Shown here: one piece after another, positions 1-64,000 of the stretch
How positions within the stretch are numbered: position 1 is the first letter of the stretch
How the letters are laid out: each line of letters starts with the position of its first letter
NCBI GenBank assembly: GCA_018902385.1
Contig: JABSSW010000002.1
Coordinates: 558,001-622,000, forward strand
DNA: 64,000 bases
DNA from: Physcia stellaris
Lineage: Eukaryota; Ascomycota; Lecanoromycetes; Caliciales; Physciaceae
Reading direction: 5' to 3'
The notes under the pieces: generated by a model
Told to the model about the DNA's origin: nothing
Databases searched by the model: none
The model's input: the letters and a program-made list of their open reading frames with translations, nothing else
Translations under genes and position numbers: made by a program

Positions 1-900
1 AACTTTGAAAGATTTTCGAGTTACGAAAGCGTTCGATATCGAGGCGAAATTGAATCAAGACGTTTTGAAACGAGACGACGTCGTTGATTCACTGAGATGA
101 ATAAACAAAATCGCTGATTCGAGTTCTAGACGATTTGAAAGTTCTGACGATCAGAATTTTCATCGTACGCCGATCAGTATCATTGAGTAATGAGCAAAAA
201 GCGTGATCGATTTGCAAGAAGTCGTAAATGAATCATGTAAATTGAATGATTTCGTTGAAAATGTTGAAAACTGACGTCAAAATGAGTTACAAATGATTTG
301 TCGTGAAAGTTTTTTTGTTGATTTAAGGCTAGCTGAAAAAGTCTTCCGAATTACTCGTACAATAGATAGAAAGAAAGTCTTTCACAGATTGATAATGAAA
401 AATTGATAAAACGAAAAATAAAATAAAGTGAAATGAAAGTCTTTTACAGTCAGATGAATAACATTGACGTCAAGATTCACAACATCAACAAACAGAAGCG
501 AAAACGACAAAAAGAATTAAAAAGATTGATAGATTTGCGTGCAATGCAAATTGCAAAATTGACAAAGTTTTGATGATGTTGTTGCAATAAATAATGCAAA
601 CAACGACTGATGTGATAAATGATGCTATCAAATTGTCAAAAACAATGTGTGAAAGAATGTAAAAAACTTGATTGCTAATTTTACGAAGAAGTTTCGAAAT
701 ATATACGGTAATGCTATGATGACAAATGATTTGTCTCTCAACGACAAACACGTTTTCATCTCAAATCTCGTCATTGACAGTCGTCAGACAGATTTTCATC
801 TTATAGTCGACAAGCTAGTCTAACAGTAATGCGATCGTGATCGATTTTCGAAAATGTTTCGAACAATAATTTTCGTTCAAATTGACGTTGTATATTCGTT
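1..900. repeat. Degraded AT-rich repeat DNA, family not identified
   Basis: The stretch is AT-rich, frequently interrupted in all frames and rich in TCGA. Plus-strand readings contain runs of Glu/Asn/Lys that resemble the coiled part of a retroelement Gag, but no diagnostic motif is visible. CpT and ApG are still present in places (for example gttctagac near 125), so this piece is less heavily mutated than the LINE next to it. I see no host gene here. Confidence 0.5.
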
Positions 901-3747
901 GCAAATGTGATGCGATGATGTCATTTATTCATTTTCATATTTTATTGATTATGTCGTCGTCGTTTGAAATTTTGTTCGAATTTTGCTTGATTATGATTTT
1001 CGTCATTTCGTGAAATTGTATGTTTTTCAGTTTCAAATTCTGATTGTATGTGATTTTTTGTATGTCGATTAAAACTACTGTAAACGACGAAAAAAAAATT
1101 TTTTTTCAATAATATGAATGTTTTTTTGATTGAATCGATTTTTGACAACATAAATGAATGATCGTGTAATGTCGATAAACAAATTTTTTTCGAAATTTTA
1201 TTTTTTGTTCATTTGCATGTTTTTTACATGTTGTTTGATGTATCACATCTTTCTTCGATTTTTTTTTTGTATTGTGTTTTCATGATTTTAGAAATTACGT
1301 GATTCAAACGATTTTTCACTTTTTTGTACGACTTTCACAAATTCTCGATTTTGTCGTTGTTTTGATATTTTTTTCTGATCGATTTGATCGTTCTCGATGT
1401 CTGTTTGCATTTTTCGATGAATTTTGATTTCGCGTAAACATTCGATTTGTTGATCGAAATGATTGTTTCGATAATTGTTTGAATGATTTTTATCAATTTT
1501 TTGATTTGATCGTCGATTTTTTTTGTTTAATTGTTGTACGTGTCGTTAATAAAAATGAACGTTTCGTTATTCGTTATTTTTGTTTGCAATTTCTCGCGTA
1601 ATATATCGATGTTCGTTTTCGTTCAAATTTTTGTAATTTTCGACGTGATCGTTTTTGTACGCAAATTCAATATCGTTTTGATTGAACGATAATTCGAATG
1701 ATTGTTTATGTTTTCGTCGATGTCAATTTCGATCATGTTATTTCGAAACAACGATATTGCGTATGTGAAATCGATCGTGTTCTCGTTCGTGTGTTTATTT
1801 CATGTAATTAATTCGATCGATATGATTTTTTTTAATTTATATTTTTTCATCGTGATTATGAATTCGTATACGTTCACGTTTGTTTTCACATGTGATTTTT
1901 TTCAATTGAAATGATGCAAATTAAAATTTTTTACAACGACGTGTTTTTCGTTAATTTTTTTTTGCATTGCATTTTTGAAATTGAATATCGCGTTGAAATT
2001 TTCGTTGTTTTTGTATGAATTATACATGTTGTGAATGTTGATAATTTTGTTGTTCGCGATTTGCATTTTTAATAAAATCAAATTTTTGTTGTGAAACGTG
2101 TGAAAATACACGATTTTCGTTATTTTTTTGTTGACGAACATGCACATTCTCGTGATTGCGTCGAACATGTATAATAATTCGAATTGTTGCGAAAGTTTGT
2201 TGTTTGTCGTGAATTGAAATGAATTTTTTCACGATTTTTGTATGATCAATATATCGAATTTTTTTATGTTTTCAATTTCGAACAACGATATCATGATTTG
2301 AATTTTCGAATTATTGACGTTGTATTGTAATATAAATAACGTGTCGTTTTTTAACATTTTTTCGTTGATTTGAATTTCGTATTTCGATTCGTGACATCAA
2401 ATAAAAATGTTCTGATAATCGTGATCGAAAAACTTTTTTTTTTTTCAAATTTTTCGTATTTTTTTTTGATCGTTGATGTTTTTTTGTTTTTGATCGATGA
2501 CGTCGATTTATCGTTTTTTCTATTTCGAAATTTTTGTGAATTTGAAAATAATTGCGATGACATTTTGAACTCGATCGACAAAATCATTTTCACGTGAAAT
2601 TCACGCGTTCGTTTATTTGCGTTTGTTGATTTCGTTTAAATAAATTTTTTTTTGATGATTTTTCGATATCACGTCGTTGTATTTTTTTTAATTGATTGAA
2701 TTTTTTCGCAACGATTGTCGTTTTCGAATTTCTTTGAATTGTATTTATCGATTTCGAAATTGTTATCATTTTGTTGACGATGATGTATTGTTATCGTTGA
2801 ATTTCGAATTTCGTTGACGTAATCGAACGTTAATACATAATTTTTTCGATTTTTTTTTGTTTTTTTTTGCATTTTTTTTTCATGAATTATGTGCTTTTTC
2901 ACATACACAACATTTGATTTTGTAATTTTTTGCACATTTTTTTTTTTGTAACATGCGCATTTGCGCAATAATCGCATCGTTTTTTTTTTGTGCATTGAAT
3001 TGTATTGTGCTCGTGATAATGACATTTATAACATTGAATAATTTTGCATGTTTTGTTGAACATTGAGCAAATTTTCAGTTTTTTTTCGATCATGATGCTG
3101 TTGTTCAACATACTGTTATTCATTTTTGAAATAATGATTTCAATAATCAAAATATGATATTGTTGCATTGTCGTGAACTTGTTTTTTCAAAACACGTACA
3201 AAATTTTCATTTTTTTTAATTTTTTCACGTTTTCGTTTTTTTTTTTGATTTTACGCATCGTCGTTTTTTTATTTTTTGTCGTTGTTAAATCGAATTTTTT
3301 GATTTTTATTTCGTTGATCATGATCGCGTAAATCGAAACGATCGTTTTCGTTTTTTTATCGAATATCGTCGTTCATGCATTGTTGTTTCGCAATTTTTTT
3401 GTTTTTTTTGCGTTTATCGCGTGTATCGCGAAATCATCACTCGAAAATTTCTTGATCGCTCGAATACTTTTGATTTGTATGTTCTTTTTCGTAATGCACG
3501 TGTTGATTTCATTGACGATACGTTTGATTTCGTATTGATTCAATTGTTGTTTTTTTTCGTTGTCGTTTAAACGTATTATGATTTCGATGTTTTTGTTTGC
3601 GATAATTTTGAACGTTGAAAAATCGCAACGACGATTGTTCAATTGCATGAATTCGTCTTGATCGTGAAAAAAAAAAAAATTTGAAAAATAATTATTTCTG
3701 TAATTTCATGACGAATCATGACATTGTTTTTTTTCATTTTCGCGTGT
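900..3747 (-). mobile_element. Tad-like LINE relic (ORF1 and start of ORF2), minus strand
   Basis: Reading the minus strand downwards, 3648-3373 resembles the conserved block of Tad-type ORF1 (motifs EIIIRLNDNE and FSSDDFAIHA). Then 3168-2899 carries two zinc knuckles: C-x2-C-x4-H-x4-C (starting CYKCHYHEH) and a second starting CDYC. At 2168-1902 the reading matches an APE-type endonuclease (INIHNMYN, then KNFNLHHFN at the place of the usual GDFNLHH). The reverse-transcriptase part is not recognisable. The copy is broken in all frames and almost devoid of CpT/ApG and CpC/GpG, so it was mutated to near saturation. A Ty3/gypsy element interrupts it at 3747/10269. The low-coordinate end near 900 is set only by the loss of recognisable motifs. 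Confidence 0.7.
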
Positions 3748-4056
3748 TGTAAGACATTCAGAATTCAGATCAGCAAAACATTGCGAATCGAATTTCGATA
3801 AAATTATATCAAGCAGTTCGATCATCGAAATTCGATAAATCACGAAAACGATCAATTTGATCACGTCAACATCAAATTTTCGATTGAATTCAACAAATTC
3901 ATATTTTCGAATAGATCTCGAAGTATGTGTACGATTGAACAAATTGACTGATTATATGAACAAAAATCTGAAAGATAGTTAACTTTGCAATTATTAATTT
4001 AATCATACAATCGTCTCTGTTATACATTTCTGATGTCACATTTTTTGAATTTTACA
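3748..4056 (+). repeat. 5' LTR of the Ty3/gypsy element
   Basis: This 309-bp direct repeat pairs with 9960-10268 without gaps. It starts TGTAAGACATTC and ends ATTTTACA. The 5 bases before it (CGTGT) pair with the 5 bases after the 3' LTR (CGTGC). Confidence 0.88.
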
Positions 4057-7000
4057 TTCTAATAATTATCATAATTCATAAATTAACATCATTCGTGTAT
4101 ACAGCATGTTTACATTTTTCATTAATATGAATATTTTCACGAATTTTGAAAATGAATTCATTTTGAATTCATCAAAATCAAATGTCATCATGAAAAAGTA
4201 TCGAGCATACATTTAACAACAACATGCTCGAATGAAAGCATTACAAAATGCATTTACATTTACATTCTCAGTCGCTCAGATTTTTGTCATTAAGGAAAAA
4301 TCGTTTTATATCAAGATAATGAGCGACAAATCAAAATTATTCTTTGAGAACAATTATAAAGAATGAATTCAATACGTTTGAGAAATGAAAAATCAATTCG
4401 ACATGAATCAAATGAACGATTACGTCAAAAATTCTGACAAGATCAAATTCTTTTTTGTTGTCATTTTTCTAAAAAGAAGATTTATTGCACAATTATTATG
4501 AAATGTCAAAATCAAAAACAACTCAAAAAAAAACTATATTTGAAAAAAATATGTCGATTTTCTCAAAAAAAACATCAAAAAAGCTTTCATCAAAAAGAAA
4601 AATAATTTCGAAAAATATAAAAATTACAAACAAAAAATCAATCAATCAATAAAAGATTACGATGCACATTGCATCGCTTTGTTTTCGAATTTACATTCAA
4701 TTATGAAATTTTCATCAGCAATAAAATTACAGAATTTCGTATTGAATTTAATTCAGAATAATCAGAATTTTCTGATCGAACAAAAAATTGAAAACGACAA
4801 AAAAATAATTCTTAAACGTTTCAAGCAACGAGAAGATTTTCAACGCAAAAAACAACGCAACGTCAATCAAAATAAATTTGATGACGACTTTAACAAACGC
4901 AAAAAAAACGAGAATAACTTCGATGAAAACGAAAACAACAATCGTCGATTTAACAAAAATCGACGAAAAAATCGAAAAAACGATAAAAAATTCAAATTTG
5001 ACAATTTTAATCGCGAAACAATCAAGTTCAAAAAATTATGACGTTGAATCAGAACTGAATACAAAAATATCGTGAATAACAATAAATGCATCGATTGCGA
5101 TAAATCGAAATGCAATATTAAAAAATGTAAAAATATCAAATCGAATATCGTTTTTTTCGAAAAATTTTTTCAAATTTTAAATCAAAAAAATAATCGATTT
5201 GATAATTTTCAATCAAATTGATACGAAAAAAAACTCAATAACAAATGATCGCATCGATTCAAATTCGAACGAATTCAATACGTTCATTATCGAAATCAAA
5301 AACGCAAAACGTCGTTTTAAAAAATTTCGCACGATCAAATGCAAAAAAACAAAAATCAAAATAAATAAAACATTTGACGAAAAAAATAAATTGAAATTCG
5401 AAATCGTTATGAATTCAAAAGCAAAAATCAATTTAATAAATCAGAAATTTGTTAAACGATTCGAATTAAAATCATTCAACGTATCGAATTGCGAAACAAT
5501 GATTATAAAAAACAATTCATTCAAAAATTATGAAATTTATTTTGTACAATTCGAAATACAAAACGAAAACGACGTGAATCGTTTTTTTAACGATAACTTT
5601 CTAAACACGAATTTAAATTGAAACATGACTTTAAATTTGTTCTGAATACAATTATTTGAAATCAATATAGATTGAAACATCGACAAAATCGAATCGTGAT
5701 CAGTGACTGTAAAATCGCTTTTTTTTATCACAAGTCGTATTGAGAAGATCGAATCAAAAGAATTAATCAATGCAATTTTCAATGAAGAAAAACACGTTTT
5801 CGTCATGTTCGTACAAATGATTTCTGAAAAAATAAAATATTTGAATGACGTACACATCGAGCGACGATCGCAAATCGACTTTGCTTTCTCGAAAATGAAA
5901 AAAAAAAATATCAAAAGTTCTTTATTTGAAATCTTGAAAGAATTCGTTGACATGACAAATGAAAACAAAACATACGAATTATCTGATCATGAATTCGACG
6001 ATCACGCAATAAATTTAAAATCAAACAAAAAATCATCGTATGAATTCATTTACGCATTGTTCGAAAACGAACTCAAGATTTTGCGAACATATCTGAATAA
6101 ACATCTGAAAAACGAATTTATTCGATTTTTCATTTTTTTTGCGAGCGTTTCGATCCTGTTCGTTAAAAAAAAAAACGAAATTTTACGATTGTGCGTAAAT
6201 TACAAAAATCTTAATCTTTTAACGATCAAAAATAGATATTTTTTATCATTAATCGATGAAAGTCTGAATCGCCTAAGCAAAATCCGAAAATATACAAATC
6301 TCGATATGATAACGATTTACAATCGACTTCGTATCAAAAAAAAAAACGAATGAAAAACGACGTTCAAAACACGATACGAACATTTTGAATACATCGTTAT
6401 GTTTTTCGATTTCACTAATGCATTTGCAACGTTTCAAAGTTTCGTCAACAAAATTTTGATCGAGCGATTAAATTTGTCGATCATTGTTTATTTGAACGAT
6501 ATAATTATTTATTTCAAAAACGAAACACAACACGTCGAAAACGTCAAATGAATACTAAATCGTTTAAGAAAGCACAAACTTTATTTTAACATGAAAAAGT
6601 GTAAATTTTTCAAAAATAATATCGAGTTTTTGAACTTTATCGTTTCATCGAAAGAAATGCAAATGCAACAAAACAAAATCGAAATTATACAAAATTGATT
6701 TGCATTCAAAAACGTGTTCGAAATTCTCGAATTTCTCGAATTGTGCAATTTCTATAAACGATTTATCAAAAATTTCAGTAAATTGACATTATTCTTGATT
6801 TTCATGCTAAAAAAATCAACAAAACTTCATAAGAAAAAAACTAAAAAAAAGCGAAATCGAAATAAAAGTCACAATAAAAAACGATTATCGAACGAGTTTT
6901 TAATTTTCGAAATTTTCGAATCATTCAAACGATTACGCAAAACGTTTATGAAAATTTCTGTTTTGCAACATTTCGATTCGATTAGATTCATTCGTGTGAA

Positions 7001-9959
7001 AACTGACGTCTCGAATAAAACAATAAAAAAAATACTTTGTCAATCTGACGATAAAAATCATTGACATTCGATAATCTACTTTTCAAAAAAAATAATATTC
7101 GCGAAATGTCACTATGAGATTCACGACAAGAAGTTTCTGATCATAATTTTCGCATTTAAACATTGACGTCATTATCTGAAAAAAGCGAAAAAACAAATTC
7201 TCGTTCTGACGAATCATCGAAATCTCAATCGTTTCATGATTACAACAAAATTATCATTTCGACAAATACGATGAGCACAAAAATTGTTACGTTACAACTT
7301 TGTCATCGATTATCGTCTCGACAACAAGAATTTTGCGAACGATTTGTCAAGACGATTTGATCACATGACGATTACAAAAAATGAAATTGAAAACAATCGT
7401 CAAATCCTGACGCGTTTGCGACAATTTCTACAAGCAAACTCGAACGAATTTTCGATTTATGTGAGCGAAATTAAAGCTACGATTTTCGAATTCAATGAAA
7501 GTGAAATATTCGCGTGCGAATTTCTTGAAAAAAATGAAAAGAACAATTTTTCGAATGATCTTTTTTCGCTCTAAATACATCAGACGTGATTATCAACGAA
7601 TGAAAAACATTAATACTGAATAATGCAACGATTTTCGAATCGATCGATGAAATGACTGCGCGAAAACATATTCATGAACATAATGCAACATACGACGATA
7701 ACATCATTGACAATTTTGTCGAGCTGATTCGTTCATTGTTAAAAAAATCCTTGTGCGATTCAAGTGAAACAAAAATTAGTTATTTTTGAAAAGTCACACT
7801 CGTCTTGAATAAACGAAAAAAAAAATACTATGACATGAAAACTGTTTGTACGTTTCATCGAGTTTGAAAAAGAATGTCATAAAATCAAATCACGACAATT
7901 TTTTCGCAAGTCACTTCGATGTAAAACGCATCTTAAAGTTAATACGAAGAAAATATTACTGATCGAATCAAAATAGAGTCGTTGACGTCGAGCACGATTC
8001 AAACATGCGTGCACAAATAAAAAAATACTGCGAAACATGTGCAATTTGCAAAAGAAACAAGACATTTCGTCACAAATCATATGAAAAATTATCATTTCTT
8101 TTTATATCGAAATTCAAATGAGCTGACATTACAATGAATTTCGTGACAAATCTATCTGAAAACAAAGCATGAAACGAAGCAACGTATGATGCAATACTAA
8201 TTGTCGTAAATCGTTTGACGAAAATGACACATTACATTTCGATCAAAAAGACAATGATCGCAAAAAATCTCGTCGAAATACTGATTCGAAAAATCATTAA
8301 ACTTCATGATTTTCTTTTTCGATAACAACAAACAAAAATTCGATTTTTATTTCAAAATATCACGACGTTTTATATTACGTTTTAAAAATCAAATTTAAAT
8401 TATTCACGACTTATCATTCGCAAACAGATGATCAGACGAAACGTCAAAATTCAATCATGAAACAATATTTCAGAATTTTCGTCAATTTTCAACAGAATAA
8501 CTGAATAAAATTACTGTTGATGATTGAATTTGTTTACAACAACAATAAACATGCGTTCACGCAAATGTCGTCTTTTGAAACAATGCAAAAATATATTTCG
8601 AAAATGTCATTCGAGAAATTTGCAAATTTCAAAGTTAAATCAAAATTTGCAAAAAAACATGTCGAAAAACTGATCGAATTGATGAAAATATTAAAAATCA
8701 ACTTAACACAAACACAAAAACAACAAACCAAATACAAGAATGCAAAGACAAAAATAAAACGCTTTTACGTAAAAAATTACGTTAACGTCAATGACAAGAA
8801 CATTCGCATCAAACGCAATAAAAAACTCGAATGAAAGTCTTTCGATTCATTCAAAGTACTCAAAACAATAAAAGATCAAGCATATCAATTCGAAATATTC
8901 AAGCGTTGACGAATTCATGACGTCTTTCACGTCTCGTTGCTGAAAAAAGTCAAATCTAAAAAGAAAAAAAAAATTTCGCTAAAATTCACGTATCAATCGA
9001 ATATCGAAAATGACGAAAAACTCACGAACGAGAAATTCTGAATTGAAACAATTCTGAACAGCAAAATCTATAAAGAAAATCAGATTTCGGATAAATCATA
9101 CAGTGAGTCAAAGTTTTATTATCTGATTCAATGAAAAGATTACGAAAAACGTACTTGAAAATCAGTTGCAATGATTAAACATTTAAAAAATATGTTTCGA
9201 AAATTGCACATGAATAATTCGAAAAAAAACGATGTCAGCAAAATCATCAATCGTCGACGCGTTCGACGTCAAATAAATGTGATTTTCACGATGAAATCGC
9301 TGACAAAAAAATTCAATCTTCATACGTAACTCGATGCTACTTACTGTCTAAAACTTACGACGCATGAAAAACTGAATCGTGTCAGAAACATTTTCAGAAA
9401 TTGCTGTCCGATCTGACTGAACGATAAATATATGAAAATGAAATGAAAAAAAAAATCGAGAAAATTTTCGAAGTCTGATATATCGAATGCGATCGCGACT
9501 ACGACGTCTTGCGCGCTTGAACATTCTCTCATGAATTCGATATACGAAAAAAAAAAAAACAAAAAAATAAAGAATGATTCGAATTCAAAATTCATTGTCA
9601 ATCAATTAACTGTCAATCATCAAATCGAAAACTGTGAATTGTACGAAATCAGATTTTCGATTCTGAAAACAACAAACAGTAAAATCGTCAAATCACGCTT
9701 TTTCTGAATCACTCAAAAAAATGTACTTTCAAATTTTTAACGCAAGTTGATTAAAAATCGAAATGAAAAATAGTCAAATGCGAAAATCACGATGACAATG
9801 ATTTTTCAATTCAACGATTTACGAATGCGAAAATCGCGATTACAACGATTTTTCAAATCTCAAAAAAACATATTTACACAAGTTTAACAATCTCTATTGC
9901 GAAACATGCCGAAAAATATCGATCATTTCAAGAAACTTCGATGCTAAAAAAAAAACGCA

Positions 9960-10268
9960 TGTAAAACATTCAAAATTCAAATCAACAAAACATTGCGAAT
10001 CGAATTTCGATAAAATTATATCAAACAATTCGATCATCGAAATTCGATAAATCACGAAGACGATCAATCTGATCACGTCAGCATCAAATCTTCGATTGAA
10101 CTCAACAAACTTATACTTTCGAATAGATTTCGAAGTATGTGTACGATTGAACAGATTGACTGATTATATGAGCAGAAATCTGAAAAATAATTAACTTTGC
10201 AATTATTAGTCTAGTCATACAATCGTTTCTGTTATACATTTCTGATGTCACATTCCTTGAGTCTTACA
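9960..10268 (+). repeat. 3' LTR of the Ty3/gypsy element
   Basis: This 309-bp direct copy of 3748-4056 starts TGTAAAACATTC and ends GTCTTACA. It differs from the 5' copy at about 28 positions, all transitions, 27 of them at CpT/CpC or ApG/GpG sites. Confidence 0.88.
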
Positions 10269-10640
10269 CGTGCTTTTTGTTGAATTGAACAGTCATTTTA
10301 TTCATTGCGTTCATCATGTTTTTTTGAATAAATGCAAATTACGTGTTTTCAAAATATATCACGACGATTGTAAATCAATTTTCGATGATTTTTGATGATG
10401 ATTTTTTTTTTGTTCGAACGAATTTTCGACATTTTTTGATGTTTTTCAGCAACATTGTTTTTTGTTTGTGAACATTTTCGTTCGTTTGATTTAATTGCGA
10501 TCATGTAATTTTTTTCATCATCATCAATTGTTCATTGATCGATGCGCAAAAATTAAACGAATCGAATGACGCGTCAATCAGATCAATATCACGTTTCGTT
10601 GTTGAATTATTTCAAAAATTCAGTTTGTAGCATAAATTGT
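10269..10640 (-). mobile_element. Continuation of the LINE relic (5' part), minus strand
   Basis: After the gypsy 3' LTR the sequence resumes with the same AT-rich, TCGA-rich texture as the LINE. On the minus strand it reads as polar, Met/Gln/Lys-rich sequence suitable for the N-terminal part of a LINE ORF1. The matching 5-bp target duplication on either side of the gypsy copy supports continuity with 900-3747. The block ends abruptly near 10,640, where normal-composition DNA begins. Confidence 0.5.
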
Positions 10641-10648
10641 GTTTTTTT

Positions 10649-10774
10649 CCTGGTAACCGAACAAACCGACCAAATGGACAATTTAGGGTTGGCAAACCTT
10701 TTTCAACGCCCTAACCCTAGGGGGCTGCGGCCAACCCTAGGATGTCCGGTTACTGGATTTGTCCGGTTACCGGG
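10649..10774. mobile_element. 126-bp foldback/MITE-like element with 45-bp inverted repeats
   Basis: The first 45 bases (from CCTGGTAACCG) and the reverse complement of the last 45 bases (CCCGGTAACCG) match at 35 of 45 positions without gaps. The two arms surround a 36-base loop. The inner ends of the arms read TAGGGTTGGC, and the loop holds CCCTAACCCTAG, which resembles telomere repeats. No clear target-site duplication is visible. The element sits exactly where the AT-rich block gives way to normal DNA. It could be a non-autonomous DNA transposon or a structured boundary sequence. Confidence 0.55.
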
Positions 10775-11696
10775 TGAATCCATCTATTCAAAAATCAATC
10801 GATACGTTCCTCCTGTCATCGGCCTAAAATTCTACAATACAGCCACCCCTGAGCGCGACTGCCGCACAAAAGTGTCTCATTATAAACTTACCAAGGCCTA
10901 CAATTTGCAACATATTCCGTCATACAAATACATGACATCTCTTTTCGTGAGAAGTAGGCTTCCGACTACTCTAAACTGCATAGGTAATCCTCGATAAGTG
11001 TCTCATCGGCTCGATGCAAGATTTGATATCTCCCCTTTCAACCTTCCCTCCTCCCAAGCCTGCCTGCTCTCAAGATTCCGCGATTCAGCGATCATGAGCA
11101 CCGTGATCTCTGAACTCATCACCATTCCATGCGGACGAGAAGAAGCCATGCACCGAATGTGTCCCCCGTTCATGGTAACTTTCCTCGCTCGGGTGTCCGG
11201 AATCCATGAGAGGGCAGAAAATTGCTGCTTCTACTCTAATCGAATTTTGGAATACCATGACCCTGAAAACTACCATGCTTGAGTTTTCAGAGATGCCCAA
11301 TTGAACCGCGGTACTCGGTACATGGAATCACTATCGAGAATGACACAATGGAATCTTTGATATATGGTCGTCGTCACATGATTTAGGGGGAAGTGCACAG
11401 AGACTTGTTGATCTACTTGACTAACACGAAAATTCTGAGCTTTCCAATTAGGGACAGGAGACATATGGTCGCTAATACAAGATGGACTACTCGCCGAGAC
11501 TATGATCATGAAGGATCTTTGTAGCATTCTGAGCGAGGCAACGTCTGAGTTGAACTGAAAGGAAATGACCCGGTTCGTATGTGGCAAACAATGTTCTGCT
11601 CTGCAAAGAGGACCAGGTAAAATTCAGGTGATATCTACATGGCGACGAAGCTCTAACCAAGCGAACAAAAAGATGACCAGACCCACTATACATCGG
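10775..11696. other. Intergenic, no convincing gene
   Basis: This is normal-composition DNA. Short open frames exist on both strands, for example 10998-11282 (+), but none shows a recognisable domain or a consistent splice pattern. Confidence 0.4.
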
Positions 11697-11866
11697 TCAT
11701 TGACGCTTCGCCTTCTCTATGCTTTCCAAAGCCCCTTTCCCTCGCCGACCAGCGTTTATACCCGCTTCATTCAAATTGAATTTTTGAATCTTGCCACTCA
11801 CCGTTCTCGGAAAGCCGTCGGTCCAGAAAACATGTTTTGGCATCAGATGATGGCTTGTAGTTGGGT
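11697..11866 (-). pseudogene. Relic of an ACSF2-type acyl-CoA ligase C-terminus
   Basis: On the minus strand about 55 codons read open and end in TGA at 11697. They contain HVFWTDGFPRTVSGKIQKF, closely similar to YVFWTDGFPKTASGKIQKF in the intact ligase at 17,318-19,680. The block includes the A10 lysine motif. The similarity stops upstream of about 11,866, so only the last part of the gene is present and the catalytic core is missing. The nucleotide match and the short distance (about 6 kb) suggest a local duplication followed by decay. The fragment ends about 67 residues before the point where the intact gene stops. Confidence 0.65.
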
Positions 11867-12767
11867 GAACTGATCACAAGAGGGTATCTTGGAACGTCGA
11901 GGTCACGTTTCGATCATGGAATCTCCACCCCCGACATTCGTGCCGTCGACGTATTAACACCCATTGATGTTGAACCTTCTCACTCTCTGCACCAAGATCG
12001 CATCAATTCCCAACTGTCAATGCTGTGAGAAGCTGATGATACGATGTCGTGTACGGGTACAGTGGATCTTCCTTTTTTTCATGATATCGTCTTGTGCTTT
12101 GCCTGCTTTTGCCTGCCTCGATTCGACTAAGCTGTATCCTATATACTCAACTTTCCTATAAATTCCCTCACCTGATCAAGGCAAGAAACTGAGAACTCCA
12201 ACGAAAACCAGTATCGAGAAGTCCATGTATTATGTGCCAAAATCAAAGAAGCATCAGCTATTCGAAGCTGTACCTCAGCGTTCGTTCTCTCTCTCTCCGA
12301 AAAGGTTTAAACCCTTGAAATATTTCAATTCACTTTTCTCTCTCATTCTCAATCACCCGCCTGACTTGCCCGTTTAAAATCCTGCAATCTGGCCACGAGA
12401 TATATAAGTATAAGTCTAGTAGGCTATATCTCACTCCGTACTATGCGCTCATTCGTTGGACATATCAACATCGACTTACACACTTTTTCACGTCATCATA
12501 TCGTACCTGTAGGGTAAGTCGATTTGAGATTATCGCTCTACGCAGGGAAACTTTTTCAATGAAAAACAAATGGAATACTTTGAAGGTCTTCTTCCAAAGG
12601 CTACTTTTGATAAGTCAATGTAGCCGTGGTAGTACAGATGAGCTTTTTGATGATTCAAGAAGGACTTAATCGTGGTTCAACGGCATATTCCGGGTTCATC
12701 GGCTGATGGCTCCATGCTGGCGTGGCTTGGCACACGGTCAATTGAGATGAACTGTGCAGCCCTCACG
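11867..12767. other. Intergenic region upstream of the 12.8-kb gene
   Basis: I see no gene. A CT-rich tract (tctctctctccg near 12,288 and ttttctctctcattctc near 12,335) lies about 430-480 bp before the next start codon. Such tracts are common in ascomycete promoters. There is no further support. Confidence 0.35.
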
Positions 12768-13739
12768 ATGAGCTCCGCATCAAGAATAACCATGTCGTAA
12801 GTCCGCTTCATCGCTGAGAATGTTGGATGTCCCAATTGACGCCTCGCAGTTTACGGTGGACGGAGAGTTGTGCCCGTTTGGGCGATAACGACGCAGACCT
12901 CAAATTCGAAGCAAGCTATCAATTGATTGCACCAGAGACGGAAGCTCCTAAACCAGAGACACCTCCGCCCCCACCGAGTCTACAAGAGCTGGACCGTGAG
13001 TATTCCCTGCCAATGTCATTCCTTAAAGATATCATAGCTCTTGTCCCTTATTTGACAGTCCAACCTTTGTGCTCTATTTTGTCTTGAGTTAAGAGCCATG
13101 CGGGTATCAAAGCTCGACCTTGAACATTGTCAGCAATGACTAGCGTTTGATTGCACGATCTATCAATATGGGAATGAAAAATTAAAAAATTGGAGCTCAC
13201 GCTGAAAATGTGCTAGAACTCCTCCTACCGACCAAACCTCCCTCCTCGCCTGGCGTCGCCCCCTCGCCGGCCTTTGAAGAGTTACCGATCTCTAAAACGG
13301 TAGATGCTGGCATTACGCCGCACCAGAGGAAGCCTTTGGCTCCTCTGAATAATACGCCCTCGAAGAAGGTATGTTTTCACAAGCAATTGAGTGCTACTTC
13401 CGGGGTGTAATCTGGGATTTTCCCTGTAAAACATACCGGGAAAACGCTATGTTGTCTTGCATATGGAATAGAAACACCTTTCCCTTTATATGTTGAAGGA
13501 ACCAAAGCACAGCTCAAAGTCTACGGAAGAGCGGAATTTCTGACATTGCGTTTGTATAGAGGAAGAGGAAGAGGACGTACGTCGTCTTGGATACAGAAGA
13601 CGAGTCCGAGGACGTAGACGAGGAGAAAGAGAAGGAGAAGGAGAATGCGCCCTCAGGGCATGGTTTGCCCATGAGGAAGACGAGGAGGAGGTATATGGTC
13701 TTGGATACAGAGGACGAGGACGAGGACGAGCAGACATGA
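12768..13739 (+). CDS. Unrecognised 168-aa protein with acidic repeated tail, four exons
   Basis: Proposed exons are 12768-12796, 12850-12995, 13217-13368 and 13560-13739. Phases agree at all three junctions (507 nt). Donors are GTAAGT, GTGAGT and GTATGT. A CTGAC branch-like site lies 15-20 nt before the last acceptor. The protein is short and low-complexity. A Pro-rich stretch (PKPETPPPPP) is followed by a Lys/Arg cluster where exon 3 meets exon 4 (KKRKRKRTY). The tail carries a duplicated unit, TYVVLDTEDESED and RYMVLDTEDEDED, separated by a Lys/Glu run. The basic-plus-acidic composition suggests a nuclear protein, by inference only. I do not recognise the family. The start ATG is the first in frame, and an upstream exon cannot be excluded. 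Confidence 0.5.
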
Positions 13740-14842
13740 AAAACCAAAAACAAAAAAAATTGCTTCGCTTAGGGTGAGCCCCTGCCGTTGCTTTTGCTCC
13801 CACCCCACGGGGGCCTTGAGCGCGCGTGGGGAGGGGGTGAAAGCGACGCAGGGGTTGACTGCTGGCACATCTCAAAGGCAAGATCATTTCATACGATAAC
13901 TGGGAAATTTGACTAACCGATTCTAGCAGCTTTTGCCACTCGGTCGAACGTCTGATGACTGAACCTCCATCCTCTTCAGCCATCTCGCAAACGGAGAGTG
14001 TAATTGCAGTCTAAGGGTAGGAGTTTATCAATCCGCATTGCTACTAATGAGTTTACTGATAGATGCATCACAGTCTGATAGTTTACTGGAGGGCGTGATC
14101 TTCGGAGACTTGTCTTGACACCCGACCCGAAGTGGCACGAGAATCCGTCCATGGAAAGCATTACAAACGAATCCCACCCATCATCGCGTTTCCAGCATGA
14201 CAAACACTGATCTTCCCGCAATATTATGCCCGACAACGCCAGCTCTCTAAGCTACACAGAATAGAGGAAACAAACCGCAACAGTATGCGAACAAGTATGA
14301 CTGCCGGCATTTCGGACCCAATGTTTGACGACAGTTGTTCATAAACTGGGGCGGTTTGATACCTGGAACAAATCACAATCATTTTTTGGGATACCACACT
14401 GGATGGGTCACGAAGCTATACCGTTGGGGAAGAGGAGACGAAGGTGGCGTTGAGAAGAAACACAGTGTCACAGTAAACTCACAATGAATGCATCGTAACA
14501 TGCATTAGGCAACGAAGCAAGCAATCTCGATGAACCAATAAGAAGATGAGGACATCATGCTCTGCTGATCAATTTTCGGGCTGCCCTGATCACGGGTGGA
14601 TCGTGATTGGAAATTACCGAGTCACACATTAATTCACAACGTTCTCCACAGTGAGTCTCCACAGTAAGTCAGCACATGTCTTGCCCGCAGCTTTTAAAGC
14701 CAGTCCACCCCCACTATTCTCTCTTTCTACAACTGCCCGCTTCTAAATCTTCAGCTATCAGAATTGTCGAGTTCTCTCTGCATTATAATTCCATATCATC
14801 ATTCTGTCTCATCAGCATACTGCTCCCCAGTCAAGCCAAGCC
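13740..14842. other. Intergenic, no supported gene
   Basis: A GC-rich patch lies at about 13,790-13,860. Minus-strand open frames at 13486-13983 and 13976-14236 have low-complexity or featureless translations. The first overlaps the acidic exon of the plus-strand gene and is best read as its shadow. Confidence 0.35.
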
Positions 14843-17130
14843 ATGCCTCCACAGCCTGGTTTTTATCAAGACCCTTGGCCATGTAGGATCATCGCCGTAT
14901 GTACTCCTCTAAGCCACTCCTGCCTTACCTTATCGGAGCAAGTATCGGCCGAGGCTCCCAAGACCTGTCATTCACAGATACTCCACGTACATTGATGCTG
15001 ACTCTACCGTTTGCTTAGAATTTTACACCGATGACCAATACGGATCGGCGTTTAGCGGTCACCAGGGGAGAGGAGGGGGTCATGTAAGACATACACTCCC
15101 GTGCTCACCACCCTTAAGCAGCATAGTGACTCCGAAATCTACATAGCTGGCAGTGGGAGAATGCTCAGTGCTTAGTGGATATAGATCGTGCCAGTCCGAG
15201 ACGCAAAGGCTGGGTCCCTGATGGCTTCGTTCAATGGGGCAGCGTCACTAGAGGAGCACCGATCACGGTACAGGATAGTCTTCCTCTACCAGCCCCAGTC
15301 CATGTATCTATAAGCACCCAGGACTCACCCCTCAAGAGGACGCTGCTTGCACTAAATGAAACCCTGGGAAGGCTATCTACTACCGATGAGACGGTGGGGC
15401 ATGTACTTGGCAAGCACAAATACTTGTTTAACGGTTCGGCTGCCTGCAACGCCTTGACCGAGCATGTTCTAAGCGGTATACCGGCATCCTTGGCTCCTTC
15501 CTTCCTACAAGGTACATTTACCGTCCAGGACCTTCTCAACGCCCCAGAGATTACGGGAGAGACCAGTGGATCTGGCATCTATGTTCAATTATACGAGATG
15601 CCAAACACCCAGCGCAATGTTCTCCGTATTGGATCAACCAATAATTTTTGGCGTCGTGCGAAGGATCACCGTAGGGAAACTAACAACGTTGAAAACACAA
15701 GTAAGTGCTTTGCTTCTACCGTATGCTCTGTCCCTGTGCTAATCTGAGTAGCTTTGCATTATAGGCTAGCAAGACGAGCCACGAGAAGTCGTATGGCAAT
15801 CCTATGTAGGCTTCCAGATAACGACGACATATTGAAAGCGGTCGAGAATCTCTTGATCATGCTGTGCTGGTCGTACTATGAAAAAGTAACGAAGGAACAA
15901 TCTGGAGAACCTGATATTGTCGCCTGGGCCGTTAATTCGATCAATGCAGCACTACTTACAGGCATTGCTCGTCCTGTGTTTCAACAGACGAACTGGGTAC
16001 CAGCTTGTCCGAGATTGAATCTACAAGGTATTAATATCACCTCACCCTTTAATGAAGTGGATAGTAGGGAACAATCCGTGTGGGTTCGACAGGATGGTCC
16101 CGGTTATGTTACTTTTAGGCGTTCGGACTCTCGGATTACTAAATATACGAGAAATGAAATGATTATCAATTGCGGTGGGGCACGTAAGAAAATGGCTTGG
16201 CTTCTTAATGTCCCATGCAAGAAGATCAATAAGCATGGTTACAACCTTGAAGATGGTAGCATTGTCAGTGTCGTCGTTGAGATAGCCACCGACGGCCGCG
16301 TACACAAGCGACAATACGGGCGTTTGCCACTCGTTGGTCGATTCTCTGATTGGCAGCAATGCCTCGGCTTCGCCGTCCGTATCGAGTGGATGACCTCTAC
16401 CGGACTAAAATGCCACTACGTGCAGAAACATTGTGATCGATTTGAGCATGGGAATATCCCGTCGTCTTACCTGGAAACCTCAAGTCTTGTGGCTGCGTTC
16501 AAGGGTAATGCTTACAACTGTACAACTGACTGGAGAAAGCACTTCACGTACACACCGTTCCGAGTTGTCAAGCTTAGCTTTGACAATTTGAGCCGAACTC
16601 TCAAGGTAGAGCAACTTGTGAGCTTTCCGAATGTCCAAGAACCCACCCTGGTCTCCACGGCGCAAATCGGCGACATTCTTAGATCGAAGGGCCTTGTTGT
16701 CAGTAAAGGCAAACCTGCCAACTTCAGACAGCAGACAAATAGCACGCAACGTTTCCGTTGCGACTCGTGTATAGCGGTTGGTGTTTCCCTGTATCATTAA
16801 GTCCTCGACGTTTGCTGACATGTGTTACTCTAGGACAACGATCCATGCAAATGGGACAAAACGGACGAGCCAACCATGTCATGCAATTACTGCAGTCAAT
16901 GGGGTCGGCCCTGTACGTGGTCTCCAGATGTCCCGAAGAAGGGTTGGCGTCATCCAGCCGCGCTATATGTGTCCAAGCCTCCTATGCATTATAATGTCTT
17001 TGATGCGCCGCCACGAACGTACCAACGCCTGGATGCTCAAGGTCTCATCGTCAGTACCGATGAGTATGCGAATTCTGGTGAGGGAACTGAAGAAGAGGAA
17101 GAGGAAGAATCAGATGAAGGCAGTGAGTGA
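14843..17130 (+). CDS. GIY-YIG nuclease-like protein with C-terminal Zn2Cys6 cluster, 664 aa
   Basis: Exons are 14843-14896, 15019-15083, 15147-15700, 15752-16776 and 16834-17130. All phases agree (1,995 nt). Two introns carry a CTGAC branch site. Residues about 183-214 form a GIY-YIG core: GIY at 183-185, RIGST at 200-204, then an Arg/His pair ending at His214. Homing endonucleases, UvrC and other DNA-cleaving enzymes share this fold. The central 300 residues are unrecognised. Near the C-terminus, Cys561, 564, 571, 583, 586 and 593 give C-x2-C-x6-C-x11-C-x2-C-x6-C, the spacing of the fungal Zn(II)2Cys6 DNA-binding cluster. This spacing holds only across the fourth splice junction. A Glu-rich tail follows. 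Zn2Cys6 clusters usually sit near the N-terminus of transcription factors, so this C-terminal position behind a nuclease-like domain is unusual. DNA cutting or binding is inferred. Confidence 0.7.
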
Positions 17131-17317
17131 TGTTAGCCAGCTAGTGGGGAGAGCCGGAGATGCTTGTGGCTCATCATGTAACATACCCGGGGACAAATTG
17201 TAGTCATGCCCAAGACATATCACTTTTCGGAAGACGAGCCGCTTCTCCATCTACAATATTATTAATTGACTCATCTATTCATTGGGATGTAGGATTGACC
17301 GGGCGGCGTGGTGCTCG

Positions 17318-19680
17318 TCAACGTATATCACAAGAACGGAGAACTTCAAGCAGCGTTGCTGTTAAGGGAAGATATAAAGCTTCCAAGTTGACTTGAATTG
17401 GAATGACCCGATTTGCAGGGCGATTGGTATATATATTGCCAATCGCAGAGAGGATATGTGTGAAATATCTAAATGGCACTCTACATGGCATCAATGAGGC
17501 TGGGTACCAAAGAATGAGAATCCGCTTCCCCTGCTCGATGCCCTCAAGCCCCTTTCCCTCGCTCACTAATTTTGCACCCTCCTCCTTCAACTTGAACTTT
17601 TGGATTTTGCCACTCGCGGTTTTCGGGAAGCCGTCAGTCCAGAAGACGTATTTCGGCACCAGGTGATGACTCAAATTCTTTCTCACCCAGTCCCTCACCT
17701 GAGCAGCTGTGACTCCATCCTTTTCGCCCGTGACCGGAACAACAAAAGCAGCGACCACCTCACCATACTTCTCGTCCGGTAGGCCAACCACACTAACTTC
17801 TCTCACCCCGGGGTTTGCCAAGAGACAGTTCTCCACCTCCAGCGGATGAATATTCTCTCCACCTTTTATGATGATGTCCTTGATCCGTCCCGTGATCTTC
17901 ACATATCCCTCTGTATCCATCTCCGCCTCGTCACCAGTATGCATCCATACTTTGCCCTCTTTGTCACGCAGCATGACCTCAGCAGTGCGCTCGGGTGCGC
18001 CCCAATATTCTTTCATAACGAGGTAGCCATGCACTGCAAGCTCTCCTCTCTGGCTAGTGGGAAGAATTCTGCTTCGGTCCTGAGGATCGACGACTTTGGC
18101 TTCGACGTGCGGAAGCAATCGGCCTACACTATTAATGCGTTTCTCGAGAGGATCGTCAGTTGTAGTCATTGCGGACACGGGTGATGTCTCAGTCATCCCA
18201 TAGCAAATTGTCAGCTCCGTCAAATTCAAAATCTTGTGCAGTTTCCGCATCAGTTCTGCGGGGATGCTGCTACCGGCTGCGATACCTGTTCGAAGATGCT
18301 GGAATCCTTCGTAGGGTACCGTACCATTCCGAAGCAGTTCCAGCTCAGCGATGAACATTGTGGGTACACCGTACAAAGCCGTGCATCGCTCCTCCTGTAC
18401 CGCTCTGAGCGTAGCGTAGGGGTCGAATGCTTCGGAAGGAAAGACTATGCAAGAGCCATGAGTCGCCGATGCCATGTAGCCTAGGATGCAGCCAAAGCAG
18501 TGGAACAAAGGAGGTGGACAGCAGATGATGTCCTTCGTAGTAAGGAGCATACGGTCACCGATGCTGGCGCCATTATTGAGAATTGAGCGATGGGAGAGGC
18601 ACGCTGCTTTAGGGGTAGAAGTGGTACCTGAGGTAAATTGAATATTGACGATATCGGAGGGATGAAGACCTTGGTCAGGAAGACAATTGCCAGTTCCACC
18701 ATCTTCAACGAGACTCTCATAGCTCACTGTCGCCTTGAATAGAGAGGATTCCACGCGACCAAAGGAGTTGTCAACCGTGATGATCTGCGTTAAAGAGGGT
18801 ACTACCTCAGACTCGCATGTGGAGGATCCAAGATCGGAAATTAGTTGTTTCAAGATGGGAACGTTTGAACGCGGGTTCTTTCTCGGTAAATTGGTCTCGG
18901 TCCCAATGATTAGATGGGATACCTCTAGGTGGGCAAGTGCTGCAATGACTTGCTGGACATTAAATGCAGGATTAAGTGGGACCTTGACAAGTGTGAGCGC
19001 AGAATGACAGGTTGACTGGGCTTTTACAGGGAAGCGGAGGGTAGCAAAACAAAAACATGAGAAGGTGCGTCATGGTCAAAGCATAGAACGGATGTAGGGG
19101 ATAATCGCGGAGCTTTCTTCCCTTCACACTCCGATGCTGTGGATCTCTCCTACCAGAATAGCACCAAGCTTAAAGATGGCATAGGTAGCCTTTCAGACAT
19201 CAGCTCTGCGCATGTCCGTACCCTTGATCTACCTCCGCTCAAGCCTTGGGGTTCATACTACGGCATACTCGATGTTGTTCCCCAACGAGACCGCTACCCT
19301 GTCTCCTTTCTTCACGCCTTTATTGATTAGGCCTCTTGCTAGAGCATTGCTCTGTATGTCCAAGGCTTCGTAGGAAAGACGCGTTCGCTGGTGACGAGAG
19401 GCGACTCTGAGAAGGTCTCAATTGGCGTACCCGGAAATTTGCAGACTGTTGCGAAGCTCACGCTATAGAATCGCCGTGATTGGACACGACAGAGGCAAAA
19501 TGTTGCCCCACAGTTTGCTCCAAAAGTGGAGGCTGTCATGGTAAGTCATTGTTGGTGTGGATGAGAATACTGCGGTACCTCTGGAGGCCCTTTAGAATAA
19601 GACTCAGTCAGAAGACTGCGCAACTGCCATCGCTTGCTCGGCCCCAAGATGACCGGCAAGGCTCTTACAGCGCGTCTCAT
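17318..19680 (-). CDS. Mitochondrial ACSF2-type medium-chain acyl-CoA ligase (AMP-forming), 673 aa
   Basis: Exons on the minus strand are 19680-19579, 19532-19462, 19406-19259, 19189-19154 and 18982-17318, with phases consistent throughout. The enzyme would activate a fatty or other carboxylic acid to acyl-CoA through an acyl-adenylate. ANL-superfamily motifs are present: P-loop TSGTTSTPK (236-244), YGMTETSP (380-387), HTGD (467-470), GRIKD (484-488), and the catalytic lysine in PKTASGK (Lys578). The first 25 residues are rich in Arg (MRRAVRALPVILG) with no acid, typical of a mitochondrial presequence. After the usual end of the family there are about 67 extra residues. The relic at 11.7 kb has a stop at the equivalent place, so this copy may have lost its original stop, or a last intron is missed. 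It lies head-to-tail with the sterol-transfer gene. Confidence 0.85.
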
Positions 19681-20073
19681 AGTCTGCCGACATGAGAGTG
19701 ACGTGCGAATAATCGAAATGGACGAACAGCCTAGATGTGGGAGTTCAGTTCCAGTTCAGCAAGCTCGATCACGCTAAGCAGCCGACCTATCAACTCTGAC
19801 CCCAACTCTTGATGGCGTTGGGCAAATGGAAGGTTAACAGCTTGTTGGATTGGTACTAGTCAATAGACATAAGTCGAAATCTTAACCATCAAATTCCACG
19901 ATTAGAAAGTTGCATGGTGTTGAAGGCTGCAGGGTCTCTTGGAAGGAGTCCTCCGTTGATACTCAATTATGTAGATTATACTGTTGCATGCTAACTGTGC
20001 GTTACACTATGCTAATTGAACAGGATGGGTATCAAGTACATGATCGCTTTTCATGCATTTTGGTCGTCAATCG
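19681..20073. other. Intergenic spacer between two minus-strand genes
   Basis: These 393 bp hold the 5' region of the acyl-CoA ligase and the 3' end of the sterol-transfer gene. No separate gene is visible. Confidence 0.4.
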
Positions 20074-23000
20074 CTAAAGAGCTTCTGGTTGTACTCTTGC
20101 TCCTTGTCCGTCTCCTACTGCTTCCTCGGAATCTTGCGCCAGAGGCGGCGGTGTCTTCCCAGCATTTTCCTGGCGTTTCCTTTGCACTGCTCCTTTGAGA
20201 TCCCTTAATCTCTCTTCCGTCACTCTGATCGCATGGTCGACTTCCCTCTCCTTCATCGACCCCACAGCAAGCCTAGCCTGCTTACTTTGCCCTTTGATCG
20301 ACTTTTCCCTCACAGTACGGGCTTTCTTCACAGCCTCCTGGTCCAGGTTGCTTGAGGATGCAGGATATGCGATCCCTTCCATACCAATACGCTGCTCGAG
20401 CCAGTCCCATAAATCGCTTTCTTCTTTGCGCCATATCTCCTCATAGGCCGCGATGCGTTCCGGACTTGATAATGGAAATCCCACTTGACCCCTCGCTGGA
20501 GCCGTGGGCCCACGGTACCATGATATGACAATGAAGAGTAAGAGGATGCCAATGACAATGTTGGCACTGACGAAAGGCTTAAAGATGTCAACAATAGGCC
20601 CCAATAGTCCGTGCAGGGGTTCAAATAATCCCCAGCTGTCGGCCTGTGCCTGTGCTGAGGGGTCCGTTGCCTTTTCGCCTGCGGTTTTCTTAAAGACCTC
20701 AACTCCGCCTTTTGCTCGCTTGCCTTTAGTCTTTGCTTTTGAGCCCACCGTGCCTGCGCGCGCTCTCGATGTGACGCCTGCTTTGAGCGCTTTGACTAGG
20801 TCGTTCGCGTGCGTTGACTGTCCGTCGTTTGCGCCTTTCTCGATGGGTCCTGAAACAAGATTTAGTGAAGGACATGAATCGGAGGATCCGTTGACTTACC
20901 TTTGAGCCAGCTTTTGCCCGACCACTCGATCGTGCAGCTCATAAGGATTCTCGTTGAATTACCAGAGGCCCACATCAAGCAGCATCTGGTCTTTACGATG
21001 AAAACATTGCCGCTGGGTACATCGGGAGTTTGTGTACTGGAAGTGATCGATACGGCTTTTTCAAGATCTATTGCGTCGAGAGTCTCCGTGACGATACACT
21101 TCGTCTGTTTAGGACCGATGGAGGCGTACAGTGGCTTGATATACGAGTAAGTGCGTGACTTGTTCTCCTCGGATAACCCCTTCTTATCATCTTCCATTTG
21201 AAGATCCATGACCTTCATTTCATCTATGAGCCATTTGCTCATAAAGCCGCCAGATGCAGGCCCAAAAGTCATTGAGAAGACCTTCCCAAGAGGAGCCGGC
21301 ACAACATCATCCTTGAGCACCTTCTCGTAGTGGGTATCAGCGTCGCCGCATTCCGTCGGTGCGTGTGTTGCAGGGCCTGGGAAATCCACGCTTGCAGCAG
21401 TAGCAGCAGCGGCGGCCTTTTCACCAGCTTTACCCTCGCTTAACGTAGGTACTCCACCAGCCGCTTGTCCAATGCCAATTCCCATCGCTGATGCTTTACG
21501 ACTTGCAGTCTTTTGTACGGGATCACCAGCTTCACTTGTAGGAGCTTCACCATCTGCTGCGTCGATCACGCTTCCATCTCCTTCATCGTCGTCCTCTTCA
21601 TCGGCATTTCCCTCCTCCTCTTCCTCTGATATCTCAGTGCCATCATCACTGGCACTTGGGTCCGCCTTCTCAGTCTTATCACCAGTACCGCCTGCGTCAA
21701 GCTTCGCACCATTCAGCGTACTCTTCAGGTTGGGGTGAATCAATTTCCAGAGACCAATTATTAGATCGTAGGTTGCCTCGCGGCTTAGAAGACTCCGAAA
21801 GGTGTGTCTTGCATGAAGAGTTTGTATCGCGATTGCATTGGGGATAATCATTGCCGTATTCTCCTTCTCAACTGAAACAACTTCGTCGAAGCTGATGATC
21901 AGTGTTGTTACCCAGCCGAGAATGTTACTGGAGAAGCAAATATGACCTTCCGAGACGTATATCCTACCAGCTAGTATTATTTCACGTTGCAATGCACAAC
22001 TGTAGTCCTCAATGAGGAAGTCATCATCTGGAACGCTACGGAATAGCTGATGGAAATCGCGATTGCGCTTCTTGTTCGCCACATTGAAGCCCGAGAGCTT
22101 CTGCGTACTTGCTGATGCTGCAGGATTAGTCAGTGCACTGTGCCCGGCTCCAATGCCAGCGGCGATGGTATTACCTGTCCCTGCGGTAGCTGCAGAGCTA
22201 TTGCGCTTCCTTCGAGTGACAGCACCCACTCTACTGCGAACACTTCCGCTCCTTTTGAAAGCAGAGCCAGGCTCATTCTCGAGGACACTACCATTTGGCG
22301 TCGTCTTCTCGGTGAAAGATCGTGGTCTGATTACAGAAGCGTTGTCTTCAGCAACAGGCGTTGGGGTGAAATCGTCCGCTACTTCACTGTATGCTGCAGA
22401 GACCGCTCGTGCAGCTGACGCGTCCTCGACTCTCGCTGCCGCCTCATCTCTATGTACCGAGTTTTCATCGACCAACGGAAAAGTACCTGTAGAATTTGCA
22501 GTGGCTGGCGTGTCCAAAGCGATGCCCAAATGACTCAGGCTCAAGTCACCTGATCCTAGTGTATCGATAGCCAACGGCTTCTTTTCATCCACCGACTGTC
22601 CCTCGCTGTCGGTATTTGTATTCGAGGGCGTCAGGGTCTCCCCACTACCTTCATCGGTGTTTTGCGCCGAGCTACGCGGTCGCGGTGGGTTATTCGCTAT
22701 AGTATTTGTAAAGGTACTAGCAGCGTTCTGTGCTGCAGTAAAAACCGATGAGAAGAATCCACCTGCGCCGCCAGGAGAGCCGGAAGCTGCAGGAGTGCGA
22801 CCTCCAGGCGTCCTTGCCTCTTCGACCATTGGTGTCAGAGGAGCGGACATCGTATTAGATAATTTACTTGGCGCATGCGTCGCTGAGTCAGACCGAATCC
22901 TTCGATGAGATATCATATTTCCAGAAGCCGAAGTAACTGTATTCGCATTTGTGCCTGCTGATGATGGTTTCTTCGTGGGACTCCTTTGACTATCCGGTCG

Positions 23001-24403
23001 GGCTTCTGTTGGTGTTGGAGGAGTAGTAGTCAGGACAGGAGCCTCACTGACCGTACTGGTGAAGGATTTCGGTGAAGACGTAACAATAGCAGGAAGACTT
23101 TGTATGCTTTGATTTGGGCTTCGAAGACTCTGTTGCGCATATGATGCGTCAGAATCGATGTCGGAAGGTTTAGATCCTTTGCGGAAACTCAAGCTATTCC
23201 GTTTCTCACTCTTAAACATTGCGCTGAGACCGTTTCCCGATCCATTAGACATTGCTGATTCGCGGTCTGGACTGTCGGTAGTGCTTGTATCTTTCTTTCG
23301 CGATCCCGTAGAAAAAACATCTTTGAACTTCGTGCCTGGTGAAATCCCACGACCGTCTCTTGAGCGGCTTCGCGTAGAAGACCTTTCTGCCTGCTCATTG
23401 CCCAACGTGGCAGCATGACGGGGCGCCAGATTTGAGGTTCCCGGTACCTGATTATCCCAAGGGATTGTACTGGATTTCTGTAGTGATGTTGCTGCCTCGT
23501 CTACGGCTGGGCCGTCGGTGTCCGAACGATCCGCAGTGTTTGAGGTCTTGATCAGAGGCGACGACGCAGTAAGGTATCCAATATGTGATTGGTGGCTGAC
23601 GAGCGGAGGGGGAGAACTTAAAGGTCTATTTGAACGAGGCGCAGTCAGCAACGTTTTCTTTGTTTATCGGCTATGAGACTAGCGGCCTTCATAATTCGCT
23701 GCTACCATAATCGTCGAAGAGGTGATTCGGATGGCAGAGGGCCTAAAGGTTTGGTAGCATCTCAAGTCTGCTAATTTTTAGGCCACGAAACGTTGGCAGC
23801 TGAAAGGTGCAGAGGCAGCTCAATTTGTCACACGACAAATCGTAAGACATGCGGCGGGACTGGTCCAAAATCTTGGCGCTGCGTCCACGGTCCATTCACA
23901 TGTCGAAGGATTCTTCTGCAAAAGAAAGATTGAACTTACGATTCTGCATCTGAATCCACAGTGATGAGGCTGCTGGCTTCGTCTCCCAGAGTGCTGTGGC
24001 TGTGATTGACCGCTGCAGGACTTAGAGATGCGGCTGTTGCAGGCTGCTCGCTAGTGCGTCGACCTCTACCCTCCTCTTCTTCTAGGTCTTGTTCTTCAGC
24101 TAGCTCGGCCGCTTCTTGCCGCTTCTTCTTCCTTTTCTTATGACCTGGAATCAATTTCGCCAATTTGGCCCGGCTCGATCCATCATCCAAGCTCGACTGT
24201 CTGCTCTTGTCGACTGAAGAATCAATTGAATTCCGAACCCCTGTGCCATTACCCTCGCTGCTATCTTCGGTTCCGGCGACAGAGACCTTTGAGGCGTTGT
24301 TATTACGGTCTCGGCGAGTTTTAGACAGGACACTCTTCAAGCGGTTGCCAGGGTTTGCTCTGGTGGATGGATTGGGAGAAACTTCGGCCGCCTGGCTCTC
24401 CAT
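20074..24403 (-). CDS. Lam/Ysp2-type sterol-transfer protein (GRAM, VASt, membrane anchor), 1,321 aa
   Basis: Exons are 24403-23940, 23625-20900 and 20849-20074, with phases consistent (3,966 nt). The 50-nt second intron is clear; the first is longer (314 nt), with a CTGAC site 18 nt before its acceptor. A long disordered Ser/Thr-rich N-terminus with a basic patch (HKKRKKKRQE) precedes a GRAM domain at about 676-789 (FHQLFRSVPDDDFLIEDYSC). An acidic linker and a VASt (StART-like) domain follow at about 907-1064. One hydrophobic membrane segment lies near 1160-1180 (IVIGILLLFIVISW), and a charged coiled tail ends the protein. In yeast, Lam/Ysp2 proteins are ER-anchored at contact sites with the plasma membrane and move ergosterol. 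The domain order and size fit that family well. The start codon is 487 bp from the divergent MIT-domain gene. Confidence 0.88.
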
Positions 24404-24890
24404 GGCGCTGGGACACCGGTAGATTCAACTAGATTAAAGCCAACGTCCATCCATAATATCACAAAATCGAGTCCAAGCAGTTTCTAGGACACGAATTTGA
24501 GATGATGTAAGTCGATCTGGAAGATGCATAGAATCCAGATTGGGCAGTCACGACAGACCTTACCCCTGTCAGCAGAATGACGCGCATCGCCCTGGCGCGC
24601 CAAGCTTCAGCCTTACCTTACCGGAGGCTCAATAGGATAATGCGCCAAAGGTATTGCATAGTGGGCAGCCTCGTAATGACTGTGACAAGACCCAATCTAT
24701 TCTTTGACACGAACCGTATGAATCTGGAGTGAAAAAGACATCATCTCTTGATTCCATCCGGCGTCGGGTAATCGTATGTCTGTCAGGAAATACACGAACA
24801 ACTCAAGACCAGGTCATGGGATACAAATAAGGTCGGTTACTTATCTGAGGTAGCATCTTTTGTTGCGAAAGCAGTCGAATTCAACTCTCA
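24404..24890. promoter_or_regulatory. Shared intergenic region between two divergent genes
   Basis: These 487 bp separate the start codons of the sterol-transfer gene (-) and the Atg38-like gene (+), so both promoters must lie here. No specific operator was recognised. Confidence 0.5.
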
Positions 24891-26482
24891 ATGGACTCCT
24901 CTCCCTTGATCCTGGTATGTTGCTGCTTAGTCCACTCCAGAAACCCCATCTAACCTTGTAGGCGCAAACGCATGCACGCAGTGCTGTCGCTGCGATCCAG
25001 GTCGACCCGACTGCCGCAATAGGAGAGCATGATCTTGCAGCCTGCCACTACGCTAAAGCCTCCAAAGGAACCAGTAACTCAGAGGTGGGTTACTCCCCTA
25101 TATCCACGAGAAACAGCTTCTGACTCGGCCTACATCAGGCTGCTCGAATTCTCAAGCTACTGGAACAGCATCATGCGAAGCTTGCAGGAATTATAAAGTG
25201 GCAGCATACTCATCCTGTCACCCAGAAGTCCGAAAGCGCAGAAGACGAAAAATCCTCTTCCCAGCCCCAGTCAACTCCAGCACCGCCGAAGTCCCGTGAA
25301 GAATCCCCTTATACCTCCCAGCAACCAGCCACTGCTAGCAACCCGCTTCCACAAAGAGACGTCAGCTCTTCGATTGCCAGCAACCTCGCATCAGCAAGAG
25401 GTATACCGACAAACCGCCAAAAAAGAGGAAGCCCGGCTTCCCCTGCGTCATCTATCCAGCATGCTGAGGGTAAGCTCACAACGCCGCAACGGCGATCGAA
25501 ATTAGGCGATTATCCAACTCGGGCAGCACCCAATCCCATCCAAGAAAAGGTGGCATCCTCGATTAAAGCTCAGGCTTCTAAAGGTCCACAGCCTCTGAAG
25601 ACCGCCGACCAACCTGCAAAGCCCACACCCTCCTCGACTGACGAGCCCTTTAACCGCTTCTACAGCACCTTTGAATCCCTTTTCACCAAGCTTTCCGCAC
25701 CTCTAGCTTTTGCTGGACTGCCGTTAGGTCTTGAGGATACTCAGACCCCCGAGCTCGCGTCAACATCGCCCAACAAAACCTCTATCCGGAAAGAGAAGAT
25801 CAAAGACGACCCAGACTACACCCGGGCATTCTCCCGTGCCGCCCTTCGTGCCCTTCATGAAGAACACGGTCTCGCTACAGCTGCGGAGAGCTTCTACGTC
25901 GTGCCCACCACCGGTGGCACGATATCTTATGCCGATATTCTAGCCCGGACCAAGCGTGAAGCCGCCCGTGGGCTCGGCATCCCCGATACAGAAGTCGAGA
26001 ACCCAGACGATGAATTCGTCGATGCCCGCGAAACGCCACAGCCACCCTCACCTGTCACAAGCCGGAAAGTCCCGAATCCGAAGAGCGGTAGCACCAAGAC
26101 AATGGAGGAGCTCACGCTGGAGAACCAAGCTATGCGCGACCTACTCGACGTGCTCAGCAAGCGTCTTGCGCAGTTCGAGATGGGGAGTCAAAGCCAAAGC
26201 ATGGCGCTTCACCAGAGCCTGAGAATGATGCATCAGAGTCAGGCATTACCGCCTCTACCCGCGGGAGCAGGTGGTGTCTCGAAGGGTGGGGTTACCGATG
26301 AGAGACTTGCGGCTGTGGAAGAGCAGCTGAAGACTTCGCAGAAGGAAAATGAAAGAATGGGGCGGGAAAATGAGAAATTGAAGGGTGTTATCGGACGATA
26401 TAGGGAACGATGGGAGAAACTGAAGGAGGGAGCGAGGACGAGGAGGGATGGAACGGGAACGGGGACTGGCGGAGAAGGCTGA
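24891..26482 (+). CDS. MIT-domain, coiled-coil protein, Atg38/NRBF2-like, 496 aa
   Basis: Exons are 24891-24914, 24962-25084 and 25139-26482, all joined in phase 0. Residues about 9-70 read as a helical MIT-type domain (AIGEHDLAACHYAKAS, then ILKLLEQHHAKLAGII). The middle is Ser/Pro-rich and disordered. A hydrophobic patch lies at 224-246 (FYSTFESLFTKLSAPLAF). Two coiled-coil segments lie at about 371-398 and 435-481 (VEEQLKTSQKENERMGREN). An N-terminal MIT domain plus C-terminal coiled coil is the layout of Atg38/NRBF2, which bridges subunits of the autophagy PI3-kinase complex I. This assignment rests on architecture and the His/Leu pattern, so another MIT protein is possible. The 24-nt first exon makes the start easy to miss. 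Confidence 0.65.
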
Positions 26483-28091
26483 GGAGGATAGCTCTTGAGT
26501 CTTACTTATCAGATTTTCGCCTACAGCTCAGAACAAAGCCTTACTGTCAACGGACTGGGCATTGAAGACATGAGTACGAAGCTTGGAGGAGTCCTCACTG
26601 CGCATAAAATTCCCCTCAAGACTGCCTCAGGATCTGACGACTTCTAAGAATAGGCTCTTTCAATCTACGCATACGCATACTTTGGATATGTTTGCAGATC
26701 ACCAGTCGACTTTGCAATGTTTTTACCTAACGCACCATTGTTAACGGCATGGTGGAGATTGAATCGCTGGAAGACTGGTTACGATGAGCCTCCTGAACCA
26801 AGCAACTTGTTTATCGCTTTTTAAAGAATTATACAAACCGCAGAAAGGCTAAGTGCATATTTCTCGTCTTCTGTATCAGTCCAATTGAATGTCTCCTTTC
26901 TTTTCCAAAGAAGGTTAGAAGATGCCAAAACAGCACAGTAGATCTCACCTCTGGCCACTGAGCCTCTATATCGGGCAGCTGACTTTCATGTGTAGAACCG
27001 AACCGAGAAACTTGTTTACGATGTTGAAAGGCTGCGACTGGGCTATACGTTTTCCAGGGTAAATTAATATCTTTTCATATGGAGCAAAAGGCTGGTTTGC
27101 CTCCAAGGGGAGTCATTGCTAGACCTCCTCCATGCCGGCTCAAGTTATTGTTGTCCGAACATAATGACCTGATCCTTCTGCAGAGGATGGTGATTTGAAA
27201 GTGTACTATCGCACAACATGGAAGCAAAGCCGATCGAGCGACACGAGAAGGATTTTGAGTCTACAGATGGATTCATAGCCCATCCAAGCTCTAAGCTCCG
27301 ATCTCCAGGTTTGGGTAATCCGGTACTGCTTCAAGAAGGTAATCTTCCAAGGATTACTTAAAGGAGCTTAAGCTCCGTGGAGGGAAGGAAGACATAAACG
27401 CACAACTTGCTTTACTCGTTCACAGTGGCAGAAGGAATTGATATACGCTAGCCAGTTTTCTCGGGGCTGCTCAACTGGCTCAGGTTCTCGGAGGCCAGCG
27501 TTGTCAAAATCCAACGCCTCGAAAGTTTAGAGTAAGGAAAAAAAAAACCATGCGAAGAAAGCCAAAGCGCTAGGACAGAGCTATATTACTGTTGACAGCA
27601 TGGAGTGGCCAGGATGGTACAAATCCTACAAATTCGGTATTGCAGCCGTTTATCTTCCAGCTACTCCTTCATCTGATATCGGACTCGCATTGCAGCTTCT
27701 TTCGAAAGGCATGAACTAATCAGACCCAGGTCTTCGTGATCATGCTATGGTCTTGACAAACTGATAAACGTGCCCTATTTCGGACGCACTTATTTAGCAC
27801 ACAATAAAACGCCACCACTTCTCGCCAGATGAAGCTTCTTGTGGTTAGTTGATCTTTTCATATATCCCTTCATCCAGTCCTCACCCTCCATTTCCAACTA
27901 ATGCGAAGACGGCTATAGGACGCCACAGTTCGCCTTTGATCGAAAGAGGACGGAGAGAGAATAATAGTGTCTCTACTACGTCGAACCGAAAGCCAGCATT
28001 CGTGGTTATATACATGACATCGCTCCGCGGCCCTTGCAATGAACATCTTCGCCTTGTCTTGCTCATACCACCACCACTGCGAAGGCCCACA
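26483..28091. other. 1.6-kb intergenic region
   Basis: I see no gene, RNA or inverted repeat. A short poly-A run lies at about 27,538-27,547. The last 250 bp form the promoter and leader of the secreted-protein gene. Confidence 0.4.
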
Positions 28092-28985
28092 ATGAAGTCC
28101 GCAGCACTATCACTTCTCCTCGTCCTGCTTCCCTGCGGTGCACTGGGCATACCTTGCAACGCCGACAACGTTCTGCGCGCCCTTCGCTCCAAAAGCGCAG
28201 ACGCCACCGCCTTCTGCAGCACCTACACCTTACCACCACCAAACCAACCCCTCCCAACCTACGTTTCGCAGTACCCGGCTTCGCGCGTGTCCTCCGCTTG
28301 CTCTTGCCTTGCTACCACTGCAACGACTCCAAGCACGTCAACAACCACATCCACCAGCTCCACGACGGCTACCAGTCAGACGCCCAGTCCGACACCCGAC
28401 GCTTGCGTCGGCGAGCTGATCACAAACGGAGGGTTCGGGGATTATCCAGGGTACAGCTCGGCGCCGTGGGTGCTTGGGCCGGAGACCGATACCGCGCTCG
28501 CGAGAACAGAGTTCCAGAGCGGGAACCAATACGCGTGAGTCTCGCCTTATTCCATACTTCTCCTACCACGACGAAACCGGACTAAACCCGCACTCCCCTC
28601 CAGCGTCTTCGAGTTCTACAACCAAGCACCCGTAACCTTCGGCAGCGCGTACATCAAGCAAGCCATCCCCTCCCTCTGCAACGGCAGAGAGTACGCGCTC
28701 AAGTACGGCTCCTCCGCCCTCAATGTTAATGTTGGCCAGGGAGCGTCGCGCGATGCGTGCGACCTGCGATTCAGCCTTGCGGACACGGAGCTGTTTTATG
28801 CCACTTCCAAGAATTATACTTCTGGGCCGTACAATTATAATCCGCATACTGTCTATTTTACCTATCGTGGGAATAAGGCGGGCGGGAATACGTTGATGGT
28901 TACTGTGACTTGTACGGGCAAGGATGTTGTTGGGAGTTTCAAGATTGATGATGTTAGCTTGGTGGGATATCCGCCCCGGGTTTGA
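28092..28985 (+). CDS. Secreted protein with Ser/Thr linker and CenC-like C-terminal module, 274 aa
   Basis: Exons are 28092-28534 and 28604-28985. The 69-nt intron (GTGAGT to CAG) joins in phase 2. The ATG at 28092 is chosen because it opens a clean signal peptide (MKSAALSLLLVLLPCGALG) likely cut before IPC. A small Cys-containing N-terminal module (Cys22, 42, 70, 72) is followed by a Thr/Ser linker at about 74-103, expected to be O-glycosylated. The C-terminal domain starts GELITNGGFGDY and ends VVGSFKIDDVSLVGY, the hallmarks of CenC/CBM-like jelly-roll modules in fungal secreted proteins. It is probably extracellular or wall-bound. The ligand cannot be read from sequence. Confidence 0.75.
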
Positions 28986-29457
28986 GATGTGACGGTGGAC
29001 AATGGGGTAGAGCGGGTTAATTGATGATGGATGCACTTCGGAGGATTTTACAAGGAGTCTAAAGGGCCAGGGATAGCTTGGTGTATTCGAAGACCAGTGC
29101 TCCGAGAATATCATGTGATATGGCTGACGACAATCGATATATACACGACCAAACAGACAGGAAAACAATTCAAGCACACTTGTCCAGGAAACGACAGCAA
29201 GTGCTCAGGTTACCTATCTGATGCCATATTAGGTGAGAAACGATTCCAGAGCTTCGTTCTTTATCAAATCCATGTATCATTTTCCAAACCAGAGATATTC
29301 AGTGTGATCTGTCCCGGTTCCGGGGATTTGTATTCCCCAGAAGGAACTACATCTCTATCAAAGGTTCGAAACGGCTATTCCAAGAACACGCTAGTAAACA
29401 ATAGAAACATCATTCTGAAGACCAGTCCTCTATTTTTCAAATTGCCTTCAATTCTCC
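28986..29457. other. Convergent intergenic region
   Basis: These 472 bp lie between the 3' ends of two convergent genes. No extra gene was identified. Confidence 0.4.
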
Positions 29458-30861
29458 TCATGCCACAGGTCTCGTCTCCTCGGCCCTCACTTCCACTTTC
29501 CTGGTCTGAGACTGAATGCGGTCAACAATAGGGACCCTCTTGCCTTTGCCCCTACCCGTACCGCCAGCGTTCTGGTCAGAGGAAGTAGCGGCTTCCTTCA
29601 TTCGCTTATCGTGCTCCCTCAGCTTCTCCTTGAACTCCCTCATCTTTACACGAGAGACACCGCGGGTCGAGAACGCAAACAAGGGTTGATGAACATAGGC
29701 AGAGACGACTTTGACAACTTCCCTCACCTCCACACCGTGTTTCGCCGAGAAGGCCTGAGCATCGAAGGTTCTCTGGATTTCAGTCCCAAGATCAGCGATT
29801 ATGCCGCAACTCCATTGCTTCTTGCGGGTTTTGGGAGTGGCTGCCGTTGATTTGGCCGTTGCCGGCAACCCACGATTAGATGCTTCCGGGACAACAGGTG
29901 TAGCAGCTGAGGCACATGAAGGGTTATTAAGATTCATGGATTTGTCGTCCATGGTTGGATCATAGGCAGGGGTAGCCCAAAGGGTTTGGTTTGACGAAGG
30001 AAGTTGCGATTGTTGGGAGGTGCTCATTGGGGTGTAGTATGGAGCTTTGCCTCGCGAAGAAGCTTGACGGACAGGACCGTTCGATGGAAAGTATGGAAGA
30101 TGACGTGGTATGTAGGTTGGAGCGGCAGCTCGAGGGCGTTTGGGGGGCTTGCTTGGAGCCTGGTCATGTTTCCGCTTTAATGGGCTGTAGGACGAGGTAA
30201 GCATCATGCTGAAATTACCCCAAATAACAACCTACTTAGTATTGGGGGTATTTGAATCGGTGGAAGATTTTCCCGAAACGTGGTCTGGGCTAGCTATTGG
30301 ATTTAGAGATTGTTGATCGTCGAGTTTGCTGCCTGCAGAAGAGAGGCTTGTAGCTCTGGCGTTTGGAGCCGTCAACAGCAACCCTGGAAACCGTAGAGTA
30401 TAAGCACTCACTGATAGACTGTTCCTCTCGTGCTACCGTCTAGACCGGTATGGTTTTCGCTGCTTGGGGCTACCTCATAACGCTCCGGAAAGTGCAATGC
30501 CTCTATCGGAGGGTAGAAATTTAGGATCGCACGTGCAGTTTGAGCAGTCTTTGGATTAGATGGCACCCATGGACCTTCCGCAGTCGCGTCTGAACTGTGA
30601 AAAAGACTTAGGGATTCGCATAAGCGTAATTATGACATCAAGGCCAGCTTACCTCCCACTAGGACCCCAAGGAGTGCTGATCTTATGAGGTGCAGAGCTA
30701 GACCTTTGCTTGAGCTCTACCGATTGACCACCTCTAGGACCGACTGATTTGGCCCTTCCTCTCGGTTGTGGTTGTTGACCTTGACTTTTCCCAGACTTCG
30801 ACGTCTTCCTCCTAGTTCCCTCTTCATCAGACGAAACGTAGATAGGCTCAAGAGATAACAT
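29458..30861 (-). CDS. Unrecognised nuclear-type protein, 412 aa, four exons
   Basis: Exons on the minus strand are 30861-30653, 30594-30412, 30355-30236 and 30184-29458. Phases agree and total 1,239 nt. The last intron (51 nt, GTAGGT to CTACAG) joins what otherwise look like two frames 24 bp apart. That distance is too small for two separate genes, so one gene is preferred. The protein opens with MLSLEPIYVSSDEEG, continues basic and Ser-rich, and contains PLKRKHDQAPSKPPKRPR, a likely nuclear localisation signal. A compact conserved-looking block (SCGIIADLGTEIQRTFDAQ to VVSAYVHQPLF) lies in the C-terminal third, followed by a Lys/Arg-rich helix. I do not recognise the family. The alternative is two genes, with the downstream one starting at 30207. 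Confidence 0.6.
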
Positions 30862-31835
30862 GGTTGGTGAATTAGGTAAGATTGAACTTGAAGATTTCCA
30901 ATCCCAAGTATGAGAGTTAAGAATATGAGTAGGATCAGCAACATGGAGAGGATAATTGACTTAAATCTTTCAATCACTCCACCATGGAAACCTCTTTGTC
31001 TAGAATAATTAGAAGCTCACGGCATATGAAAGAATAGAGTCTACGGGTAACTGCATTGTATACTGAGAAAAGGCCCATTCAATGATGAGACACCACTCTT
31101 GCCTAGCCTCTTAGCCGTGTACTAAGTGAGGCTCTTTTTTCTGAATGAAAACCACTCTATTGATCTCCTCTTTATGTATGGCTGAACCTAGTCCAGTAAC
31201 AATCGTCCACACAGAAAGTTGCAGGTCCCACAGATCTCCATGCAACTTTTATTGACGGACATGGTGAGCATGATGGAACTGCCCTGATACTGCTTGCAAT
31301 TACTCCTCATCACATGTAACTGTGCAATTGGAATACTGCTTGATTGCCATACTGCCGGCCATATCAAGACATCAAGGCTTCAAGGACGCTGAATCGATCG
31401 GAGAACCGCCCATGCCCGGGATGATTTTGAATATCTTGAGCCAGATTCATGAGTCCAGGTCCAAATGCGGCATGCTCAAAATGCCTCGCAAGGCTTAGCG
31501 TGACACGCTTCGACGCGCCGGGATTCTGGACGCGCCGTCCAAGTAATGTCGTGAAGTGAATCGTTAAGCGATGATCCACGATCACCGCCATCTACGAATC
31601 CCCCAGCGCTCCAGTTTCCCTCTCGACGGGCTCCCACTATCATCCAGCATGTCTTAGAATCTTCGTACCGCAAGTCTAGCTTGCCATATTCGTGCTTTCT
31701 ACATTGCTCCTTCGCGCTCTCGCCTGCTACCCTCACAAATGTTTTAGCGTAAGATACCAGCTATTTGTGTATGTAAGCTACGATGGCTTTGTCCGGGGCC
31801 TCAGTCCTCAAGTCCTTGGGTACAGATATCCAGGT
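30862..31835. other. Divergent intergenic region
   Basis: This stretch of about 970 bp separates the 412-aa gene (-) from the next plus-strand gene. A plus-strand frame from 31692 has no ATG at its start and no recognisable domain. It may include an upstream exon of the next gene, but no splice pair was convincing. Confidence 0.35.
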
Positions 31836-32504
31836 ATGCTCCCATCCCCCGACGGCCAGCGCCTCAAGCTGACCGCCATCGAGCCCTCCTCCGACAGCAA
31901 AGAAGCCGTCAAACAAGCCCTCAAAACCGACAGCATGCCGTTGACGCCTCACAAAGCCAGCACCGACCTCTCTACAACCACCTTCGCACCAGCACACCTC
32001 CCCCCAACCCCAGACGCAACCCCCCAGCCAAGCCTGAAACGTCCACATCCAAGCGACCCCGACAGCTCCCCCTCCGCCGGCCGCGCCAGCAAACGTCTCG
32101 CCACCGAAGCTACAACCCTTCCATCAACTCCAGCTCCAGCGATCTCACCGACATCAATAACGCCCTCCTCGCGCCGCTACCTCTTCCCGCCCCCAACCCC
32201 CACTCCGGCCTCCACCTCCACGCCCCGACGCAAGCTCTTCACCTTCCACAAACCCGACCACGACAAGCCGAAACCCCTACCCTCGGTCTCGGCGATCGAG
32301 CTCAAGCGTGCTGCGGAGAGTATACTCCGACAAGTGGATTGGGACCAGGTCGCCGAGTATGTGGCTAGCAATAGGAGGGGGAGGATCTTCAAGACTGTGG
32401 TGAGGGGAATGCTGCAGGAGAGGGTTGACGGACTGTTTGAGAGTGAGGCGCTGTTGGAGGGGGAGGAGCAGCGAGGGGATGGGGAGGGTGATGGGGATGG
32501 ATGA
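31836..32504 (+). CDS. Unrecognised Ser/Pro/Thr-rich protein, 222 aa
   Basis: The open frame starts at the ATG at 31836 (MLPSPDGQRLKLTAIEP) and ends at 32504. The first two thirds are Pro/Ser/Thr-rich and probably disordered, with basic clusters (LKRPHPSDPD, RASKRLATE, TPRRKLFTF). The last third has a helical block (ELKRAAESILRQVDWDQVAEYV, beginning near 32,303) and an acidic Gly/Glu/Asp tail. No family was recognised. Nuclear location is a guess from composition. The frame stays open upstream to 31692, so the true start could lie in an upstream exon whose acceptor is the CAG at 31831-31833. Confidence 0.5.
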   Translation: MLPSPDGQRLKLTAIEPSSDSKEAVKQALKTDSMPLTPHKASTDLSTTTFAPAHLPPTPDATPQPSLKRPHPSDPDSSPSAGRASKRLATEATTLPSTPAPAISPTSITPSSRRYLFPPPTPTPASTSTPRRKLFTFHKPDHDKPKPLPSVSAIELKRAAESILRQVDWDQVAEYVASNRRGRIFKTVVRGMLQERVDGLFESEALLEGEEQRGDGEGDGDG

Positions 32505-33294
32505 AAGCCAGAGAGCCATGAGGCTTCTTGCTCGGATTTTGTGATAAGAGATATGTATCGGAGAGAAGTCTCTGTAAATCGGCTGTGGAGAACAGGTTGT
32601 TAGGACCATGGGTGGATATCTCCCTGGAAAAGCTGTCCAATGGGGTACGAATGTACTCATAGTTACTACCATCTCAAGGAAGGAGAGGATGTAGGGAAAC
32701 CGAGCAAGCTGAGACAGCTTGTCGCAACGCTGCGTGGTATAGAGAGCCACAATCTCCAAAAGACAAATCAAAAACAAAATCGACCGCTCGCAAGCGGTAT
32801 CGTTCTCGTTATCAAATCCATGTCACATTTTGCTGGCCATAACATAGGTGAAAAGAATTTCCATTGAGTCTAGAGCTACTACCCTTCCTGCAACTCCCCC
32901 TATCAATTATCCATCTAAACCCCTGCAATGAATATGAAAGAGTCAAATTGCTGCCATATCGTACATTTCACAATCTGTTACCACCGCCCTTTCGCTAGCA
33001 ACCTTGCACGTGGAGTTGAACGAAGAAGAGAAAAAAGAAACCACGACCGAGTTCAGTGAAAAAGCAACCATGGCAGAGCTTGGTTTTCCCGGTGTTCGTA
33101 GCAAAAAGGAAAATTCACTCGATACTCCTCAGCCTGCACTTGATGGTATAAGAACGATGGAGTTTGAAAAGCTGATCTGGCTCTCAGGAATTTTAGCGCT
33201 GATGGAATGCTCCCCAATTTGTTTTAGTTAAGGAAGAGGAAATGACAATAAGAAAGTATGATCCGGTATCGTGGGTTGTTGCATGGCTCCTGGT
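32505..33294. other. Convergent intergenic region
   Basis: These 790 bp lie between two convergent genes. A frame at 33070-33231 (+) is open, but it is short and featureless. Confidence 0.35.
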
Positions 33295-36200
33295 CTAGAT
33301 GATCCTCCTCGATTTTAATGCAAAGAAAGCACCCCATGCAGGCATCTCAATATCTTTCGAAGACATGGGGGATGTCTCTCTTAGTATCGGAGATTCTCCT
33401 CCATTGGTATTTGTTGGGGACTCCGCAACCTCCTGTTGATTGGATGTTGTTGGTTCTTTGGATTGCGATGAATTCGATACCGCCTCTGCTGCCGCTGAAG
33501 ATTCAGCTTGTTTTAGAATCTCAGCTGTGGCCACCGCCGAACCGTTGAGGGACGGCGGGAAGTTTTCTTTTGCAGCTGAAGCTGGCCTATTGTCATGAAA
33601 ACTTTGTGCTGCATTTTCGATAGGTGAAGCCGATTTGGCCATGTCGTTCTCTTTAAAGGCCGAAATTGCTTGTTCAGTGTCTGTCGATGAGGCTGCCGAT
33701 TTCTTAACTTGCATCTTAGCGAGAAATGCGGCTTCATCCAGGAATTGGCTATAATCCACAGACTTGAGCGAGGTGGGCGATCCTGCACGTCCACACTCTG
33801 GACATTCGCGGAAAGTGCCAGCAGAATAAGGATGGCCAAAAGTACAATGGCTTAAAGCCCCCACTTCCCAGTCTGCCCAGCGTTTCCAAAATTCGTTGGC
33901 TTCCTTCTTATAAAGGTCGACCTTCCAGTTGAAACGTCCCTGTGCAAGAGCACTCTGAAGGGACAAACAGTCAGGTAGGAAGATACCAGCGGTATTGGGA
34001 TATTCCTGGCATAGTCGAATGGCATCTTGGATGGAACTCTGGATATTCAAATCGCTTGTTGTGTTTAGTGATCGCAGGATACCGTGCAATCCAATCTGCA
34101 TTAGTCGGAGCTCAACCTCCAGTCTCTTCAGGCTTTTTGATCGGCATTCCGTGATAGCTTCATCGATGTCTTTGATTACCTCTCCAGCCTGACTGATCGA
34201 CAGAGCGCGCAGTCCATCGACTAGAAGTCTGGAGTGTTGAGTTCGATTATCCGTCTTCTGGATAAGTTCGAGCATGTGTACGGATTCGTCCAGCACTAAC
34301 AGACGACATCGGTAGAATAAAGAATCTAACCGCAACCTAAAAGGCAGATTGGCTGCAATCAACTTTCCCGATGCCAATGTCTGCTGAGAACCTCGTCTTG
34401 GATTCGCTTTGAAGGAGCGAGATTTCATTGGTAGTGTCCACGACGAGTACGCATTTGACGGCAGGTCTGATTCCTGGATTTTTCGAATAATGTCTCTTGT
34501 GGTAGCATTATCAGGGAAGTGACCATCGGCAATGCTCACACTTGACTCAGATGATGGGGACAAGGGGGACCGGAGATGCAACTGGTCGTATCTTCCTTAG
34601 CATCTTCTGACAGTAAATCAGTCTGATTCCGATCATCTGAGGCTACTGGACTGCGTTCAATTGAAGGTCGCAATGTTTCAGATAACACTTCGGAGCCGAG
34701 GAAATCACACAGACTGATCATACTCCTTTCGAACGGGATGTGAGTGTCGTCTACGAAACAACGTCAGCCATTTTTATCATATTTCGTCCGAAGCTTTCTT
34801 ACCTCTCGATGTGACTATCTCGGACTGTATGTCCTGTAGCCTGTTTGCTCGTGCTTTTATCAGATACTCATTAGCTTTGCCAGCTAGAGGGCCAGACCCA
34901 AGCTGATCACGGAATGCTTGTCGAGTTATCTTCAAATCCGCCTTAGCCGTATAGATGCGCCACATAATCCTATTCAAATCTCTCGCAAAGTGAAAGTATA
35001 GGTCGTCGATCGTTCGAGGAAGACGCAATAGCTTATAAATCGAGGAGTACCTTCGAATTCCGTCGGTCTGAGCCTGACATGCGGCACAGTGGAGCGGCGT
35101 GGCCTTGCTGGAGGATGCGGAGATCCCTTTGTGGACCATTACGCCAGTGTCGTCAATGTTATGACTGGACTCAATTCGCATGTGTTCATCCATAGCCTAT
35201 ACATCAAAGGTGTGGCCGCACGGTAGGCTAATTTGCAGCTTTTCTGGAAAATACCCTAGTCTGCATTGCGCACAACCATTGGTACACTTTTCATCAGCCA
35301 GACTCGCACAAAGGTGTCCGCACTTGAGCAGCCGATTACAAGGATTGGTAGATGGCGCTATGACGCAAGGTAAGCAGCAAGGCGCATGACATCCGGAGAG
35401 GTGGCGGCATTCCTTCATGCATGGTCGCCGTATGCTACTACACTTGTAGGTAAATGTAGAGTGTTCGCATGTATATTCACAGAGAACCTCACACGGAGGG
35501 CATGGCCCCTTGTGACACGGCGAAAGGCAACGGTGACCGCAATCGCCAACATTTCCGCAAGTGCCGGTGCAGGTCGAATGGGCGCCAGCTCGACAGTTGG
35601 TACATAGTCCAGAACATCGATGACCGCAGGGTAAGGTGGTCGAACATTGCTTAGCGCAAACAGGGGGTTCGTCTTTCAAATGACAGATTCGGTCCGCGTA
35701 GTGACCACACGGCAATTGAACTGGTTCGAGCTTAGTTTTGCATATGGGTTCCTCGTCAAGCCTTGACTCAGCGCAGGTCAAGGCGTATCGATGTCCGCAT
35801 GAGAGCTCGACTGTCTCCAATTCATACAAGCATTCTCCACAAGGCTCGCTGCAAAGTTTTTGGCATTTATGACCGCAATCGAGTAATTTTCTGCAAGGAT
35901 CCATACAAGCTACGCGGCCATGTAGAGAGCGTGGGTGGCACTTCTCCGTGCAGAGATGACCGCATTCAAGGATTGAATGGCATGAGTGTGTACAAGCTGG
36001 AATGTTTTCAAAATCCTTTGGCTGCTGAATCTCGTGTTGCTCTTCTCTATGCCGAGAACAACACGCCTGAAAAGTAGGGCCGATCTTACCTTTCTCGGAG
36101 AGTAAGCCAATGATAGCTTGCCACATACCAACAGCTCGCATAAGTGAAGCATTGCCGATGATATAGAAACCATGTTTGGCCCGACTGCACGCAACGTTGA

Positions 36201-39200
36201 TTCGGTTAGGTGTTTTGAGAAAGCCAACTTTCTCGTCAGCATTGCTTCTTACTGTACTCAGAATGACTATCTTGGCCTCCTCGCCCTGGAAGTTATCGAT
36301 CGTTGCGAGCCGAAGCATAGATGACATTTCGAATGTGGATTTCTTTGTGGGGTTTTCTTCCTTGGTGAACTCGAGGTCCATACGGGGTAAGGCAGTGAGC
36401 TCTTCTAGAGTGTCTCTGTCTTTCTGGCTCAGCCAGATTGAACAAGTCGTACTGAGCCGCTCGTTGAGAGCTGCTAGCTGGCCATTGTAAGGCGTTAAGA
36501 CTGCAATGTCACCAAAGTTGTACTCATTAGTGTTGACCAGATACTGGACTAGACCATGGATCATCTCTACTTCGAACTCGTTGCAGTATGATGTGGCGAA
36601 CTCTGAGCGGGGATCTGGGCGGCTTTCAGGATGCTGATGATCGAGCCACCATAGCCTTTCAGCCATACCCGCGACGGCAGGATGTTGGTAAGTGTTCGTG
36701 TTATCCTAGACGAAGATTTTGTAAGAAACATAGGTGCTGATCACTTATTGGATGAGAGATCTAGTGATCAGTGGACTTGCTTACCTTCAGTTCTGGATAC
36801 AGGGTAGCTCTTAACATGTCAGCGATGGCAGGATGCATTCGACGTTGAATATTCAATCTACTGGTTGGGAATGGATCTATGCCAGATCTGGATGGATACA
36901 TCATCCTTTCAAATAGCGACTGATCCAGGCGATATTGAATTCCATTCTCCAATGCCATCTCAGGCTCATTAACTTGTGCCCTAGAAAATTGTTAGTAGAG
37001 CAATCTCCGAAAAGATTTCGAGGAATACCTCAGCTGTAAAGGATCCCCAATAAACATTGCATGCTTGACTGAAGGAAACAGAGTGCACAAGCTCTGTGCC
37101 TCAATGACCTCGCCCGCCTCTTCACAAAGGACGGTCGAGATGCCGACTTGTGATAAAGTAGGCCAAAACTTTGCACAGGCCGTTGTAGTGAGCCCAATGA
37201 CATCTTCTATCTCTATCATCAGTAGCCATTCTCAGACGGTATTCATCATGGCCTTACGTATTTCCAGAAGTGGTACATCTAGCTTTTGTCGAATTTGTTC
37301 GGATCTCAAAAGAGCTGCCTGGTAACGTCGGTGAACCTCTATGACCTGATCAACAATCAATGAAGGTCCTAGTTCTGCCACCCATCTCTCAATCCTATCC
37401 AAACGATCATTCAAGGGCATAGTCCATGCTCCTGGATTACGGGTTTCATTTACAAGTCGAGCGTTTTCCAAAACCTGGAGAACCACGCTGTCTCTTGAGT
37501 CGCGTGCTTCTTCCAGCAGGGATTCCTTTGGAGTTGACCATCTTTTGGGCGGCAACTTATTTTTGCCAAGCATTGTATCGAAGCAGTCGACAAGGCTCTC
37601 GATATCGGTCAGGTCACCACCATGAGCCCAATAGTCAAAGGCAAAGCCGCCAGCCTGCCTAGCTAATCGTATCTTTGATAATCTTTGATCCTCCTGTATG
37701 CTTTCCACGCTTGTCAGGTCGTCAAAGATGGCTCGGTCATTGATTTGTACGTGGTTGCGGATCACCATCCAATTTGGCCTTGGACTACTGAGAGCTTCAC
37801 TCAGATTTATGCCTTCAACCCAAAGTCCTGACCCCGCCAGTCAGCAAACTCAGCGCAAGCAATTTAAAGGGCAATTGCCCAACGGATCTCAAATACCGTC
37901 GACTTGCCCCCTCGCAAAGGCCCATTGTTTTTTATTAATTGCCGACTGCTTGGTTCGACGTGACAGAGCTAGGATCGAGTGGGCTGTGGTCCACTGCTCT
38001 TTGCTTCCTCGTCCCAGACGTGCGAAGCGTGTCAGGCCAGCTGACCGCAGGCCGTCAAGGAAACTGTCGAGAGCATGATTGGTCATGCATACAACTAGAA
38101 TCGGTCTCGAGTTGGCGTCTTCCCGAGACGCCAACAGGGTTTTTACTAAAGCAACTCCAAGGAAGGTTTTACCTGTACCAGGAGGTCCCTGAGTGAAGGC
38201 CAGCTCACGACACAAGGAATCGCACAACGCTTGAGCTTGGCCCTCGTCCAGTGTGGTCCCCTGCTGGATAGATTTAAGAACGGAGGGCAGAACTTGCTCG
38301 TTCTGAAAGCATTTACTGGTATCTAGCGTTATTTTCTTAGCCGGTGTGTCCATACTTTGCTTGCGGATAGGAGCTAGATCATAAATGTTGTCCTCCGTTG
38401 AGGAATACTGAGGACATCTATTGACAATCGGAGTCCCGTACTTGTCAGGTGCAATGAGCTCCGAGAAAGGCATGTCGTACTCGGGTCGCGAGATTGATTT
38501 CAATCGCTCCAGGCACCAAGAGAACCCAGGAAGCAAGACTCGGGGAAAATCCACTAGCACAAACCGCTCTGAAAGGATCTTACGATGATTCAGCAATAGC
38601 CGTCTAAGACTGGCCAGATCGTTCGGGTCCGCGAGCGCAAGAAGACAAGATGCTGCTGAGTTTTTAGCATTGGAGGTTGTAATGGGGGTGAGACTAGCCT
38701 CGTAATTCGTTCCCATTCCGTTGTCTCATAGCCATAGTGCTTTCGCGACGGACCACTTCCAGGAAGCAAATCGAGACTGCAGATGCGATTTCATCATATC
38801 CAACTAATGCCGCTAGCATGCCTTCCTCGAGGCACTTGGATTTGTGCATTTTGTTTCCACGAAGTCCCTCTGGGCAAGCGAAACTGACCCGAATGCAGGC
38901 ACCTTTCGCTTGCTGGAAGCTGACCTCGAAAATGTCGACGCCGCGAAATAGAGAATAGTCAATGCCTCGAGGAGTTTGCAGACGGTCGTTATAATTTGAA
39001 AGCTCGACGGTCTCCTGTGGTATTGTTAGGCATTGGCAAGCATGATAGCATACGTCAATGATCGGCTCGGTATTGTCGTATCGTAAGTGTCTGAAATGGG
39101 TATCTGCCAGTCTTGCCACCCCATCATCGACATGGCTGTACTGATCCTTTTCTGGCATGTAAGGACGACGTAGGGACAAGATTTCATCTGCAGTGGGAAG

Positions 39201-39527
39201 TATTTGGATATCGTGGATGTCGACGTGGTCGTTGTCATGCCTAGGTCCAAGGGCAGATAAGTGTCCTGGTCCGTCACTCTCCAACTCTGATTCGTCGTAC
39301 AAGGTACGCCGGGGCTCTGAGGACAAGAGGTTGCCTCTTCGATATTGGGAGACGCACGATGCTGATTCCAATGGGTTATATTCGACAACACAAAGAACAT
39401 GCGACCATGAGCATTGATCGCCTCGACGACACAGGCCATTGACGTAGTCATGACAGAGCGAAGAGAAGGGCTTTCGAGGAAGGGAGGACACGTCCAAAGG
39501 TTCTGCAGCCCGGATTCCAGTCATCAC
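33295..39527 (-). CDS. ZNFX1-type SF1 RNA helicase with CCCH and NF-X1 zinc fingers, interrupted by one in-frame TAG
   Basis: Exons on the minus strand are 39527-38699, 38655-37897, 37812-37258, 37212-37029, 36980-36785, 36705-34803, 34750-34647 and 34581-33295; phases agree throughout. A CCCH finger lies at 25-43. Helicase motifs follow: Walker A GPPGTGKT (433-440), CEEAGE, GDPLQLR, QRRMHP, DNFQGEEAK and NVACSRAKHG. About a dozen NF-X1-type Cys/His repeats come next, then a C-terminal region with GHPYSAGTFRECPECG, resembling an RZ-type finger. This is the ZNFX1 layout; relatives such as fission yeast Hrr1 act in small-RNA-guided silencing. The TAG at 35197-35199 falls right after CGHTFDV, and the same frame continues with AMDEHMR for another 594 residues across two more introns. 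The protein would be 1,343 aa if it stops there, or about 1,938 positions in all. The first intron is GC-AG. Confidence 0.85.
38656..38698 (-). other. Probable GC-AG intron in the ZNFX1-type helicase gene
   Basis: The first intron of the helicase gene runs from CGAG|GCTAGT to ACTCAG, 43 nt. It joins frames that otherwise overlap out of phase, giving the sequence NELRAASCLLALAD. No GT donor in reach restores the frame. All other introns of the gene are GT-AG. Confidence 0.6.
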
Positions 39528-41046
39528 GAGTTAGATCTGGTGAGAAATCAGTCCATCTCCGAGAATCTCATAGATTTTGACAGGACGATCTCAACCATGT
39601 GTCGCGAGCTTGCAAATCGAATACCACGAAGACTTACGGTATTTTATCGATGTAAATAGACGTTGTCGACGTTAGACCGCAAATCGGCTGCGAAGTGAGG
39701 AAGGTGCGGGTTTAAATTGCAAGATGAAAATCTTTGACGCGATCAAAAATGGATTTACGCGAGGCCGGTAAAGGCAGATTAAATTAAGCCGAGTCAGTGA
39801 AGCCGAGAATGATGTGCTCATCACGTTACTTCAATTACCTCACCCTGGGATATCAAGTACCAAAGTTATCAGCATAAAGAGAGCCGCGCATTCACGGCTT
39901 TAGTACTCGTTCTTGAAAGGATCGCTAACGGCACTTTCCTGGCACGCTCTCACCTTCTTGACACGGGCTCAGTTGCACATTGGGTTTCCTAAAATGAGTG
40001 ATATGATGATAACTTCGTGGACTACCATCCAGACTTGAGGGTAGCGATTGTAAGTATTTGACTACAATAAGGTCCTAGGAGGGTAAGGTAAACCACTGCG
40101 CACTTAGGGGCAAGAAGAGCAGGAGGCAATATGCCTCAAGACAGCTCCTAGGAATCTGCCAGGCCACCTCAGAGGCCGAAACGAGGAAGAAAGACTTCCA
40201 GTTGTTGCTCAGAATGAGCTGGATATGGAACACAGGGATTGATGAGGAGCGATGTATAACATCATTTCAGCACAGGGAATGGTCAAAGTTTGTGGTTTCT
40301 ACCTAGAATTGTAAGACAGAAACCCCTTAGTCAGCAAATGAAGTCGACGAACGGGGATTAGATAGTCATACCCATTTTTAATAAGCTCTATCACAAAGTC
40401 GGTATGGTGCAACTGTGCTACTCACGTATCGTCACCAATGCATCATTGTGGCAAGACGCCTACACGTAGGTCTGTAAGGGTATATCCTTGAAAGGTTGCA
40501 CCATTTAACACCAGGCTATGGGATGAGGGATTTAGTAAAATTTCCATCAGCAGTCACTTAACGTGGATGTAAATCGACTCACTCAATCAACCAGGTAACT
40601 GTAATGAACTTCTAGATCGGAGATGTTGATATAGGACCTAGGTACCCAAGCAAGCAGATAGCCGAAGCCGCGATTAGCAATTTCATGAACTATGTGTGAC
40701 CAATCAGTTTATGCTATGGTCAGGAGAGTCATTGTCCTATGAAGTCATGAATGTATGGTGAAAAGCTTGACTATAAGCAATGGAGCAATCCTCTAAGTCA
40801 AAAGCAAATGATTGAAGTAGCACAAGCAACATTGGGTATCAATAACAACGCCCTCGACCATAGACTTGGGGAGAATGTGCTAGAACAAAACGTAAGAGAT
40901 AGCTTTTGCCACGGATGCCTTTGAAAGTATCTGTTCCTGCATGCCATGCTCGGGTAGCAGTGATAGCATACAGACCGGATACGATGGTGGAGTCTGAGTC
41001 GCGAAGGAATGGCCGTCGAACTTGGTGAGGCTGGCTCTGGAAGTTC
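39528..41046. other. 1.5-kb intergenic region
   Basis: The first part is the promoter of the large helicase gene. I see no coding sequence, RNA gene or inverted repeat in the rest. The minus-strand frame at 40839-41063 overlaps the end of the PARP-finger gene and is not supported. Confidence 0.4.
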
Positions 41047-42623
41047 TCAGGTCTTCTTTCCACGAGAGCCTTTGCGAGCGGTGCCGTTGGGCCTACGAGA
41101 TTCGTTAGTCTATAGTACTGGATCTTCCTCCTGATACTTACGCCTTGTTTTCTGCAGGATCGGCTGCCTAGAGTGCTGTCAGCCGAAGCGTTTAAGACTT
41201 TACCCTGATATTCTTACATGGTCCTTGGAGCCTTTTCCGACTGTCTTCTTACGCCCCTTCTTGGGTTCCACAGCTGCCTCCATATCTCCCTTCATATCAT
41301 CATCATCATCATCATCCATATCATCATTGTCTTCTACGATTGCAGCCTTCGCAGCCTTTCTTGGTGCTCGAGACTTGACTACAGGAGTAGGAATAGGTTC
41401 ATCGCTCTCTGCGGCTAATTTCGTAGTCAGCTTTTCCATTCCTTCATTCACGGGTAAGCGTCGAGCTACGAGTCATCTTTTTTGAGTTGGTCGCTTCGTC
41501 CCGTGTTTAATAGCTTCATCAAAGAAAGGCCTAGGATAGGAAAAGAAAGCTCCGAAAAGACGTACCGGCTCCATCCTGATCATCATCTTCTTTTTTGACC
41601 GCCTTCTTTCTACCCCGTGCTTTCTTTGGCGGTGGCGCTTCGTCGTCGTCAACAGGATCAGTAACCTTGGCTTTTTTAGCAGCTGCCTTCGTCTTCTTGG
41701 TAGGCGGTTGATTGGTGCCGTCAGCGTCGGAGGCATCTTCTTTCTTCGCGCGGCCACGCTTCTTTGGTGCCGGCTTAGAGGGGCTACCGGTGCCTTCATC
41801 GTCCTGTGCCGCCTTCCGCTTCTTCTCCTTCTTCGGCTTCTTCACCGGGGTACGAAAGCCCTTTGCACCAGGACGGTTCTGTTCGACATCCTGGTCTGTG
41901 TCAGCAATGAGCACACATAAAGCTGCGTCCGGAGAAGATACCCCTCTCCAGTCTTCATCATCTACATGTCCCTGCTCGAAAGCTCTACGCACCATTTCCT
42001 GTACGTCTTCGGAAAGCTCATCATAGCCGTCAAGATAATCGAAGTTGTTATCGATGACTTCGTTCATGTTTGCAATCGACGTCGGCGTCACGCAGCCCCT
42101 GGAAGACATTAATTACGATCTGCTGTCGACTTCCGTCTTTCCGTGTTTGAATATCTTATTTGCATAAGATTTGAACGAGGCTTTCGAAGTGGCGTTTTTC
42201 CCAAATTAAGCTATCAGACATTCATTCTGAAATCGGTACTCATCTTTGCCTTGAGAAGGTGATAGGCAAAAGCACCCAACGACTTACCAGTGTCGCCATT
42301 TCCAAGATTGATGCTCTTTGATAGTGACTAAGACGCCTTGGCGGAGGGTCCCTTTGGCGATTTTTTCACCACTGTTTTTACACTCTAGATTGACACAGCC
42401 AGAGCGGTTCGTCTTGGCGAGTTCTAATTCAAGCGTTAGGTAATTCGAAGATGAAAGCTACAGATGAACGGTAAACCGCTTATGACAACATATGGAAATT
42501 GGAAAAGAGAGCACAGCTTTTCACCTAAATCTTTTGATCTGTAGATGTCGTGCAGTCGTGTGTCCCCAAACAACAAGGAGGATGGTGGTGAGATTATAAT
42601 GACTTACCAAGACGATATGTCAT
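41047..42623 (-). CDS. PARP-type zinc-finger protein with Lys-rich tail, 334 aa, six exons
   Basis: Exons on the minus strand are 42623-42608, 42423-42288, 42098-41566, 41465-41218, 41167-41142 and 41092-41047. Phases agree and total 1,005 nt. Residues about 4-60 form a PARP-type zinc finger: Cys15, Cys20, His50 and Cys53, with the typical SWKWRHWGCVTP. A conserved block follows (YDELSEDVQEMVRRAFEQGH, then VDDEDWRG). This finger class recognises DNA breaks in PARP1 and ligase III. The rest is Lys/Ala/Asp-rich with several nuclear-localisation-like clusters (KKPKKEKKRK) and a poly-Asp run encoded by an (ATC)n tract near 41,290. There is no PARP catalytic domain. The 16-nt first exon carries the start codon. 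Nuclear DNA binding is inferred. Confidence 0.82.
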
Positions 42624-43121
42624 ATTGGTGTAGCTTCACAGTTGAGGGGTTTCGGTAGCGATCTCCTGAGCTTGAAAGACCTGCAACTGGCTCAAGGAGA
42701 CAATACTTCAGACCTTATCCCTATGATTATTCGGTAAGGATGACATGTAATCAAGAAACTGTCTGTATCGTGTTTGCTAGACTTTGGTGTCTTCATTTTG
42801 GTTGGGAGACGCGCGCCAGAAACGCGATCTGATAGCCGCGACCTTGCAGGTGGACATGCTAGCCCTAGATCTAGACTAGTAAATTTTGAGATGGCTAACA
42901 GGATTGTTATTCACTTTCAACCTCTCCACATGACAGCCGATTGTCATCCAACCCATCCTTGGGTCGATTAATCTATATCTCATAGCGGTATTATTGAAGA
43001 GCCTGGAGTGATGCGCAGCTAGAAGCAAGCTCAAAAGTCATGACTTCATCGCTCCCAATGGCAACCCCAATATTATCCAAGGGTATTTTCAGCGCCCTCA
43101 GCCACAATCTTAAGCAATAGC
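42624..43121. promoter_or_regulatory. Shared intergenic region between two divergent genes
   Basis: About 500 bp separate the starts of the PARP-finger gene (-) and the mitochondrial repeat-protein gene (+), so both promoters must lie here. No specific motif was recognised. Confidence 0.45.
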
Positions 43122-45956
43122 ATGCGAACATCTGCATCTGCAACAACCTTCAAGCTCTTGTTTACTCACCAATGCACAATCTCGTGGCCGATATTCCTTG
43201 CGCCAACTGTTCGCCACGCTAGCATTCAAAAAGGTCAGCTCCTCCGCTATGTTAGCTACACGACGAGAAGTCATTCCAACAATGTCGAAAATGGAACATT
43301 TCAGACAGTATCCGACACTCTTGACGAGGCGGCGAAATTGTCCCTGTCACCAAAACGCGGAGAACCGGAGGCCTGGGTAGCACTAGTCGAGAATTTCCTT
43401 CCACAATCACTACGATCCACCCATAAAATTGGAGGTAGCAGGTCAGTTGGAGACACCAAACATCTCCCATCCTTGTTGTCCAAAGCCCGGTCGACGGCGC
43501 CTCTTCGATTGGACATTCTTAGCTATATGGGCATCAACGAGGGCAGGTGGGATGCTGTAAGATGGATTGTGGAAGAACTAGCAGGCAGACATCAAGCGAT
43601 CTCTACATCCGAGGCGCGCGGAACGAAGAAAATGAGTGTACCTTGGAGTGTCGCGGAACCAAATCCTTACGAGACAACGAGATTGGACGAGCTCACTCAA
43701 ATTCCTATATGCTTCGACGTGGAGACTACAAAGTCAGCTGAAATGCCACCTGCTCGAAGAACGGTTCGTCTCGGCTTTGAATCAATTTCATGTCATCCAG
43801 AATGGCTCGGTCAGATCTGGGCTATGCTAGCTTTTATGACACTCAAGGCCGCAGACTATCCTACAGAGGATACATCAGGACAGAGAATTATGTCCTACGT
43901 GTTAGAAGTAATCGCATGTCTTCACCATATCGACGTTGTTCCCCGCACCATATACACACATTCTGAGCCGAGTGACGCATCTGCGGGCTACAAACCAGCA
44001 ACACTGTCACTCATGGCTTATCGAATAATGATGGTTCTATCCGATAGTGCATGGAAAGCTCGGGATGAGCAAATCCGAAGGGAAGCGGAGACTATTGGAG
44101 TCAAAGATTGGTACAAAGGTCATGAAGTACCTGAGCCTACTCTTCAACCTCGGATTGATGGGCTTGGCAAAGAGGTATGGCTTGACTTAATACTCTGGTG
44201 TTGTGTGGAAGGGGGCTACTACACAGAGGCAAGTTGGGTCGTCACCGAAATGTTAAAGCGGAAAGCTGGTAAGACTTGGAAGGTTATTGCATGGAGCGAG
44301 ATCAGTCATCCAGAAGAACCCAAACTAAATTGGAGCGCTCAAGCTGAATTACAGATAGTTCGGGCCCACATCACTCATGTAGGACCAGGCTTTGGCATTG
44401 TAGGACCAAGTGAAGTGCCGCCTCTTGTAGAGATGGGCTCTCGCACTGTGAGTCGGGAAGTTATTTTGGCCCTCATGGACGGGCTGGCAACTTCTTTGAG
44501 ACCCCCATCCGAGATCCAGCAGCAAATAGTGGCGTGCAGGAATTTGTTGAACAGAAAACGCTCTCTGACTCTTGAGACGAGCACTCTGAACAAGGCCATC
44601 TTGGGTATTTTCCGATTCGGACTTCTCGATAGTGATAACTCTGCAAAGGTCGCGGACAGGGTTTTCGACTTGACTTCCGCTCTTCATGGCAGTAACGAGA
44701 GTCCGAAGGATCCACATATTCTGAAACAAATCCACGATGAAGATAATCCAGCTGCATGCCTTGGACTACTTCATAGGGTCCTTTACAGCCATACGACCAA
44801 AGGCAACATTCAAGCCGCACTGCGGACCTTTCGCAAAATCCAAACGATCATCGACGCAGACCGCAACAGGCATATCGCCTCCTTCGCCGAAGACCTCAAA
44901 CATCGGGAAGGCTTTAGCGACTCCGACCAACTCATCAGCGAAAGCATTAACAATACAATTCCGAATGTCTATCCACAGATTCCACCCCACATCCTCTCTG
45001 CGTTCTTAAATCTTATCACCGACTCTCACCTTTACGACCTCGGGAACTGGCTCCTTTACAGTGACCAAGTCGATGGTCCGTTCATTCCTCCAACCCTCTA
45101 CTCGGAAGTTAACCTTCAATCTGCGCTTCTACGGTTCGCAACAGCTACCCAAAATGGCCAGCTTTTTGGTCGCATCACTGAGAAGCTGCTAGCGCCGCTA
45201 GCGCCAGACATCCTTCGCACACTGTTGCACTGCCAGATCACCCTCGGTAAATGGGATGCTGCGGAGGAAGTCCTGAGGCATTTCCAAGCCGAGCCGGCCA
45301 TGGGTTGGAGAGATGCTGACATCATGGTCATTGCTCGATCAATCTTGCGATTAGAACATGATAGGACATTGCCGCCGCAGGCGCGTTCCCGCGCTTCGAC
45401 TCTGCTTCAGGATATGCTGTATGGGAACTTCAACCGGTCTCGAGACCCGTCCAAGGCTCTGGACTACTCGGATCACCGCCGCTTGACGCAGATTTATCGC
45501 ATGCTACGTACATTACCAGGAAGTCTTCAATCCGTTCAAGGGCCCTCCTTCGCAGGAAACTTCCGGACCAATGCACCAATTGAGATATCCGCCGAAGCAT
45601 TCAACATCCTTCTCGAAGGTCTCGTCGAAGCACGTGGCAGTCTCAGAGGGCAGAAGTTGTGGAAGCAGTGGTGCCGATTTAGTTTCGATACCAATTCTGC
45701 CATTGAACCTAGGGCGGATCCCGATCGTGAGGGGCTTGTTTTCAGTGATCATGACAGTAGGGCAAACCCGGAGAGAGTGGTCACGCCCACATTGCAGACG
45801 CTACGGGTTCTCATGCGGCCGCTGGTCACGAAGGGCAAGATTGTTTTTACTGAAGATGCGGAGCTGGTGAAGTGGGCTGCGAGTCTTTTTCGAGGTTTCG
45901 GGTTAACGGACAAGGAGATTGAGTATGAGCTCCCGGGACTCTGGAAAGTTCCCTAG
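43122..45956 (+). CDS. Mitochondrial helical-repeat (PPR-like) protein, 944 aa
   Basis: This is a single uninterrupted frame. The first 50 residues (MRTSASATTFKLLFTHQC, then RHASIQKGQLLRYVSYTTRS) are rich in Ser/Thr/Arg and contain no acid, as in a mitochondrial presequence. The body is largely helical. It has paired-helix segments of about 35 residues, such as GNIQAALRTFRKIQTII and KWDAAEEVLRHFQAEP, that look like degenerate PPR/TPR repeats. Proteins of this type in ascomycete mitochondria act in RNA metabolism or respiratory-complex assembly. The complex I assembly factor CIA84 is one candidate by size and type, but no diagnostic motif lets me name it. No intron is needed. Confidence 0.6.
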   Translation: MRTSASATTFKLLFTHQCTISWPIFLAPTVRHASIQKGQLLRYVSYTTRSHSNNVENGTFQTVSDTLDEAAKLSLSPKRGEPEAWVALVENFLPQSLRSTHKIGGSRSVGDTKHLPSLLSKARSTAPLRLDILSYMGINEGRWDAVRWIVEELAGRHQAISTSEARGTKKMSVPWSVAEPNPYETTRLDELTQIPICFDVETTKSAEMPPARRTVRLGFESISCHPEWLGQIWAMLAFMTLKAADYPTEDTSGQRIMSYVLEVIACLHHIDVVPRTIYTHSEPSDASAGYKPATLSLMAYRIMMVLSDSAWKARDEQIRREAETIGVKDWYKGHEVPEPTLQPRIDGLGKEVWLDLILWCCVEGGYYTEASWVVTEMLKRKAGKTWKVIAWSEISHPEEPKLNWSAQAELQIVRAHITHVGPGFGIVGPSEVPPLVEMGSRTVSREVILALMDGLATSLRPPSEIQQQIVACRNLLNRKRSLTLETSTLNKAILGIFRFGLLDSDNSAKVADRVFDLTSALHGSNESPKDPHILKQIHDEDNPAACLGLLHRVLYSHTTKGNIQAALRTFRKIQTIIDADRNRHIASFAEDLKHREGFSDSDQLISESINNTIPNVYPQIPPHILSAFLNLITDSHLYDLGNWLLYSDQVDGPFIPPTLYSEVNLQSALLRFATATQNGQLFGRITEKLLAPLAPDILRTLLHCQITLGKWDAAEEVLRHFQAEPAMGWRDADIMVIARSILRLEHDRTLPPQARSRASTLLQDMLYGNFNRSRDPSKALDYSDHRRLTQIYRMLRTLPGSLQSVQGPSFAGNFRTNAPIEISAEAFNILLEGLVEARGSLRGQKLWKQWCRFSFDTNSAIEPRADPDREGLVFSDHDSRANPERVVTPTLQTLRVLMRPLVTKGKIVFTEDAELVKWAASLFRGFGLTDKEIEYELPGLWKVP

Positions 45957-46747
45957 GCTTAACGAGTGATTGTTCTCTACTTTCCTTAGAGTCTCATGAT
46001 GTGACCTGGGCAGTATAAAACGGCTTGTGCAGAGACGTCTTCCTATAGAAGCTCAGACGTGCTGCTCCTTCAGCATCTCGCCAAATGCTGTTTCATAATT
46101 CCGTTCGGTCTACCTATGAGCTTTGTCAATAAGATGACCCGGTCACACCTCCAAAAAATCCTCAATCTGCTCCTTCCGCCCATTCAATGTCTGACTATCC
46201 GTTCAATCACCAAACTTCTGATTGACCCTAGCTCTGGAAGCCGTGGCTACCCCAAGATGGTTATGGAAAACATAGCAGGGCTCATCAAGACTACTCGGTT
46301 TCTGCGTCTGCTGGCATGCCTCCTGGTAGTGCTGGTCGTGATCAGCAGGAGGCTACGGAGGCCCTCGCCATCCAACCTTCCCAGCGTCGGCTACAGCAGT
46401 AATCCCGGCACTGCATACATGTAGCCGGGTTACTGAGTTTCCGAACTTGGCCGACCATCGATAATCTCTTTCAAATTGCTATCCTTGTGCCGGAGATTTC
46501 AAAGATTTCAACTTTTTCGTGGAAATAAATGTGGGGAGATTTGGGCATTGCACTCATTTTCATGCATCGGCACTGATGCAGTATTCTCTTCTTTCCCGTC
46601 TTCCGGTGGTGTGTTGGTGGGAATGTGATGCCCAGTTTCTCTGATGGAAGAAAGAAGAATGCTGTCTTCAACCGGTACCAAAAGTTACAGTCGGAGATCA
46701 TGGGGGGAGGGGTTGTTCTGTATGCCGTCAATGCCACTGTAGTCTAA
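45957..46747. other. Intergenic, uncertain short open stretches
   Basis: An open frame at 46059-46424 (+) and a Gln/Ala-rich reading in another frame near 46,290-46,400 are present. No splice arrangement gives a coherent protein. I do not call a gene. Confidence 0.3.
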
Positions 46748-47560
46748 TCACAAGCAGAAGACGAATTTCCTTGACAACCTGTGTCTGACCGCTCTGTTAC
46801 CGCGATCGTGGCTTCCTTCATCTTTCCGTTCATCCTGGCTACTGTAATGTATACATGATCTAAATCGACTCTCGCTGCTACGCGTTCCCCACTCCGTCTC
46901 CCATCTATATACAGATCCTCTCCTTCCCACCAACAGACGCTCACAGCCACTCAAACCCAAGCACCCACTACTCCACCCCCCTTCATTCCCAACTCTCCCC
47001 TCCTCCACCGCCCTAAGCGTCCCCTCCCCATAAATCAAATCCTCCTCGCCCAACCGCTCATAAACAAACACCCCCCGTATGGCCTTCCACCCCACCCTCC
47101 TCTCCTTCAACATAAACGCATCAATCATGATAATCGCGAGATGCCAGCTCATCTGCGAGCTCACGGGCGCGATCTGAAACTCTACGTCCCCGCGCTGATA
47201 TCGCTGTGCCGTCATTCCGCTGTAAAGCCCCCGGGAGCGGGCTTCTTGCTCGAGTTGGCGTCGGAGGCCCTGGATGCAGAGCGCGGCGTTTTGGGCGTTG
47301 AGGGGTGAGCTGGGGGCGCCGAAGCGGAAGTAGTAGGGCGGGATGACGGGGGAGGGGCCGGTTAGGTTTTGGGGTGAGGAAAGGTGGGAGGGGAGGCTGG
47401 AGGGGAGGTGGGAGGGGGTTTAGTATGGTTTGGGGTTGGAAAGTGAGGAGGAGGGTTCGGGGATAGGTACTTACTGGAGGAAGGGGAAGGGGGGAGGAGA
47501 TAGTGGTGCTGTGGTGGCTGAAGTTATGAGGATGAGAATTGTGGGGAGGGAAGGGTGCAT
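46748..47560 (-). CDS. Small putative secreted protein, 244 aa, two exons
   Basis: Exons on the minus strand are 47560-47475 and 47396-46748. The 78-nt intron has a GTAAGT donor and a pyrimidine-rich CTCCAG acceptor, and joins in phase 2. The first exon encodes MHPSLPTILILITSATTAPL, which reads as a signal peptide. The second exon gives a folded-looking sequence (PPYYFRFGAPSSPLNAQN, then SWHLAIIMIDAFMLKERR and VFVYERLGEEDLIYGEGTL) before a Ser/Arg-rich tail. The GC-rich DNA keeps competing frames open. This frame is preferred because it is rich in aromatic and aliphatic residues, while the Pro-rich alternative at 47121-47693 is not. No family was recognised, and the C-terminus may contain a missed intron. 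Confidence 0.45.
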
Positions 47561-48649
47561 GGTTGTTTGGTGGGGGGAATTGGATCGTTTTTGGAGTTAT
47601 GAAGAGATGTCGGATAGGAATAGAGATGACAGGAGGGTTCTGTTCTTTTGAGATGGTCATGTTTGCTGAGATGGGACGGGCTTTCACAGTCAACTACCCC
47701 TGCTCGCCATATCAATCGCATCGCCTGTCGCGCATACAGTCTTGAGCCGCAAGGTTGAAACGCATGTACAATAAGGGCTCTGAACTAGCTGCGGGGTACT
47801 CTTCGTCTGCTCGACCGTTGAAATCTTTTGGCTTACGGATATGCTGAACGCGAAGACGGATCAGAGCCCTCCTCGCTGATCACTATGATGCGGAGATTCC
47901 GAGAAGGACTCGGGATAAATCCCGGTCAAAAGCCACCATTTTGACAGACAAGAGGAGAAAGCAGGATTCCAAGCCTTGACGGGGGTAACCGCCAGGAGAA
48001 ATGGTTCTTTGATAGCTTTCGCAGATGGCTTCGAAGAGGGGATCTCCTCTGTACCTGGTGTATTATATTAGCTAGAAACAAAAACAGTTCAATGCCGGAA
48101 AAGGGGGATCTCCTGGTTTATCAGAGCGATTAGCTTTTTTGGTCCGAACCATTTTGAGGTGAGCAAAGACAGCCCAGACTACTGTACTCGTGTCGCCCAG
48201 AAATTTGCTACCTTCCCTGAACGGCCATCGGTTTACCGCTCGCGGCAGTCAACAAACCCTCAGGGAGCTCAAGCGCCTGACTACCCAAAGCCTTGTGCCT
48301 GGACTTTGTCTGATGTTCGCAGCGAGTAGTAAGCAGTAAGCCGTTCAGGGACTGTAGCAAACTGGTGGGTGACAGGAGTACGGAGTGCAGTCGGATAGCC
48401 GATGCATGTTGCCAATGTTTTTAGTCCTCTCAAACACGGAGTGCCGGAGTGACATGTAGATTTCAACAAGTGTAGTCGGAAAGTATTTGTTGAGCCCGCT
48501 GTTGGGAATAGTACATGCCACGCAAGGTAATAGACTGAGTAATACTTGGCGAGGTTGAGTTGACCACTGATGAGAACGAAGTCACCTACGTATTCGGATT
48601 CATTGGTTGAACACCAGAATGCCAAGCCTCAACAAATCCCCATGAATTC
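47561..48649. other. Intergenic, no supported gene
   Basis: About 1.1 kb between the putative secreted-protein gene and the MITE-like element. Only short, featureless open frames are present. Confidence 0.35.
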
Positions 48650-48969
48650 CCGGGTGCAGAACTCTTGCTAATGCTTGGCACTCGTAGATCTTTTTTACCC
48701 CGAGTTCGTCACCAAGATTCCATATCAAACCTAACCCTGAAACGAAAAAAATCTGGCATTTGACCATGTCAAATTTTCAACTCGATCAATACGTTGTCAT
48801 TCGATATCAAATTTACTATTTCATTTTTGTATCGATCATATTATCGAACAAACGTGTTTGAATAATAAATCATGTTGTTAACATCGAGTTACATCGACTG
48901 GAAATCTTGAATCTGTTGGGGTAAAAAAGATTTACGAGTGCCAAGCATTAGCAAGAGTTCTGCACCCGG
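48650..48969. mobile_element. 320-bp MITE-like element with 52-bp terminal inverted repeats
   Basis: 48650-48701 and 48918-48969 are inverted copies with a single mismatch over 52 bp (CCGGGTGCAGAACTCTTGCT at the outer end, TTTTTTACCCC at the inner end). The 216-bp centre is AT-rich and non-coding. Length, long near-perfect TIRs and lack of coding sequence fit a non-autonomous DNA transposon. No clear target-site duplication is visible, so the superfamily cannot be named. It lies 284 bp upstream of the SND1 start codon, inside its likely promoter region. Confidence 0.8.
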
Positions 48970-49253
48970 AAAAAGCGCCAAGCCGCTATACCCCACAGAT
49001 ATTCAATATCTTGTGTGACACAGTCAGACTCGGTGATAATTAGAACCGTGTTGAAATTGCCCTGTGTTCCAGCTCCCATTCTTGAATTTATCTTCTGGAA
49101 ACGCGAATGTGCCAGCATTGTGTTAATCTGCAATACCAAAGCAATCTACAAAAACATACCATCATACACGCAACCAAACAGACCTATCCATCGTGATTTT
49201 CTCAATTCAGATTAACGAGATAGACGAACCAAGGAGTACAAAGCGGAATCGCC
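48970..49253 (+). promoter_or_regulatory. Promoter-proximal region of SND1
   Basis: The 284 bp between the MITE-like element and the SND1 start codon are normal-composition DNA. No specific motif was recognised. Confidence 0.35.
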
Positions 49254-52057
49254 ATGCCTATCAATCAAGCTAAGGTCAAGAGCGTCCTCTCAGGAGACAC
49301 TCTCATCCTCACAGCTGTCAACAACCCGAATCAAGAGAGGACCTTGAGTCTTGCTTTCGTGAGTGCTCCGCGAATGAGGCGGGAGGGCGATGAGGTACGT
49401 GATACCCCTTGCTATTGATCAATTGCCTTCTTCTGGGTTATCCGCTCAATGTCCGTCTAGCCATTATCTTGCACGGCAGGCTAACGGTCGTCATGATAGC
49501 CTTTCGCCTTTCTATCGAGGGATTATCTGCGCCGCATGACCGTAGGGAAAGTTGTCCGGTTCAAGGTCCTATACAACATACCGACTGGTGTGAAGCGAGA
49601 TTATGGAACCGTTACTCTACAGTCAGGAGAGTCACTACCTGAGGCTGCAATCTCCGAGGGATGGGTCAGACTCAGGGATGACGCTGGTCGTAAAGATGAA
49701 TCCGAAGAGTCAAAAGCCTTGCTAGAGAAGCTGGAGTTACAGGAAGCAAAAGCTAAGCACGAATCAAAAGGTACATGGGCGCCCGATGGGGGAAGCTGGA
49801 AACCGCATTCGAGATACCCGACGCGAAAGCTTTCGTCGAACAGTGGCAAGGCAAGAAGGTTGACGCCATAGTTGAGAGGGTTCTTACTGGCGACCGCATG
49901 GTTCTGAGGCTGTTTGTTTCGCCCTCAAAACATATACAGACGCTAGTGCTCGTAGCCGGCATACGTGCCCCGGCCACAAAACGCACCAATCCATCTGACG
50001 GCAAGGAGCAGCCAGCAGAACCATTTGGTACCGAGTCACATCAATTTGTGGAGACGCGGTTGCTACAGCGGAATGTTGCAGTTGATGTACTTGGATTAAG
50101 CCCACAAGGCACGCTTGTCTGCTCGGTGAAGCATCCAAATGGTAGCATTGCCGAGTTTCTGCTCAAGGCTGGACTGGCGAGATGTACGGACTTCCATTCG
50201 ACAATGCTTGGTACTCAGATGACCGTCCTACGGCAAGCTGAAAAGCAAGCAAGAGATCAAAAGCTTGGCGTTTTCCAAGGAGTGGCAAGTACACAATCTT
50301 CAACTTCTAGTGATGTCGAGGCTACCGTGTCAAGAGTCCAGACAGCAGACACTGTCTTTCTACGGACGAAGTCTGAAGGAGAACGGAAGGCGAGTCTGAG
50401 CAGTATCCGACAGCCAAAACCTACAGACCCCAAGCAGGCTCCATTCCAGGCCGATGCCAAAGAGTTCTTAAGGAAGAGACTCATTGGTAAACATGTGAAG
50501 GTCTCCGTAGATGGTAAGAAAGCTGCTTCAGAAGGATATGAGGAGCGTGAGGTTGTCACAATCATCGTCAACAATAAGAACGTAGCTCTGCTGCTTGTCG
50601 AGGCAGGATACGCATCAGTTATCCGACATCGAAGAGATGACGGTAAGTAGCAGTCAATCTTGGTAGCCTTCTCAGCTTACTCTGTTATAGATGATAGGAG
50701 CCCTCATTATGATGAGCTACTTGCAGCGGAAGAAGCCGCACAAAAGGACGAGAAAGGGATGTGGTCACCAAAACCTCCTGCTGCAAAAACCTATCAAGAT
50801 TACTCCGAGTCCCTTCAAAAAGCCAAGATCCAATCGTCTGTTCTACAACGACAGAAGAAAATACCAGCCGTTGTTGATTATGTCAAATCTGGCTCGCGCT
50901 TTACCGTGCTGATACCACGAGAAAATGCAAAATTGACCTTTGTTCTGTCTGGCATCCGCGCGCCACGATCTGCTCGAAATGCGAACGAAAAATCTGATCC
51001 TTTTGGCCAAGAAGCTCACGACTATGCTAATCGACGGTGCATGCAGCGGGACGTTGAGATAGATGTCGAGGGTACAGACAAAGTTGGTGGTTTCATCGGC
51101 GCACTCTACATTAATCGAGAGAATTTTGCAAAGCTCCTGCTTGAAGAAGGATTTGCAAGTGTGCATGCATATTCCGCCGAACAGTCAGGCAATGCCAACG
51201 AGCTTTTTGCTGCCGAACAAAAGGCAAAGGATGCTCGTAAAGGTATGTGGCATGATTACGATCCCAACGCCGAGGAAGGTTCAGATGCCGTTGAAGAGCC
51301 TGCAACAAATGGTCATACAGTCAATGGCGATTCAACGCTAAACCAGAAGAAAGACTACCGAGACGTCTTGATCAGTCATGTCGAGCCTACTGGTCGGCTG
51401 AAACTTCAGTTGATCGGTTCAGGTACTGCTTCGCTCACTACACTGATGTCCTCCTTCGCCAAGTTCCATTCCTCACCTTCCAATTCCGCTCCATTACCAG
51501 GACCACCTAAAGCCGGCGATTATGTTGCGGCTAAATTTTCGGAAGATGGCCAGTGGTACCGAGCTCGTATTCGCCGTAACGATCGTGAAGCCAAGAAGGC
51601 TGATGTTGTTTTCATCGATTATGGAAACAGCGAGTCACTTCCCTGGTCATCGCTTCGGCCTCTCTCCCAACCCCAATTCTCTATCCAAACTCTCAAACCT
51701 CAAGCAGTTGACGCCGCGCTCTCATATTTACAATTTCCTAATGCTCAAGAGTACCTCACAGATGCTGTTGACTTTGTAGGTGGTACGATGGCAAATAAGG
51801 AGTTGGTTGCCTCCGTGGACGCCACGGAAAAAGATGGAACTTTATGGATTACCTTGTTCGATCCTAAGAGTCAGGCTGCAGAAGATGAGAGTCTGAACAA
51901 GGAGATCGTTGCTGAGGGCCTTGCAATGGTTGCTAAGAAATTACGAAGCTGGGAGCTAGGGCGCGGCAAAGTTCTACAGAGTCTGAAGGCCAAAGAGCAA
52001 GAGGCCAAAGGTGAGCGACGAGGCATGTGGGAGTATGGGGATTTGACAGAGGATTGA
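49254..52057 (+). CDS. SND1: Tudor-SN nuclease (SND1/p100), with a one-base frame break
   Basis: Exons are 49254-49394, 49500-50642 and 50691-52057. The protein shows the family layout: repeated staphylococcal-nuclease-like domains (for example KVVRFKVLYNIPTG, LVAGIRAPATKRTN and FVLSGIRAPRSARN), then a Tudor domain (YVAAKFSEDGQWYRARIRR, then VVFIDYGNSESLPW) and a last partial SN domain. SND1 binds and cleaves RNA and is found in RISC, splicing and stress-granule complexes. The frame shifts by one base in the G-run at 49788-49792. The first frame gives KGTWAPDGG and the next resumes with KLETAFEIPDAKAFVEQW, with no room for an intron. One extra G would keep the frame, so this is either a sequencing or assembly slip or a real one-base deletion. 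Everything downstream is intact. Confidence 0.9.
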
Positions 52058-52651
52058 GATACCACAATTGCTCAATTGAGAAGGGTCACCAATAGACGGC
52101 ATTGACGGGAGATAGACACGTAAATAGGGGAACAATGGTGATAGATAGATAACCCTAAAACCTACGGATGCTTCTATACTGCAGACGTTTTTTGTTTTTT
52201 ACCAGTAGTGTGAGCAAGGGGAGGATGTGACCGTGCAAAATAGCATATGCATCTAATTTACTAATAAATATCATTCAGATCAATCAAATTTTTCGTTTTT
52301 TTTTATTTCGTTCTCATTGATTTCGCTGTCGTCAATTTTGTATAATAACTCGTTGATGTTTTGTTCGCAAATATTTTTTTTTCATTTTTTCGTTTTCATT
52401 TTCATTTTTTATCGTCATGAATTTTTTTGCAAACAATTTTCGTTGTCGTTTTTTTTCGATTTCGAAAATCAATTGTTCGTCGTCGTCAACGAATCAACAA
52501 TCAATTTATCATCGTCAAAAACTTTTAGATCTTTTTTTTTTTCATTTTTTTCAATATTTCGTTCAATTTCGAAATCATTCGTCGACGTGTTTTTGACGCG
52601 TCGAAAATTTGAACTTGAACTATTGCAAAACACGAATTTTATTGATTTTTC
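52058..52651. other. Transition from the gene island to the right AT-rich block
   Basis: Normal DNA continues to about 52,260. From there the sequence switches within a few tens of bases to T-rich and TCGA-rich DNA. The 52,270-52,651 stretch is the target into which the copia element inserted. Its own family was not identified. Confidence 0.5.
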
Positions 52652-52844
52652 TGTTGAAAAGTACGATGACAAAAAACTGAAATATGAACACGAATAAAAT
52701 CAAAACTTCTGATTGATCGATTAAACGAAACGTGTCAAAATCGATCATTATTAAAAACATTTGCGCAATCAAATTGTATTTATTTTTGTACGTAATTTCG
52801 ATAATATTGCATGCAATGCAATGACAATCATTCACATTCGTTCA
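52652..52844 (+). repeat. 5' LTR of the copia element
   Basis: 193 bp, ungapped match to 58308-58500 with five differences, all transitions. Confidence 0.85.
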
Positions 52845-55800
52845 ATAAATTATGAAATTCGAATTAACATAAATTTTTTGTGATTGTCAACGTCAATCGT
52901 TCGATCACGAAATCACGAAAATCAAACAACAATGAAAATGTTTCATCGATTCGATCGCGTCAAAATTGTAAAAATGTTTTACACATTCGAATTCGATCAT
53001 CAATTCAACGAATGAACGAACGATTATGAAAATGTTTTACGAAATACAACAAATAAAAAAAATTTACATATTTACATATCATATCACGCATCATGAACGA
53101 TTTCGAATTTAACAAATTCAATGTTCGTCGAATTTGCGATATTTTCACTCGTCAAAATTGCGAAAAATGATTCAAATTAATGAAACAATAATTCATTGAC
53201 GAAAAAATTTGAATGATCGTCGATTTAAATTATATATCGAAATTGTTGTCGAATAATTTTCGAAAATCAAAATGAAATGTCGATTTGAATTTTGATAAAA
53301 AAAAAATTGAAAAAAAATTCGACGCAAAAACACAATATCAATTCATCGAATGTATCGATGACGATAATCAAAAATTGATAACGAAATTGAAAATTGTCAA
53401 AAAAATTTGAAAAATTTTTGTCAACAAATACAAACAAAAATTTGTTACAATTGAACGACAATTGTTGCAAAAATTCATGAATTACAAAAAATTTTCAAAC
53501 GTGATTATTGAAATCGTTTATATCGATATCATCAAAAAAAATCGCAAAATTGCAAGCATGCAATCAAACATAATAAATTTGTTCAAATCAAAACGTCGTT
53601 TTCAAACATTTTTAATATTTTTGTTTGTCGAATACAATGTCATTCGTGATGCAATCGACGCACAAAACAATTTCGATATCGATAAATTTATTCAAAAATT
53701 GCAAAAAAAAAAAACACAATTTATTGCGAACAAAATCGTCGAATCGACGTTGATGATCAAAAACAATCGTTGTCAATCGTATCGCATATTTCAACGACGA
53801 TTTTTTAATTTTGATAAAAATTCTCGTCGTCGTTTCAAAATCATGACGAAAAAAATTAAAAATTGTTTTTTTTGTGACGATTCACACAAAATCGCCGAAT
53901 GCAATTTTTTGAAAACATTAAAAAAATGAGCAAAAAAACAACAAATCAAAAAATTGTTCACAATCAAAAATAAAAAAAAAACAAAAAACATAAAACGTAC
54001 AACGTCGCAAACTTTTTTTCGTTTAACAACAATTTCAATTTCGACATCGACATCGATTCAAACAATGAAAACGATATGAAAAAAATCGTCGTTTTGTCAA
54101 AAAAATTGATCAATAAATTTTTCAAATTCGTATGAATCGCAAATATCGACGTTTCGTCACACATGATTAACGATTTTCGATTTTTTAATAAATTTTTCAA
54201 ATCGATTAAAAAACGCACGATCAAAATCGAAAAAAAAAATTGTATTCAAATCAATGTGATTCAATGACGATACGCGTCAAAAATGATAAAAACACGTTAA
54301 CGAAAATGCTTTATGTATTTGATTTCGACGTCAATTTTTTATTCGACAAACATTTTATCAAAAAAAATTTGATAAAAAATTTTAATAACGATAATTTGTT
54401 CATGCGCAATAAACAAAATGTTGAAATATTTCGAACATTCGTTCAAAAAAATGTTTACATAATAAACAAAATCACATCAAAATTTAAAAAATACGCATTG
54501 TTAACGAACAATACGATGTTTGCAATTGAATTTTTTAAAATCTTGTTTGTTTCATTTGCAATGTCAACAATCGTGAATTCGAACGAAATTTTGCTCGATG
54601 CAAATATTGATTTTCGAAATGATATCGAAATCGATTTTCAATTATCGAATGTTGATTCAAATATCGATTCAAATGTTGATAAAAAAAACGTGATTTATAC
54701 GAATTATGATATCGACGTTTTGATCATATGAAATTTGCAAAATTTCGAAATTTGCACAAAATCACAATTTTACGCAAATCGATTTTCATCGTCGAAAATC
54801 GCAACGATTCATATAAAATATGTGCGATTACGAAAATGATTAATGCACATAATCATCGTTTAATCGAACGCAAAACTCATATATTGAAATTAATGTTTAT
54901 TAATATTTGCGAATTTTTATTTGTTTCAAAATTCGATTACGAATACTTTTTAAAAATCGTGAATAATCATTTTCGACGAACGTGAATTTTATTTTTTCGC
55001 AAACGAATCGATGTTTTTGAAATTTTCAACAAATAAAAATTGAAAATGAAATTAAAAATTCAACGAAAATTACAAACAATACGTTGTGACAACGTCAAAA
55101 AATTGAAATTCATATTCGATTTTTGATGCGAATTTATCGACATTGTTTCACAATACATCGTTTCGTATAATTTTATTCAAAACGATGTAATAAAGCGTGT
55201 CATAAAAACGTTCGAAAATCAAATTCGAACAATGATTCAAAATGCAAAACTGTTTATAAAATTCTGATTTGAAACAAAGAAAACAAATGTATATGTTCGC
55301 AATCGTATGAACACGAAATCAATAATCGACGACAATTCAACAAATTTTATTGAAATTTGAACAAATATTAAATCGTCGATAAATCACATACGCGTTTGAA
55401 AATGCAAATGTTATTCGTTCGTTAATATCAAATCATTGTTCGAAAAAAACAAAAAAAACAAATTCGTCAATACAAAAAAATCAAATGTGTTCATGAATTA
55501 TGACGAAAACATCATCATTCAATACAAAATATGAATTTTTGATCGTCGCGATGTCATTAAACATTACAAAATAATGTTTTTTGAAAACGAAAAATGAAAA
55601 AATAAATCATTAAATTTGTTCACGATTACAATGAACGAATTATTTAAAAAACGATTTGTCGAAAAATCACGTAAAATAATTTTTGCATTTGCAATCGTTT
55701 CGATGACATCGACGTTTACATTCGTTTTTGTTGCATCAATTTTTGCGAAATTTTTAATTTTTATTGCGTTTATGATTTCGAAAAACAAAAAAAAATTCAA

Positions 55801-58307
55801 TCAATGCACATGAAAAAAAACGATAAATTTATCGATACATCAAATGAAAAAAATGAAATCAACGAATTTACGACGAAATCGACAATTCAAACGCGTGTTA
55901 AATTAACATTTTTCACGAAATTTTCACGCATGATGCAACAATTTTTTCACGTGACAATTTTTAAACGTAAACGAAATATCACGAACGAAAAAAAACGAAA
56001 TGAACATTTCAACAAAATTGCACGCGTCATGATGATTTTTTTAATCGAAAATTTTGATACGTGCAAACACGATAAATGAATTTTATTTGCAACAACAAAA
56101 AAAATAAATCGACAATTCGTTGAAAAATTAATCATATTTGTGTTCGAAAATTATCAAAAGACTGTCAATGATTTTATTTGAAATAAATTTTGATTCGAAA
56201 TTATTCAAGTCGAATTGACGACGTTAATAATTAATGAAATTTGAAACGTCGTCATTTCATCGAAAAACGTCAATATCGTCATTAATAAATGAATGTTCAA
56301 AATCAAAATGCATGTGAATGATACGTTGAATAAATTGAAAATCAAATTCGTTGCAAAAAACTTCTCGCAAATATATGAAATAAATTATACAAATATTTTT
56401 GTTTCAACTGTCAAATTCGATATTTTTCGTTTGTTTTTTGTCATCGTCGCGTTGAAAAATTTCGAATGTCATCAAATGAACGTCAACAATGTTTTCACGA
56501 AATCATTTTTAAAAAAAATAATTTACATGAAATCGTCATTCGACGTGAATTTATTTTTCGAACAAACATTTTTGATTCGTCGAAATCTTTATGAATTGAA
56601 ACAAGCGATTAAGAATTGACACGAACGTTGCGTAAAAAAATTGCACAAATTGAATTTTGAACAAATTTCGATTAATTTTTGCATGTTTCGTCATAAAAAA
56701 CGAAAAATCATATTATTTTTTTACGTGAATAACATTTTCGTTGTCGTCAAATTCAACGAACAAATCAACTGATTCAAAAATGAATTCAAAAAAATATTCG
56801 AAATCAAAAATTTGAAAAAAATGAAAAAAATTTTTGACATTAAAATCATTCGCGATCGTAAAAAACGAATTATTCGATTGAATCAAACTCATTATCTGAA
56901 CGAAATATTGAATGAATTGCATATGAACATCGATAAACACGAACGTACGAAACTATTCATGAACAATTACGATTCATTCAAATCAATTGAATCGAACGAC
57001 GAACGAATTGACTCAAAAAATTATCAACACAAAATTGAAAAATTCATGTATGTTGTCATACACACTCGTTCAAATATCGTTTTCGCATTAAAACGATTAA
57101 ATCAATATTTCAATGATTTTGCGAAACATCACGATAAAACAATGAAAATTTTGTTTCGTTATATTCGATCGATCATCGATCTAAATTTTGTATACGATTT
57201 GAAATTGAACAACAATGAAAATTTCAAAGTCAAAATTTATTCGAATTTTGATTACGCAATCAATAAATTAAACAAAAAATCGATTTTCGAATACGTTTAC
57301 ATGTTCGTCGAAAAATCAATATTATGAATGAATCGTAAACAAAAATCGATCGCTATTTCAATTATTGAAATCGAATATATGACTTTATCGACATGCGCTA
57401 AAAAAAAATTATGAATAACACAATTTTTTCATGATTTGAATTTCATCAAATATTTTGAAATCGAATTGAATTAAATAACAATCATTCAAAACGATAAACA
57501 TGAAATTTGTTTATCAATGCAATTTTTGAAAAATAATCAAATCGTTAATTTGTTGATCAAAAACGCATATATTCATAAACGATCAAAACACATTGATGTG
57601 ATTTATCACAACATCAAAAATTTGCATCAAAAAAATTTGATTTAATTGAATTACGTTTCAAATGCAAACATGATAATCGATGATTTAATTAAATCATTGT
57701 CAAAAAATAAATTCAAAAAATTCGTGAAACAATTAAAATTGAAAAAATCGAAAATCAATTAAATTTTTTTCAATAATTAAAATTATTTTTTTCATGTTGA
57801 TGTGCTGATGATTCAATCGTACACATTTGACGAATCATGATCAAAAACGAAAATTCGTTGATCGTGTTCGAATTCGAACTGCATGATAATTCAAAATGAT
57901 TTTTTCTGAAATCGTTCGAATTTAGTTTTTTGATTAAAAAAAATCAATGCTTTTTTCGTCAATATTAAAAAAATTCGAATTTAATGAAAATTACGTCATT
58001 TTTTTCATTTTGAAACGATGATGATTCGATTGTACGAATTTAACAAATTATAATTGAAGACAAAAACTCGTTGATCGTGTTCAGATTCGAATTGCATGAT
58101 AATTCAAAATGAATTTTTTCGAAATCAATTTTTTGATCAAAAAAATTCAATGTTTTTTTCATCAATGAACGTAAAAATTGAAATTCAATGAAAATTACGT
58201 CGTTGCACGAATTAACATTCAATGAAAATCACAATCAATGCAAAAATTAAAATTCAATGAAAATCGCATTCACGAATGCAATGAGCATGATTGTCATCGA
58301 ATGAAAA

Positions 58308-58500
58308 TGTTGAAAAATACGATGACAAAAAATTGAAATATGAACACGAATAAAATCAAAATTTCTGATTGATCGATTAAACGAAACGTGTCAAAATCGA
58401 TCATTATTAAAAACATTTGCGCAATTAAATTGTATTTATTTTTGTACGTAATTTCGATAATATTGCATGCAATGCAATGACAATCACTCACATTCGTTCA
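58308..58500 (+). repeat. 3' LTR of the copia element
   Basis: 193 bp, ungapped match to 52652-52844. It starts TGTTGAAAAATACG and ends CATTCGTTCA. Confidence 0.85.
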
Positions 58501-59169
58501 ATATTTTCGTCAATAATTTATGAATTTTCAATACGAAAAAAAAAATTTTATCAAAAAAAACATTCGAACGCAATATTTTTTGTGTCGATTTTGAAAACAA
58601 TTCGTCGATAAAATTGAATATTACGAACGTCGATTCAAAACAATTCGTCACGTCGAATTTTGCGATATGAAATTTAAAAAAATTTGACAATATAATAAAT
58701 TTAAAACGTGTATATCAATCAACATAATATTTTTCAAAAAAAAATGTAAAATGTATAATCACGACATGAATTTCGTCGATCAAACGAAAATCAACGACGA
58801 AATTCAAAACGTCGTCGATAAAAAAATTGTCAAAAATTATAAATTTGTTCACGTTAACAAAAACATGCAAAAAATTAAATAAAAAATCAATTATGTCGTT
58901 TTGAAAACGACAAATGATTTAATCATGAATTTAAAAATTGTGCACAATGCAAATGCAAAATTTTTGAAAATCAATTTTGATTTTTATCGTCGCGATAACG
59001 ATTTTTGTTGACAAAATCAATTGAAAATTTGTTATAAAAATATGCAACGTTTGAACGAAAATTACGTGTTTCAAAAACTGATAATCACACGTCAATTCGA
59101 AAAAAAAAAAATCAAAAAAAAAATAAAAATGAAAAAGAAAAAAGTCGAAAAATACGAAAATCACGCAAT
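58501..59169. repeat. Degraded AT-rich repeat DNA
   Basis: This stretch is heavily mutated, with almost no CpT or CpC. It may be the 5' part of the MULE-like relic that follows, but no motif is legible. Confidence 0.4.
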
Positions 59170-59700
59170 TGTTTTCGCAAATCGAAATGAATAATTTTTT
59201 TTATTCGACATATATCATATCAAATTAATTACATGTGATTCAAAACATTTGCGAATTTTAATGCGTCGCAATCATTTGTTTTTTATAAATTTCATTCATG
59301 ACAACAATTCATTGAAATGAAAATTTTTCAATTTAATGATTCGCGACGAACACGTTTGTTAATAATTAATCGTTCACATGTTCAACAATAACGAAAACGA
59401 TAATATTATTGTTATTTTTCTTATATGCGTCAAAAAATGATGTAAAATGTGAATTTTTCGATACGTTATTATCGATGACTCAACGATCGAACAACGAACA
59501 ATACAATTTGTTTTCAAAAATTTCGAAATCGACGAACAAATAATGTCGCATTTTTTGTGCAAAACATATTCGAAACGAACACTCAATCGTCAATTTGCAA
59601 AAAATTGATGCAAAAAATCGAAAAAACATTTTTACAAAACGTTATATTTTCGCAAAATTCGTGAAAATTGAAAAAACAACATTAACGAAATTTTCGTTAT
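59170..59700 (+). mobile_element. Relic of a MULE-like transposase
   Basis: Plus-strand readings between about 59,450 and 59,640 contain RYVIDDSTIEQRTIQFVFKN followed closely by SHFLCKTYSKRTLNRQF. These resemble the D-D-S-x-x-E-Q and H-x-L-C-x-x-H/Y-S-x-R-T-L blocks of fungal MULE-type transposases. The Asp and the Leu-Cys signature are visible. The copy is fragmentary and interrupted, and no terminal inverted repeats were found. It stops where the LTR-like tandem repeat begins. Confidence 0.45.
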
Positions 59701-60056
59701 TGTTACGAGCATGTCTGACAGATAAATCGAACAGATAAATAATTGATATGATATATGATCGAACAACGAATTATGTTTTAATTTTACATTGAAATTAACG
59801 TAATTTGAAATTTGACGTCGCACATTGTTTGCAATTTCAACATTTTGTATTTATTTGTTTTTGCAAATTTATTGTTTTTGTTACGAGCATGCCTGACAGA
59901 TAGATTTGACAAATAGATAATTGATATGATATGTGATCGAACAACGAATTATGTCTTAATTTTACGTTGAGATTAACGTAATTTGAGACTTGACGTCGCA
60001 CATTGCTTGCAATTTCAACATTTTGTATTTATTTGTTTTTGCAGATTTATTGTTTT
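59701..60056 (+). repeat. Tandem pair of 178-bp LTR-like units
   Basis: Units at 59701-59878 and 59879-60056 both start TGTTACGAGCATG and share the tract from ATCGAACAACGAATTATG through TATTTATTTGTTTTTGCA. The differences are mainly transitions. The second unit continues past 60,056 towards a possible LTR end near 60,108 (ATTACA). The first looks like a truncated copy of the same LTR. Confidence 0.7.
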
Positions 60057-63000
60057 CGTCTAGTTAATCAATAATACGTCTATTCAAGCACGACTCATGA
60101 TATTACAATAAATTTTCAATTTTTATCGCTCGTCGTGATACGCGAGCGTTCAAAAACAAAATTTCAAATCGATTAAGCTTTTCTGACGAGACAAACGACG
60201 AAAAACTTTGTTGATCAGACAAACGACTCAAAAGTTCTTTTGACGAGACAATTGACGAAAATCGTGAAATAACAAGTCGAATTTTCACGCAATCGACGAT
60301 AAAAGACGAAAATTGACACGATTAATTTTTTTTTCTTTTATCATTTTCAATTTTTCATTCTCAGTTATGATTCGAAATCATTACGAAACAACTTTTTTCG
60401 AATTTTTTACTTTGATGAAACAACGTTTCAAAATGTTACGCGTCAACGTGAATCGTATGTTTCATAAAATTAACGACAACTTTTTTGACGAAAATTTCGT
60501 TGATCAATTCAAACGTCGTCGATTTGTATCAACGATCGAATTCATAAAAGTGAAAAATGACGAAATCATTCATTTTTTGAATATCGTCATCATCGATCAA
60601 TTGAAATGATGAATCAATCATAAAGTCGTCGACTTTTTAAAGAAATTTGATCGATTACGCATCGATCGTGACAACTATTTGAACGTTTTGATTCAATATC
60701 AGAATTTGTACAATATTGTCAACGTCGATCGTGACGAGTTGATCAATACGAATGTCGAATTAAATGAAATTCGTCGAAAATTGAATATTTTGAAAAGCGA
60801 ATACGAAAAACAACGTGATTTACTCTTGATCAAACAAAAAAATTACTCTTTTTTGAAGAAAAATCACGATGTTTTGTTGATCAAGACTCGCGATCGTGCA
60901 CGAAACTTTGACGTCGACGATGAAAAAAACGACGATAAAATCAACGTAATTAATTTTTTTCAAAAAAACAAACGACGTTTCAAAACACATTCAGATTTTT
61001 TTAAATTCATCGATGAAGTAAAACTCATTTGACGTGTTTGAAAAACAAAAATACACGATAAAATGACGATTAACGTTGATCATTACGACACGAACATGAT
61101 CGCGATCATTATTGTAATTGACTGAATTGAAAATGATGTCGATAATCACATACAATCGATTCGTGATATTGATATGAATCATTTCAGAATTTGACATATG
61201 ATGTTGAAATTTTTGAACATTATTTACGAAAATTTTGATTTCAAACGCAATATGCGTAATCAATTTCGAACATTAATCATGAATATTCAAAATTTTCAAT
61301 TTTTTTATTTCATTTTTTTTCGTTTTAACAATTCAATTGATTATAGCGAAATCATCAAAATCGAAAAATTGATGAACAAAATTTTTTGAAATTTGAAAAA
61401 AACAATGAATGTATATTCACGTGAATTTATCATGTTCGATGAAATTCGAATCATTTTGCAACAAATATACAATCGACAATCGAATTTTCGAAAAAAAAAA
61501 ATCGCGACACGTCAATAACGTTTTGAATTGTTTCAATTCAAATCAATTTTTGTCGTTTCGATTTCGATGTTTTTTACGAAATTTGTTATCTCGATTTTTT
61601 TCGTGAAATTTGTCGTTCATTTTCATCTCAGCGTTGAAATCAAGACTCGTGATTCGATGACAAACAAATTGATCGTCACGAACAAATGTTTCACATGCGA
61701 TGAAATCGATCACGTATGAAAAAAATGCTCGAACGTTCACAAACATCAAAACGTCATTGACATAAAATGCAAATGTTTTACATGAACATGATCAGCGAAT
61801 CGAGCGAATTTGATTCGGAAAATTGATAACTCACATCAAAGACGCGATTGATGAGTGTTTAAGAATTTTCTTTATTCATCATGACGAATTGTTTGACTTT
61901 TTTGTCAAACGATTTCTAATTATCAATTGTACGTTGTCATTTAACGATAATAAACATAAATTAAAAGCTTTAATAAACATTGATGCAACTGATTATGCTT
62001 TCATTGATAAAGAAATTGCGCAATTTGTATGCAACATGTTGAGCATGAATTTCGTATTTTTATTAAAATCGAAATTCATTATCGAATTCGACGATCGTCA
62101 GATTTTTTCAATAATTCATGTCATTTATTTCAAGTTGACAATTGATTTGCATTTCGAATTGACAGTTTTTTTGTTCATCATCGATCTGAACAATCATTCG
62201 ATAATTTTAGAAAAATCGTGAATGAACAAACATGAAATTATTTTGAATATGATTTACGATAAATTGATTTTCAAATCGTTCAAATGTAATCATCATGACA
62301 ATATATTCATCAAAACAATGCAAATTCGACGTTTGAAAATTTTTGATTCAAATCGTCGATAAAACGTATTTAATTGACGTCGCGATATTTTTTTATCGAA
62401 AACAAATAACGCGAAACATATTGTTGCAATAAAATTTCGATATACGATTTTATTTCGTTCGCAATTTAGATTTTTAACGTTTTACGTACAAAACGAATCA
62501 AACGTATTCGATTCAAAATGTTTCGATTGTTTTATTCATTCGAAAATCGATCAAGATGACGAGTCGTTCGTCGTTGAATCAAATCATTCAAAAATTGATA
62601 TCACAACGATTACGAAACGACATTCGTCAAAAAAAAATTTGAAAAAACAACGCAACAAGCGTTGAAAAATCAAAAACAACAATTCGAAATTTTTTCATTT
62701 TCGAAATTGAATTCAAACGATTCGATGAATATCGCGATAATTGATGCGATTTTTTTGTTTATTCGTCGATTTCAAAATCGAAAACAAAAAATGCAATGTT
62801 TTTTCATTACGATTAATCAAATCGATTTCGCGTTCAAAACATTGCGAACAAATTTTGAATCGTTGAAAATTGTTGTCATGATCAAAAAAATTTTGAAACA
62901 CGAACAAATCAAATCGATTCTTGAACGTATAATGAAAAAAATATCGAAATATTTCAAACATTTGACAAAAATATTTGATTTTTAAAAAACAATTGAATTG

Positions 63001-64000
63001 TCGTCGCATCGAATTTACGATCACAAAATCGAATTTTTAAACGATAACAATACATTGTTTCGAAATCGAATATATTTTTTGTTCGAACTCAAACTTCAAA
63101 AATTCAAAAATATTTGAAAAATAATTTTCAAAAAAATTTCATCGTATTCAATCAAACAACATACGTTTCGTTCGTTTTATTTGCAATCAAATCAAATGAT
63201 CAATTACGTTTGTGTGTGAATTATCGACGATTTAATCACATCACGAAACGCAATCGATATTTCATTTTTTGATCGAAAAATTTTAATTAAAATGCAAAAT
63301 TGCAAATATTTGATCAAACTGAATATCATATCGATTTTCAACAAATTTCGAATGAAGTGAAAAAAATGAAAAATTCATCACATTCGTTATTTTCATGAAA
63401 TCGTACAAATATCGAATATTATTTTTCGAATTGATCAACGAATTCGCGAGTTGACAACATTACATGAACGATTTGTTGTTCAATTTTTTGAACGATTTTT
63501 GTCAAATTTATTTAAATGATATTTTCATTTACAGCAAATTCAAAAAAAACACATCGTTCACGTTCGTAAAATGTTGAAAAAATTCAAAAAAATCGAATTA
63601 CAAATGAATATTGAAAAATGCGAATTTTTCAAAAAAAAAATGACATTTTTGAACGTCATATTATCGATGAATGATTTTCGCATGAATTCGAAAAAAATAA
63701 AAATCATTGTCAATTGAAAACGTTTTACAAATTTGAAAAAAATGCAAATTTTCGTGAATTTCGTCAATTTTTACAAACGATTCATTCGTGACTTTTCGAA
63801 AAAAATTCGAATTTTCATTCGAATGATCAAAAAATTCGTGAATTTCGAATGAATTGTTGAAATCGAAAAAATTTTCAATTTTTTCAAAAAAACGATGATC
63901 GAAATTTTCATATTACGACATTACGATCGAATCAAACAAATCATTTTGAAAATTGATTTTTTTGATTACGTCAATGCGAAAATATTATTTCAATACGACG
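59879..64000 (+). mobile_element. Second Ty3/gypsy element, broken, 5' part only (runs off the window)
   Basis: An LTR-like start lies at 59879 to about 60108. A Gag-like polar region runs about 60310-61800, with a CCHC-type knuckle near 61,690. Then come an aspartic protease about 61820-62230 (legible as KALINIDATDYAFIDKEIAQ) and the first part of a reverse transcriptase from about 63,150. The window ends before integrase and the 3' LTR. It belongs to a different lineage from the copy at 3748-10268, judging by LTR sequence and protease. It is broken, with many interruptions. Confidence 0.75.

Follow-up and report, generated by a model that had tools for sequence, protein, structure and literature searches.

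According to the published passages compared here, RIP in Neurospora changes cytosines in the order CpA > CpT > CpG > CpC (PMC5496416). The locus described below resembles Neurospora crassa in that C-to-T changes lie on both strands of repeats, that genes of the RID and DIM-2 types are present and that element ends are more mildly mutated. It is unlike Neurospora crassa in its order of targets, which is CpC > CpT >> CpA ~ CpG, and the expectations of the Neurospora type (CpA as main target, raised TpA/ApT, lowered CpA+TpG) were not borne out. A CpT signature beside CpA was reported for Botrytis, Sclerotinia and Magnaporthe, and a motif in RID was proposed for this CpT targeting (PMC4352252). 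The CpT target is common to these fungi and the present case, but there CpA is also a target and CpC is unlisted in the passage compared, whereas the present DNA has lost CpC first and kept almost all CpA. Trichoderma reesei, given as CpA ~ CpG over CpT > CpC (PMC5496416), departs from the Neurospora order as the present locus does, and the order stated for it is close to the opposite of the present one. CpG-biased RIP-like mutation was described in Microbotryum and other basidiomycetes, in a passage noting that targets vary between fungi (PMC4352252), whereas here CpG is the best-spared site.

In ascomycetes, rDNA copies hit by RIP are described as mutated mainly at CpA (PMC5555474); the rDNA unit of the present genome likewise carries C-to-T changes over its whole length, but at CpC and CpT instead. 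In Colletotrichum truncatum CpT or CpA is hit depending on the family, with CpT in several of them (PMC6180176), and both are hit in Anisogramma (PMC10998396). CpT-to-TpT changes dominate in alignments of RIP-capable controls (PMC7882544) and CpT change is high in Neurospora Tad1 (PMC2621366). SNPs at CpC were the most closely spaced class in one basidiomycete, in a mutation that the authors call CpG-biased (PMC4014442). These three observations, and the CpT families of Colletotrichum truncatum, count against rarity. In the CpC passages of PMC2621366, PMC5496416, PMC5555474, PMC8959702 and PMC4014442, neither CpC nor CpC together with CpT is named as the site that RIP chiefly hits in repeats. 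As far as these passages go, CpT mutation is already documented by the published cases; what sets the present DNA apart is that CpA is spared and that CpC goes first. The preliminary description of this DNA had called such a specificity unusual beside the CpA preference of Neurospora, a description that holds as far as the passages compared go.

The window, that is the whole stretch of 64,000 nucleotides analysed here (G000:C2:558001-622000), belongs to a genome of 44 Mb in 147 contigs. The following features were delimited.

1-10640, no strand: left mutated island, CpY erased (CpC+GpG 16 and CpT+ApG 429 in 10640 bases)
3748-10259, forward strand: LTR retroelement with 300-base direct repeats at 3748-4047 and 9960-10259 (91%)
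10648-10776, no strand: short unmutated stretch adjoining the left island, with terminal motifs resembling the L035 DNA transposon
10650-52250, no strand: control stretch with genes, CpY normal, 41.6 kb between the islands
52260-64000, no strand: right mutated island, CpY erased (CpC+GpG 3 and CpT+ApG 166 in 11741 bases)
52652-58503, forward strand: Copia-type LTR element with direct repeats at 52652-52847 and 58308-58503 (97%)
62829-64000, forward strand: Gypsy-type fragment, mutated, from the reverse transcriptase / RNase H part; 74% identity with the unmutated copies L045 and L046

The claim that CpY is nearly erased while CpA and CpG survive had been based on a hand count at 57061-57120 and 57181-57360. 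A recount gave the same 4 CpT+ApG, 0 CpC+GpG and 15 CpG, with 26 CpA+TpG where 25 had been counted, and the host sample at 51361-51420 again yielded 9 CpT+ApG, 4 CpC+GpG, 8 CpA+TpG and 4 CpG. Counts over whole regions bore the claim out, with CpY lost in both 1-10640 and 52260-64000 and not in 10650-52250. Per 1000 bases, CpC+GpG was 0.3 in the right and 1.5 in the left island against 116.8 in the middle, and CpT+ApG was 14.1 and 40.3 against 135.0. The corresponding values for CpA+TpG were 129.2 and 127.4 (middle 136.5), and those for CpG 60.1 and 57.0 (middle 52.6), so that the CpG depletion expected from methylation-linked decay was not found. The ratio C/(C+T) was 0.002 before C, 0.037 before T, 0.555 before A and 0.482 before G in the right island, 0.010, 0.105, 0.548 and 0.476 in the left one, and 0.443, 0.500, 0.607 and 0.435 in the host stretch. 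CpY was lost on both strands of both islands, and the transitions at the borders near 10640 and 52260 span about 100-200 bases. TpA/ApT was lower in the islands (right 0.38, left 0.43) than in the middle (0.69), showing that the loss of CpY is not a mere effect of AT-richness. A search of the islands for a longer target motif at -2, -1, +2 and +3 revealed none with an effect comparable to that of +1; CCA and CCG are scarce there because their first pair is CpC.

Both LTR elements have domain matches that contain TGA stops. There are 2 in the RVT_1 match of the left one at 6162-6641 (G000:C2:564162-564641) and 4 in the RVT_2 match of the Copia-type element at 56233-56928. With a 601-base probe taken from the Copia-type element, 37 places in the genome were found. 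A Pfam search with 5 window frames from the islands gave no match for any of the 5.

The direction of mutation was established with L045 and L046, unmutated Gypsy-type copies with a GC of 0.49 and 0.51. Compared with L045, the fragment at 62829-64000 was changed to T at 125/126 CpC, 158/168 CpT, 3/151 CpA and 2/128 CpG, that is at 283/294 CpY and 5/279 CpR (Fisher p about 4e-142). Over 1171 positions, 137 C>T and 151 G>A changes were counted beside 12 other substitutions, and divergence at other sites was about 2%. The comparison with L046 gave 138/138 CpC, 156/164 CpT, 2/145 CpA and 4/138 CpG. A comparison of L045 with L047 and L048 was dropped, as these belong to other families (46-47% identity). 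L045 (G000:C5) and L046 (G000:C12) are themselves 96% alike; C-to-T differences of L045 against L046 amount to 12/144 CpC, 7/170 CpT, 2/149 CpA and 6/144 CpG, and possibly represent a light first hit.

A second pair consists of DDE-type DNA transposons, the mutated L041 and the unmutated L035, compared over 2471 positions. Changes to T affected 222/278 CpC, 185/305 CpT, 20/295 CpA and 18/310 CpG, or 407/583 CpY against 38/605 CpR (Fisher-tested), the CpY changes being divided 193 and 214 between the strands. At CpA and CpG, 6-7% were changed, which is close to how far the two copies diverge in general. The mutated share was 0.25 and 0.42 in the end bins and reached as much as 0.93 between them, and such milder mutation of element ends is known of RIP.

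The third comparison concerned L034 (G000:C41:41501-51500), a whole rDNA unit which is itself CpY-mutated and holds the one 5.8S match that was found in the assembly; the 5.8S search revealed no unmutated rDNA. Against conserved Rfam letters (upper-case letters only, in selected alignment blocks, 568 positions), 43/45 CpC, 29/51 CpT, 1/38 CpA and 0/34 CpG were changed, which gives 72/96 CpY and 1/72 CpR (Fisher-tested), and no C had become A or G. The small-subunit gene of this unit contains intron-like inserts that leave as many as 328 positions unmatched. In all three comparisons C-to-T transitions affected both strands, and CpY mutation is common to LTR elements, a DNA transposon and rDNA. 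CpA-type RIP was rejected, as CpA was changed in only 3/151, 20/295 and 1/38 cases in the three comparisons, and so was CpG decay, with 2/128 CpG mutated between L045 and the window fragment.

The reach of the mutation was evaluated in 620 windows taken from the window and from L013-L032 and L034-L048, which are chosen repeats and rDNA and not a random genome sample, and some of which were counted twice because L040 and L044 overlap. GC was below 0.36 in 479 of them, and 473 of these 479 keep less than 0.2 of CpY. In the classification of windows, 17 of 400 were dropped with a GC between the cut-offs. The chosen repeats are hit, and single-copy DNA, represented by the 41.6 kb control, is spared. 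The predicted GC of gene DNA with all CpY erased is 0.242, and AT-rich windows average 0.271. A set of 618 windows of 500 bases, where double counting arises from L040 and L044 and also from L033, which sits inside L034, was sorted by remaining CpY. Where CpT stood at 0.198, CpC was already at 0.039 and CpA at 0.551; from the least to the most mutated class CpA fell from 0.603 to 0.522, and CpG stayed at 0.43-0.49 throughout. CpC is harder hit than CpT, and older copies also show some CpA mutation.

The latter was visible in 17 Copia copies, namely the window copy and 16 of 20 loci (L016, L023, L026 and L030 were omitted as shorter). T made up 8.1% in C-majority CpA columns against 3.2% in CpG columns, and of 644 CpA columns in which C occurs, 349 are variable with C as the commonest base. 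Pairwise C/T differences numbered 16187 before A, 22439 before T, 5981 before G and 392 before C, the last value being low because almost no C is left there to differ. CpA fell below 0.35 in 5/479 AT-rich windows. Three stretches (L021 8501-10000, L026 1-500 and L031 9001-10000) have a GC of about 0.18 to 0.2, CpA of 0.32-0.38 and CpG of 0.36-0.43. Together with the Copia variation, these low-CpA stretches suggest that CpA is mutated slowly, either because the same enzyme is weakly active there or through another agent.

Stop codons carry the same signature. In 297 scored transposon matches (150 from the best 150 of 527 RVT_1 candidates, 137 from the best 150 of 165 RVT_2 candidates and 10 from 11/11 DDE_1 candidates), TGA was found 695 times, TAA 137 times and TAG 6 times (TGA 695/838), and 15/297 matches had no stop at all. 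Mutation restricted to CpY makes TGG->TGA the direct route to a stop, while CAA, CAG and CGA would need changes at CpA or CpG, which explains the dominance of TGA. In the pair of L045 and the window, all frames taken, TGG had become TGA 21 times and was never kept; CAA was kept 33 times with no listed change, CAG had become CAA in 15/18 cases and CGA was kept in 26/27. With CpY targeting, Gln and Arg codons thus rarely become stops, and elements are broken mainly by TGG->TGA and missense changes. The 137 TAA stops require some other route.

Among the methyltransferases of the genome, one, L010, is DIM-2-like (best solved chain 9bap, 604 bits), and two, L009 and L011, are RID/Masc1-like. The latter two both contain PPCQ and share 39% identity over 195 residues of the catalytic part; their putative assignment to the RID/Masc1 type was made from motif features and from a published description. 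RID/Masc1 proteins are described as lacking a portion of the methylase domain (PMC4352252), and in vitro catalysis by RID is listed as not detected in the relevant passage of a 2026 review (PMC13297926). Three checks had been proposed in the preliminary description, and the dinucleotide counts, the polarised repeat comparisons (C-to-T at CpY, little change at CpA or CpG) and the finding of RID-like and DIM-2-like genes all agree with it. C-to-T changes mainly at CpA, or an equal CpY depletion in host genes, had been named as contrary outcomes; the changes were not mainly at CpA, and the gene stretch showed no such depletion.

As read from the DNA itself, the mutation has a direction, acts on both strands, has a defined context, separates repeats from the adjoining gene stretch, far exceeds background in density and leaves TGA-type stops. 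RIP fits C-to-T changes on both strands, repeats beside untouched genes, and hundreds of changes against about 2% divergence. The explanation that we regard as strongly favoured is RIP by an enzyme requiring a 3' pyrimidine, with CpC > CpT >> CpA ~ CpG. The target would be a C with a pyrimidine on its 3' side, CpC being most mutated, then CpT, with CpA and CpG at or near background. The process would be RIP proper, acting before meiosis and triggered by pairing of copies. There is about an even chance that the mutator is L009 or L011, the RID/Masc1-like cytosine methyltransferases, its target pocket having been altered. It is likewise about as probable as not that one RID paralogue came to recognise a 3' pyrimidine in place of A, yielding RIP with near-absolute CpY selectivity that first removes CpC, the site given as least favoured in Neurospora.

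The main rival, to which we give a distinctly smaller but real chance, attributes the mutation not to a RID-like enzyme but to the DIM-2-like one, which would act in heterochromatin and choose CpT and CpC. The gene is present, and according to the passage of the 2026 review methylation by DIM-2 prefers CpT; yet the passage also gives all CpN contexts (PMC13297926), whereas here the change at CpA and CpG is lower by a factor of 50 to 100, and CpC was changed more than CpT. Slow deamination of 5-methylcytosine in silenced repeats methylated at CpY, without RIP, appears improbable. The C-to-T direction and a silencing-type methyltransferase would suit it, but 283/294 CpY were changed in 62829-64000 against about 2% of other sites. 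This gap is too wide for slow decay at known deamination rates. Editing of single-stranded retroelement cDNA by an APOBEC-like deaminase could draw on the fact that CC is the preferred site of one human APOBEC-like enzyme; it was rejected as very improbable, since it predicts strand bias and confinement to retroelements, whereas both strands are equally hit and a DNA transposon and rDNA are mutated too. Ultraviolet-type damage at dipyrimidines, or simple drift towards AT, could appeal to CC and CT being dipyrimidines and to the islands being AT-rich; it was rejected as next to impossible, because TpCpA and TpCpG are kept in the right island (0.61 and 0.48 against 0.67 and 0.44 in the host) and island CpG density is at host level.

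RIP directed at CpY, as favoured above, has a consequence for detection. With indices as given in the passage of PMC7882544, the composite RIP index was -0.91 in the left island, -1.06 in the right one and -0.59 in the gene stretch. Standard indices therefore rate the mutated islands less RIP-like than gene DNA, and the earlier statement that indices built on TpA/ApT and CpA+TpG miss such mutation holds for the regions examined. A 2025 survey, in the passage compared, reads RIP-like defence as sharing the CpA preference (PMC12543289); with that assumption and a lower index in the islands, CpY-type RIP could be missed. If a RID paralogue did switch to pyrimidine, such lineages would score as RIP-free in index surveys. 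RIP of the CpY type would come to light with an index built on CpY, or from the proportion of TGA among the stop codons of dead transposons. As target choice and chemistry of RID are unsettled, a natural, near-opposite dinucleotide choice would offer proteins for comparison and for swapping into a laboratory fungus.

Some smaller observations concern the extent of mutation along elements. The right LTR of the left element (9960-10259; also 10101-10300) has kept more CpT than its surroundings, with 11 of about 50 CpY per 100 bases. The unmutated stretch at 10648-10776 contains GTAACCGAACA at 10653 and TGTCCGGTTAC at 10743 and 10760, and is likely a short non-autonomous element, as judged from these motifs. 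A short unmutated element by the left island and milder mutation at element ends, both single cases, would fit a lower limit of duplication length for RIP. In L038 (G000:C25, a DDE_1 locus), CpY-erased patches of 200-300 bases, at about 1000-1200, 1600-1900 and 2500-2700, alternate with normal DNA; mutation may have been confined to the parts that match another copy.
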